From: Tubulanus polymorphus
Taxonomy: Eukaryota; Nemertea; Palaeonemertea; Tubulaniformes; Tubulanidae
Direction of reading: 5' to 3'
Assembly: GCF_964204645.1 (NCBI RefSeq)
Contig: NC_134033.1
Coordinates: forward strand, 14,448,155-14,512,154
DNA length: 64,000 bases
The position numbers and the translations under genes are program-made. The notes beneath the pieces were generated by a model, which made no database searches, had not been told where the DNA came from, and saw only the letters and a list, made by a program, of their open reading frames with translations. Below are positions 1-64,000 of this stretch, piece after piece. How positions within the stretch are numbered: the stretch's first letter is position 1; every line of letters starts with the position of its first letter.

Positions 1-332
1 TAGATTTCCAATACCATCCAGAAAACGAAGTTATAATTCTAAATTCAAAAAAGTAACCAAATCTATAGACAATTAAAAAAGAGCCAAGTATGAAGATGGA
101 AATATGAAAATGATTCCACAAACTCATTTCCACATCAACGAATTGCCTTAGGCCGACATTTCTTTGCATTTCAGATTCAGTTTTTACGTAAATATTATTG
201 ATTTCCAATTACATCCAGAATGCCTTTAATGAATTCTGATTTTAGATTTAAAAAGATATTCGCCAAATCTATGGACGATTAGAGCCACGTAGGGAGCAGT
301 TAGAAATTGCAACGTCAGTAGAAGTTGATGGT
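1..332. other. Intergenic, upstream of GPCR 1
   Basis: No gene is recognised. The stretch is AT-rich and holds two loosely similar segments (around 10-60 and 205-270) with the shared words gatttccaat, catccagaa and ccaaatctat, so it looks like a decayed local duplication. No TATA box or splice signal decides where the receptor transcript starts. Confidence 0.4.
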
Positions 333-1535
333 TTGTTAGCAATGAGGAACAAAACTCTTCGTAGTGTAGATTGGCAGCAGTTTGTTCGAGACGCGGACGC
401 TTATCTGGATAGGTTACTCTCGCCGACCAGCAACAGAGCTCAACTTGTTTCGGAACTGATGATTCAGCCGATCGGTCTAGTCTTCAATATGTTTACAGTA
501 ATCATACTGATTAAATTGAGGAAAACTCGCAGCGTCCGTTCAACATTCGTCTATCTGATGACTTTAGCTGTCACTGATATATGTGTTGTATTTCGACAGA
601 TCGTTGTATATCCTCGTTCTCTAGTCGCTTGGATTCTGGAAGATCTGGCACTTTATCCAAATTGTCATAATATCGTTATCGAACGTCGTTCACTTATTCT
701 TACAGGAGATTGTCCCGCTGTTCTCTACTATTACCACTACGTGTTTAACTATATTTTCTTACAGCGTTTCCCAGTTTTTAAATTCTTTGACACCATTTTA
801 AGGGTCACTGTTATTACGGTCAATAACTGGACGGTCACGGTTATAGCGTTAGAGCGTTTCGTTTCTGTACGGGCGCCGCTTTTCCACATGAAGCATTTTA
901 CGAATCGCAGACGGATCAAACTCATAATTGTCATTGTGGTCATGAGTTTTTTGATTCAAATTCAGCCAGTTGTTCTAGATAATCGTTTATTGTTATTCAC
1001 ATATACAGATATAAATGAAACGTTTCCGTTTTGGGATTACCGGAGACTCGTTCCAAGAGTGGCTTATGACTACGGCGCCCTTGTCACTGTAACTCTATTC
1101 TTGTCTGATGTTATACCAGTAGTACTGATCACTGGTCTATCTATTGGCACCATCAGCTTCGTACGCCGAATGAATAACACTGACATGACATCATCAACCC
1201 GTCAAAACAAAAGCGCAAATAAGACATTGTTTTATGTTGTTATTACCTTCCTGGTTATCATCGGCCCATTGGCCGTATTAGACATATTGCGATATCTTGG
1301 ACTTTCTTTTGAGACCAAGCTATACCCAGCCCCATCACCTTGGACCAGACAAAGAGCATATTTGGCTATCTATCTAATGATCGTTCCCGATAGAATTTTT
1401 CTCTTGATGTACTGTATCGACAAGAAGCTTGTCTATTGTGTCAACTTCTTCATATATGTCGGAACGATTCCTGTCTTCTGGCCAACGTTTAAGAAATTGT
1501 TTTTCAAACGGCCAAAATGTCGGGTAATTCATTAA
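333..1535 (+). CDS. Rhodopsin-type (class A) G-protein-coupled receptor 1
   Basis: A single uninterrupted 400-residue reading frame for a seven-helix membrane receptor that would couple an extracellular ligand to G proteins. TM1 is about residues 44-62, TM2 70-92, TM3 150-175 ending in ERF in the DRY position (residues 174-176), TM4 195-215, TM5 248-275, TM6 299-320 and TM7 about 365-385, with NFFIY (371-375) in place of NPxxY. The C-terminal tail is short and basic. N-glycosylation sequons occur at N6 and in the loop before TM5 (INET). The divergent signatures and lack of introns fit the peptide-receptor-like expansions of invertebrates; the ligand cannot be read. A second ATG three codons in (342) is an alternative start. 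It resembles GPCR 2 at 60.3 kb in length and in the NFFxY of TM7. Confidence 0.85.
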   Translation: MLAMRNKTLRSVDWQQFVRDADAYLDRLLSPTSNRAQLVSELMIQPIGLVFNMFTVIILIKLRKTRSVRSTFVYLMTLAVTDICVVFRQIVVYPRSLVAWILEDLALYPNCHNIVIERRSLILTGDCPAVLYYYHYVFNYIFLQRFPVFKFFDTILRVTVITVNNWTVTVIALERFVSVRAPLFHMKHFTNRRRIKLIIVIVVMSFLIQIQPVVLDNRLLLFTYTDINETFPFWDYRRLVPRVAYDYGALVTVTLFLSDVIPVVLITGLSIGTISFVRRMNNTDMTSSTRQNKSANKTLFYVVITFLVIIGPLAVLDILRYLGLSFETKLYPAPSPWTRQRAYLAIYLMIVPDRIFLLMYCIDKKLVYCVNFFIYVGTIPVFWPTFKKLFFKRPKCRVIH

Positions 1536-2366
1536 TGACCTGAGCTATACCCAGGGAGAGTGGATTTGTAGTTTTAGAAGAACCAACGACGCCGTTGAAT
1601 CAGAAATATTCTACATGAGAGTTACACATTTCGGTAAAATACGTGTACTTATCTTAGATATTTGTAAATATTGTATGGTGAAAATCACTTATGTAGTCTT
1701 ATTAGTCACACATATACAACATTTAGCATAAACACTTGAAACGCGATTCATATGCGAGGGATAGATTGATTTAATGGCAAAGACGGAGTAAAAATATAAT
1801 CATTGGTTTTCATTTGAACAATGATTGAAATTCAAATAACATAACTGAAGGATCGAGTGTTGTAGACCGGCAAACTATTCGCATTTGATGGATGTTTGTT
1901 AAAAATATGTTGTTAATCATTGGTGGTTCATAAACTGCTTCAATAACAAGATCGAATCTGGTTGTTTAATGTTGATCTATGATTGTTTATGTATGGTAAA
2001 CGTTGTGTGTGTCTTATGCTATCGTATGGATGTTTCCAAAATGAAATCCTAATGAAAGTTTTCATTTACAACTAAAAAAGACAAAGGCGTTGTTTTGATT
2101 TTAGCGTATCAGTTTCATATCCTTGCGAAAGAAAATGAATTGGTACATATTTTATGGATATGGAACGGGGTATTTTGATTATTAACCTGCAGTTCATTGC
2201 ACACAGAATTATCATGGTATAAGTGAAACAAAGAAAGTGGTCCATTTTTCTGCCGCCTTGCTGCCATTTCGTTTTTTGATCGACCCCATTGTTTTCTTTA
2301 CTGTGTATAACACTAAAGAAGTTACGTGCACCTGACTAACTAATCGAATATGCAAAAACGGCCATA
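1536..2366. other. Intergenic, nothing recognised
   Basis: AT-rich sequence downstream of GPCR 1. I see no coding exon, RNA gene or clear repeat here. Confidence 0.4.
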
Positions 2367-2728
2367 TACGGAAGCCCCTAGGTGACATATGAGATAATTT
2401 TTTTCATAATTTCGACTTACTAAGTCGAATTTCGACATAATAAGTAGAATTTCGTGTTAATTAAGTCGAATTTCGACTTAATAAGTCGAATTTCGTGTTA
2501 ATTAAGTCGAATTTCGAATTTCGACTTAATAAGTCGAAATTCGACATGAAAATAAAACTCGAAATTCGACTTAATTAACACGAAATTCGACTTATTATGT
2601 CGAAATTCGACTTATTAAGTCGAAATTCGACTTATTATGTCGAAATTCGACTTATTATGTCGAAATTCGACTTAATAAGTCGAAATTATGAAAAAAATTA
2701 TCTCATATGTCACCTAGGGGCTTCCGTA
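2367..2728. mobile_element. Foldback MITE with TA target duplication and AATTTCGACTTA-type core
   Basis: Perfect terminal inverted repeats start cggaagcccctaggtgacat at 2369 and end with the complement at 2726, both flanked by TA (2367-2368 and 2727-2728). Inside the roughly 50-bp termini the element is almost entirely made of the short palindromic word TTCGACTTAATAAGTCGAA and variants, first in one orientation and then the other, so the whole element can fold on itself. TA flanks and long inverted termini fit a non-autonomous Tc1/mariner-type MITE. There is no coding capacity. Confidence 0.75.
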
Positions 2729-2987
2729 GCCCATAAGCCCGTGAATACCTAGGTAAAAATATAGAAATACTGAACATACGTACGCGATCTGAGTGGACAT
2801 TTTTCGTAAAGCAAGATAGAAAAAAGACTTTTTTCTTGATATGGACTGATTTATTCACATTTATAGTTATATCATGATGAACATGTTGGTATTGGGTACA
2901 AATATATTCGTCGATCGGTTATTACATGTATACATCGAAATATTGTAGGATTTATAGTAATTGATATAAATGAAATATGGTCTTTTG

Positions 2988-3470
2988 GGGGGGGGGGGGT
3001 TAGAGCTAGTGGACAGGAGATAGTTAGTTGAAATAACGTACGTTCATCATTTTGTTCCAGTTGTATGAATCCATTTTACTGGATACAGATTCAACTGATT
3101 TCCCATAGTTATTTTGCTTGTGGGTCACGGCCGAGTAAAAAGCATTCACTACAATAATTGATTGCTTTTAGGGCATCAGCTGTTTTATCCATTATTTACA
3201 TTATAACCAATAACATTTAATGTTAACTAATACATGACACTTATTGTGCGAAGTTATCCATAACTGACGTTTGGCAATGTCGTCCCTGAACTTGCCCAGA
3301 ATTGTAATTCAAAACCAATTACACCAAATCACAAACAATGCACACGCGTCCGTCGTCCCAAAGCTGATTATGTTGACAACATATTTACGTACAAATTGTA
3401 ATCATTGTAAGATATGTATGTATGTATGTATGTATATATGTATGTATATATTTATATATGTTATGTACAA
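2988..3470. repeat. Homopolymer G run and (TATG)n microsatellite region
   Basis: A run of about 12 G lies near 2988-2999 and a tatg/tata microsatellite at about 3414-3462. The rest of 2729-3562 shows no gene; open frames across the microsatellite are repeat artefacts. Confidence 0.6.
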
Positions 3471-3562
3471 AATGGAGGAGAAAATCAGGTCGACGATGAT
3501 GGCGATGAAAAATGTAAAACTGAGAGAATTCGATCGGGCATTTTCTTTTTCGTCCGGATTTC

Positions 3563-6500
3563 CTAAACCTGAGCTGGGGGCGGTTTGTATCGATAATCGT
3601 TTGTATTGCGTTGATTTTTGCACATTACAGTCACAAGTACGACTAATAAAACACACAGAAACACGGATAAACCGATAAACGACCACATTTCAGTCGAGTA
3701 AACTTTCCGTTGTCCTAACACGCTTGCTGCCTCCATTTTTTGTAAAAGTCGCGGAACCAACCTGTTCCAAAATGTCACCCAATGCAGCCGTAAATGTTGG
3801 TCCATCCGGCAAGTGCTGCCCTCTATAACTAAATGATCGGATGTCCGCGGTTTAAATTGTTCCCATTTTATATCCTCGATGAATCTGCTATCAGCCGTGG
3901 GATTACTACAAAATATAACAACAGCACAAAGATTATTCGTGGACGAGCAGAAATCCAACAGTTGCTTGCAGTTTCTGAAACAATGCGAATACACTTATAG
4001 CCCAGATTATCAAGGACCTCTCATGATCGTATCCACCATAAAATCATTGGCCCTAAAGTTCGATAAGTACACTAAACCCTCGAAATCTCGATCAATCAGG
4101 ATTTAAACGGTATAGCGTATGGTGGTAGATGTATATCGTGGATTACATTTCACTGGTTCCAACACAAAATCAAATGCTCCGTGCACGGATAAAAAAAGAT
4201 TATTTTTTCCTCTTTTCTAGGGCTGCTTTCTTGTATAAGCTAAATGTTGCTTCAAAGCAGTCCCTCATTTGATATTATTACATCTTTGATGCATTTCCTT
4301 ATTCATTAATTTTGTAAAAATGTTTACTTGAAAATAAATCAAATCAAATCAAATCAAATCAAAGGGCCGATGGCTTATCGGGGTCCGTGTATCAGGGATT
4401 GACTGTATAGTTGTTATACTTCTTCAATCAACACTATCTTATGTGTTTAGATTTAAATGATTGGAATAAGTAAATAGCGACGCATTTAGAGATACCCTAC
4501 CTGTATTTGGCAAAGTTAGTCCACAGCTTCATCATTCGTTTACTGACCAGTCTGTCAGCAGCCGTGAAGTTACCTAAAACCCACAAATTCCTGATCACGT
4601 TACTGGAGAACGGAGCTCCGAACACGTAGTTCAATTCACTTTCGTGATAACTATAATTGTACGCCCATATTCTCGGGTGTTCGTGGAGCGGCGCGTCGAC
4701 CGGTATCGTCGCCTCTCGGATGTAGTCGAACGTGTAGAAGTAGAGCGGCGTCCGATGTCTGGCGAAGTGTTCCGACATCTGGACAGTGGGCGCCACCATC
4801 GATACGTCCGTAAAAAACTGAAACGTTGAAAATATTGTATCAATCATTATTTTCTAATTTGCGTGTATTTGAGGACGTTTTCTATTGATACAGAAAACCG
4901 TCTTCGGATCAAAGCTTTTGATGATCTTTGAAATGATTCAATTAAAGATAAAGGACAAGTGCGGAATATGTTTACTAGCGAAGTTTTTGGGAGTCCTCGA
5001 TAATTGAGTGCCCACACTTGAATTGTTTGAATTGTTTACTTGTACTGATTATTGTTTGGCTTTCATAATGCCATAAATCCCCATAAAATAGTTGCGAAAT
5101 TTCGTTGTTCGCTGGCTTCACTGCCATCGATCTGATTCGTCCGCTCTTTGAGAACTTAATTTTTGCCAGCGGAAACTTATGTTTGTAATAGAACAACCTC
5201 GACTTCCATTTCCCTCACAGCTGTAGCAATGGAGTCCGCCACAATCCGTTTGTTCTACGAAGGCTCTTTAACCACCCTTAACCAATTTGGCACGGTGGTC
5301 GACTCCGAAAGAGAACGAATGTCAGATTAAATAAGCTGGGTCATATTTTTTTCCCTTTCTACCGTGGAGTACAGCACAATGGATGCTACACTGCACTTAA
5401 CTGAGATCTCACTCCGGTACAAGCTATTGAGCTATCAACGACGCTATCGCGATGAGAAGATGCGATCTTTTAATTTCCGGATCATTCGATACCAACTTGG
5501 TAATGCAATCAGTAATTGATCCTCATCTACCGATGTACGGGAGATAATTAAACGCCGTGACCTGCCGGAAGTTGCGACGACTACTTGTCGTCTGTTAACC
5601 TTTGTTTAACCGACAGCCGATTCAAATTGGCGTGACGTCATTGATACTTTTTATTAGGTTTAGTTTTCATCAAACACTCTCTGACGTCTTTCTGTGACTT
5701 GTAAGCGAGATTTAGCTAGAATTTCCAATTGAATTTGATCCTTTTGGTTCAATAGAATTTATCTATTCATTTATTCGTTTAGCACAATACTTAATTGAGT
5801 CGTACGAGGGCCGTTTTAACCCGCTGGTGTCGAATCAGTAAACCTGCAAACAATATTTGTACTTTGAAAACTAGATTTATCAAAGTTAGTACGACTAGTG
5901 CATAATTAGCTTCATCATGTAAAATGAGCGACTCGCCACCCGATGCAGCTGTGGCTTACTAATAGCGAAAGATCGTATTTTCCTACCAACTCTATTTTAG
6001 CCTACAAAGTACTATCAGTCTTCAAGTTTACTGATTGAATTCAATATTGTTCAACCTTCGATCGGAATCATTAGCCTTACGTGCCATAAACACTATACGA
6101 AGAATGGGGTGCATCATACATGTATCATCAAGTGAGCGAATGAATCGAAGAACGCCATTTTCAAATGAGACCACCATCAGAGGTCACATTTTGCTAAATC
6201 TCTACAAAATATACGTTACTACATGGACGGATATATGCCGACGGATACCTGTATATATTGTTCCCTGTTGGACATCGGATTGTTCGGCTGCGTCCAATTC
6301 GTGTATTCAAATAAGATGACGTCGACTAGGTCACGTGGCCATTCGAATCGTACCGTGGTGACGTATTCAATCGCCAGCTCGTAGGTCGTCCGGTCGAATC
6401 CTTTCGAAAAGTCGTCTGAAACTGAATTTATAACTGTTCGCCTTTGAATAAGTACCCGTTCTGCGAATAAACCCTACGAAATCGTTGCTACCTTACTTAG

Positions 6501-8629
6501 ATCGTGGTCGAAGTCCTCCAGGAACCAGCCCATATTTTTGGCCCATTCGTGTTTCGTCGTGCCGGCCATCACCGGAACTTTGTTGAACAGGCCGCCTTTT
6601 AGTAACATGTCGACGCTAGATGGCAGCACATGACCGTCGATCCACGGCTTTAAATCGGTCGCTGATGGCGTTATTCTCGGAAACTGTGACCACCCCCAAG
6701 AACAATGCAAAGTAACTCGATTATCGTTGTCAACAATATCAGGATCATTCAAAGCCTAACGCGCACGAGGCAGGGAACCCGAAAACAGGAAACAAGGAAC
6801 TTGTTTCCGCACGTTTCGCTCTGTCCAGTGCGTTAACGATGTTTCATTGTTTCCACATGTTTCCCGTCGTCGTATGCGTTTGGCTAAAATGAAGCTGGAT
6901 GTACCAGGGGTTTGGCCCCGGTTTTCTCGGAGCCCCGAAGTGTGTTACGTGTAGGTTACTGTGCTGCCGTCCCCTTCAATTATATCATTTTGATTTTTTC
7001 TTTTATCTTACCCTTATCCACATTGTGTGTACTTTATTGACTTCATACTCGAAGTTTTTTATCGTAAAATTTTAGAGCTCAATAAATTTCTATTGTATTG
7101 TACTTTATTGTATTGTGTACCTACTCTATGTTCGAAGAATTTTATCCAAGGCGTCGTTTTCAGGCATCGTTTTATTTCGGCCATCTCGTCGTGTTTACAG
7201 TCGACGATGTTAGCCACCTCGTAGAAATAGGAACTAAGATCAGTGGATTCTTTATGGACGGCCCAGAATGAGTTCATCGCACCGCTTTCTATAATTGCTC
7301 GATGAAATAAACCTGAATACGAACAAAAAAGTATTTTGAGGAGAAGAGAACACGGTGTGCGTGGATTCAATATGACTACTGCACTATGGTGTCGTTAGTA
7401 AACACGATTGACCAAATGACTAGAATTATTGGTCTTGCAATACTCCTCTAACCACCAGTGCTAGGAGGGGGCCTTGCCATACATACCAACAAAAGTTAAT
7501 CGTGGGGATTACATACTTCGAGAGTAAGCCATCTAAACAAATCATCTCAAGTCAAAAACGCTAATGGCTGGTAGAAAACTATAGTTGGACAAGAAGTTAC
7601 TGATCCGAAAAGCTGAATTCCAAATATTGGGCCAAATGATTGCTTCGTTATCAATATTGCTGTGTGGTGGCGCCACCGTGCATCTGGCGGGATCTTCGTC
7701 AACCAAATTCGGATTATGGAATTTTACAATTGAAGAAACTTATTTACAATCATATTTACATAAACGTCCTTACCCATTGGCAACCGCAAGCGTAGATGCC
7801 AAGCTGCTGGACTGGGATATCTTGTGAATAAGATCGGTCATTAAGTTCAGCTAACTTATACTAAACCATCGTTTACCTTTTGACATCGGAGAAATCGTAA
7901 GCAGTCCGACGCTGGCGCCACCTGCGCTGTTTCCGAAAATCGTCACTTGATTTCTATCTCCCCGAAACGCGTATATATTCTCCTGTATCCACTTCAGCGC
8001 GAATATCTGGTCGGACAAGCCGTAATTGCCGGCCATATTTTTATCGCCGGTCGTCAGGAATCCTGCAATATTACGAACAAATAAAGCAAGGCGTTATTTC
8101 TCGGCGAATCGACGGAGGCGCTATCTCGACCGCGCACGCGTTCCTGAATCATAATCGCGCGCATATAGTCAAGAGTCGCCGACCTCCGACGACGACGACG
8201 ACAACCGACGACGAGCTGAGAGAGAGAAAAAAAATAGAAACGACACGATCGTTCGACAGAATTATTGAACACGCTCGAATAGGCTTCGTCGTTTAGAGTC
8301 GATTTAACGGAACTCGGGTGAAAGAAACGAGAAAATAGCCTGCTGTATTTTATCACCGCGCACAGGTAGTTATCGAGATGGTTAATGACTCGATGACGGC
8401 GCGGACGAGTATATACGCGTTCACGATCGACAGTCACCCGTGAAATTAGAGATATTACTCGTGTATGATTTTTGATAGATTTTCTCTTGATTTGCGCTGG
8501 TTAAGAATTTCGTAGCCTTTTCCGTACGTAATACGTTCAGAGCCGACTTTATACAAATTCAAAAGATTAAAAGCAAACTTTATTAAGAAAGAACGAAGGA
8601 CACGATCGAACTCTCTCTCTCCCTCTCTT

Positions 8630-8664
<35 letters not shown>

Positions 8665-11379
8665 CCTTCTCAAGTTGTAAATTTGGTTTTAATCAAATAA
8701 TCCACTCTCCATGTCTGAGTGTGGCTATTCTACTTTCAAGATCTTTAATTCTAATCAAATCGAAGAAATTTGCTTTTTTATCCATGTTTTTCGTGAAATG
8801 TGAATAGGCATATCTCAATAGGAAGTCAAGTGTTGAGTTTGGGTTGAGTTTTATTTGAAATGACCAAATGAATTCCAGCAGTTGAATGTGCATTTAACCT
8901 AGGTCACGCCGACTGAATCTTGCAGGCGCCTTGTCGCACCTGTCGCCGCGGCTGTCACATTACATACCTAAGACTCCGAGACGATAATTTAGAGTTATCA
9001 CGACGACTCCATATTGCGCGAGCACGTGGCCATCATAGTCACCCCCAGCGCCACCGCTGTAAGAACCGCCATGGATGTACAGCATCACTGGATAGCGGGC
9101 GTTAGGGCGGTCAATCTGCAAACATGAAGAGACATTACTGAAAACGAAGGGGCAAACCATCGGTGTAACAAGTTAGTGGTGTGCTGGGATAAATAGGACA
9201 CAGTCAAAGGGCCGCACGTAGAGAAGATATCAAGAATACGTTAAGAATGGGAAGCGTTTTGTTAGGATTCGAGCTCAACGACGATTCGGAGTACTAGGCA
9301 AGCAACCCGGGGAACTAGCTCAGATGGTAGAGCGCTCGCTTAGCATGCGAGAGGTACCGGGATCGATGCCCGGGTTCTCCACATATTTTTTTTTTATGTG
9401 TCGACTCAACGACAATCCGAAAGGAAAGTGCACGGGGAACCTACGAGAGGCAGCGGGGTCGTCCATTTTGTCCCTTTTAGTTTACCTGGAAAGGGCTGTA
9501 TATATTGACGTATAGACAATCCTCACTTCGGTCGTCTTCTAGGTCCGGATTCAACAGTTGAGGACATCTTCGAGGTAATTTCGTTGCGTCTAATACTTGC
9601 GTCCACGGCCGGCATCGCTCCGGATTCTGAAATAATATTACACGAATATATGTCAGGACAAAACGCGGTAGAACAAACACCTGATGACGCGCCCTCATGG
9701 TGGTGCGAATAAATATTCAATTGTGTGCTTGAATCTACAATCAAACTCGCGCATCTCCTCATGGTATTAGCCACCACAGCACCAAAGCTGTCCTTACTTT
9801 TTTGAGTTCAAATTTTATTTCCAATTCAATTTACTAAGTGTACGGCAAGCCATCAAATTCGAAAAGGTCATCGACATAATGACGGTCACAACTTCAACGA
9901 CTAAAGCAAGTTTGACTGGTATATTTACCTCGAATCTGAGCTCATCAACTGGAGGTTGTGCGTATGGAACACCGAGGAAGATGTCAACGGTTTCTGTCAC
10001 TTCACCTGTTCCGAGGGATAGAAATGAATTCAGACAGGCTGAGAGCAACCATCATCATTAGACATTATTTCATAACGCGCCGTCGATATACACGTCAGTG
10101 ACCGCAGGAATGGGGCAGAAATCCAGGGTTTGGTTTATAGTGTATCTTAAACCCTGATGCATAGGTGAACCATAGGTGGGGCTGGGTTTATAGATTTTGG
10201 TATCTACTTGATGATAAAAATGCTAATAATAATTGTCATTTATAGCTAGGCGCAGGTATCCCAACCAGTGTCAGTTCAAATGCGCTACAAATTCGGTATT
10301 TTTACCCCCAGCCTCCGGTCATCTCATATATCAGTATCATATACTTGAATCCGGAGGCTAACTCAATTCATTCTCAATTCAGCTAACCCGTCGAGTTGAT
10401 GCGAGTCTATGAAACCGGACCCAGGTGTCTCCCGCCTTCCCATTTAGGTCGGCCAGTTTGTTAAGACGTCAATTTGAAACCTTTGACACGCCTCAACCGA
10501 GAAACAGAACCTCTCGTATACCACCTCGTTGTTTTGGCGGCTCTTTTCCATCCCGCCTTTTCTTTTTAACTTCACTTTCTGATTTTCCTTGATTCATATC
10601 AGATGAGGTTCAGCCGATTGACAAATAGTTTTGAGAGAAATCGTGTGGGTGTGTGAACGCATGGGTAAAGAGTGAAGTGGGAATTCTGGTTCCTGCCGCT
10701 ACTAGTGATAACTTTCAAAAGGCTCACTCTGCCACATCCTCCCTCTGCAGGGACTCGAACCTGATGGCATCGCTACACTCAGCCACGGCACGAACCCCTG
10801 CATCAGTAGACCGGGTGCGCAGGTACATGCGCAGCTTTCCGAACGAAAACTGGCAGCACCAATCAGATTGCTCGTTGTATAATCGTTGAGGCAAATTTCA
10901 AGGAAGAACTATAAATGGGAAAACCCGGGTTAAAATAAAACGGGATTTCTGATTGGCTAAAAATCACATCACCTGAACTGCGCATGTATCTGCGCTCACG
11001 GTCGATTATGGCATGGTTTCGTGCCGTGGCAATCTCGATGCCATCAGGTTCGAATCCCTACCGGGGGAGGATGACTCTGCCGGTGCGTATAATTCAATAT
11101 TTCATTGTTTCATTGTTCAGGTTATTTGATTTATAATTAAATGGCAAATCATAAATCGACAATAGGATAATCACTTCATCCTTTGAAGGCTGAAATATCG
11201 AAATATTCGTGAGCCGGTGCCGGTATCCGTCGACGCTTACCGATTCCATACTTCTTCGTCGTACGAGATCCTCTGATCTGACCGAATCGTGTCTCGATAA
11301 CTGCGTATTCCGACGTGCATTTCCCCACTAACAGAAACCATACAACTAAAAACCGCAGCAATTCAGATATCTTCACCAT
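3563..11379 (-). CDS. Membrane-anchored cholinesterase/carboxylesterase-like protein, 10 exons
   Basis: Exons (minus strand): 11379-11241, 10005-9929, 9626-9486, 9115-8968, 8062-7877, 7312-7125, 6683-6497, 6415-6249, 4817-4501, 3884-3563. All have GT-AG borders with matching phases, giving 623 residues. Exon 1 encodes a signal peptide (hydrophobic about 8-18). The alpha/beta-hydrolase core follows: [17 protein letters not shown], an oxyanion-region YIHGGSY, GNSAGG with nucleophile Ser214, acid Glu339 (TTKHEW) and His469 (SYHESEL..VFG). A single transmembrane helix (about 583-605) and an 18-residue cytosolic tail close the protein. Neuroligin-type adhesion proteins have a similar plan but lack the serine, so this one should be an active ectoesterase, substrate unknown. 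An acceptor site (ctttctag) directly abuts the ATG, so a noncoding 5' exon is likely upstream. The loop joining exons 9 and 10 is shorter than in acetylcholinesterases. Confidence 0.88.
4336..4364. repeat. (AAATC)n microsatellite
   Basis: Five to six copies of a 5-bp unit inside the last intron of the esterase gene. Confidence 0.8.
8609..8668. repeat. (CT)n / polypyrimidine tract
   Basis: A CT dinucleotide tract interrupted by a run of about nine C, located in intron 4 of the esterase gene. On the gene's own strand it reads as polypurine. Confidence 0.8.
9309..9381 (+). tRNA. tRNA-Ala (anticodon AGC)
   Basis: A 73-nt cloverleaf: acceptor stem GGGGAAC pairing with GTTCTCC, discriminator A, D-arm/A box TAGCTCAGATGG, anticodon stem CTCGC/GCGAG around loop TTAGCAT (AGC, alanine) and a T-arm with stem CCGGG/CCCGG around loop ATCGATG. 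An A at the first T-loop position is also known in animal tRNA-Ala(AGC) genes. A run of ten T starting a few bases after the gene is a Pol III terminator. It lies inside intron 3 of the esterase gene on the opposite strand. It looks intact and functional. Confidence 0.93.
9385..9394 (+). terminator. Pol III terminator of tRNA-Ala
   Basis: An uninterrupted T run begins a few bases after the tRNA discriminator base, the usual RNA polymerase III stop signal. Confidence 0.85.
10728..11085. mobile_element. Foldback element with tRNA B-box-like termini (copy 1)
   Basis: The left end reads cctccctctgcagggactcg and the right end its near-complement, ending tcgaatccctaccgggggag. The arms of about 60 bp contain ggttcgaatccc, a good Pol III B box, in both orientations, and cgtgccgtgg inside. 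The middle holds ccaatcagat and attggct, also inverted. A diverged second copy lies at 55.5 kb. It sits in the first intron of the esterase gene. Confidence 0.6.
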
Positions 11380-12356
<977 letters not shown>

Positions 12357-13743
12357 AATATACAAGATTAAAAACTTAAGCACTCATCACAGATTGAAAT
12401 ATTTATGAAAATCTCCTAAGAGTCCCTCTCAATGAAATTGAAAAATTGTCATTCGCTGAGCAAGTGGAATATACACGTTTATATACCTTACGACCCTGTA
12501 TCAAGTGCATACCTATCAGATTCGCGCGATGTCAAACGCAGATATCGCCCGAATCGTTTAAGGGTTCAATCAACGCCGATACTAACTTCACTATTCATCA
12601 CTTAGTCGGTTAATACCGCCGTAATACGCCGTAATACGCCGTAATACCTATAACCGAACGTCCGGGAATTAGGTCTATCGATCTTTCGGTTTATATACTG
12701 CGCGATTAAAGTAGTAGCGGGCATCCTCTGTCTCTCGGCAGGACGATAAACAATCGTCAGCTAGTAATGCGCTTTTTCTCCCCGAAGCCGACAAAAGCGG
12801 CGATTAACCATCGGTCGTGATCGTTAATAGACGGACCGTGACAATAAATCCTCGGCAAGGATCTGAAAACACGAACGCGAAGGCAGATTTCCCAGCGCCG
12901 TGTGGATACGGAACTACGTACACGCTCGGCAATCACGGAACGGCGCGAGGTCAGTCGAGATGAGGTATATATTATAATACGTACGACGAGGGACAAATTG
13001 CTCGCTGATAGATCTACGATTTACTACTTCCCCGCGAACTCGCCGACGATCACGATGTAGCGAACATCCATCAATGATACATTTTATCACTACTCGACGC
13101 TATTTTCAGCTATGACGCGAGGTTTACAAGCAACAAAGTGTTGATATAAAAATAAATCAGACGCTCTGAAATTGTTCATTACGATCTTAGCTACTTGAAG
13201 TTAATTGATTGATTGCAAAATTGATATAGAGAATTCATTCAAAGTTGTCAAGGGCGTCCCTAGGAGGGGGGTTTGGTAGTTGGAACGAACCCCCTTTTTG
13301 AATTTATAAACGTCGACGAACGTCGGCACATAGTCTGCATTTGCTAAATTAGCAAAATAAAATCGATACCCGCAAGTAAACGGTAACCAGTCTATCGGCC
13401 TCAGATTGCACCAGAATGCGCCTGCTTGCTTGAAATTTTCAAAAATTTTTCTGGGGGAGGAGGACCCTCTATTCCTAAAAACGAACTCCTCAAAGAAAAT
13501 CCTGGGAAAGCACATGGTTGTTCGTCGTCAAGTTCGCCTTGATGATTGTATACGTGTCTGTGACAGGTTAGAACTTATGTAGTATAAGTAAGGATGAGAG
13601 CGAAGTACGAGAAGGACAAATGAACGAATATGAAGAAGACCGACAATTCGAATTCTGTGCAATAGAATTATTAATCAGAATGGAATGATTCACCATCCCA
13701 TTTTTATGAATTAAGAAGTCGAGCAGTTCGAATGATTCCATCC

Positions 13744-13790
13744 ACCTGATGAAGGCTGTTAGTCAACAGCCCCGAAACCGTGATTTCATT
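13744..13790 (+). other. Hammerhead-like core, possible Penelope-type retroelement relic
   Basis: CTGATGA is followed by a 7-bp hairpin (GGCTGTT, loop AGTC, AACAGCC) and then CCGAAAC, the order of the conserved core and stem II of hammerhead ribozymes carried by Penelope-like elements. The pair closing stem II next to CTGATGA is not standard and I could not find a clear stem III, so it may be decayed or coincidental. Confidence 0.25.
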
Positions 13791-15522
13791 TTGATAAATT
13801 CTATCGCGAGAAATTCGATTTCTGGAACTTCTTCGTCGATCTACAGTTAAAACCGGATTAGAGTGTTTTGTCATGCAACTATACTAAAATGAAATATTGT
13901 GGCGCCGCCGCCGCCGCATCGGCCACAGGTATACGTTTGCATTTCATAAAACGCGATCGAATGTAAAACAATTACCCGTAATACACCCATCTAACCTATT
14001 ACCTGAGTGATGATGTTCATTCAGCTGTGTTTGTCGTCGCCGATAAGCCGGTGGCAGTATAGTATGAACCGCAGAACTTGCTGAATTCCACACTTCCCTT
14101 AATAGTGCCTCGTCTAAGCGATCATAGGATCTCTACCCTTTTTCCCAGACCTCGCTCGAAGAACAACTGTGTCAAACTATATACAGTCAGTTCAGAATAC
14201 CCAGTCAGAAATTCAACTGTCGTCGGGTCACCTGCCTAACGATAATTGATGAGTCGATTTTTTGAAAAATGGATCTATTGAAAATGCGTACATTAATCGG
14301 AATAAAAAAGGGGGAAGGTCGATAAGACGCGTGCGCGCGCGCATCGTTATCTTTCTTCTAGAGATCGAAAACGAATTATACGTCACGTCAAAATGTATAG
14401 ATACGGGATGTCTGCTGATACTGCGACCGACACGTGTGCGTCCGTACGTAGATCCGCCGCCTCGGTATCGGAGCTAACGTCTTCGAAATGAATGATGATC
14501 AAAGAACTTTTAATGGCTTCATTCTGCGTGCGAAAATCGAATACACGATATATACGTAATGCCTGAAAGCCGGGGACGCACTCGGGACGATATCGATTTC
14601 CGATAGCCGCGATTTGTAACCTAATGTCGCCTCGGGCCAGTTGCAAATTCATGGCCTAGATTTTTGGACCAGTCTAAGATCGACTTCCTTCTATAACCAA
14701 TCTAACAACTTGAGACTAGTATTAGGATTTATGACAAATTTTGGACTTAAGTTGCGACTGTGCAACCGGGCCTGAGTTGTCAGCGATCTCGATCGGGCGT
14801 TTTACAGAATTCACCTCTTTTTTATCGTGAAATCGATTAGACCTTTTTGCGTACCCATCAGTCGCACCTGCCCCAGAACGAAATAAGAGGTTTGATTAAA
14901 AATCGGAAATCTAAGTACAGAATAGTTGGATGTTCGATATACAGCATATCACATCTTTCACGTTCTATTTTTTTTCATAAATCGAAGTTAATTGGAAATT
15001 TGCTAGCCCTGCATCTTTTTCTCCCGATACGCGCCGCCATCATCAACAACAACATCGCCATGAGAGATGAGAGTCCCAGCCGAAGCCTTCTCGGCAAAAG
15101 TCGGCGATATTGATATTTCAGATTTGATAATTACTCGAAATGAGTATACTGAACGTACGGTATTCACAAATGAAATTCACTTACTGTCAATCGTTATAAT
15201 GAATTCGACGCAGTAAATCCTATGACACCGACTGGCTGAGTACTGTACAATACAGCAATTAAATAGCTAATAAATAATGAATGCTAGCGCGTATTGTACA
15301 TATGAAGAACTTCGAGTATTTTATTCAATAGTTTTTAAGTGCTGTTCTTCTTACCGGCGTATATTGTGGGAAAAGTCACTCGGGTCAGTAATAAGAGCTT
15401 TCCAGAAAGGTTAACCGGGCCTCGGCTTTCGTAGTCTATCCGTAATACTTTAATCCCAACCATTCGAAATTTGTCTCCGAAACGACGAGGAGAATCAAAC
15501 GACAATTACGGAAAAAAAATCA

Positions 15523-15731
15523 AAAAATGTTTCCTTGAGCTAGTAGTTTATTCAATGTGTCAATTCCATCCTAATGGCCATCTTCAGCGATACTGACTTA
15601 CAACAGAAATCATGAGATTTAGACTTATCATGTAAACAAAAGTGAAGAAAACTAAGTAATAATATAACATAGAAACATTAACAAGCTAAACTGATAAACG
15701 TTGAATACATTACTAGTTCAAGGAAACATTT
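15523..15731. repeat. Inverted repeat with gtttccttgarctag arms
   Basis: The left arm aaaatgtttccttgagctag and the right arm ctagttcaaggaaacatttt are complementary except for one base. On the minus strand the interior reads gctgaagatggccattagga, a phrase typical of retroelement 3' ends. Probably a short transposon relic. Confidence 0.55.
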
Positions 15732-17337
15732 TCGGACTTTATTTTTCCCTATGATTGTGGGATTCTCAATATAGGTTCTTTTTTCTTGTTGAATTCTCTA
15801 TAGATTTTTTTCCGTTAAATGCAAGGCTTGAATTCATAAACTAATTTCAACTAGGCCTTTACATGATCCGAGGCATTCAGATATTAAAAGTTGATATACT
15901 AGGTCTATGTTACAGTCCACTCGCGTACGTTCATCAACTTCCCGGGAATTCTAATATGGAAATAAATCCAACACTCGGACAGAAAAAAACCGAGTCCGAT
16001 GAGGTTTCAATTAGTTCATGAGCCTGAAAATGACATAAGACGAAAGAACATAAGAAGAAAGACATAAGACTATAAGAAGAAACGTCGAAAATAAATCGGT
16101 AACTAAAAGTAACATTTTCTTTCTTTTTTATCTTTCTAAGCGTGGGATTCTTCTCTCCATAGTCGTTACAACACCGTCACAATGGACGTTATTCTAGTCA
16201 AGAAAATCCCGAGACAAGGGGTTTGCTTAACGTACATAATAAGTCATCTATGCCAACTCGATCGGAAATCCGTCTGGTATATATACAAGCTTGCTAACAG
16301 TAACCGTTCTCAATGTGTACCGGTAACACACTGAGCTCCGTGTTCTTTTAATCGGTTTGACGTTTTTATAATCACTCGCAGAACACGAAGCAGTTTTCGT
16401 TCGTCGTTCGATTCGCTGTAATTGGAACGACAAGCGCTTTTTTATGGAACTTTATTAACCGGGTAATTACAAACCGCGCGCTATCTAACGACGAGATCAA
16501 TATATCCAATCACCCGTAAATTACCAATGGTCGCCGAACATACATCTGCGCACAGCACGGTGGAGTCTGTAGCTGTTAGCAATGCAGGAATCTCGTCGTA
16601 GATTATTTTCCGTCGATTATTATGTAATTTGTGATGTTTACGAATGCTTGAAATTGTATTAGCTGTTTTGCTGAACGTGTATAACAAATGATTGTAAATT
16701 TGGCGCAATACCGATTAGTTATTTGAAGAATTGAGAAATTTGATGTCAAAGTTGTCCATTTTTAGTTCAGATATTAGAATAAACCAAACCTGTAACTTCC
16801 TCAGTATCGAATACTGACCATCATGACAATCATGGGACAAGAAGAATATTCAGTTTCAGGTAAGCTAACGTCTATTGTGACATAAAATTGCTCGAAATGA
16901 CCCTATATTACCTCACATTAACACCTGTTCGCACTGATTATTAGGTTGAATAATAATGCTACTAGATTGCTCTAAGTCAGTCAGGAAACACGAAGCAACT
17001 TAACATATCCTTGCATGGGTATCGGTCAATTTCAACAGAAAGGGACCTTGCGTTGGACCAATTACTTATAACCAATGTTGTGTTGTAACCAATAACGCAT
17101 TAGATTATCTCCATTCTTATTCCCAATTTCTATTTCTATTTCTGAAACGGCCTTTCGATAAGCCGGTTCCACGTAACAATGGTCCTAAATTAGGTGACTG
17201 AAGCAAGGTCTACTAACCACTCTGTCCTTCGCCGAATAATTTTCATCCATCAACTCCAGGTGGCTGGTTTCGCAAGGTAATCAAACATGTAATGAAATGA
17301 GATTGCCACTTGATATCAGAATGATATCACTTAGGCT

Positions 17338-17540
17338 AAAAAATTACTGCTTTGTTTCTCATTAATTCTGCTGAGCTTAAAAGTTGTCCCTGCCGGCCGC
17401 CTATCTACCTTGTACATTACTTTTTCAAGATCACGATCTGACAATAACAGACCCGCCAGTTATAAAAATGGAATGATTAAAAATCTTAGTACAGTTTATA
17501 AAATGACCCGGCCGATTAGGAGAAACACGGCGCGATTTTG
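17338..17540. mobile_element. MITE of the GTTTCTC...GAGAAAC family, copy 1
   Basis: About 200 bp bounded by tttgtttctc and gattaggagaaaca. Internal shared words are ctgctgagcttaaaagttg, cggccgcctatctacc and acccggccgattaggag. Other copies in the window are at 30.9, 41.2, 61.3 and 63.3 kb. Confidence 0.6.
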
Positions 17541-17702
17541 TTTTAGCCTTTTCAGGTCCAAAGCTGCCGGGTAGACGTAACTCTAAAAAGTGTGATCACG
17601 GTGTTACTACGCACCTCAAAATAACGAACCAGAAATCGAGACTCTCTGGGTATAATTAATAGCACGTGTTTTCCCCCAAATGAGGATTCAAATGAAACTA
17701 AT

Positions 17703-17774
17703 TTCTACGGAAGCGTCCTCGGGACATACTGTTCTATTTTCTACGGAAGCGCCCTCGGGACGTACTGTTCTATT
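17703..17774. repeat. 36-bp tandem duplication
   Basis: Two adjacent copies of a unit starting ttctacggaagcg and containing cctcgggac differ at two or three positions. Confidence 0.8.
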
Positions 17775-18596
17775 TTCCATTCTAAGCTGAAGAAAAGAAT
17801 ATTTTTCCAATTTTTGCGAAATGTCGTCTGTTACACCTGTCCGTGACGTCCAATCTACTTGGATAGTTTCGCTATGAAGGGAACGGATTTTCTTTTTTTC
17901 TTAATAGAGAATTATGTCCTTAGGGTCATCCTGAAAATTACATCCAGCATCTATCGACGTTTCGTAACGAACAAATCATGCGGTCCCCTGAAGTTCACTG
18001 TAACGAGATTTAACCGCAGTACACCGGTGTTTATACGCGCAAATAAGATAACCCCCTCTAGTTCAAATTTCTTTTAAAACGCACTATATTTTACGTCATT
18101 TCCAGGTACAGAAGGTAACGTCTACAGGACACGCAACTAAGGAATCCTTGCCAAAACGTGGAGCTTCAGCTTAGTGTCTTAGAATTCAGACTTCACCAGG
18201 AAATGAATCCTTACCGAGCATATGCGGAGACCCCAGCGTGGCATCTGAAGGGCAGTGTCTACGGATGCGTCTTTTTAACGAGAATTCCCGGAAAACAGCG
18301 TCCACAGGACACACTTCAAGATCGTCGCTGCTATGCACACGCACACGACGCCGTCGCTGATGTGCTGGAATGGCCCGCAGCGGTTATGCTTACGTGTGTG
18401 CATCGAGTCTCCGTGATTGGCGTAATTAGTCAATACTGCATCGCGACGACCGCCGCTGAACACGTGTGTTGTACGTTGTCCTGGTGTCTTATCATCTTTT
18501 TGCAAAGTGGTGTATCCGTAACTAGCACCGTCACCTGCACCGCAACCAACGTGCGTTATACCAGGTACCACCTCCCTGGTTATACCTTAATACTTC

Positions 18597-19046
18597 GTGT
18601 AGGCCTACCGCCGTTAGTACCATGTAGGCCTACCAGCTGCAGTACCGTGTAGGCCTACCACCTGCAGTACCGTGTAGACCTACCTCCTGCAGTACCGTAT
18701 AGGCCTACCACCTGCAGTACCGTGTAGGCCTACCACATGTAGTACTGTGCAGGCCTACCAGCTGCGGTACCGTGTAGACCTACCACCTGCAGTACCGTGT
18801 AGACCTACCACCTGCAGTACCGCGTAGGCCTACCAGCTGCAGTACCGTGTAGACCTACCACCTGCGGTACCGTGTAGACCTACCACCTGCGGTACCGTGT
18901 AGACCTACCACCTGCAGTACCGTGTAGGCCTACCACCTGCGGTACCGTGTAGACCTACCACCTGCGGTACCGTGTAGGCCTACCACCTGCAGTACCGTGT
19001 AAGCCTACCACCTGTAGAACCATGTAGGCCTACCACCTGCAGTGCC
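18597..19046. repeat. 25-bp minisatellite, 18 copies, built of palindromes
   Basis: The unit is 25 bp and repeats for 450 bp, exactly 18 units, with substitutions but almost no length change. Each unit contains the perfect 10-bp palindrome GTAGGCCTAC, a CTGCAG (or AGCTGCAG) palindrome and often GGTACC. The upstream frame from 18158 runs into it, but neither side resembles a known protein. Confidence 0.92.
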
Positions 19047-21136
19047 ACCGAAGTGCCGCAATAAGTATCAACGTCTTTATCGAATATACGTCAGTAAAAC
19101 TCAATTATATGTTGCACCAGGCCTCCGATGCTAAAGTTCTTTTTTCTCGTGTCAGAAGTTTTTGATAGCCACTTCAATAAACTACCGAGTAGTTCTTTGA
19201 AATCGGTCCCGGTTTTAAAACCAATATTCTATTCTATCGTTATCCATATAGTCGATAAGAACTTCTCATTTCAACTTTCCTACAATTGCATATTGTCACC
19301 CACGCGGCAGTGCGATACGCTCCGGTTTAGGACTTGTTAGCTATCGGAAAATATATTGAATTTCATCTCGGAGCTATGAAATTCATTCAGACAAGTTTTA
19401 TCCATTTGCCGCGTCGTGGAAAGGGCTTGCCATTGAGCGACGCTATACTTCAAAAATACCCCGGGAAACGTATTTTAAACAAACAACGTGCGTAAGAGAT
19501 CTGAGTGATATACATATCGGATTGGTACATCTGATGCAAATGAATGACTCAAATACTTTTTCGCAGACGTTACGCGGAAATTAACCATTTTATGTATACG
19601 TGCATGTAGTTTTTTTATGTATACTTTATCGCCGGTTAAAGTAATGGAAAGAAGCCATCTTATAAGCGATAAAAAGTTGATTAAAGAAGAAGTAGTCTTG
19701 CCTAACGATAATTGATATCGTGAGAAGGCCGTATTTATTAAATACTTACCGAGTAGCTTGTGATAATTAATCCATGCATGTGGCTAAACTGCATCCATCC
19801 ACCTTAGGTTAGGGCTGAACTGCGATTAAAGACGAAGGAGGTGAACCAATAAAGCTTGAATATATACTTGAAATATAGTTGTTGTGAGAATAGCGCCGAT
19901 GGTGTAGTTGTAATTCCTCATCGGAGAATCCCGTACACCGCGAGAACCTTACCGTCGTTGTCACCGGCAGCATCGCCACTGCGGCATCGTCGCGAAAACC
20001 GTCACTCAATGATAGGTCGCGAAAGAGGGAGATGATACGCACGTGAAACGACAACGCTCGAAACCCCGTTGAAGTCTCAGAGTCCCGTGTGTGAAACAAC
20101 CTATTAATTACTGTCAGCGGTACTCGCGAAGCTCCTGTCGCAGGCGGCACTGGTGGCAGAACTACTTGACCACGCGGCGTTCGTAACCTAAGAGCTCGCG
20201 TAATGCGTCGCATTATGCACTTAAGCAATCTGGTTTGTTGGCGGATGGGAACTCAGTGGGCACTGTAGAATTAACTCGAAACACTTAAATGCTACTAGAA
20301 ACCCCATTAACAATGGTCAAACACATTAACAGGTCGATATTATGTATTGCCGATAATGTATAAAGACTTATATTCAATTTTGTCTCTGCAGTCTAATGGG
20401 TTTCGGTTGTTGGTTGGTTCTGTGTCCTTGAGAGTCGACTAATTTTTGTCATGTATGCAACTTTGGTAGGTCTGAGTTGGCGTGATAAGATTTGAAAAGC
20501 TACGCGTCGAAGATATCGGTGCTTCGTCTAATGAATATGGGTTTGAATATATACATCGTATAAATCGGTTTAAATCACCTTCATCATAAACCATGTACGT
20601 ATTCGATTTCTAACTTGTCGAGTCGAATTTCAGATCGGAAAGCTATAACACGAAAATCCATATATTTCAATCTTCGTTCTCCGTTCGTTGTGACGAATAA
20701 AGCCAATCAATCGGCTTGTATGGACAATACTAGAATTTTCAAAGCCTTTGATGGAACGAATAATGAAGACGATTCGCTAAATTGCTGCTGATGTAATAAA
20801 GAAAAAATGATCCACTCAACATTTAGATTACGTTGTTGCAGATGTAAAACTGAAATTTATATAAGTAAAATACAATATCCTAGGTCCATCGTTCAGATTG
20901 GTTTAGATTTAAGATACGTGTATTCCGTTGAAGCTGATGTAAGCTCTGAGGATAGTGTATGAATATGATATGTAATCCATTTCTCGTAAGTCCGTTGTTC
21001 TTATCGGTCAATATGCAAGTGATCTCCAATCTGAAATCAATCGGTCAATACATTATGATTGCATATTGAGAATTATATTTTACCAAGTAAGCTGATGAAA
21101 TATGGAGAAAAAAGTATACAAAACGAACCTATGCTA
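19047..21136. other. Intergenic region downstream of the His-rich gene
   Basis: No gene is recognised. A 139-codon open frame at 19809-20228 (minus) has no motif or splice context that I can support. The 3' untranslated region of the His-rich VWA gene should begin at 21136 and run leftwards. Confidence 0.4.
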
Positions 21137-24100
21137 TCATTTCGAGTACCAGGTCCAGGTTTGACCACTTTTCTTCGCTTTTCCGGGCTTCTCTTCATAA
21201 TATGGTCCGCTACTCCAAGTCCAAGACGTACTGCCACCTGTTTTTCCAGTACCTTTCGTCGTCCATTTACTATTTTTTCTTCTTTTATTCCATTTTCCAT
21301 TCTTCCCACTTGATTTCCATTGACCATTGGAATTCTTAATCAATGAGTTCATTCCACCCTTACCACCATAAGTAAATGGTTTTAGAATCGTTCCAGATCT
21401 AACTTTTTTTCCATTCTCGTCAATGTACGACCACTGCCAGCGTCCAGCGCCACCACGTCCAGCCTTTTTGTTTAATGTACCTCCGCTATATTTGCCGCTT
21501 TGATATCTCTTTACCTTTACCTTTCCGCCCCAGAGTCCATTCTTGGAACCTATGTGACTCTGTTTACGGTTTTTCAATGAGCCGTATTTACCCAGTCTAT
21601 ATCTCATTTTCGGCCTAAATGTATAGCGTGTCTTAGCTCCAGTTCCTCCGTATCCGTACTTCCATCCACCACCACCTATCCCATGGCCTAATCCATGTTT
21701 ACCACCATGACCACCAGTTTTGAATCCTTTCCTTCTGTGTTTACCATTCATCTTAAAGCCACCGATTTGACTTCCACCGCCTCCCTTATAGCCTAATCCT
21801 TTGACACCACCAATTTTATAACCTTTCCTTCCGTGTTTACCATTCATCTTAAAGCCACCGATTCGACTTGCACCGCCTCCCTTATAGCCTAATCCTTTTC
21901 CACCACCAATTTTATAACCTTTTCTTCTGTGTTTACCATTCATCTTAAAGCCACCGATTCGACTTGCACCGCCGCTCTTATAGCCCAATCCTTTTCCACC
22001 ACCAATTTTATAACCTTTCCTTCTGTGTTTACCGTTCATCTTAAAGCCACCGATTCGACTTGCACCGCCGCTCTTATAGCCCAATCCTTTGACACCACCA
22101 ATTTTATAACCTTTTCTTCCGTGTTTACCATTCATCTTAAAGCCACCGATTCGACTTCCACCGCCTCCCTTATAGCCCAATCCTTTGACACCACCAATTT
22201 TATAACCTTTCCTTCCGTGTTTACCATTCATCTTAAAGCCACCGATTCGACTTGCACCGCCTCCCTTATAGCCCAATCCTTTGACACCACCAATTTTATA
22301 ACCTTTCCTTCCGTGTTTACCATTCATCTTAAAGCCACCGATTCGACTTCCACCGCCTCCCTTATAGCCCAATCCTTTGACACCACCAATTTTATAACCT
22401 TTTCTTCCGTGTTTACCATTCATCTTAAAGCCACCGATTCGACTTCCACCGCCTCCCTTATAGCCCAATCCTTTGACACCACCAATTTTATAACCTTTCC
22501 TTCTGTGTTTACCATTCATCTTAAAGCCACCGATTCGACTTCCACCGCCGCTCTTATAGCCTAATCCTTTTCTACCACCAATGTTATACCCTTTCCTTCC
22601 ATGTTTACCATTCGTTTTGGTACCACCCATCCAGCCCGAACCACCTTCAGTGTGGCCTAATCCCAGTCTACCACCATGAACAACAGTTTTGTATCTTCCA
22701 GTTCCATGTTTACCAATCATTCTTAAGCCACCAATGCGACCTCGACCACCTCCATTATAGCCGAATCCTTGTCTTTCACCATGGCCACCGCGTTTGTATA
22801 TTTTGGTTCCATGCTTTTTATGACGCTGTCCCTTGTGAGGCATCACATGTTTTCCTGCATGGTGTCCACGGTGTCCATGATATCCGTGATGGCTTGGTTT
22901 TCTATGGTAGTGTCCCTTGTGTGGCTTCATATGTTTTTCTGGATGATGTCCATGATGTCCTGGTTTCCGGCGATGGTGTCCCTTGTGAGGAATCATATGT
23001 TTTTCTGGATGATGTCCATGATGTCCTGGTTTTCCGTGATGGTGTCCCTTGTGAGGCATCATATGTTTTACTGGATGATGTCCATGATGTCCTGGTTTTC
23101 CGTGATTGTGTCCCTTCTGAGGCATCATATTTTTTTCTGGATGATTTTCATGATGTCCTGGTTTTCCGTGATGGTGTCCCTTGTGAGGCATCATATGTTT
23201 TTCTGGATGATGCCCATGGTTTCCTGGTTTTCCGTGAAGGTGTCCCTTGTGAGGCCTCATATGTTTTTCTTGATGATGTCCATGATGTCCCGGTTGTCCG
23301 TGATGGTGTCCCTTGTGAGGCATCATATGTTTTTCTGGATGATGCCCATGTCCCTTATGAGGCATCATATGTTTTTCTGGATGATGTACATGATGTCCAA
23401 GTTTTCCATGATTGTGTCGCTTCTGAGGCATCATATTTTTTACTGGATGATGTCCATGATGTCCTGGTTTTCCGTGATGATGTCCCTTGTGAGGCATCAT
23501 ATGTTTTTCTGGATGATGTCCATGATGTCCTGGTTTTCCGTGATGGTGTCCCTTGTGAGGCATCATATGTTTTTCCGGATGATGCCCATGATGTCCTGGT
23601 TTTCCGTGATGGTGTCCCTTCTGAGGTATCATATTTTTTACTGGATGATGTCCATGATGTCCCGGTTGTCCGTGATGGTGTCCCTTGTGAGGCATCATAT
23701 GTTTTTCTGGATGATGCCCATGTCCCTTATGAGGCATCATATGTTTTTCTGGATGATGTACATGATGTCCAAGTTTTCCATGATTGTGTCGCTTCTGAGG
23801 CATCATATTTTTTACTGGATGATGTCCATGATGTCCTGGTTTTCCGTGATGGTGTCCCTTGTGAGGAATCATATGTTTTTCTGGATGATGTCCATGATGT
23901 CCTGGTTTTCCGTGATGGTGTCCCTTGTGAGGCATCATATGTTTTTCCGGATGATGCCCATGATGTCCTGGTTTTCCGTGATGGTGTCCCTTCTGAGGTA
24001 TCATATTTTTTACTGGATGATGTCCATGATGTCCTGGTTTTCCGTGATGGTGTCCCTTGTGAGGCCTCATATGTTTTTCTGGATGATGTCCATGATGTCC

Positions 24101-27100
24101 TGGTTTTCCGTGATGGTGTCCCTTCTGAGGTATCATATTTTTTACTGGATGATGTCCATGATGTCCTGGTTTTCCGTGATGGTGTCCCTTGTGAGGCATC
24201 ATATGTTTTTCTGGATGATGTTCATAATGTCCTGGTTTTCCGTGATGGTGTCCCTTGTGAGGCTTCATATGTTTTTCTGGATGATGTCCATGATGTCCTG
24301 GTTTTCCGTGATGGTGTCCCTTGTGAGGCATCATATGTTTTTCTGGATGATGTCCATGATGTCCTGGTTTTCCGTGATGGTGTCCCTTGTGAGGCATCAT
24401 ATGTTTTTCTGGATGATGCCAATGATGTCCTGGTTTTCCGTGATGGTGTCCCTTGTGAGGAATCGTATGCTTTTCTGGATGATGTCCATGATGTCCTGGT
24501 TTTCCGTGATGGTGTCCCTTGTGAGGCATCATATGTTTTTCTGGATGATGTCCATGATGTCCCGGTTTTCCGGGATGGTGTCCCTTGTGAGGCCTCATAT
24601 GTTTTTCTGGATGATGTCCATGATGTCCCGGCTTTCCGTGATGGTGTCCCTTGTGAGGCCTCATATGTTTTTCTGGATGATGTCCATGACGTCCTGGTTT
24701 TCCGTGATGGTGTCCCTTGTGAGGCCTCATATGTTTTTCTGGATGATGTCCATGATGTCCTGGTTTTCCGGGATGGTGTCCCTTGTGAGGCATCATATGT
24801 TTTTCTGGATGATGTCCATGATGTCCTGGTTTTCCGGGATGGTGTCCCTTGTGAGGCCTCATATGTTTTTCTGGATGATGTCCATGACGTCCTGGTTTTC
24901 CGTGATGGTGTCCCTTGTGAGGCCTCATATGTTTTTCTGGATGGTGTCCATGATGTCCTGGTTTTCCGTGATGGTGTCCCTTGTGAGGCCTCATATGTTT
25001 TTCTGGATGATGTCCATGATGTCCTGGTTTTCCGTGATGGTGTCCCTTGTGAGGCATCATATTTTTTACTGGATGATGTCCATGATGTCCTGGTTTTCCG
25101 TGATGGTGTCCCTTGTGAGGCATCATATGTTTTTCAGGATGATGTCCATGATGTCCTGGTTTTCCGTGATGGTGTCCCTTGTGAGGCATCAAATGTTTTT
25201 CTGGATGATGTCGATGATGTCCTGGTTTTCCGGGATGGTGTCCCTTCTGAGGCATCATATGTTTTTCTGGATGATGTCCATGATGTCCTGGTTTTCCGTG
25301 AAGGTGTCCCTTGTGAGGCATCATATTTTTTACTGGATGATGTCCATGATGTCCTGGTTTTCCGTGATGGTGTCCCTTGTGAGGCATCATATGTTTTTCT
25401 GGATGATGTCCATGATGTCCTGGTTTTCCGTGATGGTGTCCCTTGTGAGGCATCATATGTTTTTCTGGATGATGTCCATGATGTCCTGGTTTTCCGTGAT
25501 GGTGTCCCTTGTGAGGCATCATATGTTTTTCTGGATGATGTCCATGATGTCCTGGTTTTCCGTGATGGTGTCCCTTGTGAGGCATCATATGTTTTTCTGG
25601 ATGATGTCCATTATGTCCGTGATGGCCTGGTTTTCTGTGGGTCTTGAGAGGCTTCATATGTTTTCCTGGAAGATGGTCATGATGTCCGTGATGTCCTGGT
25701 TTTCGATGACGATGTGCCTTTTGAGGCTTCATATGTTTTCCTGGATGATGTTCATGCTGCTCTGGTTGTGTATGATGGTAACCTTGCTTTCTAGGATTTT
25801 TTTTCGGTGGCCTATTAAATGAAGTTATCGGCAGTTTTGATGCAGGGGATAGAATGGGTCCGATTAACCGTGTTGGTCTTTCAACACGGGGCTGTGTCAG
25901 CTGAGCACTAGATGAAGGTACCGGAGCGGGAGCGTTTGACTTGTGCCTTGCACCAGGATGTTCTGATGGTCCATGCCCTTTTCCTAGTGGCTTCTTACCT
26001 TGTGGTTTTGCAGCAGGCTTCTTTGTCTCCTGCCCCTTTGGTTGAGGCTTCCTACCTTCTGGTTTCTTAGTCTCGGTTGGTTTCGGTTGTAGCCCCGCAC
26101 CAGGCAGCTGCATTGTTTCATGTATCTTTGGTTGAGGCTCTCTACCAACCGGTCTCCTAATTTCAGGTCTATTTGGTTGTGGCTTAGCACCAGGGGGCTT
26201 CCTTATTTCATGCCTCCTTTGTTTTTTCTTCATGCTAACAGGTTTCTTAGTTTTAGGTTTTGACTTCTCACCAGGTGGCTTCCGTGTTTTATGCCCCTTC
26301 TGTTGAAGTGTCGTACCGCTAGGCTTCTTTGTTTCGGGTCCATTTGGCTGTGGCCTCGCACCATGTGTCTTCATTATTTTTGGCCTCTTTGGTTGTTTTT
26401 TCGGTTTCTCAGCTTTAGGTTTTGACTTCGCACCAGGTGGCTTCCGTGTTTTATGACCATCTGCTTGTTTTCTCGTTTCAGGTACATTTGGTTGCTGTTT
26501 CATACCTGGAGATTTATTTGTTTTACGCCCACGTGGAGGCTTCGTAGCGTGTGCATACGAGGGTGGCTTGATCGGTCGTACAGTGACTGGTGCAGTTTTA
26601 TACCAAGGATATCGCGGTGACCAGTACGGGTAGTTGGGGTATGGTCCTATTGATTGCCTGTAAACTGGTTCACCGTTATAACCAATCAAAGGTTTGCCAC
26701 CTCGGTCGATTAGGGGACGGATCGGATACCCGCTAGAGCTGTAAATCATCCTACCGTTTGGACCTCGCACGAAATCACGCCATGGCATTCCGGGCCATGT
26801 TGGATTATCGTTGTTTCGATATCCCCGTTGGAGGGGATATCTCGGTGAAAACCGAAAATATCGTTGTTGTCTAAAGAAGGGTTCATATCTACTTGATGGA
26901 GACATCGGATACCATCGATCGCCGGGACTTCCATAATTCTTAGGAAAGTGATCTTCTGGAAGCCTTTTCGGAACAGGCTTTCTACGTTTATCGTTCGGAT
27001 TTTCTTCCCCGGCGCAATTGAATATTTTGTCCCTCACGAATGCCGGATTCTGGGCGTTACCAGCAGTCATTGTGACAAATCTATCACCAAAGAAGTCAAT

Positions 27101-28570
27101 ATCTTTAATCGGCTTATGCTTACCGATGAGGACGATTGTCACACCGAGACGTTTCAACACAGCCAATTCGTGCGAGCCTAAGTAATTATGTTTGACATCA
27201 CTGGTGAAAATAACGACATACTTGCGCGCGCCAGCTCTACCGTATCGCTTAAACATTACCCCTGCCTGGTTGTGTAATGAAGAAAGAAAATTGAGCGTAA
27301 AGGACTCGACAAGGCATATGGTCAAATATTCAAAATCATCTAGAACTGTTATGTATTTGTATAAATCTGTCTATTCAATAGTTCAATAATGTGTGTCATC
27401 ACACTTCTGATCTAAGAGGCAGAAAACAATGTAGTTTAATACAGCATTAGACAATCTCAACGTCATTTTGATTACAATAAGTTAAATCATCAGCGTGAAA
27501 GCTCCATTTCTTTGACTTTCACAATGCAGTTATGCCTCTTACTAAGGTATATACATATTTGTAATCCTTCCGATATATATGATGTCACGGTTCTGTGATA
27601 TACAGACCTGATAGAGACTCTCTTGAAGTCCGACCTGTTCAAATGGTGACGAACGCACGACGCACCATGCTGAAATCCGCTTAATAGCGCGGCGTAGGTC
27701 ACCCATACATCCGAACTCATTCATAGAGAATTCAACCTATAAAACATTTAAATTTCAACTAATAAGCAATCATATTTCGATCGGAAATTGAGGTGCAGCA
27801 GTTGACGATTAGTCCATAGGTTTCTCTGTCCCGATGACCTCACCCATACAGTGAGAGATATGGAAGTCACGAACGATGCTATGATTGGTTTAGCGATGGA
27901 AGTCAGATTTCCAGTTATTTTCAGTTTCACCTCATACTTACAGTAGGTTTGTAGGTGTATCTCATTACACCGATCCGCACGGTATCTTCATCTTCACCGG
28001 CGTTTACCGACTTCAACAGCGCGTTCGCCACATCCCGCAAGCTACCCGACATTCCCTGTGTCCCGCATCGAGCATCTTTTATAAACACTATATCTGCTTT
28101 GTAATCAGCCGGACAGCCATCTATTGATAAATAAGAAAATAATTTAGAAATGGAATAAGAATTGCATAAGCGTACGAAGTCAAACGAATAAAACATTTAG
28201 TGTTTGGAAGAGGCCCACCCTATATGCTGTCTTCGTATCGCATGGCTTTATCTAACATTCGCTGCTCTAGAAGGCAGTGACTACTGGAAAAGTGTGTTCG
28301 TTCATCTCTTAATACTGCGAAGAAACTAACCATAGACATCTACCATTCATTAAATAGGAAAAACAGAAAAATCAATGGATAGCTCATCTGTTATTAACAA
28401 TCAACTATTATTGTTGTACTGCACTGAATCTATGCTCTTATGGTTTACGTATTTTGTGGGCTATCGTAAAGATTATCTACGTCATTCGATCTAAACACTA
28501 ACTTACCATCGGCGATGATCAGTTGGTAATTCCAGACAACTGCCAACACGAAGAATAGTGTGGACGGCAT
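21137..28570 (-). CDS. Secreted VWA-domain protein with giant His-rich and Gly/Lys-rich repeats
   Basis: Coding exons (minus): 28570-28507, 28120-27942, 27736-27635, 27265-21137; phases agree and give about 2157 residues. Exon 1 is a signal peptide. A von Willebrand A domain follows (about 24-202: CPADYKADIVFI near its start, VEFS and LRRAIKRI in the middle, KYVVIFTSD later), but its metal site reads DARCG instead of DxSxS. Next come an aromatic/Pro-rich linker, a Pro/Lys-rich repeat region (about 350-600; KKPxGxKPQP-like), about 42 copies of a 22-residue His-rich unit starting GHHGHHPEKHMMPHK (about 640-1577), nine or ten copies of a 32-residue Gly/Lys unit containing KGYKIGGVKGLGYK (about 1670-1963), and a Gly/Ser/Trp-rich tail. 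High His suggests metal binding or pH-dependent cross-linking in an extracellular structural material (inference). An acceptor at 28589 and a donor at 28733 suggest a noncoding 5' exon. The exon 3 donor (27634) is the least certain border. Confidence 0.85.
21720..22600 (-). repeat. 96-bp coding tandem repeats (Gly/Lys unit)
   Basis: Nine to ten copies of a 96-bp unit, in frame in the VWA gene, encode a 32-residue Gly/Lys/Tyr-rich repeat. Units differ mainly at a few codons (GRKG/RRKG, GGGGS/SGGAS), suggesting recent homogenisation by unequal exchange. Confidence 0.9.
22880..25690 (-). repeat. 66-bp coding tandem repeats (His-rich unit), about 42 copies
   Basis: The 66-bp unit encodes 22 residues, roughly 40% His. 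Variants (PEKHMMPHK, PEKHMRPHK, PVKNMIPQK) recur in blocks, so higher-order duplications of several units took place; a block with the short unit KGHGHHPEKH occurs twice (about 23340 and 23720). Because 66 is divisible by 3, two antisense frames are also open over about 2.7-3 kb. Confidence 0.95.
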
Positions 28571-30452
28571 CGCTAGCCTGTGTCAAGGCTGAAATATATA
28601 TAATGCCCCTTTACATTAATTGTCATCGTCAAAAATGATTATCAATTAAAAGGATGATACGTAATATAAATGATAATGCATGTATGAAATGTAAAATTCA
28701 TACGTTTATGCTTCTTCGATCAAAAAAACTTACCTTTCGTCCACAGGTCTACAATAAAGAGACGTCTTTATGTCACTATTCGACCTGAATAGACCGGCGC
28801 TCATTTTATTTCGTGGTTTCTACTTGAGGTACGATGGGAGCATCTGTCGAAGGAACTTGAAATAGTTCGTGATTTGCTTTAGACATGAGTACGTGTTTTC
28901 ATTTTCGTACGCATCTCGACAAATATATATATATATATATATATAATACAATACATTAATTCTTTTAAGTCGTTTTTGCTTGAAAATTGTTAATTAATAT
29001 GTGGGGCGGGTTTCCCCGATCTAGCAGCTCTTAGCCACGGAATTACGACCGATTATAATGCGTATAAGGGCTATTAGAACGCACGCGCGCTGTGAATTCA
29101 AATTAGCCACAGAATTGAACGCAATATATTAACTAATTGCGTGAAACAAAAGACTTTCACGAAACTTCTCGCTATGTCGAAAACGTTATAAATCACTTCA
29201 ACAAATCGATTTCCCATTCTACATGACTTAAGCTTTATTCGTTGGCAAATCCACCGTAAAACGTGAAAATCCTACAACTGTAACTTAGGCTAACAGTTGA
29301 ACAGTTGATATGAAATAGGACACGAATCACTGTACAAATTACGGTAACTGACGTGTGTAGAAATAAGATCATTTCAAGGAGTGAAACCTTTGTTAAGGTT
29401 CACACAGAGGGATCGGAAAGAGTTACAATCGAAGCGGGTCAATAATATGTCTTTTCGAAAGGTTGCTGTTGTTTGCGAAATAAAATTTGAGCATTGAAAA
29501 TTATGTCAATCGGTGTTCTCGTCATTTGCCTCGTCATCTGATTGTTAGAAATCCGTCATCCGATCGATTTTATTTGATAAGGTTTTGAAGCGATAAACAA
29601 CGAAAAGATGAAAGATTTCGAAGTTTTAATTTGAACTGCTGGAATCATACGGTACCTAGATCAGCTTGCGCTGCTGATCCTAGTTGTCTAATTTCCTTCG
29701 ATTAAACTAAGCTCCGATGAACCACGCCGTTTCGATTTCCGTTTCATACATGAAAATGAAAGAAAAGTTTAATTAGTCTCCGAGCGCGGGGTTGATTGAT
29801 GTCAAACCTAGCGATTAGTTTGAGTTACCGGTCGTCCGTTTCAAATTACACGTGATTCACAATATTACAAATATCGCTTATACCCTAAATGTCAAGTAAA
29901 AATACAATGAAAATACAGTCGCGGATCCGGGAGGGGTCATTTGGGTGCAAGCACCCGGGAGAAAATTACTTCAGGTGCCTGGGCACCCCCTTAGGGAATT
30001 TGCCTAGGGATTCTTGATTATTTAGTTCAAGTTTTTCAACGCTACATTGCGAAATATACGTGCTATAATTTTGAATATTATTATGATTTAACAATGACGA
30101 AAAACACCTAGAATGCATGAAAGTAAGTAAGTAAGTAAGCCATCTCCACTTTGAAAACCTGCACCCAACCCTGAAATACCCCTAGTATTCTTGTTATGAA
30201 GTGTATACTTATTTTCAATACACTTTTATGAAAATCGCATTTAACTGAAAAAAACTAGTTTATTCCGAGATACAAACTCGGAATTAACGTCGGAAATTTT
30301 CGTAAAAATACATATGTCCCCAGGACGCTTCTGTAGACATCAATATATACTTTATTCGAGCGATCGCTTCTAACGGTGATATCATGATATTAATCTTCAT
30401 TCATTCGTCGTTTTAAGATTTCAGTAAATGTCTTCTTATACGTCTCATTTTC

Positions 30453-30520
30453 AGGACGCTCAGTTAGTTCATTTTCAATGTTTTAAGTCAAATTTAACTC
30501 GGAACTGTGGAACTGGGTCC
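30453..30520. mobile_element. CCCAGTTCCACAG-family MITE, partial
   Basis: Retains the shared interior (gttcattttcaatg, aactcgg) and one terminus, aactgtggaactgggtcc. The other end is degenerate. Confidence 0.5.
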
Positions 30521-30892
30521 ACATAGTATCAGGTATGAAGCAGTCGCTTCCGCAATTCAGTCTGATTTCGTATGAATTTTGTTATGTGATGACACTCGTC
30601 GATAAACCGCTTAAAGATCGAGGCTAACAACACGGCGCGCGATATACAATTATCCTTAAAACAATCAGCGCGACGATGCATCGATCATCTTTTTTTTCTC
30701 GCCGCAGAAAAGGCAGGCAGGCGACGACGATCTGAACCAATCGAAGCGACAGTAGGATTAGCGCCGATGAAGAGAAATAAGATTTGATTACAAGATCGGC
30801 GATAGCTTTTTCAGTTTTTAACGTCTGCTCTGTCACGCGATAATCAAACGCTTAAAGGTCTGTATGTATGTAAGTTTAGGCTAGAAAATGAT

Positions 30893-31077
30893 ACCCTGTC
30901 TCTTCGTCCGCTGATCCGTCTTAAAAATTGACCCGGCTGGCCACCTCTGTACAACATTTTTTTTAAATCTATATCATGCTAACCATAACATACCCGGCAG
31001 CTATAGAAATGAACTGATTACAAATTCTTTTGCTCTTTACAAAAGTGACCCGGTCGATTAGGAGAAACCAGGTATCA
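30893..31077. mobile_element. MITE of the GTTTCTC...GAGAAAC family, copy 2
   Basis: Starts gataccctgtctcttc and ends cggtcgattaggagaaacca, with internal gacccggctggccacct and cccggcagctatagaaatga shared with the other copies. Confidence 0.6.
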
Positions 31078-31242
31078 TTTTTAGCCTAATTTCCATGAAT
31101 AATACGTTTACAAGGATTTAAAGGAATGGGCTGAGCTTGTGGGACGAATGATACAGTAGGTCCTAGCCCACGAATGAGAAACTTCGGCTGTAAACTGTTT
31201 TACTTAGAAGTTGACACCAATTAAGTGACCATTCAGAAGAGC

Positions 31243-31857
31243 TTAAGAAAAAATCAGAGATCGAGAGAGACGTGTGTCTTTGGGTTTTATATCCATGTAG
31301 ACTTTGTTATCGTAACATCTAAAGCAATAACCAGGAATTATCAATACTGACCGTGATGACCAGTACGCAGGACTTTCTTGATTGATCAGGACGTCACGTG
31401 TCCTGAGCAATCGTCTTACGGAACAGTAATCTCCATAGATTGAAAAAAAGTTTTCTGTTTTGTTCGATATATTGGTACTTAACAAGAAATTAATCCAATA
31501 AAACATATATGAATAACGTAAAAATCATAAAAAACATTTTTTCTCTAAATCTCTGACTCGTTCTTAAACACTTTCGAGTTGTGGCAAAAATTCCGAATGC
31601 ACTTATTTTATTCGATCAATTTTCGATGAAGCCGATTCATACGAACTTGTCTAACAGTCGTGTCTGGTAAATGCGTTCGACGGGTTCTAAACGATATTTC
31701 TGAAAGGAAACATACTTGCTGCATCCTTCAACCCTTCAACCGGCACGTACTTATCGAGCATTTTATCAGAGCACATCGGGGATGGTCCCTGCCGAACGCC
31801 GTCGCCAATTAGTAGTTGTAAAAAAGAAGTAACAATTAATTTTCTTGAAGCGACCAT
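31243..31857 (-). CDS. Putative small secreted protein, two exons
   Basis: Exons 31857-31716 and 31430-31243 (minus) join in phase 1 to give 109 residues. The start chosen (MVASRK) gives a hydrophobic stretch LIVTSFLQLLIG followed by polar residues, an acceptable signal peptide; an upstream in-frame ATG at 31941 would lengthen it. The mature part has only a few Cys (PMCSDK, NYCSVRR, GYCFRCYD) and a basic C-terminus. The donor is gtatgt and the acceptor follows a T-rich tract. I do not recognise the family; a peptide hormone or cytokine-like molecule is possible but not shown. Confidence 0.5.
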
Positions 31858-32927
31858 GAGCAGAAGATTCCCGATAGATGTCTCTGCTAAAATGATTAAA
31901 TGTTGTCCGAGAATAACGATAGATGTCGCTGATGATCGCATGGTTCTCGTAACAGCTCCCTCAGATACCTCTTCTAAATACCGGATTCCCTTCTCGAGTG
32001 CAGGATTCTTATCTTAATTTGCACATAAACGCCAGTATCTGTAAAGCCTAGCGTGCATCGGAATAGCCACTGATCGTATCCGCTATCCACTATCCAATAT
32101 CCAATATCCCGGTATCGCATTTGAGATTTTCAGGACTTTCCAGAAGTGATATGTTGTGCCATGAAATGGGCGATGAGTTTCATGTGCTCCTGAAATGTAA
32201 TTAATATTCTGATTTGCGCCAGAAACATATACCAAAGTTTGATTGGCAGTGGCCAAACGTTATCAAGTCCAGGACATTGCTTAATTAAAGAAAAAGTATC
32301 CTTATTTTTGAAGTTAATTTTGCAAGCTAGAAAAATGATGCAGAACTATCTTCTACAAACTAGCGCAGACATTTATATATTTCCTCATTTTCTTGTAATG
32401 AAAATACGGGATAAAGTTGAAATGCTGACTTTTACAATAAATAGCCACTCGCTAGTGAGTGAGTGCTCTGCAAACATCGAAACATCGAAAAACTGGTGTA
32501 AACCGGCAATTGCATGGCTCCGAGCTTCGTGCTTCGTGGGGGCCAAGCAAAAACCAGAAGGCCAGAAGAACACATTCAAGCAGCTGATTGCATCCAGCCA
32601 GTTCCTCTCATGCGCCGAAAACTGCCTTGCAACTTGTTGTCTCCGGTTAGCTTAAACGCAGGTCAACTCCACCGAGTGAGGAAAATAAAGAAAAAAGACA
32701 ATTACTCCGGTTTAACCTACAGAGCGTTTATCGATTTATTGTCATACTCGTTTAAAGTCGAATTCTCATTCGAAATAGCGTCAAATTTTTATATATCATC
32801 AGATTGTATGTGAAATTACATGAAGTTTTATTCAAAAGGTTGACTTTGATAAATCTTGGTTACTATACGTTCGGCTTATCAAATTGAACGGTAAGCGTGT
32901 GTTCCGAGGCATCTAGTAAATTCGCTT

Positions 32928-33502
32928 TTACTTCCGTTTAGCTGCTTCTGCCTTTCGTCTTTCAATCTCTTCTTTTTCCGCTTTGCCTACAGATACGTAG
33001 AAAGAACAAATATTTCGATATTTTTACCACATCAAGTCGGGCATGATTCCTATCGATGGGTCTCTACATTCAGTGAAGGATTCATTTTCTATCTAATTGT
33101 GGGTGTAAGATTAGGATTGTTCGACATACATAATTTTCCTCATATTTCCTTCTGGCATTTTCCCCTGGCATTTTTACCTATGGCGTGAATTTTCCTTTGG
33201 CATTTTTACCTCTCGCATTTTTACTTCTGGCATTATTGCCTATGGCATTTTTACCTCTGGATTCACAGGGTCCAGTTCCACCGTTCTGAGTTATATGACT
33301 TTTAACTCAGAGTTAACTTGAACTCACAGCTGTGGAACTGGATCCAGTTGATTTTGTTGTATATCATAGTTTTAAACTTACTCAGCGGCTTATCCGCGCG
33401 ATAAACGTCACTTGCCGGTTGTGACGTCATTCCAACTGCCATAGTAAGAGCGGTGCCATCTTGCGGTGGTCTTTGATCGGGCTGTTCTTGTTTTTCAGAC
33501 AT
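32928..33502 (-). CDS. Tiny K/E-tailed protein, member of the small-gene cluster (two exons)
   Basis: Exons 33502-33382 and 32986-32928 (minus), phase 1, encode 59 residues from MSEKQEQ; an in-frame ATG at 33532 would add ten, but it lies too close to the TATA-like box at about 33545-33552. Exon 1 ends SDVYRADKPL and the split Ser; exon 2 reads AEKEEIERRK and ends in a basic helix, AAKRK. The same junction (IYRTSKPL, then TEAEKELIRQQ) occurs in the plus-strand gene at 50.7 kb, so the two are homologous. There is no signal peptide, so it is probably intracellular. A perfect palindromic double octamer lies upstream. Function unknown. Confidence 0.65.
33140..33258. repeat. Minisatellite of ggcatttttacct-type units
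   Basis: Seven or so imperfect copies of a 17-19-bp unit (ggcatttttacctctgg and variants). Confidence 0.75.
33269..33346. mobile_element. CCCAGTTCCACAG-family MITE
   Basis: Termini ggtccagttccac and gtggaactggatcc are inverted, and the interior has inverted ttaactcagagttaact. It lies in the intron of the 32.9-33.5 kb gene. Confidence 0.65.
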
Positions 33503-33544
33503 CGGTGTATCGACTGGCGATTCGAAAGACAAAAAAGGCGTATT

Positions 33545-33587
33545 GTATATACAGAATAGTATGCGATTGCGATTTGCATATGCAAAT
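33545..33587 (-). promoter_or_regulatory. Double octamer plus TATA-like box
   Basis: ATTTGCATATGCAAAT at 33572-33587 is two POU octamers fused into a perfect 16-bp palindrome. About 20 bp closer to the gene is tgtatatac (33545-33552). The same octamer/TATA order precedes the other cluster members. Confidence 0.6.
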
Positions 33588-33930
33588 GAGCCAGCATACG
33601 ACCATATTCAACAGTTATCGATCAGGAAATTCACCAAAAAATGAAAACACAAATAAATCTTAATCTTCCTAATATTATTTTCAGATGTTAGAATAAACTA
33701 CGCATTAATCAATTAAACAGGAGTGTTATTTCTGATTATTCAACAATAAATCTAAATCGTTAATTGGAGAATATGTTGATTTAAAGGCATGGACAATTTT
33801 CAAATGAGATATCTATGTTCATTTTCACCGGATCAATGCGTTACATTAATGTAAGCCATAACGATATGAATACAACAGTAAATATTCAGTCGACATTGTA
33901 AAAAAACATCAAAATTATATTTATACTTCC

Positions 33931-34022
33931 GGATCCAGTTCCACAGTTGTGAGTCAGAGTTAATTCTGAGTTAAAATCAGTTCATTTTCAATGACTTAAC
34001 TCATAGCTGTGGAACTGGGTCC
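33931..34022. mobile_element. CCCAGTTCCACAG-family MITE
   Basis: Termini ggatccagttccacag and ctgtggaactgggtcc are inverted. The interior gagttaattctgagttaa is palindromic and followed by attttcaatga, the family hallmark. Confidence 0.7.
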
Positions 34023-35249
34023 TGGCGATCTATTCACATAAGTATTTCAGGTCGCACAATGATTAGGTAAAACGGGATAGTGAAACGTTCTCACGGATTT
34101 CTATTCAGTCGATAGATTATACATTTTCTTTCGCATGTTATCGATTTACAATTTTTATCTCGATAGCAAATACGCACCAGGCGTCTATTTGCATAACAAG
34201 GGTCTCTAGTGTTCTGTGAATTATTTTGCGCTCATTTTCACCGAACGTGTCGGAACACGGCTAAATGTTATGACTGCGAGTAGGGCGTTTATATGTGCGC
34301 GATAGTGACGCGGCGAACCGCACCACTAAAACTCAGTACTACTTCGTATGGAAACTTGCACTTTCTGGTTTACATTCCCCGAAGAGACTATAACCCTGTA
34401 ACTACCATATGTTTCAATGCAACATCGGATAGTTTTAACTCGTGCAATCGTGTCGTAGTTGTGCGCATTCGTATTTGCGATAGTTTCTTGGAATTTAATT
34501 CATTCGTAAACAAGTAAGTTCATTTCTTTTTTTTGTATCATAGGGCAGCCCTGAAGGTCGTATGACATAATAAAGCCGTAAACTTCGGTTTTCACGCAAG
34601 TCAGCCATTTTGTGTAACAGGTGTTGACGAATTTAGAGCACGAAGAAACTTTTTACGTTAGTTTAATTAATTTCTGGTCCTGAAACAGAATTCATACATA
34701 ATTTATGGCTCACCTGCTGTTTCCGATATGGCTGTCGTTCGGTTAAGTTTTGATCGTGGCAATGTCGGCTCGTGACGTGGACCCTTCAAATCTAGGACAC
34801 ATTAATATCACGTGATGCAAAAATTCCAGACTACAACAGTTTCATATTGCGAAATAATATCCGAAACGAACTAAACAGAACAAAGGATTTTGATATGAAG
34901 AATTATTTCATCATTTTAATTTCAATTTCCTTAGTTATTTCTACCATTCAAGCGGTTACAGTGATTATTTATTACTATATCAAATTTAACAAAATTATTG
35001 GAAACTATCGGGCACTAGAAAATCGTCACAACCGACGGATAGTTCGTTGTATCCAGGAAAGAAATGTCTTGAACTTTTTAATTTGGTTTAAATTCTGAGA
35101 TTGTTATATCCAATCGTCGTATACAAGTTCTTCGTTGCAATGTTTAAGTATAGGAATCCTTGTGGAATCACTCCATAAAAATCAAAACTTCATATCATTT
35201 TTCACTAAATCCAACACCAACTATCGTGGACGTGCTTTCATTTCGCTTA
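34023..35249. other. Gap between cluster genes
   Basis: Holds an isolated octamer ATTTGCAT at 34193-34200 without a recognised gene next to it, and from about 34840 a copy of the duplicated spacer block (gaaac...aaacagaacaaa...gatatgaag) that also occurs near 36480, 38090, 40070 and 43950. The small open frames here match this spacer and look noncoding. Confidence 0.45.
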
Positions 35250-35926
35250 TCTGAAAATACAGTTATGAAAATTAATCAAATGCAGTTGAATCTTGAAACT
35301 ACAAAAAACTCTACTTGGTGCAGGGAAAATATCATCGTTCGCAAAATAACATTAATCCCAATTTTTCCACTAAGGCATATTATTTCTAGACGATAAGGTT
35401 TAGATCAGTTTTTTTTTTGTTTCGGCTCCTAGAATGATATCACGATGCAATCTCGGATATATCTATCTATAACTTCGTTCGTAAATCGAATGAATGAAAA
35501 GGCAGCGGTAATCTCCTAACGAGGTAAAAATGTAACTTCGCTTTAAACGACATTGTCTTTTTAAGGTAGCAAAATATTTCGAATTATCAGTACGACATTG
35601 TTTGATACGGATGAAATCTTCTGAAAGAGCTATCTAGATAAAAAGTGCACCCACCAACGACGATTTGCATCAAAACCGGGAATATTTGAATCTTTAATCC
35701 CTACATTGTAACCGCGGATTCTTCCGCAGAAACAGGTGACGATCAGAATGTTTCGTTGACGGTAGTACCAGTCAAGACTTCCATACGAACATTGTGGCGA
35801 ATGTTCTTCGTCGATGTCGTTCCGATACAACCAACAGTAACATGCTCTGTAAAAACGTCCACCTTTCTGCCAATAATGGCATGCATCGTGGTAATGGTCT
35901 TCGCGTCGATAGCCGGTGGGTAACAT
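35250..35926 (-). CDS. Small Cys-rich cluster protein with tail lost at the splice junction
   Basis: Exon 1 (35926-35655, 272 nt) is the same length as exon 1 of its neighbour at 37.5 kb. It encodes MLPTGYRREDHYHDAC at the start, a Cys-rich middle (YRACYCW, VTCFCGRIRG) and the family motif KDSNIPGFDANRR. The donor is gtgggt. The homologous exon 2 begins at 35250, but the codon formed across the junction is TGA, and further stops follow in the remnant that still shows the DSWC core. The product would be 90 residues without the CaaX tail of its paralogue. No signal peptide. Function unknown; CxC pairs could bind metal. Confidence 0.6.
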
Positions 35927-35997
35927 TTTCGTAAAATCGGTGACAATATTTGCTCAAAGAAACTTCTTGAATGCAATTCCAAGTTTCCCACTTGGCA

Positions 35998-36042
35998 ATT
36001 TATAGTCAACACAAAAGAAAGAAGACGTGTCTTTATTTGCAT
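35998..36042 (-). promoter_or_regulatory. TATA box and POU octamer of the 35.9 kb gene
   Basis: TATAAAT reads at 36004-35998 on the minus strand, 72 bp before the ATG, with ATTTGCAT at 36035-36042. The layout is the same, nearly base for base, in front of the 37.5 kb gene. Confidence 0.7.
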
Positions 36043-36857
36043 ATTGCGTACTCACGCCCTTTTCAGTTATTCTTAGTTCGGCGGAAAACCCTTCGTTTTC
36101 TTGCGCAAAGCTTTATTAAAGCGAGAAAATTTTGACAATAATTCGTTCTAAAAAATACTTTAAGAAATTTTCACGATTCGTAGTTTTAAAAATCATCGTC
36201 TATCTTCGACAATTGTATCGAATTAATTTTCAATATGATATTTCATGCGATCTTCAATTTTTATTCGTCAAAAAACATAACATTTATAGTCACCGTTCTC
36301 AAAATTCCCAGTTCTTCTCAATGACTAATTTTAATATGATATTTCGTGTGATCTTTAATCTTGATTCGTCAAAGAATCATAAAATCTGTCGCCGTTCCCA
36401 GTTCCTCTCACCAAAGACGACATTGACTTCAGAAATGGGAATAATCACGTCAGCGGATTCCTGCACAATAGCATTTCATAGCCAAGATCCGAAACAAACA
36501 AAACAGAACAAAACCCTTCGATATAAAGAGTTAATTCATCACTTTAATCTGATTTCAATTTTCTTCGTTATTTCACTACACATTTTAAGCAATAACATTG
36601 ATTCTTTATTACGATATTAAGCTATTAAGATAAAATTACTAGAGAAACTATGGGACATTAGAAAATCTGTTCCTTATAACCGATAGTTCGTCGTATCCGG
36701 AAAAGAATTGTCTGGAACTTTAAATTCTAAGCTTGTTGTATCAGATTAATCGTTATGTCCAATAAGCATCCACGGCAAGTTCTTCATTACAATTCGAAAG
36801 TATCGGAATCCTAGTAGAATCACTCCATAAGAATAAAAATATTAATATCAGAATTGT
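36043..36857. other. Duplicated spacer between cluster genes
   Basis: Contains blocks that recur between other members: ttagttcggcggaaaaccc next to the promoter, the aaacagaacaaaaccc spacer block near 36500, and the 3' flank (cgatagttcgtcgtatcc, ggaatccta) at 36690-36830. No coding gene is seen; these repeats mark the units of tandem duplication. Confidence 0.5.
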
Positions 36858-37552
36858 TCACAAAATCCGACACCAACTATCATCGTCGTTCCTTCTTTCC
36901 GCTTCTCTGAAAATATATTTATGAAAATAATTAGATACAGTTGACTCTTGAAACTGCCAGGAAATCTATTTGGGTGGGCGAAAATATTAGTGTTCTCGGA
37001 CATTATTCCGCACTTTCCTCTAATGTATACCATTTCCACATGAGAATTTCCTCTGGATTCCATTTATAAATTTGTTTATAAAATAAATGTGGCGGGATCA
37101 CCAAAAAGACAGTACAGATGCAACTGCGCTCTAAACTAAATCGTCGTTAAAGTTTCGACAATAATTCTAACCATCAATAAAGCATAGTTCGACACGGTTG
37201 AAAAACATTTGGCAAAATTGTGTCGATTGTTTCGATTTATTTAAACTATCAACGTTCTATCAGCTCCCAGCATCACTCACCTATTACGGCATACATCTAT
37301 GTTGGGCAGATTTGATTCCCTATGCTGATGGTAATGACCACGGATCCGTCCACAGTAACAGGTGACGATGAGACGATATTTACCTTCATGGATGTAGTAT
37401 TTTCCATGCAAACATTTTGGGCCGTGTTTCTCGCGATTCACAATTTCACGCGAAGAATCGCAACAGCATTTTCTGTAAAAATACTTGCATTGTCTCCAAT
37501 AACGGCATCGATTATTATAATGCTCCTCGCGTCGAGAACCGGTGGCAGACAT
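36858..37552 (-). CDS. Small Cys-rich protein with C-terminal CaaX-like motif
   Basis: Exons 37552-37281 and 36906-36858 (minus), phase 2, give 106 residues. It starts MSATGSRREEHYNNRC, continues with a run of aromatic, basic and Cys residues (YFYRKCCCD), then VTCYCGRIRG and the motif RESNLPNIDVCR. Exon 2 encodes EAERRNDDDSWCRIL and a stop: the last four residues, CRIL, fit a CaaX box with terminal Leu, the form usually geranylgeranylated. No signal peptide, so the protein may be cytosolic and lipid-anchored (inference). Close paralogue of the 35.9 kb gene. Family not recognised. Confidence 0.68.
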
Positions 37553-37624
37553 TTTTCGTAAAATCAGTGGTAAGATTTGCTACAAGAAACTTCTCGAATG
37601 CAACTCCGAGTGTCCCGCCTGGCA

Positions 37625-37665
37625 ATTTATAGTCAACACGAAACACGACGTGTCCTTATTTGCAT
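37625..37665 (-). promoter_or_regulatory. TATA box and POU octamer of the 37.5 kb gene
   Basis: TATAAAT at 37631-37625 (minus) and ATTTGCAT at 37658-37665, spaced as in the 35.9 kb paralogue. Confidence 0.7.
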
Positions 37666-38432
37666 ATTGCGCCCTTTCAGTTATTCTTAGGTCGGTGGAA
37701 AAACCCTCGATTTCTTACGCAACTTTTTTATGAAAAAGCGAGAGAATTTTGACAATAATTCCTTTAAAAAAATACTTTTAGAAATTTCTGCGATTTGTAG
37801 ATTTAAATCATCGTCTATCCTCGAAAGATTGTATCGAATTAATTTCATTCAATCAATTCTAGTATGATATTTCATGTCATCTTTAATCTTAATTCGTCAA
37901 AAAACATTACATTTATAGTGACCGTTCTCAAAATTCCCAGTTCCTCTCAATGACTGGGATATACATCAAAAATGGGAGTATTTGACGTCCCCTGTCGTAT
38001 TATTGCTACTGTTGCTACTTTGACTAGATTTTTTTTTTACAATCATTATTCGAATTCCTTGCGCTCAACACAAAAACAGTTTCAGATTTCGAAATGGATC
38101 AGAAACGACAAACAAACCACCAAAGAAATACTTTTAAGCCTTAAATTAAGTATTAATAGATAATTTTATTCTTTTCTTCTCTTAAACTATTTCAGTGGAA
38201 CCTCGTTACATTGAATTCCAGTGCAGAAAAAAATCTGTGCTTTTTAAGTGATTATTCGTCGATAGTTCGTCGCATTCGGTATGGAATTAACTAAATTTTC
38301 TATCTTGGGATGAAGTCGTATGGCCGTAATGTCCGATAAATCGTTTTATTCAATAGTTATATGCAATATTTATATCCAAGTTCGTCAAAAGTAGGTTTCA
38401 CTGTAGAATTAGAGAGAATACATCGGAATTCC
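37666..38432. other. Duplicated spacer between cluster genes
   Basis: Carries the recurrent spacer words (cctgtcgtattattgctact, acaatcattattcgaattcc, cgatagttcgtcgcattc, gtttcactgtagaatt) also present near 39980, 40810, 43850 and 44110. No coding gene is seen. Confidence 0.5.
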
Positions 38433-39303
38433 TTACAGCACACTGCACCAACCACTTAACCAATCGCTGTCTTCTTCTTCTGCCATTTCTTTCCTTTTCA
38501 TTTCCCTTTCTTTTGCCTTTTCTGCCTCCTCGTCCCTGAACATAAACACATAGAAATAAATCAAACGCGGTTAATAACTAAATCTGTGAGACGTCTAAGT
38601 ATTTGGCTGGGTGACACGGTGGTGAAGTTCCTTAACCAGTGGTTAAATCATTTATCCACTGGTTAGCCTCTTTTTCATTCGCCCAGCCTCACTTTGAAAT
38701 TAATCACTCATATGATTAAAATGGAGTCGGTTTTGATTGATATCGACAAAAAATTTTTTTCAAACCAATTTAACAGAACAAATTTCAACGTTATTAAAAC
38801 TTGGCTGAAAGGTGATATTCTAGCGTGACTTCTATCCGTGACTCCTCGCATAAAAGTTCAGCTATAAAGTTTATCCGATCTCTTTCAAAACGCAATCTTT
38901 CTCTTAAACATTCATCCGAAAATTTATTTAGATGCTCGAATCGATTAACTCTGTCAAGCCAAATGCAGGCAATAAAAACTACGTCGGCCATTTTAACCAC
39001 TGGTTGAGAACTTAACATAACCCTATAGGTCGTTTAACTTTAACCGATGGTTGGACAATTAAACCATAGGTTAAATTTTTGAGCAACCCAATCTAACCAA
39101 CGGTTAAGAGTTTAACCTGGCTTTGAGCAACCGCCAGCCCCTCGTGTTCAAATGTGCACTCACCTCACCGCACGATCCGTAGGCAATGCATCATAAGTAG
39201 CAACATTTGAAGGCTTAATCTCGTTGTTACTTTTCGGTTTTGGGGTCTCACTATCCAAATTCGAATGGGGTTTTACTCTCAGTTGAGAACTGTTGGAAGA
39301 CAT
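38433..39303 (-). CDS. Small charged protein ending in CSVL, two exons
   Basis: Exons 39303-39164 and 38535-38433 (minus), phase 2, encode 80 residues. The N-terminal half is polar and Lys/Pro-rich (TPKPKSNNEIKPSNVATYD, the family motif), then ALPTDRAVR to the junction. Exon 2 begins DEEAEKAKEREMKRKE, a likely charged helix, and ends SDWLSGWCSVL. CSVL is a plausible CaaX (geranylgeranyl-type) box, and the final WLSGWCSVL is shared exactly with the 41 kb gene. No Cys-rich middle, no signal peptide. The intron carries a Harbinger-like insertion. A near-identical first exon occurs at 45.0 kb. Confidence 0.68.
38603..39150. mobile_element. Harbinger-like element in an intron
   Basis: Ends carry related, inverted ggctgg-type termini and repeated TTAACC...GGTTAA palindromes. 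The interior holds a transposase-like fragment. A deleted relative lies at 44.7 kb, in the equivalent intron of the paralogous gene. Confidence 0.5.
38794..39018 (-). pseudogene. HARBI1/PIF-Harbinger transposase N-terminal fragment
   Basis: A 74-codon frame with SDECLRERLRFERDRINFIA, resembling the conserved N-terminal helix of HARBI1-type nucleases (SDExxxxRYRFSRxxI). The catalytic DDE part is absent, so it cannot be a working transposase. Identified by pattern only. Confidence 0.45.
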
Positions 39304-39368
39304 TTCCGTAAACTTCGATGGCAACTTGGGATCAGCTCGAATTCAGAAATGTCCAACATGAACATTAT

Positions 39369-39401
39369 ATTTATAGTCAGCGAAAGAATCGATATTTACA
39401 T
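39369..39401 (-). promoter_or_regulatory. TATA box and degenerate octamer of the 39.3 kb gene
   Basis: TATAAAT at 39375-39369 (minus), 66 bp from the ATG, with ATTTACAT (one mismatch to the octamer) at 39394-39401. Confidence 0.55.
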
Positions 39402-39769
39402 GATAATTGAATAGACATTTGCGCCATTGGCTAATAAATTTAATGTATTACCTACCACGCCCCTTCGAGTGATTTATAGCTCAACGAAAAAAAAACAACT
39501 TCAATGAATTAAGAAAAAAAGTTCGTTTAAGAATTTAGAACATTTTCATCATAGATTTCATAAGATCTACAATGGTCGTGTATCTTTGATACTGGTCTTA
39601 AATTGATTTTCTCTCGAAATCAAAATCCTTTTGCCCAAAATGATTTACTCCTTTTCTCTTTGTATATCGCAAAAAGAAAGCGATATATTTTCGGTTATCT
39701 ATTTTAGCATTCGACAGCCTCCGAAATCGATCGGTGCTGACGATTCTAAACAGACTACTCGCCATACTT

Positions 39770-39900
39770 GTGGGGAAAACATCGGTTAGAATTGTGCTAA
39801 ACCGGTGGCACTACCCAACATTCGCAATGAATTCTAGTCGTTTTTCGACCCGCGTAACAATAATCTTACATCATCGCTCTAAACTCTTTAACAGTGAACT
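39770..39900 (-). pseudogene. Relic of a 42.3 kb-type Cys-rich cluster gene
   Basis: On the minus strand the codons for TVKEF, CYAGRKTTRI and HCEC are recognisable and match the second half of the 42.1-42.3 kb gene (TAKECW, CCYAGLKTIRI, NCEC), but an in-frame stop follows the first piece and the 5' part is missing. Confidence 0.6.
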
Positions 39901-40243
39901 TTGTGAAGTCTTTCTGAAAAAATATCGCTTTCTTATCGATAACACATTCCCTTTATTCGAAGCCGAATCTCCTCAATGCGTCTCCTGTCGTATCGTTGCT
40001 ACTGTGACAAGATTTTTGTTTACAATCATTATTCGAATTCCGAGTTTTGCACTACACACAAAAACAGACTGTTTCGGATTGCGAAATGAGATCAGAAACG
40101 ACCAAGAAACAGAAAAAAAAAATACTTTTACGGCTTAAATGAAGTGTTAATTGAACATTTCATTTTTCAATCATTTTCATCTTTTTTTAAGCGATTGGTT
40201 ACAATGTTTGTTCATTCCAATACAATTATCATTAACTAACCTA

Positions 40244-40732
40244 TTATTTATTTTTGATTGTCCACGAACTTTTTGGGATATTTCGCTTAATTTTGGGTGC
40301 GCATACCTCAAATATGTCTTAATCGAATCAGTAGAGTTGTGCAGTCAAGATGAATCATCGTTTTTATATCCATTTTGTTCCGAGTTGGCCTATGATAGCG
40401 CAACCATTGCGGCCGTGCCCGCGTAGTGAAACACGTGCGAGCAATGTACTCTCCCCATAGAAAATAAACTTACCCAGGTCACATGGTACACACTGCTCAT
40501 TAGCATAAAGAAGTAAACAAACTGGAACAAAATGGCGGTCTCTCTTGCCGATTTAAAGCTCAATTTTCGAGAATATCAATCCTTCAACTCGGAACAAAAT
40601 GGATATAAGAACGATGATTTATCTGGACTGCACAACTCTGCTGTCTGCTGGTTCGATTAAGACATATTTGAGGTATGCACACCCAAAATTAAGCGAAATA
40701 TCCCAAAAAGATCGTGGACAATCAAAAATAAA
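40244..40732. mobile_element. Long inverted-repeat (foldback) element
   Basis: Arms of about 150 bp (40244-40395 and 40570-40732) are complementary over most of their length, beginning tttattttt gattgtccacga and including ctcaaatatgtcttaatcga and attttgttccgagttg. The middle, about 180 bp, is not repeated. It lies between duplicated spacer segments just downstream of the 41 kb gene. Confidence 0.7.
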
Positions 40733-40958
40733 TAGACTTTAGAATTAAACTATTTCAGTGGAACCTCGTTACAGAGTGCCCCAGAAAATGTGTGCTTTAT
40801 TATTCGTCGATAGTTCGTCGCATTCAGCATAGAATTAACTAAATTGTCTTTCATGGGTTGAAGTCGTATAAATCGTTACATCCAATAGTTACATGCAATC
40901 ATGAAGTTCGTCAAAACCAGGTTTCACTGTAGAATCAGAGAGAATACATCGGAATTCC

Positions 40959-41506
40959 TTACAGCACACTGCACCAACCACTTAACCAACCACCATAACC
41001 GCCTTTTCTTCCCCGTCCTCTGAAAATATACATATAGAAATAAATTGAACGCGGTTAATCATTAAGTCTGCGGGTGACAATATGATATGTGGCTGGCAGA
41101 TGTTATCCACCATTTCGATTTATAACCAATCATTCATAACTAAAAAAGCTAAAAAAAATTGATACCTTGTTTCTCCTTTCTGCTGAGCTTAAAAGTTGAT
41201 ACTTTTTTCTTAAATTATGATCAAGACATACAATAAGAGACCCGGCAGCTATTGAAACGACCCTGTCTATGGAGATATGACAACAATTCCATCCTATATT
41301 TGTCCTCGTAAAATAGTTTCATGTACGAAAGACTTTTGAAGAAATTGAATCTGGATTTGTTAAGATGATCAAAAGCGCACTCACCGATAACGAGCTACAT
41401 CCCAACTTGGAATATTTGAAGGCTTAATCCGCATAAGACTGCGGGAAACGTTATTAATCTGATGGATCACACGATTCCACTCTGTATTGTTACCGTTGGA
41501 AGGCAT
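40959..41506 (-). CDS. Very small protein with RG/GY-rich tail ending CSVL, two exons
   Basis: Exons 41506-41385 and 41019-40959 (minus), phase 2, encode only 60 residues. Exon 1 starts MPSNGNNTEWNRVIHQINN and ends with the family motif IKPSNIPSWDVARYR. Exon 2 encodes RGRKGGYGGWLSGWCSVL and stop, with the same CaaX-like ending as the 38.4 kb gene. The ATG at 41506 was preferred to an in-frame ATG at 41578, which would sit almost on the TATA-like box. The intron contains a GTTTCTC-family MITE fragment. No signal peptide. Function unknown. Confidence 0.65.
41155..41290. mobile_element. GTTTCTC-family MITE, partial (copy 3)
   Basis: Begins gataccttgtttctcctttc and contains ctgctgagcttaaaagttga and acccggcagctattgaaacg. 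The second end is truncated. Confidence 0.55.
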
Positions 41507-41582
41507 TTTATTTTCCGTAAATTCGATGGCGAGATTCGTTAAGGGCAGTTTAAATTCAAAAACCTCCGCTCTGGACATTCAT

Positions 41583-41617
41583 ATTCATACGTACGCAGCA
41601 AAGACCGATATTTGCAT
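41583..41617 (-). promoter_or_regulatory. Octamer and TATA-like sequence of the 41.5 kb gene
   Basis: ATTTGCAT at 41610-41617 and a degenerate TATGAAT at 41589-41583 (minus), about 80 bp before the chosen ATG. Confidence 0.5.
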
Positions 41618-42066
41618 AACTATGAGCGAAGAAATCGTGTATTCGCGCTATTTGCTGGTGAACTAATTTATTATTATATATTCACATTCCTTCGAGTTAT
41701 TTATAGTTCGACGGAAAACCCGACGGAATCACGAAACATCGCAAAAAAGTCATAAAAGAGTGGATTTAGAAATAGTTCGTTCAAGAACAACGAACATTTT
41801 CACCACAGATTTCATAAGATCTATAATTGTCATGTATATTTGATACTATTGTATTGAATCGATTTTCACTTGGAATTCATCCTATTTCAACACTCCGCGC
41901 ATCCGAGAATAGTGACATTCAAAGAATTATTTGACCAGAAATATTTGTCCACTTTTTTTGTTTCAAAATCGCATCAAGAATGATAATTTTGGTTATTTGT
42001 TTTATTCGATTGGCGCTGACGATTCTAAGGAGAACACGAATTTCGTCTGAAAACTTACCATTTTTT

Positions 42067-42330
42067 CTATTTGCGATAAGTGTCGGCAGTAGGAAGGTTA
42101 GAACTACGCTGATCCGGTGACACTACCCCACATTCGCAATTAATTCTAATCGTTTTTAGTCCCGCGTAACAACAATCAAGCGTCGTCGCCCAACACTCTT
42201 TCGCAGTATGATTCTGCTGGCCGTTTGGATATTTCTGATATTCGCAACAAGTTGAAGTACATTGTGTAATCAATCTGCCGTTCTTCGTTTCAAACGAGCA
42301 TTCTTTCTCGTGTGTGAAATTGTTCTTCAT
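42067..42330 (-). CDS. Small Cys-rich cluster protein without CaaX tail
   Basis: An 87-residue frame. Cys pattern: KECSFE, ITQC, TCCEYQKYP, KECW, DCCYAGLKTIRINCECG, then the family motif RSSNLPTADTYRK and a stop. A strong donor (gtaagt, 42058-42057) follows the stop by about 7 nt, at the place where other members splice to the tail exon, so here the tail has become untranslated. The stop is too close to the junction to be expected to trigger nonsense-mediated decay. No signal peptide. Sister gene at 43.0 kb; decayed copies at 45.6 and 39.8 kb. Confidence 0.65.
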   Translation of the reverse strand: MKNNFTHEKECSFETKNGRLITQCTSTCCEYQKYPNGQQNHTAKECWATTLDCCYAGLKTIRINCECGVVSPDQRSSNLPTADTYRK

Positions 42331-42389
42331 TTTGTCAAACCAATATTCAACTGAACTCGATATTCGTCCTCACATTGCCGTATTCAATT

Positions 42390-42480
42390 CAATGCATTGC
42401 AGAGGACAATGTTGATTGGTTATTTTCAATCACGTGACAGCTATTGGAATGGATACCATTTAACCAATCGCCTTTATAAA
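42390..42480 (-). promoter_or_regulatory. Promoter block shared with the 43 kb gene (CCAAT and CACGTG)
   Basis: gttgattgg, then cacgtgacagctattgg, are shared with gttgattgg...ctcgtgacagctcttgg at 43160-43205. On the gene strand these are inverted CCAAT boxes flanking a CACGTG/CACGAG site. A TATAAA lies at 42474-42480, but rather far from the ATG. Confidence 0.4.
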
Positions 42481-42827
42481 TCGCGCCATTCAGACGAGTT
42501 TTTTATCATTTAAACCTTTGTATGGTGAAAAACTATATTCGTTCAGAGTTCCTCAAATTCCAAATATTTACAATCAAATTCCTTATATTTTCACTCGACC
42601 TGGGCTTAACTTTCTTTTCATATATCTTCAAAAACTGCAATTAACTTAGAACTACGACGGGTATTTTTACCGGACTTTTTGCCGATTGCTTTTTGTTCCA
42701 AATGATATATTTCAACTGAATGAATATCGGTAGATTTATTCAAATGTTTAATCGCATTCACTTCGTCAAATTCAATCGATCCTGACCATACTAAAAAGGA
42801 CCTCATTCTCGCCAACTACTTACCTTA

Positions 42828-43079
42828 TTATTTTCTGATTTGATCAAAAACAGGCAGGTTGGAATTCCGCACTTCGCTCCCGGTCCATTTCCCACATACA
42901 CAATTAATTTTCATCGTTTTGTCTACCCCGTTGGTATATTTCACCTCTGCCAGACAATACTTATCATTATGAGTTAGAACATCCGGATATTTTCTAAATT
43001 CATCACAACTTTGATCACATTGTTGCACCAATTTGTCGCCCTTCCTTTCGAACGAGCACGCATTTGAGTGAACGGACAT
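42828..43079 (-). CDS. Small Cys-rich cluster protein without CaaX tail (sister copy)
   Basis: An 83-residue frame: SNACSFERKGDKLVQQCDQS, CDEFRKYP, KYCLAEV, KTMKINCVCGKWTG, then the motif RNSNLPVFDQIRK and a stop. A gtaagt donor lies 4 nt after the stop, as in the 42.3 kb sister. TATATATA at 43131-43138 lies about 55 bp before the ATG. The shared KINCxCG, SNLP and RK ending place it in the family; no known domain is recognised and there is no signal peptide. Confidence 0.65.
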   Translation of the reverse strand: MSVHSNACSFERKGDKLVQQCDQSCDEFRKYPDVLTHNDKYCLAEVKYTNGVDKTMKINCVCGKWTGSEVRNSNLPVFDQIRK

Positions 43080-43597
43080 TTTGCTTGGTCAATCGAAAGT
43101 TTACCCGAATATTTGCGAATATTCGCCTGATATATATAGGCAAATTTGATGCATCGCGAGTGGCGTTGATTGGCCAATGTTTTATCTCGTGACAGCTCTT
43201 GGCCTACTAATTGATAAGATTTATCACCCATAAAACTGAAAACCAGTGCTCTACTTCAAGTCGAAATAGAATTCTTTATTTGCACTCGGTGTGCACTCGA
43301 TTTTCCATTCATTTAAGAAATTGCTATCAATTTCCTTTTTCAAAGAACATCTATTCGTTAGACGAATGTTTAAAGCGCGTTTGTTTTACCTAATTAGGTT
43401 TTGCATCAGAGATGAAAGACCTACGAGTATTTGCCGTACAGTTCTGCTAGTTTCTTGTTTTGAAAACGATTCATTCCAAATTTGTTTTAAATAATTCCCT
43501 CAAACCACTGAGCGCCATGCAGGGCATTATTAGCAGTTTAGGTGTTATTTTTTCCCAATGGGGAGAGACCAGAGAATAACTTTCGACCAAGAAATTC

Positions 43598-43682
43598 TGT
43601 CGCCGCCAGGGTTGAACCTATAAACCCTGGATTGACGAGACCAGCGATCGGTGGCTTAAACCACCCTGCCACTGCGCCTCAA
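43598..43682 (-). repeat. tRNA-derived SINE-like fragment
   Basis: On the minus strand it reads ggcgcagtggcagggtggtt, then taggttcaaccctgg, i.e. a tRNA-like A-box region and B box at about tRNA spacing, without a folding anticodon arm. Probably a SINE head. Confidence 0.45.
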
Positions 43683-43739
43683 AAAGTAATTATCAGTATA
43701 TTCAAGTATTTGATATTTCTTCTCTGGCAGACCTTTTTG

Positions 43740-44282
43740 ATGATATCTTTGTGAAGGTTTTTTTCGGGGCGTTTTGAAAATTATCGTTTTCTTATCGATA
43801 GCACTTTCCCTTAATTCGTAGTCGAATCTCCTCATTGCGTCTCCTGTCGTGATGTTGCTAATGTTGCTACTGTGACTAGATTTTTGTTTACAATCATTAT
43901 TCGAATTACAAGTTTTGCGCTCCACATAGAAACAGTTTCAGATTGCGAAATGAGATCAGAAACGACCAATAAACCGAAAAAATACTTTTAAGGCTTAAAT
44001 TAAGTATTAATTGATCATTTTATTCTTTTTTCTCTTAAACTATTTCAACCTCGGAACCTCGTTACAATGAACGTGCACCAGAAAATCTGTGATTTATAAG
44101 CGATTATTCGTCGATAGTTCTTCGCATTCATTATAGAATCAACTAATTTGTCTTTCTTGGGATGAAGTCCTAAGTCCGTAATGTCCGATAAATCGTTATA
44201 TCCAAAAGTTACATGCAATCATGAAGTTCGTCAGGTTTCACTGTAGAATCAGAGAGCATACATCGGAATTCCTTACAATTCG
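43740..44282. other. Duplicated spacer between cluster genes
   Basis: Shows the recurrent spacer blocks (cttatcgata, cctgtcgtgatgttgct, acaatcattattcgaatt, gagatcagaaacgacca, cgatagttcttcgcattc, gtttcactgtagaatc) in the same order as at 39920-40130 and 40800-40940. No coding gene is seen. Confidence 0.5.
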
Positions 44283-45001
44283 TTATTTTTTAGACCACCA
44301 ACCTCCACCACTGCCTTTTTCTTCTGGCTTCTCTACCGGATCCCTGAACATAAACGTATGAAAATAAATCAAGACTCGTTACTGATTCTCTCAGTGGGAC
44401 TCAATTCGGCTGGGTGTCTGAATATGATATAATCGTTCGCAGACACGTTATCCCCCATCTCGATTTATAACTATAATTCATAACTAATGCAATAAATCGA
44501 AAATCATGAAATGAAACTGTGCTTGAAACGACCGTGTCTGACAACAATTTCAACCATAAGTTCGAGTTTGCCTTCTCGTAAAATAGTTGATACGGATGAG
44601 AAATTATACGGACTAATTCAGATTTTCAAACGCGCACTCACCTCCGATATACATCATTACCGCCAATATTTGAAGGCTTAATCTTTATATCACTACGGGG
44701 TTCTCGGGTTTAGGCAATTTAACCATCGGTTAAATTTTTGAGCAACCCGATCTAACCGACGGTTAAAAAGCTTAACGGTCGGTTGGGGATTAAACCAACG
44801 GTTAAGAGTTTAACCTGGCTTCGAGCAACCGCCGGTCCCTCATGTTCAAATGTACACTCACCTCATCGCACGATCCGTAGGCAATGCATCATAAGTAGCA
44901 ACATTTGAAGGCTTAATCTCGTTGTTACTTTTGGGTTTTGGGGTCTGACTATCCAAATAATCATGGCGTTTCACTTCCTTTAGATGACTGTTGGAAGACA
45001 T
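44283..45001 (-). CDS. Small cluster protein, apparent hybrid gene with Trp/Lys ending
   Basis: Exons 45001-44862 and 44343-44283 (minus), phase 2, encode 66 residues. Exon 1 is 140 nt, as in the 39.3 kb paralogue, and very similar (TPKPKSNNEIKPSNVATYD, ALPTDRAMR). Exon 2 encodes DPVEKPEEKGSGGGWWSKK and stop; it resembles the RG/GY tail of the 41 kb gene but the WCSVL end is replaced, so no CaaX box. A relic first exon of another member lies inside the intron, so exon 2 probably belonged to that gene. The octamer/TATA promoter is present. Function unknown. Confidence 0.62.
44642..44704 (-). pseudogene. Relic first-exon end of a cluster gene (SNIGGNDVYRR)
   Basis: The minus strand encodes KIKPSNIGGNDVYRR followed by gtgagtgcgc, matching the end of exon 1 and the intron start of the 41 kb gene (IKPSNIPSWDVARYR, gtgagtgcgc). 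Its 5' part is replaced by the Harbinger-like repeat. Confidence 0.65.
44710..44850. mobile_element. Deleted Harbinger-like element copy
   Basis: Shares ttaaatttttgagcaaccc, ggttaagagtttaacctggc and gagcaaccgcc with 39060-39140 and sits at the same distance from the exon 1 donor of the paralogous gene. The transposase fragment is missing. Confidence 0.55.
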
Positions 45002-45098
45002 TTCCGTAAAATTTCGATGGATAGTTTCGATGCTATGAGTGACTAGAATTCAATTTGAAATCAGCTTGAATTCAGAAACTTCCAATCTGACCATAAAG

Positions 45099-45131
45099 TT
45101 ATAAAGTCAGCGTAAGAGCCGATATTTGCAT
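45099..45131 (-). promoter_or_regulatory. TATA-like box and POU octamer of the 45.0 kb gene
   Basis: TTTATAA at 45105-45099 (minus) and ATTTGCAT at 45124-45131, the same spacing as in the other members. Confidence 0.6.
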
Positions 45132-45544
45132 AATTGGATAGACATGTCTTCGCGTCATTTGCTGATAGATTAATGCATTACTAGTCACGCCCCCTTCGAG
45201 TTAGAGCTCAACGGAAAAACCAAAAACCAAAATATTTGATTGAACTAAGAAAAAAGTTCGTTCAAGAATTTAGAACATTTTCATCATAGACTTCATAAAA
45301 TCTATAATTGTCGTATATCTTTGATACTTGTCTTGAATTGATTTTCTATCGAAATTAAAATCCTTTTGACCAAAATGATTTATTTACTTTTTGCATCAAA
45401 ATCGCAAAAATAATGCGATACATTTTCGATTATTTATTTCAGCAATCGACAGCCTCCGAAATCGATCGGTGCTGACGATTCTAAACAGACTACTTTATCT
45501 GCGGGGAAAACGTCGTATAAGTAGGACGGTTAGAATTGTGCCTA

Positions 45545-45747
45545 ACCGGTAGCACTACCCCAATTCTAATCTTTTTTAGCCCCGCGTAACAGCAATTTTA
45601 CATCATCGCGCAAAACTCTTTAACAGTATGTCTCTGCGGGTCGTGTGGATACTTCTGATATTCGTAACAAGTTGGAATACATTCTATTATCAACCTATCG
45701 TTTTTCCTTTCAAACAAGCCTTATTTCCTGTGTTTGAAATCGGTCAT
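45545..45747 (-). pseudogene. Pseudogene of the 42.3 kb Cys-rich gene
   Basis: The minus strand still encodes RLIIEC, CYEYQKYPHDPQRHTVKEFC and NCCYAGLKKIRI in the order of the 42.3 kb gene (RLITQC, CCEYQKYPNG, HTAKECW, DCCYAGLKTIRI), but has in-frame stops after the first few codons and before NCCY, and has lost the CxCG segment. Confidence 0.75.
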
Positions 45748-45865
45748 TTTGTTTGTGTAAAACTACTGGCCGTGTTTGCACCGCATGTATGTCTACATAC
45801 GTGGCGATTTTTCCGTGAAAAAAACTTTCCTTAATCGCGAGCTTGTTTAGATACTGACCATTTAC

Positions 45866-46128
45866 GTACGATATTTTCGTGTCGCGTCTGTCGTCGGTAG
45901 GTTGCTTCCACCTGTTATACGATCATCCCCTTTTATCACATCACAATAGCAGAAAATCAGCGTTTTACGGTCACGTTTTATGAATTGGCAATCTGTTCTG
46001 AAATGTTCTTGCGCGTAATTCTTCCCTCCGCAGTTACAGAGCAGTGTTAGAACGCGTCTCGTATCGATTCGCCACTTGTGCCTGCAGCTTGGACCGTGCA
46101 ATTCGGTTTTAACACCGGTAATAGGCAT
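45866..46128 (-). CDS. Small Cys-rich cluster protein, first exon only identified
   Basis: Exon 1 46128-45866 (263 nt, phase 2) ends at a gtaaat donor. The chosen start MPITGVKTELHGPSC matches MSATGSRREEHYNNRC and MLPTGYRREDHYHDAC of the paralogues; an upstream ATG at 46167 lies within about 10 bp of a TATAAAA-like box. The body has LLCNCGG, a Cys before the basic stretch, LIFCYCDVIKGDD and the family motif GGSNLPTTDATRKYR. I could not find its second exon with confidence, so the C-terminus is unknown. Confidence 0.6.
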
Positions 46129-46199
46129 GTTTTCGTTTTGATAAATCTGAAATGCCGGTGCATTCATTGTTTTATATTTTCTGTATTTCTACGAAAAGA

Positions 46200-49100
46200 A
46201 AAGCTCACAACGAACTCTATCATTTAAAAGCAAGTTGTGAAATGGAAACTAAAAAAATACAGAATATGAATTAGAAGTAAAATTTATTGCGCTACAAAAG
46301 TTATGATTGCTTAGAACACAAAAACAAATATTACTATAACAATTATGAAAAACGAAACTAAGCAATTCACAAGCATTTACAAGCAAACATTCGTTTAAAA
46401 ACGCAATTGTTCATTCATTCATTCTGGCTGATTTTAAATGAAAAATGAATCATATCACTTCATATCACGGAAGTTGGACCATGAACAAAAATAAAAGCGA
46501 CATAGAGTAGTTTTGAAGCAGCCTTAATAAGATGAAATAATTGGCAAAGCCCTCTGTCTCCGTTCTGAACTGCAATCGATAAATCGACAAAGAATGTTCA
46601 CATGATTTTTATTATTCCTTCTTTCCTTATTACGTAGTAGTGATAATGAACGGGTAATCTTACATTTCATTTTTTACGCGTGATTATCTTAATTATATAG
46701 CATTCGATCAACAATAATCGTTTTAGTTTTTGTTAGCAATCCACACAAATTCCGGTAGATGAAACCTGGTTATTTCTAATTACACCGAAGCAGTGGGAAT
46801 TCGTCGTATCGTGTGTGAATGTATATATGTATATATACCGCGTATTGTCGAGCTCGATACCTCCGGCATTCGCGTGGGATGCATTTATATTGATAAATGC
46901 ACCGCTCAATAATCAAGCACTTGGGTTTCAGATGCGTCAAACAGAAATTGAAATAAACACGTTACTATAGAGTTTGAATACGTAAGGAATCGTTATATTA
47001 TTCCGATACAACGCGGAGGATATTTGTCACCAGCTGCATCTTGCAGCAGCTGAACCAGACGCAGAGAGTGCTGTGTATATTGTATTCGCTCGTCTCAAGG
47101 ACGCCGTTTCAGTCGACGAGGGACGTTGATTAGTCGATTATACGATTCAGTCGTTAGATACAGTGTTTGTCTGACAATTCCGACTTATTGTCAGACAACG
47201 ACTCGGAACGTATGTGTCTGAAAATACGCACATTATCCTCATCAGGCATATACACGCATTGTTTTCAGTGAAATCGCTGTTCATAGAAAGAATCGGATTC
47301 TATTGGATTGTCGTAGCTACGTACAAGGTATGTCGTGTTGTATACGTGGTACTAAGTAATTTCGTTAGATTATTTCAACGTTCTATGCGGGCTTGTCGTT
47401 GGTTTTCGATTTCAAGCGTTCTTGTTTTGTACGTGAAGTGATACTTCTCTGTCGATTTTCATCGAATCGATCGTCGTCACTTAAAACGGAGTCACGTGAC
47501 CGCGCGGTTAGCTTCGCGGAGCAGACGGGCAAATGTCGAACGAGTGAAAACGAGGTTTTGACGGATAAATTCTTTTTTCATTTCGTCAACCAGAAATGAA
47601 TAATGTTGTTTTTTCCTTTCGTTATTTTTCATTATTGCTTCATAAGAAATGATTTATTTGACAAATGACTGAATTCTGAAGATTTTTTTCTTGAGAAATT
47701 GGTAATTTTTATCACGACGTTTTGACGGATAAACTATTTTCTAGTTTGTTCACCAGGAATAACTCTGATTTTTCCACCTCATTTTATTCCTTTAATGATC
47801 CCACTTAGAAATATTTGTCGCTACAAAGCGAATGGTATTTTCAGCCGTCAATATTCACACGGCCAATAATTGAATAACAACGAGAACATTAAAACATCGA
47901 CCATTCATGCGTGTATTTTGACTTACTGAATAGATTTTGTTACGACTCGTATTTTTTTTTCTATAGCGCCCTTGATATATTTGTTCCTTTTCGACTGGCC
48001 TTTCTCAAATTGTGTTTTTATTTTCGTTGTTTCTGTTGCATTTTGCTGCGAATGTCAATGACGACATTCGTCTGGTCATTCGTGCCATGTTGGTCACGAT
48101 GAATATTCATCTCGAGGAGTGGAGCGGGAATAAATTATGCAAAGTAGCACGTTCTTGAGAATGACTTCATATCTTTGGTATTCGAAAATTTTTGATAATG
48201 CTGTTATCAATTTAGACCGGAAATCGTTATCGTAACTGGTTATCTGAATGAGGGATATTTTATGAGCAGTTAAATGATAAACAAAAAACTCGAAAATGTC
48301 AGTGAAAGACCTAATATTATGTTTTAGAAGGGGGTTTCCTTGGGACATTATTCATCAACTGTTGCATGTATATAATCATTTAAACGTTCTAATTACTTGT
48401 CTATGTAGCTGGTATTTTAATTTATCCCTTGCTTGGTTTGTATCGAGGTAATATTGATATAAGAGCTCATTAACTTTCTGCAAAAAATAATTTTTAGGTT
48501 ACTGCGTTAATGCTTTTTCCTGTTAGCCAAATCCGTTCTGACGTTTATTTTTTGCTGTAGTATTGTAGTGCGTGCATGTGTTTTATATATGCCTTTCGCC
48601 TTATCTTTCTTCTGCATTATTTCTAAACCAATTATCCCGTGGAGAATCCACACGAGTCTTTACACCATATCAACACGTTAACGTAACCAATAACGATGAC
48701 CTAAAATCATATATTTGAACGGCTTCTTGTTTTGATTGCCAATGAGCGGTATGTGAAAGTGCTTGTATGATTGCTTAGTCACTGCAATTGCTACGTATAC
48801 GGCAGCACGATATCACCAATAAAACTTGAAACTGCTGTGATACCATCTAATGCCACAATTATCTTAGTTGTCTGCAAAATCTTTTTCCAAGGAAAGGTCT
48901 AAACGGCTTGTCCCTTCATTAGTCAAATTAAGTTGTGATTTCTGAAGCTAACGCACAAGAAAACCGTTCCACGGTCCTCAATGAAGTTTGTTGAACTTTG
49001 AACCGACTCACTCTTAACGATTATTCGATAATAAGTCGGGATTCATCAAGTTCAGTATCATTATGACTCGATTGAATTCATAAGCACAAATACTATCTAG

Positions 49101-50660
49101 TATATTGAGTCAATCATATATTTGTCGAAAATTTTTGGATTTTTGCATTTTGAGTTATATAATCATATTTATAATTATTATCATTATTATTATTATGAAA
49201 TAGTCATTATGATTATAGCTATAATGTGAAATAGTTTTAATATTATAATCAACATCTGCGGTAGTATTTGCGGTGTTCTGATGTCTTTTGATACTTATAG
49301 CTTATAGCGGAGGCTCAGTTACATCATCTCAATGAATTACCTTCAAAGCGTAGCTTATTGATTAAGTGTCAATAATATTGATTAATACATGAGAAAGTAA
49401 GTAGATTGCTAATGTTCTGTTTATATTTTATAAAGAAAATCAAAAATGTTGAAGAATCTTTATTATTATGTAGCAGAGTATGGAATATTTGTAAAGATAT
49501 CCTATTGATTTATGCGTAAATACTAGACAGATTTGCAGCCCTGTAGTGAATTGTTGGTCGAATAGAATTTCATGAAACATACACCACCACACTCAGAATT
49601 TTCTTGTCTTTTCGGAAAAAATAAGTTCATTGTATTAAACGCTGTCGTTTCTGCCCTACAGTTGGCAAAAGAATGCGCTTGGTACGCGCTAACTCGAACG
49701 CGTGTGTAAACGCGCGCACAGCGTGTTAACTTTAAATGACAGGAGTGTTGAATAAAACCTGTGTCTTGAAACATCGTTAAATGATACTTTGCCAGTGAAA
49801 AGATGTATCTTTGAAAATGAAATAGATTATTTCAAATGATGTATTGTATACTTTAAGCTGCTAACGTTTCCCGAGCAGGCACTCGCATCCGCTATCGCGA
49901 AATATTGATTGTATGAAATTTCAATGTTCTTCATTGTTCTCTACTTTCATCTTGGATCAGACTACTGTACCAGCTAGATTTGATATTTCAACTAATTCAT
50001 TTGATGTATACCTGTAAAACTAGAAAACAGAATAGATTTGCGATCCCGCAGATTGATTTTCCGTGAATCGACAATAATAATTATTTATTTATAAACAGCA
50101 TTTTGATATTATTTGATTAGTTTCATTTTTGCTGCAACGAAGAATTCTTTTAACGTGTAGTAGTATAGTTTATAGGCGAATAGAGCTTAAAGGTTGATTT
50201 CTAGTTGACCTATATCTTATGCAACTGCACTAAAATACATTAGTCACGACAACTTGTCCGGGCAAATGTTTCTTTGCCATTTCCGTCGATTGTGAAATGT
50301 TGATCTATCCACTTACAAAATTCCAATTTAGTGAATAATATGATAATGTATTATCAAATGTGGGAAATACGCTACATTTTTATTTGGAAATGGTTCAGAA
50401 AAAAACACAAGCAAGTTTTGTCCGATTGTTGTATTTTCATCCAATGGTTATATTTGCATAGATAACGTTTTCCACTCTTAGACGACGGTACGGTTTGAAA
50501 ATGAAATTCATTCATCAGGATTCGAAATAAAGAAAATATAAGACAAATATTGGGTTTTAATCTTTTTATCTCCACACATGAGTGTGGCTTTATTACTAAT
50601 ACGGTATATTATCAATTTGATTAAGCCACGTCTTCATTCACTAGATGTTACTTATTCCAG
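46200..50660. other. Intergenic or 5'-intron region, no gene recognised
   Basis: About 4.5 kb of AT-rich sequence. A GC-richer patch at about 47030-47530, with a CACGTG-containing tcacgtgaccgcgcgg near 47490, could be a promoter or noncoding exon for the 50.7 kb gene, since an acceptor lies just before that gene's ATG. This is speculative. Short (ATT)n and tat microsatellites occur near 46820 and 49175. Confidence 0.35.
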
Positions 50661-50728
50661 TTATACGCTATGCAAGTAACGGATTGTATCTCACATTTGG
50701 TTCAATTGGTTTTGTCTTGTAGTTTCTC

Positions 50729-51651
50729 ATGTCTCCGACGGAAAAACGGATCGCCAGTGAGTCTAGTACGAATACGAATAAGAAGTCATCGAGAACGTCA
50801 GAAATGCAGCCGTCTACTAGATCTCAAACGAGTACGACATCGATGCGTCCTAGACCCAGAGATACACCTCCGCAGTTTGTATTGGACAATGAAAGCTTAG
50901 CTTTGACATTCGCGACAGCGTTGACTTCACCGGTCTGCACCAGTATATACAGGACAAGTAAGCCTTTAAGTGAGTAAAGCTTTGAAAATTAACTCTGAAC
51001 TCGAATTGAATACTTCAACAATTCAGTCTTATATTAAATCGATTGAAGAGTTTATTCTCATTTGCATGACCCCAAAAGAAGAATAAGTCATTTATTGTCG
51101 TATACCGCATTGTTCATGGGCATTTAATTTTGAATATTCTATCGAACTAAAAGTAGAAAATTAAACACTGACTAATCTGAACAACCGTAATCTTCGGTTA
51201 ATTGACTGGTGGTATACAGTTGACTGGTTATCGATTGGATTTCTGAAAATCAAAACCACATGCAATGAGTAAATCAAATACAATGTATAGTGCATATTAG
51301 GGTCCTGGCAATAAGAAAAATATGAAACATTTGTTAGTTTATTCCAAAACACTCTGAATGTCTGAATCCTGGAGTGATTCTCTGAAACGTATCTTTTTTC
51401 ATTTCTTTTTAATTCTTTTGTTGGTTTTTTAAAGGTTTTTCCGTAAAATCCAGGGTACGAGGTTGGTAAACATCTTTGTGAATGTAAATATGCTCTCATT
51501 TTCAGCCGAGGCAGAAAAAGAACTTATCCGACAGCAACGTGTGCGGTTTGAGAAAAAGGCGAAACGAAAAAGAAAACAGCGCAGGAAATCTGAAAAGTCA
51601 GACGTTAGTAAATCAAACGCTGGAGATGACAATTTACGGAAATTGAAGTGA
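50729..51651 (+). CDS. Small Ser/Thr-rich basic-tailed protein, distant member of the cluster family
   Basis: Exons 50729-50969 and 51506-51651, phase 1, encode 128 residues. The first part is Ser/Thr/Arg-rich and probably disordered; exon 1 ends SIYRTSKPL and exon 2 begins TEAEKELIRQQRVRFEKK followed by a run of Lys/Arg (AKRKRKQRRKSEKS) that could be a nuclear-localisation or nucleic-acid-binding tail. The junction matches VYRADKPL / KAEKEEIERRK of the 33 kb gene with the same intron phase, which supports homology. An acceptor (cttgtag) lies 6 bp before the ATG, implying a noncoding exon upstream. Function unknown. Confidence 0.62.
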
Positions 51652-52181
51652 ATGACTCATTTATCAGTGCGCGAGTTTGTGGGTCGATGGTGACGCAATA
51701 GTTCGTAGTGTTCGCTTCGCCAACTAGATGGCATCAAAGGACAATATCGCGATCATTCATAAAAACAAAGCTTCGCTTATGAATTTTTTCTAATTTCATA
51801 AAAAACATGGACAAGCAAAATACATTTGGAATGAACAGCTAGAATTTAATTTTGCGGGCTTTTTTATACCTGAATCCCCTAAAAATAAAGTATATTTTAA
51901 ATAATCAAACGAATAGAACGTGGTCGTTGCGTGATATTTGTTTCTTTTGTTTCGCCGTTCTCGTGACTCATTGAATATGACATACATATTAATTTCTGCA
52001 ATGGCTTCACGTATCAGCAGGTGGTGTAAAACATATTACATCCATTGATCACCGGGTCACAGGTGGCTTCAATATAGCACTCAACAGTCTCAAATATAGA
52101 GCTTGTTAATATATTTCCTGTAAGATACCTGTAAGCGCAACACGTACGCGTTGTATTTTAACCTGAACGAATTTTTCAACG
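51652..52181. other. Intergenic gap
   Basis: Between the 50.7 kb gene and the Gly/Tyr-rich gene. No coding exon or repeat is recognised; it should contain the promoter of the Gly/Tyr-rich gene, but no clear TATA box is visible. Confidence 0.35.
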
Positions 52182-53141
52182 ATGAAGATTTTCATTATTT
52201 TTACCCTCGTTGGAGCCGTTTCTAGTTATGGCTATTCAGGAATGAGTGAGTACCAATTATACGTACTATATGAAACCCCTTTCTTTCTTGCCAAGCTTCA
52301 ATTGACTCCGAACGACGCACGAATACCGATCGCAAGCCCGTTTTCTCTAAGTTGTCGCGGGTTACAGCATCCCCTGGAGACCATGTTATCCGTAAGGAAA
52401 CAATCTGGGGCATTCACAGGGAAACCGTGTTAGTGCTAACCTTGGATTGCAAACAGTGGAAATGGGCGCAGGAAAAACGTTGTTATCTATCCATTATCTT
52501 CGTGTGGCTTCTTATTTAGAGCTGCTAAGCCTAAACGCGGTTAAGCCACAAACCACGGTTAGGATAACAAGGTTTTCCTGCACCCGCCCAGGTCTTTGCG
52601 CGAGCTTACAGCAGGGAGGACTGGAATTTGGCAGTAGATGGCCAAGAAACTAAACGTTCGTAAATATAGTTCTGCGAGCTACACGAGAAAGAGAAGACCA
52701 TTTCCCACCGTATCTGATTAATCGGTAGCATTTCTTGCTCGAAATTTGTTCGTTGACTACGGGATTATTCCTGGTTTTGTTTTTTTTACCAATGATACTA
52801 TTTCAGATGGCTACGGTTACGGCAATGTTGGCGGTGCGCGAATGGGTGGCGGTTATTCCGGTTACGCGTTAGGTTACGGTATACCATACTCGGACGGAGG
52901 TTACCATCATTACGGATCGGCAGGACCGCACGGCAGCGTACAGAGTGGTGGATCGTACGGCACTATGGGCGGACCTGGTTATACTTCGAGCAGCGGGGTG
53001 TACGGTACAATGTCTGCCGGGCCAGCTGAAAACTATATGCCGGCTGGACTAGTGGCTCATATGGGTGGTCCTGGAGCTCATATCAGACATGTCGGTAACA
53101 CTTTACCGAGAGTATATAATTACTTCGGTAACCGACGATAA
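52182..53141 (+). CDS. Small secreted Gly/Tyr-rich structural protein, two exons
   Basis: Exons 52182-52245 and 52807-53141, phase 1, encode 132 residues. Exon 1 is a clear signal peptide (MKIFIIFTLVGAVSS). The mature protein is low-complexity, very rich in Gly and Tyr with Ser and His (GYGYGNVGG, GGGYSGYALGYG, GGYHHYGS, YGTMGGPGY), and ends basic (YFGNRR). Tyr could be oxidised to cross-links. Similar compositions occur in invertebrate shell-matrix, cuticle and adhesive proteins, but sequence alone does not choose between them. AATAAA at 53291-53296 is a good polyadenylation signal. It lies head-to-head-free, just 0.6 kb from the 3' end of the convergent mosaic gene. Confidence 0.8.
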
Positions 53142-53290
53142 GAAGCGACATATTCCATCAAATATGTCACCAACTTCTCCCACCTTTTTTGAACTTTGTT
53201 TAATCACATGCGATTAGTAATTATATTGCTTGAATAGACGATTTCTGAAATTCTCTTTTGAAATGCAAATTCAATTCAGCATGGGAAATC

Positions 53291-53296
53291 AATAAA
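53291..53296 (+). terminator. Polyadenylation signal of the Gly/Tyr-rich gene
   Basis: AATAAA about 150 nt after the stop codon. Confidence 0.7.
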
Positions 53297-53407
53297 AGAT
53301 TTCGGACAAATTCCGTGACGAAAAATTCAAACCAACAGTTTTTAAATAAAGACCGTTTGAAATGTATTTATCACTTCAGTATCCTTTCACTATCATCTTA
53401 CTTTTTT

Positions 53408-53695
53408 ACCAATAACCTTAGTGTCTGATGTAGGGTCGTAGAGCAACGTAGATCACTGTGGAGACAACCACTGACAGGACAGGGTGAACTTACTATATCC
53501 TTGGCCGAGGTTTATTCATAATGTATCAATATTGAAAACTCATTCAGTATATTAGAAGTTTCGTTTCATTGGTTTGGTTCAACATTTAGTTTGTTGAACG
53601 TCTTACAATTTCACCAATAACCTTAGTGTCTAATGTAGGATCGTAGAGTAATGAAGATCACTGTGGAGACAACCACTGGCAGGACAGGGTGAACT
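53408..53695. repeat. Tandem duplication of a roughly 205-bp unit
   Basis: Segments 53408-53490 and 53612-53695 are nearly identical (caataaccttagtgtct, gatcactgtggagacaacca, caggacagggtgaact). The similarity fades through the following 60 bases. It lies between the 3' ends of two convergent genes. Confidence 0.85.
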
Positions 53696-53765
53696 GATAA
53701 TACCCGTGTTGATTCATTCAAAATTGAAAACGCATTTACTAAGTTTGTTGAACTTCATAGATTTA

Positions 53766-56700
53766 TTAGTTGTTTGAACAAACGTTAGGGATACAATAAC
53801 CATTCGGACCGAATACGTGTTGTTTCTGTCCGCACTGCTGAGGTCTGCCGCACTGGTGACATTGATTTCGGTTGCGTTCGGGACAAAGGCAGCCGTAATT
53901 CTGACAACAAGCGCAATCGCTACTGTCCGGAGCCCACGGGCAAGAGCAGCCGGTCTCAGTACGAGTCCACGGGTCGATCTGTATCGAACGCGGTTTTATT
54001 TCCACTGAAACAAAATAAACAAGAAAACTAACTTGATTGACGCCTTGAAAACTAACAAAGGTATTGCTTAATATTTTCTGCAATGAATAATATGATGAAT
54101 ACAAATAATACATCATTAAGGATTTTAAAAAAATTCGGATTTGAATGTATCAATTGACCAACAACCAGTCTAGCCCCGGACCCAGTTTTATAGACTGGTA
54201 TTAAGGGGTTAACTCAATTGAATTGGGTAGGCCTCGGGGTTAAAGTTAATACCAGTCTATAAAACTAGGCACAGATACATTGATAACGTCAAAAATAAAA
54301 TAATAAATATATTTGGTTACAAAATGAACGCCAAAATTCGCAATTGTAATTGTTGCTTTGAAACGCCAATATTGATGACGTAGTCCACATCGACTCACAT
54401 TTCCCTTACATATGTAACGCATACTAGGTATGAATGCATATAAACGTTAATGTAACGGTTTTTACGGCGTCAGAAAACACCATTTAACAAATAGCTTCTA
54501 GTCGGCGGGCATTCGCTCGTAGGTGCTGCCACCAGTCGATAGTTACTGGAGGCAATTTACAACATTTTATCAGCATAAGAGAATCAGGATTCAATGAAAG
54601 GTTCGGAGCTTTAGATACAATTAAAAATCTACATCTTTCGAGTCTACATCTACATCGGGCCTTCAATGAAGATCAATTCACCATTTTACTTTTCACCATT
54701 TCAACATTTATTTGTGAATTCTACGAGCTTAAGAATTACGAAACCACGCCGTGCGTACACAAACGCGTATACAGTCGTTTCTTTATGCCAGAGAATTGCC
54801 GATTTGACATCCACAAAACTATTTCAGTACTTACGTGTGCCACAGTTGCCGGCGTATCCGCATTGTACGCACTGATGTCGGTACGAGCGCGGGCACTGAC
54901 AACCTCCCGGCTCACAACAAGCGCAACCCTTTTCACCAGGAGCGAAGTAGCAAGCACATCCCGTGACGTTCGATGTCCACGCATCCTTCGCCGACGCTGG
55001 AAAAACATGAAATCATTTACAGTTTTGATATAAAAATTTAAGTCATCATTCTACATGTGCAGTAATGCCACTATTGGTACCAGTGAAAACATGGCGTTAA
55101 AACGGATTTGGCGTTAATGATGTTTTCATTGAATTTGAGTTGGATTGAGTAAAAATGTTGGCGTTAAGTGAGCAGTTGCATTAAAAAGGATGGCAGCGTT
55201 CAGACCTTTAATGTATATCTAGGGCTTAGCCGTTATTTGAATTTCAACTGAGTGACTGTGATACTGGGTTAAGAATATCTGATTAATATACTACTAAACC
55301 TGCGATCATTTCGTATCCGTTGCCGTCTCTATATCCGTACAACTCAATTCTCATCCCTATCCACCTGTGGAACGTGCTGACGACTAGCTTGATGTAACGG
55401 GCATTGATTGGGTGACCGTAGTAACGATGGAAACAATACCGTTTCCAAACATTATTGTTTTCGTTGCCTTGCCAAACCTAGACGAGAATGATTGAAAATG
55501 ATTCCACAGCGTCAGCCGTAACATCCTCCTTCGCAGGGATTCGAACCTGGTAGCATCGCGAGACTGCCACGGCCGACACGACACGAACCCTGCCGGATGA
55601 ATTTGAGTGCGCACGTAGCGCAGCTTAGGCCATTAGCCAATCAGATACGGCGTTTTATTTACTTTAGCCCACATTATTCTATTTATATGCGTCAAAATAT
55701 GCCCCATTGGCTATATAACAGGTAAACTAATTGGTGCTGTACCTGCGCACTCGGGAATAATTAGTCATTTCGTGCTATGCCATCAGGTTCAAATCCCAGC
55801 TGAGGGAGAATGCAACGATATGTCGGCAGACTACCGAAATGTTCTTATGCCCTAAAATCTGTTGTCTTACAAGTACTAACCTTAATGGAATCGGTGTTAT
55901 TCCTTTTGAGTTGTACCCAATTCACACCGTCGATGCTAATATGAATAACAAACCGAGTAACCCAGTACTCGTAATGCGAATGCCCGAGAATTCCTAGTCC
56001 GTGGATATCCATTGCCCGACCCAAATCAACCTACAAAATGTAATTAAGTGCAAACAGTTTATGATGATTTTCTTTTAACAGTTAAAAGCCCGACAAGACA
56101 TAGAAATAAGCGTTACCTGTATCCATCGCTGATTATCACGTGGATTTGGAACCCAGCCACTTCCGCTGAGAGGTCGGGCGGTTTTAGCTTCGTTTTTAGT
56201 AGTTTCGCTCGACGCCGTGATGAAAGCATCTCCGATTATTCCTGAAATGAAATACGATGATTCAACATGGGAGTTATTGAGCCACGACAACTTGAGCAAC
56301 TCGGGGTCCAGTAGATGATCAATCGAGTTACCTGATTCCATTCCTAGCGCATGGGGGCGCTTTCTGAAGATCTGAACTTTGGTCGTTGAGAAATACGGAT
56401 CTCCGTCGTCAATCGGCACGACAGGTTTATTCAGATCGGGGGAAACTGGTGCGATGGGTACGCCGATAGGTGGCGGCTCTATTTCATCGCTTTGCGACGC
56501 TTCAAGCAAAATGAACGAAATAAAACGATATGTTGAATAGATATGTCACATAATACATGTTTCTTAACAGATCTGCATGTTATTCATTTGCTCATGACGG
56601 CGGAAGTCATCGGACTGACTGACTGACCTTTAGGTCGGCAACTACCGCTAGGTGTCTCCACGTGAGTATCGGGACAGAAACATCCTCGCGTTCCGTTTCT

Positions 56701-59700
56701 AACACGGCAGTGTTTGTTGCCCTCGCATTTTAAGTCTATTCGGGTAATGAAACCGTCGATGTTGCATTCGTAGCCAACGCCGCACACCTTTTCTCCCCAA
56801 CTTTCTCCTGGCTATTTTAATACGAAAATGTATAAAAAGAAAATGGTTCTCATTTGAGCTGTTTCGACTCGATCCAAGCATTAAAGACAGAGTAAGGAGT
56901 CGAGTCCAGTTCCACAATCGCGAGTTAGAATTAACGCCGAGTTGAGATTTTTTCATTTTTAATGAGTTGACTTTTTTGTGTGAGATCTATAACTCTTAAT
57001 ATAACCATGGACGTTTTCTGAAGAGTCGATGCTTAAATTTAGGCCTACCCAGCTCTGAGTTGGTTTTGACTGTAAATACGTAGATGAGATACATAAATAC
57101 AACTGATCTAAACAATGGGTTGACTTTAAGACACAACTGTGGATCTGATCCCTGAACGAACAATCTCTGCCCAGTTATCGAGGATTCCACAATTGTGAGT
57201 TGGAGTAAACTCCGAGTTAAGATTAGTGCATTTTCAATGAGTTAACTCCGAGTCAAATCTTTACACAGAACTGTGGAACTGGGTCCAGATGATTTACCAA
57301 ATAATACGAGTTATTGAATAGACAGCCGCATTTCGATTCTTCAACGCAGTGTTTATCGCTGAGAACGTATCCCGGTTTGCACTGACATCCTTCTACGCAC
57401 GCTTCGTGGCATATGACGTCAGCGGTGCCTTGTACGTCTGCGCATGTGCGCGGGCAGGCGGAAATACACGAGCCGAATACGGTGTTGCTATCGCGGCAGT
57501 TGTACGCTGAAATCAATATAGTTCACAAGAATTTGGTAGCTTAAAGTTGACGACGAAAATGCGACGACGACTTCGTGAAATTTGTACAAAATGCATGTAT
57601 CTATTGGATCGACGCTTTTCACTCACGACATTTTTCGATAACGGATCTCCAGTTCAGATTAACCCCTTTCTCTCGACACTGGTCGGCGTACCCTTCCAGA
57701 GCCCGACAGAGGGTGCTGTCATTGCGGTTGAAGTAGCACATGTCGTACACACAACTGTCAAACGTCATTTTCGGGTCGACCTAGTGAATGAAATGAATCA
57801 TATCAAATAGGGAAAATATGTTCACTGTTTTTAATTGCCAATAAAGGGCCCTCATTTTTACTTATGCAACTTGGTGAAAGTCACCATTGATTTCGAATCT
57901 TAGTTTACCTTTGAATGACAACTTGAGAATGGTCCGTTCGGATTAGTCAAGACACCACACGATGTATCGCTAGTAATTTCAGACCTCAATTTCTCGTCAC
58001 ATTTGTCAACGGGTTCTTCAGCATTCGCACATCTTCAGGATCAGATAATGAAATATTAAACATGAAATTACCTAGGGGCCCGGTTTTATAGACTAATGTT
58101 ACCTTGAACCCGTGGGCTAACGTAATGCATTTTCAATTGAGTTAACCCCCGGGTAAAAGGTAATACCAGTCTATAAAACCAGGTCCAGATTTTGAATGTC
58201 CACGATTTGTTTTTCCGTTTCGATTGAACTTACTCGCCAGATTCAGTGACTAGTTTATAACTGTTACCGATGTCCGATCCGCGGTTTGTTTTCATGCCGT
58301 ATTTCGTTACTTTATCGTTAGAACTATCGCCGTCACAATCGCCGCAAATACCGCACATTTTAGTTTTATACTCGTCCGATATCTCGACCTACAATTTACG
58401 CAATATTATCGCAATTTTCGATCAAAATGTCAAAATATATGTCGACGTTTAGGTCTTGATGGCTAAAATGTTCACAAAATGACAGTTTTTACAAATTTGT
58501 TTAAATTTTTTCAATTTTCTTACCGTCGATGAAAATGTCGAAATGTATGTCGACCTTTATTTTTAAGTCCTAATGGCTAAAATTTTCCAAAAGTGACATT
58601 TTTACAAATGTGTTTTTTTTTCTTACCTTTACGACGCTATCGCCGTCGAATGTGACTACCAGACCGAATTCGGTGCTCAACACGACATTTTCTCCGCTGA
58701 TACGGATAGAAATAGTATTTTCCGGCATCGCAGGAACGGTCGTCAAAACACCATCGACCTATATGCGTATGAAGCCGGTTAAGTCAAATTAGCATAGATA
58801 TTTGCATGATATGCAAATTATATCAGGTCTTACATGAGATCCATAGCAAAGAATATCTCATTCAGGCTGAACACATAGCATTTCGGGTATGCAACAATGT
58901 CGGTATATTTCCACTATGGCCCATAATGAATTCAAAGATTCAGGGTTTGCATTCACTTGAAATAAACCGTTGCAGTATATCATTAAACTTACAAATACGT
59001 CCTTGTCTTTTGCTAGTTTGATCACGTGCCCGTGCACGTGCACGATCACGTGTTCTATATAGGAGACTGACGTCACACCGTTTCGATTTTCGTTTTTAAC
59101 GTACACCTTAAAATCCGGCAACGAGCCCCTGGCAGTCGAGCACGGTTCGGCCAGCGTGTACGCGCACGTGCCTTGGAACGTAATGACGGCGTCATCGAAT
59201 GTCCGAAAATGCGGGTCACCGTATCCGATGCAGAAGTTTTTTTCTAAATCGAGAGAAAATTATTTTGTTCTAAGTTTGCAAAGGTAAATATCGAGAATGG
59301 AACCCGGGTATGGGACTTAAACGGCAAATGCGCTAACCAGTGGACCAACAGATATATAGGAGCAGTTATTATACAAATTCATGCCATAATTCGGAATTCA
59401 CGTGATTACACTGTTGATTGTAAAGGGTGACATTGGGGATAGATGGTTTGAGATGATGTTTGACTCTTACCGACTTTGGATTGTAGAGGGATATCAGATT
59501 AAGGATAAATTGGGGAAATTCCGGTAATTACTAAGGATAAGATTGGATATAGATGGTTTTAGGTGATGTTTGACTCTTACCGACTTTGATGCAGGCTCCT
59601 TTCAGCAGGTAGTAACCTTTACCACATTGGCACTCGTACCCTATCGGTTTATCGATACACTTCGTTCCGATCGGACACGACATCGGGAACTCTTCGCATT

Positions 59701-62700
59701 CGTTCATGGCTATAAAACAAAGATGACTTAACTTGGTTAATTCTTCGCCCCTAGCCTAGATCCTTCGGTTGCGAATAAGTCAACCGAATATTTGGGCTTT
59801 GGGCTTTAATATTACTGTAGTTCATGTTGATTTTGCCAAAAATGTTACCAATTTTACGATTCAGTCATGACTGCGTCTCAGGACCCAGATCCAAAGTGTA
59901 TGTAAATGCATCACTATTTGATGAATAATTCAAATATCGAATCAACATTGCATATGTTTTTAATATTTTATTACTCGGACAAAGCTGGAATCGAATCTAA
60001 AATTCCATTACAGTTAGACTTTGATTGTATAATGCATTTTCCGGTATTTCCAATTTATGCTAAAATAAATATCTATATGTATATATTCTTCAATACGCGC
60101 CGAATTCGTTTATAAAGCCTTTATCGAGGCATTGCCTCCAAGCGTTAAACTGACATCGGTAGCGTTTATTCATCCGATGCTGGAATAAACGTTTAGAGAA
60201 AATGCGATGGGAAACGATGCTACGATAAAAGCAACATTTCGCGCAAAATAACGACACAAGCTTCGGATCAGCAAAAACCGAAAACAACCAGTGAAACGTC
60301 GGAAGCATATACAAAAAATGGGAAATGCATCCGTAAACGTAGATTGTCCACCGAAATCGGCAAGATTCGTGTTCGTTCATTACATATTCGTCTACGGAAT
60401 AGGAAGTGTTTGTGCGATTGGTATAGTCGGTAACGTGCTCAATTTGATCGTGTTCAGTTTCGAAAAACAAGTCTTATTATCGGTGAAAATACTGAAGGTG
60501 TTGGCTTGTTGCGATATGTCGTTTCTGACAGTGTGTTTCGTGTACTTTTTCGTCAGACACGTTCGACACAGAATTGAATTCGGAGATATGGTTTACAGGT
60601 ATGGCGACTACAACATCGGCGCGAAATTGGCATATTCAACTGTCGTGTTGTGTTATATCACGCAACAAACCAGGAACTGGATAACCGCTTATATTTCTGT
60701 CGTTCGATTCTTGAATGTAAAATTCCCACTCTGGTCCAGACGAGTTTTGACGTGGAAGTTATCTAAAGTTAGCATTGGTTTCATGTTTTTGCTTGCCGTC
60801 ACGTGTCACGGCCCGCGTTATCTATTTTTCCACATCGAATACGAGCTACTGCGAGACTGCTCATTCTCTATATTGATACCTATTATAAAAACCACGCCTG
60901 TTTTATTAACTCGTTATGATGTGACGATCTATTTCGGATTTCTGGTCGGATTTCCGATGCTTATCCTCTACGTTACGAATCTAGCCTTGTTGAGTTCAGT
61001 TAATTTTGCTCGCTCTAAGCGTTCGAAAATTCTCGCAAGTGGTCCACCACGAAAAGGCAGCGAACGACAAGCCGATAAAATGGTGACAGCAATTTTGCTG
61101 ATTTTTACAATTTGTGAAACGCCAGCCTGCATCGACCGAGTTGCAAGCGTAGCGGGTTTTAAATTCAAATCGGTCGATTTCATACAATTTGCCAGAAAGT
61201 CTGGGCTCTTTCTGGTAGTTCTCGATTCGGCGTTGAATTTCTTTGTCTATCTCTCCATAAATGCCAAATTCAGACAAAATTTAAAAAGGCTAATTAAAGG
61301 CTAAACAAAAACGAAACCTTGTTTCTCCGCAGCGGCCGGGTCATTTTGTAAAATGCAATATAATTTGTAATCAATTTATTTCTACCGGTGCCGGCTCTGT
61401 TATGGTGAAATTGGTCACGATTTTAAAAAGAAGTAATGTACAGGGTAGATAGGCGGCCGGTCGGGTAAACTTTTAAGCTCAGCAGAAATGAGAAACAAAG
61501 TATCAATTTTATAGCCTAAAAGCATAAATATCACTAATATTGGTCACAAGTGTTATCATTCATCCGTATCAAAAGCATGATGTAAAAAGTCAAATGTGTT
61601 AAATATGAAACAAAAGAGAATGAATGGGAGTATAATGTATCACAGCACGAAAAAAAAACAAAGAATATTCCAGCAAAAGATTTTGTATAGAAAGCGAAGA
61701 TCTGTATGATATCAGTAAATGATAAATACAATATTCCGAAAACTTACATTGACTGTTCTTGGAAGCAAAATCCAGGCATCTTGCTGCATAGAGTGGCTAA
61801 ACCTTGTGGATATATACCGGTATTCATATTAATTTCTATGTATTTGACTTACGTTTGCAGGTTCGGCCGTTTTCGTCTGGTCGCTTGAATTTCGGGCATC
61901 TCATTTCGCATAAACCGCACGATATCGGACACAGTTTGAACATATTGTTCTGTAAAGTGCATTTCTTGAAATACTTCTTCAAACCGGGGCAATTCGGCGA
62001 CTTGTCGTAACAAGCTAAAATTAAGAAAGAGAGATCGGTAGCTCAGTGGGGATAAGGCTTGGAGTTTGTAAAACGATAACTCCAAGGATCAGGCGCGATG
62101 ATGATGCTTTCGCTAACAGGGCTGTAGTGATTAGTGGGTTCGAGTCCTGGTGGCTGCTAAATTGAGTGCGCGGGCAACAATTCAAAGGCCTTGGTCCCGT
62201 TAAGGTTAAATGAATAATCCAATAGGGTTTTAGTCTTGGGAAACCAAATCCAAACAAACGTCTAGAAGGGATCACGAAGCAAATAAATCCACAAAATCAC
62301 AAAATTCCCTTCATTAAAAGATGTTTAGCCCACTATGACCAGGGAGGTGGCAGTGCTGTGACTTACTCGTGTATTTTTCGCATCCGTTCGGTGAAAGTCG
62401 TGAATATTCGTAATTCTTACGACACGAACAGTAAAACGTGCCGTTTCCGTTCGTACAATTAGCCTGACCAGCGCACGCCTTCTCCAGGTCGCATTCGTTG
62501 ATATCTACGAGAAATAAACACCGAAAAACCCATGAGTTCAAGTGACTGAAAATAATCTTTCAATCCTGTATCAAACTGATTTAACAGTTTCTATATATTT
62601 CAGTAGCTTTACCTTCGCATTTTCCATTGTTATTTCGGTGACCTCTACCGCATTGCAGCGCTTGAAAAATAAAGAGCCTACATTTATTGGTTTCAATAGA

Positions 62701-63669
62701 CAAGAAGTGACTTCCTAATATCTAAAAAGTGAAAAACCCACAATAAGACGAAAAAACTAGGGGATAACTGAGCCATTTTCAAAATCTGATTTTTAAAAAT
62801 GGCTCATAGATTTGGGTTGAAACGTCTGATTCTCCCCTAGTTTTTTCATCTTATTGTAGGTTTTTCAATAATGTTTTTCTATTTATGTTTACCCGGTTCT
62901 ATACTATATACAAGGGTCGGTTAAAGTTGACCGGATTATAGTTTATTCAATAACTTACCGTCGCAGAGTTTTGCAGACATTTCAGGTGCGATGTTTTTCA
63001 GGTCGTCGAATGAGTTCACGTGTTTGAAATGGGTAAGGAACGGTTCCGACGCGTATCGGTAGGTGGCGGATGTGTTGGCGGCTACACCGACCCCTACGAC
63101 GAATATTTCTACCCAGCTGCTGACCCTGAGCCTGCACATTAGAAAGATTCGATTGAGTTACTTCGAATTTAGAAGTTCGAGAGCTCTGGGTCCGGTGCCA
63201 TTACGTGCCTTAGAGACTCGACTCGGGTATTTAGAATCACTGGGCTCAAACGGTGCATATTTTCTTTTGTATTTAAGGTACAATTAAATTGTAACACTAG
63301 GCTACTAAAACTGATACCGTGTTTCTCATAACGCTGAGCTTAAGATTTGACACGGCTGGCCGCCTATCTACCCTTTACATTATTTTTTTTCAAATCATGA
63401 TTAATTTCACCCATAGAAATGAACTGGATTACAAATGACCCAGTCGATTAGGAGAAACAAGGTGTCATTTTAAGCCTTACTGTTTGCCTTTGTGATTTAG
63501 TTTATGAATGAATTCTGTATGATTTCTTACTTTCGAGTGAAACTGATGGCCACTTGTTGTTGCGCGGGTATTGAATTAGTCACGACCACGAGGATGCGCG
63601 GATTCGCCGCCTTCTCTTTAAACGCTGTGTTCCACAACAGTTTAAACCCCTCATTCAGATAACGGAAAC
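53766..63669 (-). CDS. Extracellular mosaic protein VWA-EGF-ShKT-EGF-VWD-C8-TIL-F5/8C, 5' end outside window
   Basis: Nineteen exons (minus): 63669-63531, 63131-62959, 62660-62613, 62504-62367, 62014-61853, 59709-59581, 59243-58993, 58758-58627, 58388-58234, 58032-57909, 57780-57627, 57506-57298, 56811-56628, 56499-56332, 56241-56117, 56030-55881, 55477-55300, 54996-54835, 54004-53766; all phases agree (about 1005 residues). Domains in order: end of a VWA (VEIFVVGVG, SFDDL), a short Cys segment, EGF (DINECDLEKACAGQ), ShKT (C..SPNCPGLKKYFKKC...C..LC), EGF (MNECEEFP), VWD (GDPHFRTFD to KMCGICGDCDGD), C8 (CVYDMC), TIL (ACPRTCADVQG), a VWC-like Cys segment, a Pro-rich linker, an F5/8C discoidin domain over three exons (GWVPNPRDNQRWIQVDLGR, RYIKL) and two Cys-rich repeats (GCACYF, GCSCPW). 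This is the plan of secreted gel-forming or adhesive proteins. The stop overlaps an AATAAA. More VWA exons must lie beyond the window. Confidence 0.88.
54177..54275. mobile_element. MITE with cccagttttatagac termini
   Basis: Termini ggacccagttttatagactg and agtctataaaactaggcac are inverted, with paired aatacc/ggtatt inside. Related to the CCCAGTTCCACAG family; another copy is at 58.1 kb. It lies in an intron of the mosaic gene. Confidence 0.65.
55512..55825. mobile_element. Foldback element with tRNA B-box-like termini (copy 2)
   Basis: Left end catcctccttcgcagggatt, right end aggttcaaatcccagctgag: the same layout as the 10.7-11.1 kb element, with gccaatcagatac and cccattggct in the middle and gtgcgcacgtagcgcag/ctgcgcactc inverted. 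It lies in the intron next to the last F5/8C exon. Confidence 0.6.
56904..57290. mobile_element. Nested or tandem CCCAGTTCCACAG-family elements
   Basis: gtccagttccacaatcgcga at the left and gaactgtggaactgggtcc at the right bound two overlapping copies; gagttaactccgag and attttcaatgagtt recur. It occupies most of an intron of the mosaic gene. Confidence 0.6.
58078..58190. mobile_element. MITE with cccggttttatagac termini
   Basis: ggggcccggttttatagact and agtctataaaaccaggtcc are inverted; the interior has gggctaacg/gttaacccc and attttcaattga. Sibling of the 54.2 kb element. Confidence 0.65.
59290..59350 (-). repeat. tRNA-like SINE fragment
   Basis: The minus strand reads ggtccactggttagcgcatt, then acccgggttccattctcg, i.e. 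A-box- and B-box-like words at tRNA spacing; the cloverleaf is not complete. Confidence 0.4.
59430..59590. repeat. Local duplication that copies a splice donor
   Basis: gatgtttgactcttaccgac occurs at about 59453-59472 and again at about 59567-59583. The second is the real donor of the EGF exon ending at 59581; the first is an intronic copy with the same gtaagagtc. Confidence 0.75.
60291..61304 (+). CDS. Rhodopsin-type G-protein-coupled receptor 2, intronless, nested in an intron
   Basis: A 337-residue uninterrupted frame for a seven-helix receptor; translation may begin at the second ATG (60318, MGNASVN), which places an N-glycosylation site at the outer N-terminus. TM1 about 29-55 with GNVLN, TM2 65-88, TM3 111-140 with VRF at the DRY position, TM4 157-177, TM5 211-235, TM6 264-283, TM7 304-322 with NFFVY replacing NPxxY. 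The tail is short and basic. The gene lies on the opposite strand inside a 2.1-kb intron of the mosaic protein gene. Its lack of introns suggests retroposition or the intronless state common in such receptor expansions. The ligand is unknown. It shares the NFFxY signature with GPCR 1. Confidence 0.85.
   Translation: MKRRKHIQKMGNASVNVDCPPKSARFVFVHYIFVYGIGSVCAIGIVGNVLNLIVFSFEKQVLLSVKILKVLACCDMSFLTVCFVYFFVRHVRHRIEFGDMVYRYGDYNIGAKLAYSTVVLCYITQQTRNWITAYISVVRFLNVKFPLWSRRVLTWKLSKVSIGFMFLLAVTCHGPRYLFFHIEYELLRDCSFSILIPIIKTTPVLLTRYDVTIYFGFLVGFPMLILYVTNLALLSSVNFARSKRSKILASGPPRKGSERQADKMVTAILLIFTICETPACIDRVASVAGFKFKSVDFIQFARKSGLFLVVLDSALNFFVYLSINAKFRQNLKRLIKG
61312..61510. mobile_element. MITE of the GTTTCTC...GAGAAAC family, copy 4
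   Basis: accttgtttctccgcagcgg at the left and agctcagcagaaatgagaaa at the right, with gggtagataggcggccggtc inside; the orientation is opposite to the 17.3 and 63.3 kb copies. Confidence 0.65.
62035..62280 (+). repeat. tRNA-derived SINE-like element
   Basis: gatcggtagctcagtgggga resembles an A box and gtgggttcgagtcctggtgg a B box, about 100 bp apart, too far for a plain tRNA. A unique-looking 3' body ends in short tttaa/caaat-rich sequence. Probably a SINE in a mosaic-gene intron. Confidence 0.5.
62729..62868. mobile_element. Foldback element (cccacaataagac arms)
   Basis: Left arm tgaaaaacccacaataagac to aactagggga and right arm tcccctagttttttcatctt to gtttttca are inverted over about 35 bp; ggctcat/gagccat form an inner pair. 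No coding capacity. Confidence 0.75.
63310..63468. mobile_element. MITE of the GTTTCTC...GAGAAAC family, copy 5
   Basis: ctgataccgtgtttctcata and gtcgattaggagaaacaagg bound it; the interior cggctggccgcctatctacc is shared with the other copies. Confidence 0.65.
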
Positions 63670-63742
63670 CTATTTGAAAACAGCTCAACTTATATTCCAT
63701 TCATACGACATACGCAGAAATCGATCTTTTGCCAAGTTATTA

Positions 63743-63940
63743 AAAGAGTAAAATCCCACAATAGATGAATTATAAACTAAAAAGATTATTTGAAATACGA
63801 GAGATATTTCGGGTGGTTTCTACCGCCCTTCAACGGTCTAAAATGAGAGTCATTTTAGACTGAAGCAGGGTGACAGGAACCACCCGAAATATTCTTAGTA
63901 TTTCAGTAAGTAATTCATCTATTGTGGGATTTCACTCTTA
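63743..63940. mobile_element. Foldback element (cccacaatagatg arms)
   Basis: Left arm agagtaaaatcccacaatag and right arm ctattgtgggatttcactct are inverted, and atttcgggtggtt/aaccacccgaaat form a second inverted pair inside, with tctaaaatga/tcattttaga at the centre. The outer word is related to the 62.7 kb element. Confidence 0.75.
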
Positions 63941-64000
63941 CTCTCTTATCATGATTATTGTGATCTGTTGATTCAACAAGTTTTCAAAGTTTAAAGTTTT

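Follow-up and report, generated by a model that had tools for sequence, protein, structure and literature searches.

Analysis of a 64,000-nt stretch of the Tubulanus polymorphus genome (NC_134033.1, 14,448,155-14,512,154, forward strand; hereafter the window) supports the presence of a tandem, diversifying protein family that is undescribed in the libraries searched. The cluster occupies the minus strand from 46,128 to 34,860 and comprises eight small open-frame genes (A-F, H and I) and three decayed pieces. The best explanation, to which we give slightly less than an even chance, is a tandem family shaped by birth-and-death evolution, whose small proteins would act inside the cell and be assembled from three interchangeable parts with zinc, docking and anchor roles. 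The first part, found in A, B, E, F and I, would be a body made of two copies of an H-x3-4-C-(beta hairpin)-C-x1-3-C module, with one zinc ion probably bound by each, the second a short docking motif, S-N-[LI]-P-x2-D-x2-R, and the third a second-exon tail with a CaaL prenylation box as the putative membrane anchor (B, C and D).

Gene organisation of the cluster

An earlier sequence-only reading had proposed at least eight short genes or exons on one strand sharing an SN motif, which is largely borne out by the eight open-frame genes, with corrections of detail and of the left edge (Table 1). That edge had been placed at 32,928, which is the stop codon of J, a different gene homologous to K. 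As described, duplication among the units extends to their promoters, introns and 3' flanks; the other halves of the proteins do differ, yet promoter and 3' DNA are common to the Cys-rich and the charged members. The motif closes exon 1 in the two-exon genes, but in E and F it forms the C-terminus of a single-exon gene, where a GTAAGT donor-like site remains 8 and 4 bases past the stop, respectively. Between C, D and H, every difference in exon length is a multiple of three, and the intron phase is identical. Splicing of gene A at the homologous donor would give a TGA at the junction. Gene I has an additional in-frame ATG at 46167.

Table 1. Features of the cluster and its flanks, in window coordinates; the fourth column gives the position of the Ser of SN[LIV]xxxD
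Feature	Position	Strand	Ser	Remarks
Gene J	33502-33382 + 32986-32928	-		59 aa; P-x2-D-x2-R; paired octamer upstream
Gene A, downstream exon remnant	35208-35252			broken in the frame of B
Gene A, exon 1	35654..35926	-	35689	Cys-rich, terminal SNIPGFDANRR
Octamer, promoter of A	36035..36042	-		ATGCAAAT; 109 bp upstream of ATG
Gene B, exon 2	36858..36906	-		ends EAERRNDDDSWCRIL, stop; CaaL-type C-terminus
Gene B, exon 1	37281..37552	-	37315	two HCCC modules and SNLPNIDVCR; donor GTGAGT
Gene C, exon 2	38433..38535	-		charged stretch and WLSGWCSVL, stop (CaaL)
Gene C, exon 1	39164..39303	-	39210	short charged body and SNVATYD
Pseudogene fragment E''	39785..39895	-		has TAG and TAA
MITE-derived 3' flank of D	40747..40935	-		C and H units have a corresponding stretch; A and B more diverged
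Gene D, exon 2	40959..41019	-		GRGRKGGYGGWLSGWCSVL, stop (CaaL)
Gene D, exon 1	41385..41506	-	41419	short body and SNIPSWDVAR
Gene E, single exon	42067..42330	-	42102	two HCCC modules; C-terminus SNLPTADTYRK, stop
Gene F, single exon	42828..43079	-	42863	two HCCC modules; C-terminus SNLPVFDQIRK, stop
Gene H, exon 2	44283..44343	-		DPVEKPEEKGSGGGWWSKK, stop; without CaaX box
Fragment G	44640..44709	-	44673	exon-1 end KIKPSNIGGNDVYRR and donor, between H exons 1 and 2
Gene H, exon 1	44862..45001	-	44908	protein 81% identical to C
Pseudogene E'	45508..45741	-		E-like, two TAA stops
Gene I	45862..46128	-	45906	two HCCC modules, SNLPTTDATRKYRT, stop; begins M-x-x-T-G, like A and B
Gene K	50729-50969 + 51506-51651	+		J homologue, across the cluster

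Conservation of the SN motif and coding constraint

SN[LIV]xxxD is present in all eight open-frame genes and in the exon fragment G, but the full form ending in DxxR, which had been regarded as common to the members, is found in six of the eight; C and H carry SNVATYD and lack D-x-x-R. Within the cluster (11.4 kb), eight strict matches were counted, one each in A, B, D, E, F, I and fragment G plus one at 43859 taken as non-genic; 200 sequences simulated by a first-order Markov model gave a mean of 0.06 and no more than 1. The whole window has nine. The motif residues are kept by different synonymous codons, with Ser encoded by TCA, TCT, TCC or AGC.

In a permutation coding test, changed codons were far more conservative than under column permutation in seven of nine gene pairs, none of 500 permutations reaching the observed score (z 3.6-6.7), while 134 of 500 reached it for C/H and 10 of 500 for C/D, pairs with no clear coding signal. 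The maintenance of the motif residues despite codon change, together with these tests, marks the Cys-rich members, at the least, as genes for proteins. Values of pN/pS lie below 1 in all five Cys-rich pairs (0.65, 0.76, 0.71, 0.85 and 0.68) and the interval excludes 1 in three of them, those of E/F and A/E including it; omission of the shared Cys and His codons raises the five values to 0.75-0.91. For C/H and C/D, pN/pS is 1.36 and 1.05.

The family had also been called young and rapidly diversifying. Its youth is doubtful, with dS being 1.04 for A/B and at least 0.69 in every other examined pair except C/H (0.09), so that most copies look old. Rapid diversification is partly upheld: between A and B, identity is 60% in exon 1 and 87% in the promoter, exon 1 being more diverged than promoter and 3' flank, but the intron is only 66% identical and the divergence is thus not a pure coding effect.

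Promoters, 3' flanks and the question of decay

The octamer of the A promoter is repeated at 37658 (B), 41610 (D) and 45124 (H), lying 104-123 bp ahead of the ATG in these four genes, and C has ATGTAAAT instead. Such a promoter, with its TATA element, suggests control by a POU factor. Structured RNA genes, considered on account of the octamer promoters, were rejected, as a tRNA at 9309-9381 alone reached the Rfam gathering score within the window; sub-threshold hits in the cluster, to snoRNAs and to U6atac (22.2 of 33 bits, E 0.047), were regarded as chance.

An old MITE, with copies dispersed elsewhere in the genome, makes up the shared 3' flank. Together with the decay of three of the eleven pieces, the broken second exon of A and the lack of clear constraint in C/H and C/D, this would suit an array of decaying or non-functional duplicates with accidental frames, possibly spread by transposable elements. 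The coding-constraint tests on the Cys-rich genes speak against this reading, and coding and promoter queries match convincingly at this locus only, dispersal being limited to the 3' flank, which indicates that the MITE did not spread the genes. A transposon origin was therefore rejected, and we consider decay of the whole array very improbable.

Searches for relatives

The earlier statement that no described family is represented stands: no family exceeded its cut-off when the cluster proteins were scanned twice against Pfam, three PDB sequence searches gave nothing significant (best E 0.13 in one), and seven protein queries against the 268 Mb genome gave convincing matches in this window only. 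The genome search is weak for distant paralogues, query B having found A and missed E, F and I, and the claim of a single locus thus extends down to about 40% identity and no further. A search of phages with exon 1 of B gave no match, and PHROGs yielded four weak families of one member each (best E 0.027). Among bacterial and archaeal contigs searched with F, one candidate (L048) had a stop within the match and was regarded as chance. In the available portions of the literature on small prenylated, zinc or cysteine-rich orphan families, no description of this cluster's family was found. The cluster resembles taxonomically restricted orphan families in its short proteins, few exons, want of a recognised domain and single locus found, and differs from them in that its proteins swap parts, namely a body rich in ligands, a motif and a tail that is likely a lipid anchor.

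The cysteine-rich body

Proteins A, B, E, F and I each carry two H-x3-4-C..C-x1-3-C modules, amounting to eight putative metal ligands. The double H-C-C-C pattern occurs in all five Cys-rich proteins and in five of the 277 window ORFs of at least 60 codons, the same five; the pattern was defined after viewing the sequences and its C-x1-3-C spacing is loose, so shuffle counts are no independent test. Two AlphaFold runs, both of low confidence (mean pLDDT 47.8), gave mainly strands, with two hairpins each at the sites predicted from the modules. The two protein halves align by profile (P 0.0043), with an hhalign probability of only 7.9%. A fold search with the low-confidence model returned 139 matches, none at E 0.001 or better; those listed were mostly MHC- or immunoglobulin-like and were regarded as meaningless. 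The double HCCC hairpin may represent a zinc fold that has no described relative.

The ligand order and the basic character of the Cys-rich members (pI 8.1-9.3) would also fit nuclear regulators, whose TAZ-like HCCC modules would serve to bind a transcription partner or nucleic acid, the CaaL ends being fortuitous. TAZ-type domains of CBP/p300 share with the cluster the H..C..C..C order (two modules in five of five proteins, with loose spacing), the tandem modules and the intracellular setting, and the first module of F, H-x3-C-x12-C-x3-C, is near TAZ1 in spacing. An hmmscan of the five full Cys-rich proteins and three trimmed ones (A, E and F) at E up to 10 gave no match to the TAZ zinc finger (PF02135), nor did Pfam give one to any other zinc family. 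The low-confidence models show beta hairpins in place of the TAZ helical bundle, the C-x-C spacing differs, and the CaaL end is retained across B and C/D. We consider nuclear regulators rather unlikely. TAZ2 binds three zinc ions via HCCC motifs (PMC12022988).

Small secreted disulfide-rich peptides of the host-defence type, like many tandem Cys-rich families, are quite improbable, even with at least six cysteines per protein, tandem duplication and an A/B exon 1 diverged beyond promoter and 3' flank. Trappin genes of armadillo, cow and pig, also tandem host-defence genes, likewise have coding regions evolving faster than introns and flanks (PMC2831891), but the cluster intron is about as diverged as exon 1. 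Unlike trappins, the cluster lacks a signal peptide: no hydrophobic N-terminal stretch was found in any of the eight proteins by an 11-residue hydropathy scan with starts in the first 25 residues (best mean 0.54), used in place of a dedicated predictor. The conserved TATA and octamer near the ATG would leave A and B little space for a signal exon further upstream, each of the five Cys-rich proteins has two in-register histidines, and B joins its Cys-rich body to a CaaL end, a signal used in the cytosol.

The C-terminal CaaL box

A CaaL box ends three of the four two-exon genes with open tails (B, C and D), H being the exception; in A the box is broken. Among the eight proteins, a Cys fourth from the end with an aliphatic a2 and Leu at X is found in B (CRIL) and in C and D (CSVL), and in none of A, E, F, H and I. 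Between B and C/D, the Cys, Leu and stop codons of W-C-x-[IV]-L-stop have changed synonymously and Ile and Val are swapped, only a1 changing class; no base differs between C and D in the final 30 of the frame, which leaves a single comparison as independent support. The CaaL end is likely a prenylation box and a putative lipid anchor. The short proteins C and D resemble G-protein gamma subunits and Rho GTPases in ending C-a-a-L, but the cluster has no Pfam match to either and the ending is optional within it. In a yeast GGTase-I reporter, five C-x-x-L ends without a branched-chain a1 gave growth (PMC11304957, in whose available text CSVL and CRIL do not appear).

Proposed roles of the three parts

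Under the favoured reading, B would have all three parts; E, F, I and probably A would be soluble, with zinc body and docking motif; C and D would lack the zinc body and be anchored at the membrane, and H has the motif segment without CaaL. As the most likely mechanism, we infer that the shared motif docks onto a single partner inside the cell; specificity would come from the zinc body, and the presence or absence of the tail would place the partner at the membrane or in the cytosol. A more specific version, which we regard as distinctly unlikely in its entirety, is that an undescribed paired-hairpin HCCC zinc domain was combined in one lineage, by exon shuffling within the cluster, with the docking motif and, optionally, a geranylgeranyl anchor, so that soluble and tethered proteins would compete for one partner, with J and K ancestral to the array.

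If the parts work as proposed, the cluster would be a compact natural case of the origin of a new gene family and its gain of cellular addresses, with one docking motif, body and anchor swapped among neighbours and decayed copies still in between; should zinc and prenylation fail, it would be an ordinary orphan family. The cluster makes the origin of orphan genes testable at one locus.

The flanking genes J and K form a homologous pair (2e-10). Alignment of J with the cluster is weak and its intron phase differs, though P-x2-D-x2-R and the upstream octamer are present.

Organisation of the cluster and its extent in the genome

The cluster of genes sharing the SN[LIV]xxxD motif is a real orphan tandem family, and the sequence-only reading, which recognised no described family, is partly upheld. 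A six-frame scan of the window (C9:14448155-14512154 of the 267.8 Mb genome in 77 contigs) confirmed the reported cluster, with the motif in eight open-frame genes (A-F, H and I), and its strict form, ending in D-x-x-R, occurred eight times within the 11.4 kb of the cluster, where 0.06 would be expected. Genes A, B, D, E, F and I account for six of these, one is the exon-1 fragment G and one, at 43859, was taken as non-genic; C and H carry SNVATYD only, D-x-x-R being absent. Two E-like pseudogene pieces, both with stops, were also identified. The interval proposed earlier holds for the motif genes and fails at its left edge, which is the stop of a different gene, J. Among the ten neighbouring ORFs scanned, five match Pfam above the cut-off, namely a pair of receptors of the rhodopsin type, pieces of a carboxylesterase, a VWD and an EGF exon; weaker matches were seen as well.

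Coordinates of the features in the window
Feature	Position	Strand	Remarks
Eight motif genes	46,128 to 35,654	minus	
Gene J	32928-33502	minus	left of cluster; two exons
Gene K	50729-51651	plus	right of cluster; two exons
Stretch in H intron	44700-44830		
Stretch in C intron	39010-39140		
A/B identity blocks	34856-37955		
Foldback	40245-40734		3' side of D unit
Repeat frame	21140-27370	minus	
Inverted array	2367-2728		

Seven protein queries (A, B, C, D, E, F and I), searched against the 267.8 Mb genome at E 0.001 for F and E 5 for the rest, gave no convincing matches outside the window. Weak outside matches were four for B (best E 0.077, all stop-containing) and one, stop-free, for A (E 0.38, 39 residues); distant paralogues may escape the search, since query B recovered A but missed E, F and I. 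No further matches to the strict motif or to the Cys/His module were found in the 50 kb on each side of the window, the sole similarity there being two low-complexity, stop-containing matches to exon 2 of C.

Coding evidence

Judged from their codons, the Cys-rich genes A, B, E, F and I are protein genes. In 7/7 pairs tested among them, changed codons are far more conservative than permuted columns (0/500; z 3.6-6.7), the test being weak for C/H (134/500 permutations) and C/D (10/500). Four codons (TCA, TCT, TCC and AGC) encode the motif Ser, with similar variation in the codons for Leu/Ile and Pro. The proposed dN/dS check between paralogues, run as pN/pS, yielded values below 1 for five Cys-rich pairs (A/B 0.65, E/F 0.76, E/I 0.71, A/E 0.85, B/E 0.68; 95% bootstrap intervals excluding 1 for A/B, E/I and B/E), also without the shared Cys/His codons (0.76, 0.82, 0.79, 0.91 and 0.75, respectively), and above 1 for C/H (1.36) and C/D (1.05), where the intervals are wide. 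For C, D and H, the better coding sign is the exon lengths (exon 1: 140, 122 and 140 bases; exon 2: 103, 61 and 61 bases), which differ by multiples of three, together with an unchanged intron phase.

Predicted modules and C-termini

The pattern H-x3-4-C-x8-19-C-x1-3-C-x7-13-H-x3-4-C-x8-19-C-x-C, composed post hoc on sequences already inspected, is present in 5/5 of the Cys-rich genes, which are the only carriers among 277 window ORFs of at least 60 codons and in the surrounding 164 kb; in 20,000 shuffles of each it arose four times for B and never for A, E, F or I. AlphaFold runs on five-sequence alignments (mean pLDDT 47.8 each) gave two hairpins with F first (strands 8-13/16-24 and 42-49/53-64, plus a four-residue helix) and with A first (10-14/17-26 and 39-47/51-59). 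Profile comparison of one body half with the other gave P 0.0043 but a probability of 7.9%. The Cys-rich body is read as two putative zinc-binding hairpin modules.

B ends in W-C-R-I-L, and C and D in W-C-S-V-L. Over the 18 bases of W-C-a-a-L-stop, B differs from C/D at seven, the Cys, Leu and stop changes being synonymous, Ile and Val swapped, and a1 alone changing class; this fits selection for a CaaL (prenylation-type) box, as one independent comparison, because C and D are identical there. H ends in WWSKK and the tail of A is broken. The favoured reading, a tentative one, is that the products are small intracellular zinc-module and/or membrane-anchored adaptors with a common docking motif.

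Upstream regions, splice sites and flanking genes

An upstream region is common to A, B, C, D and H. In A, B, D and H an exact ATGCAAAT octamer precedes the ATG by 109, 106, 104 and 123 bp, respectively; the site in C reads ATGTAAAT, and TATAAAT is present upstream in A, B and C. The upstream DNA of E and F is CCAAT-type and no octamer was found nearby. B, C, D and H have phase-2 GTGAGT donors with matching acceptors; A has a weaker donor and a broken downstream exon, and a donor-like GTAAGT lies 8 (E) and 4 (F) bases past the stop. By eye, the introns of H and C hold AACCGWTGGTTAA-like repeat-rich stretches beside fragment G.

The flanking genes J and K (E 2e-10 for the pair) share ALTxAxxxTS...YRxxKPLxxAEKExI and an identical phase-1 intron. 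A paired octamer lies 70 bp before the ATG of J, which carries PASDVYR; both genes align weakly with the cluster and differ from it in intron phase. The two may be related to the cluster or have founded it. Neither matches Pfam above the cut-off, and a PDB search with K found nothing.

Divergence of A and B and the 3' flank

Identity between A and B is 87% over 386 aligned bases upstream, falls to 60% over 284 in exon 1 and 66% over 317 in the intron, and reaches 75% over 344 in the 3' flank; exon 1 differs from the promoter (p 8e-16) and the 3' flank (p 8e-5) and not from the intron (p 0.11). Since exon and intron are alike in divergence, accelerated coding change is insufficient alone: the claimed rapid diversification stands for the low exon 1 identity and not as a purely coding acceleration. 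The alternatives are a conversion that homogenised the flanks but spared exon and intron, and constraint on the promoter. As blocks, identity runs 87% upstream, about 60-66% in exon 1 and intron, and 75-80% downstream.

An old MITE, presumably resembling pogo-type elements, makes up the 3' flank. It starts some 25-30 bases past the stop of D, and a 216-base query recovers the units of C and H as well as seven sites beyond the window that match at 69-73%; inverted ends near CAGTGGAACCTCGTTA were seen in all three of the seven outside copies inspected. The foldback matches its own reverse complement at 72% over 490 bp.

Elsewhere in the window, a 2,077-codon open frame, without a Pfam match, consists mostly of 96-bp (about 9) and 66-bp (about 43) tandem repeats, other frames being partly open too, and a large inverted array has units of TTCGACTTATTAAGTCGAAA.
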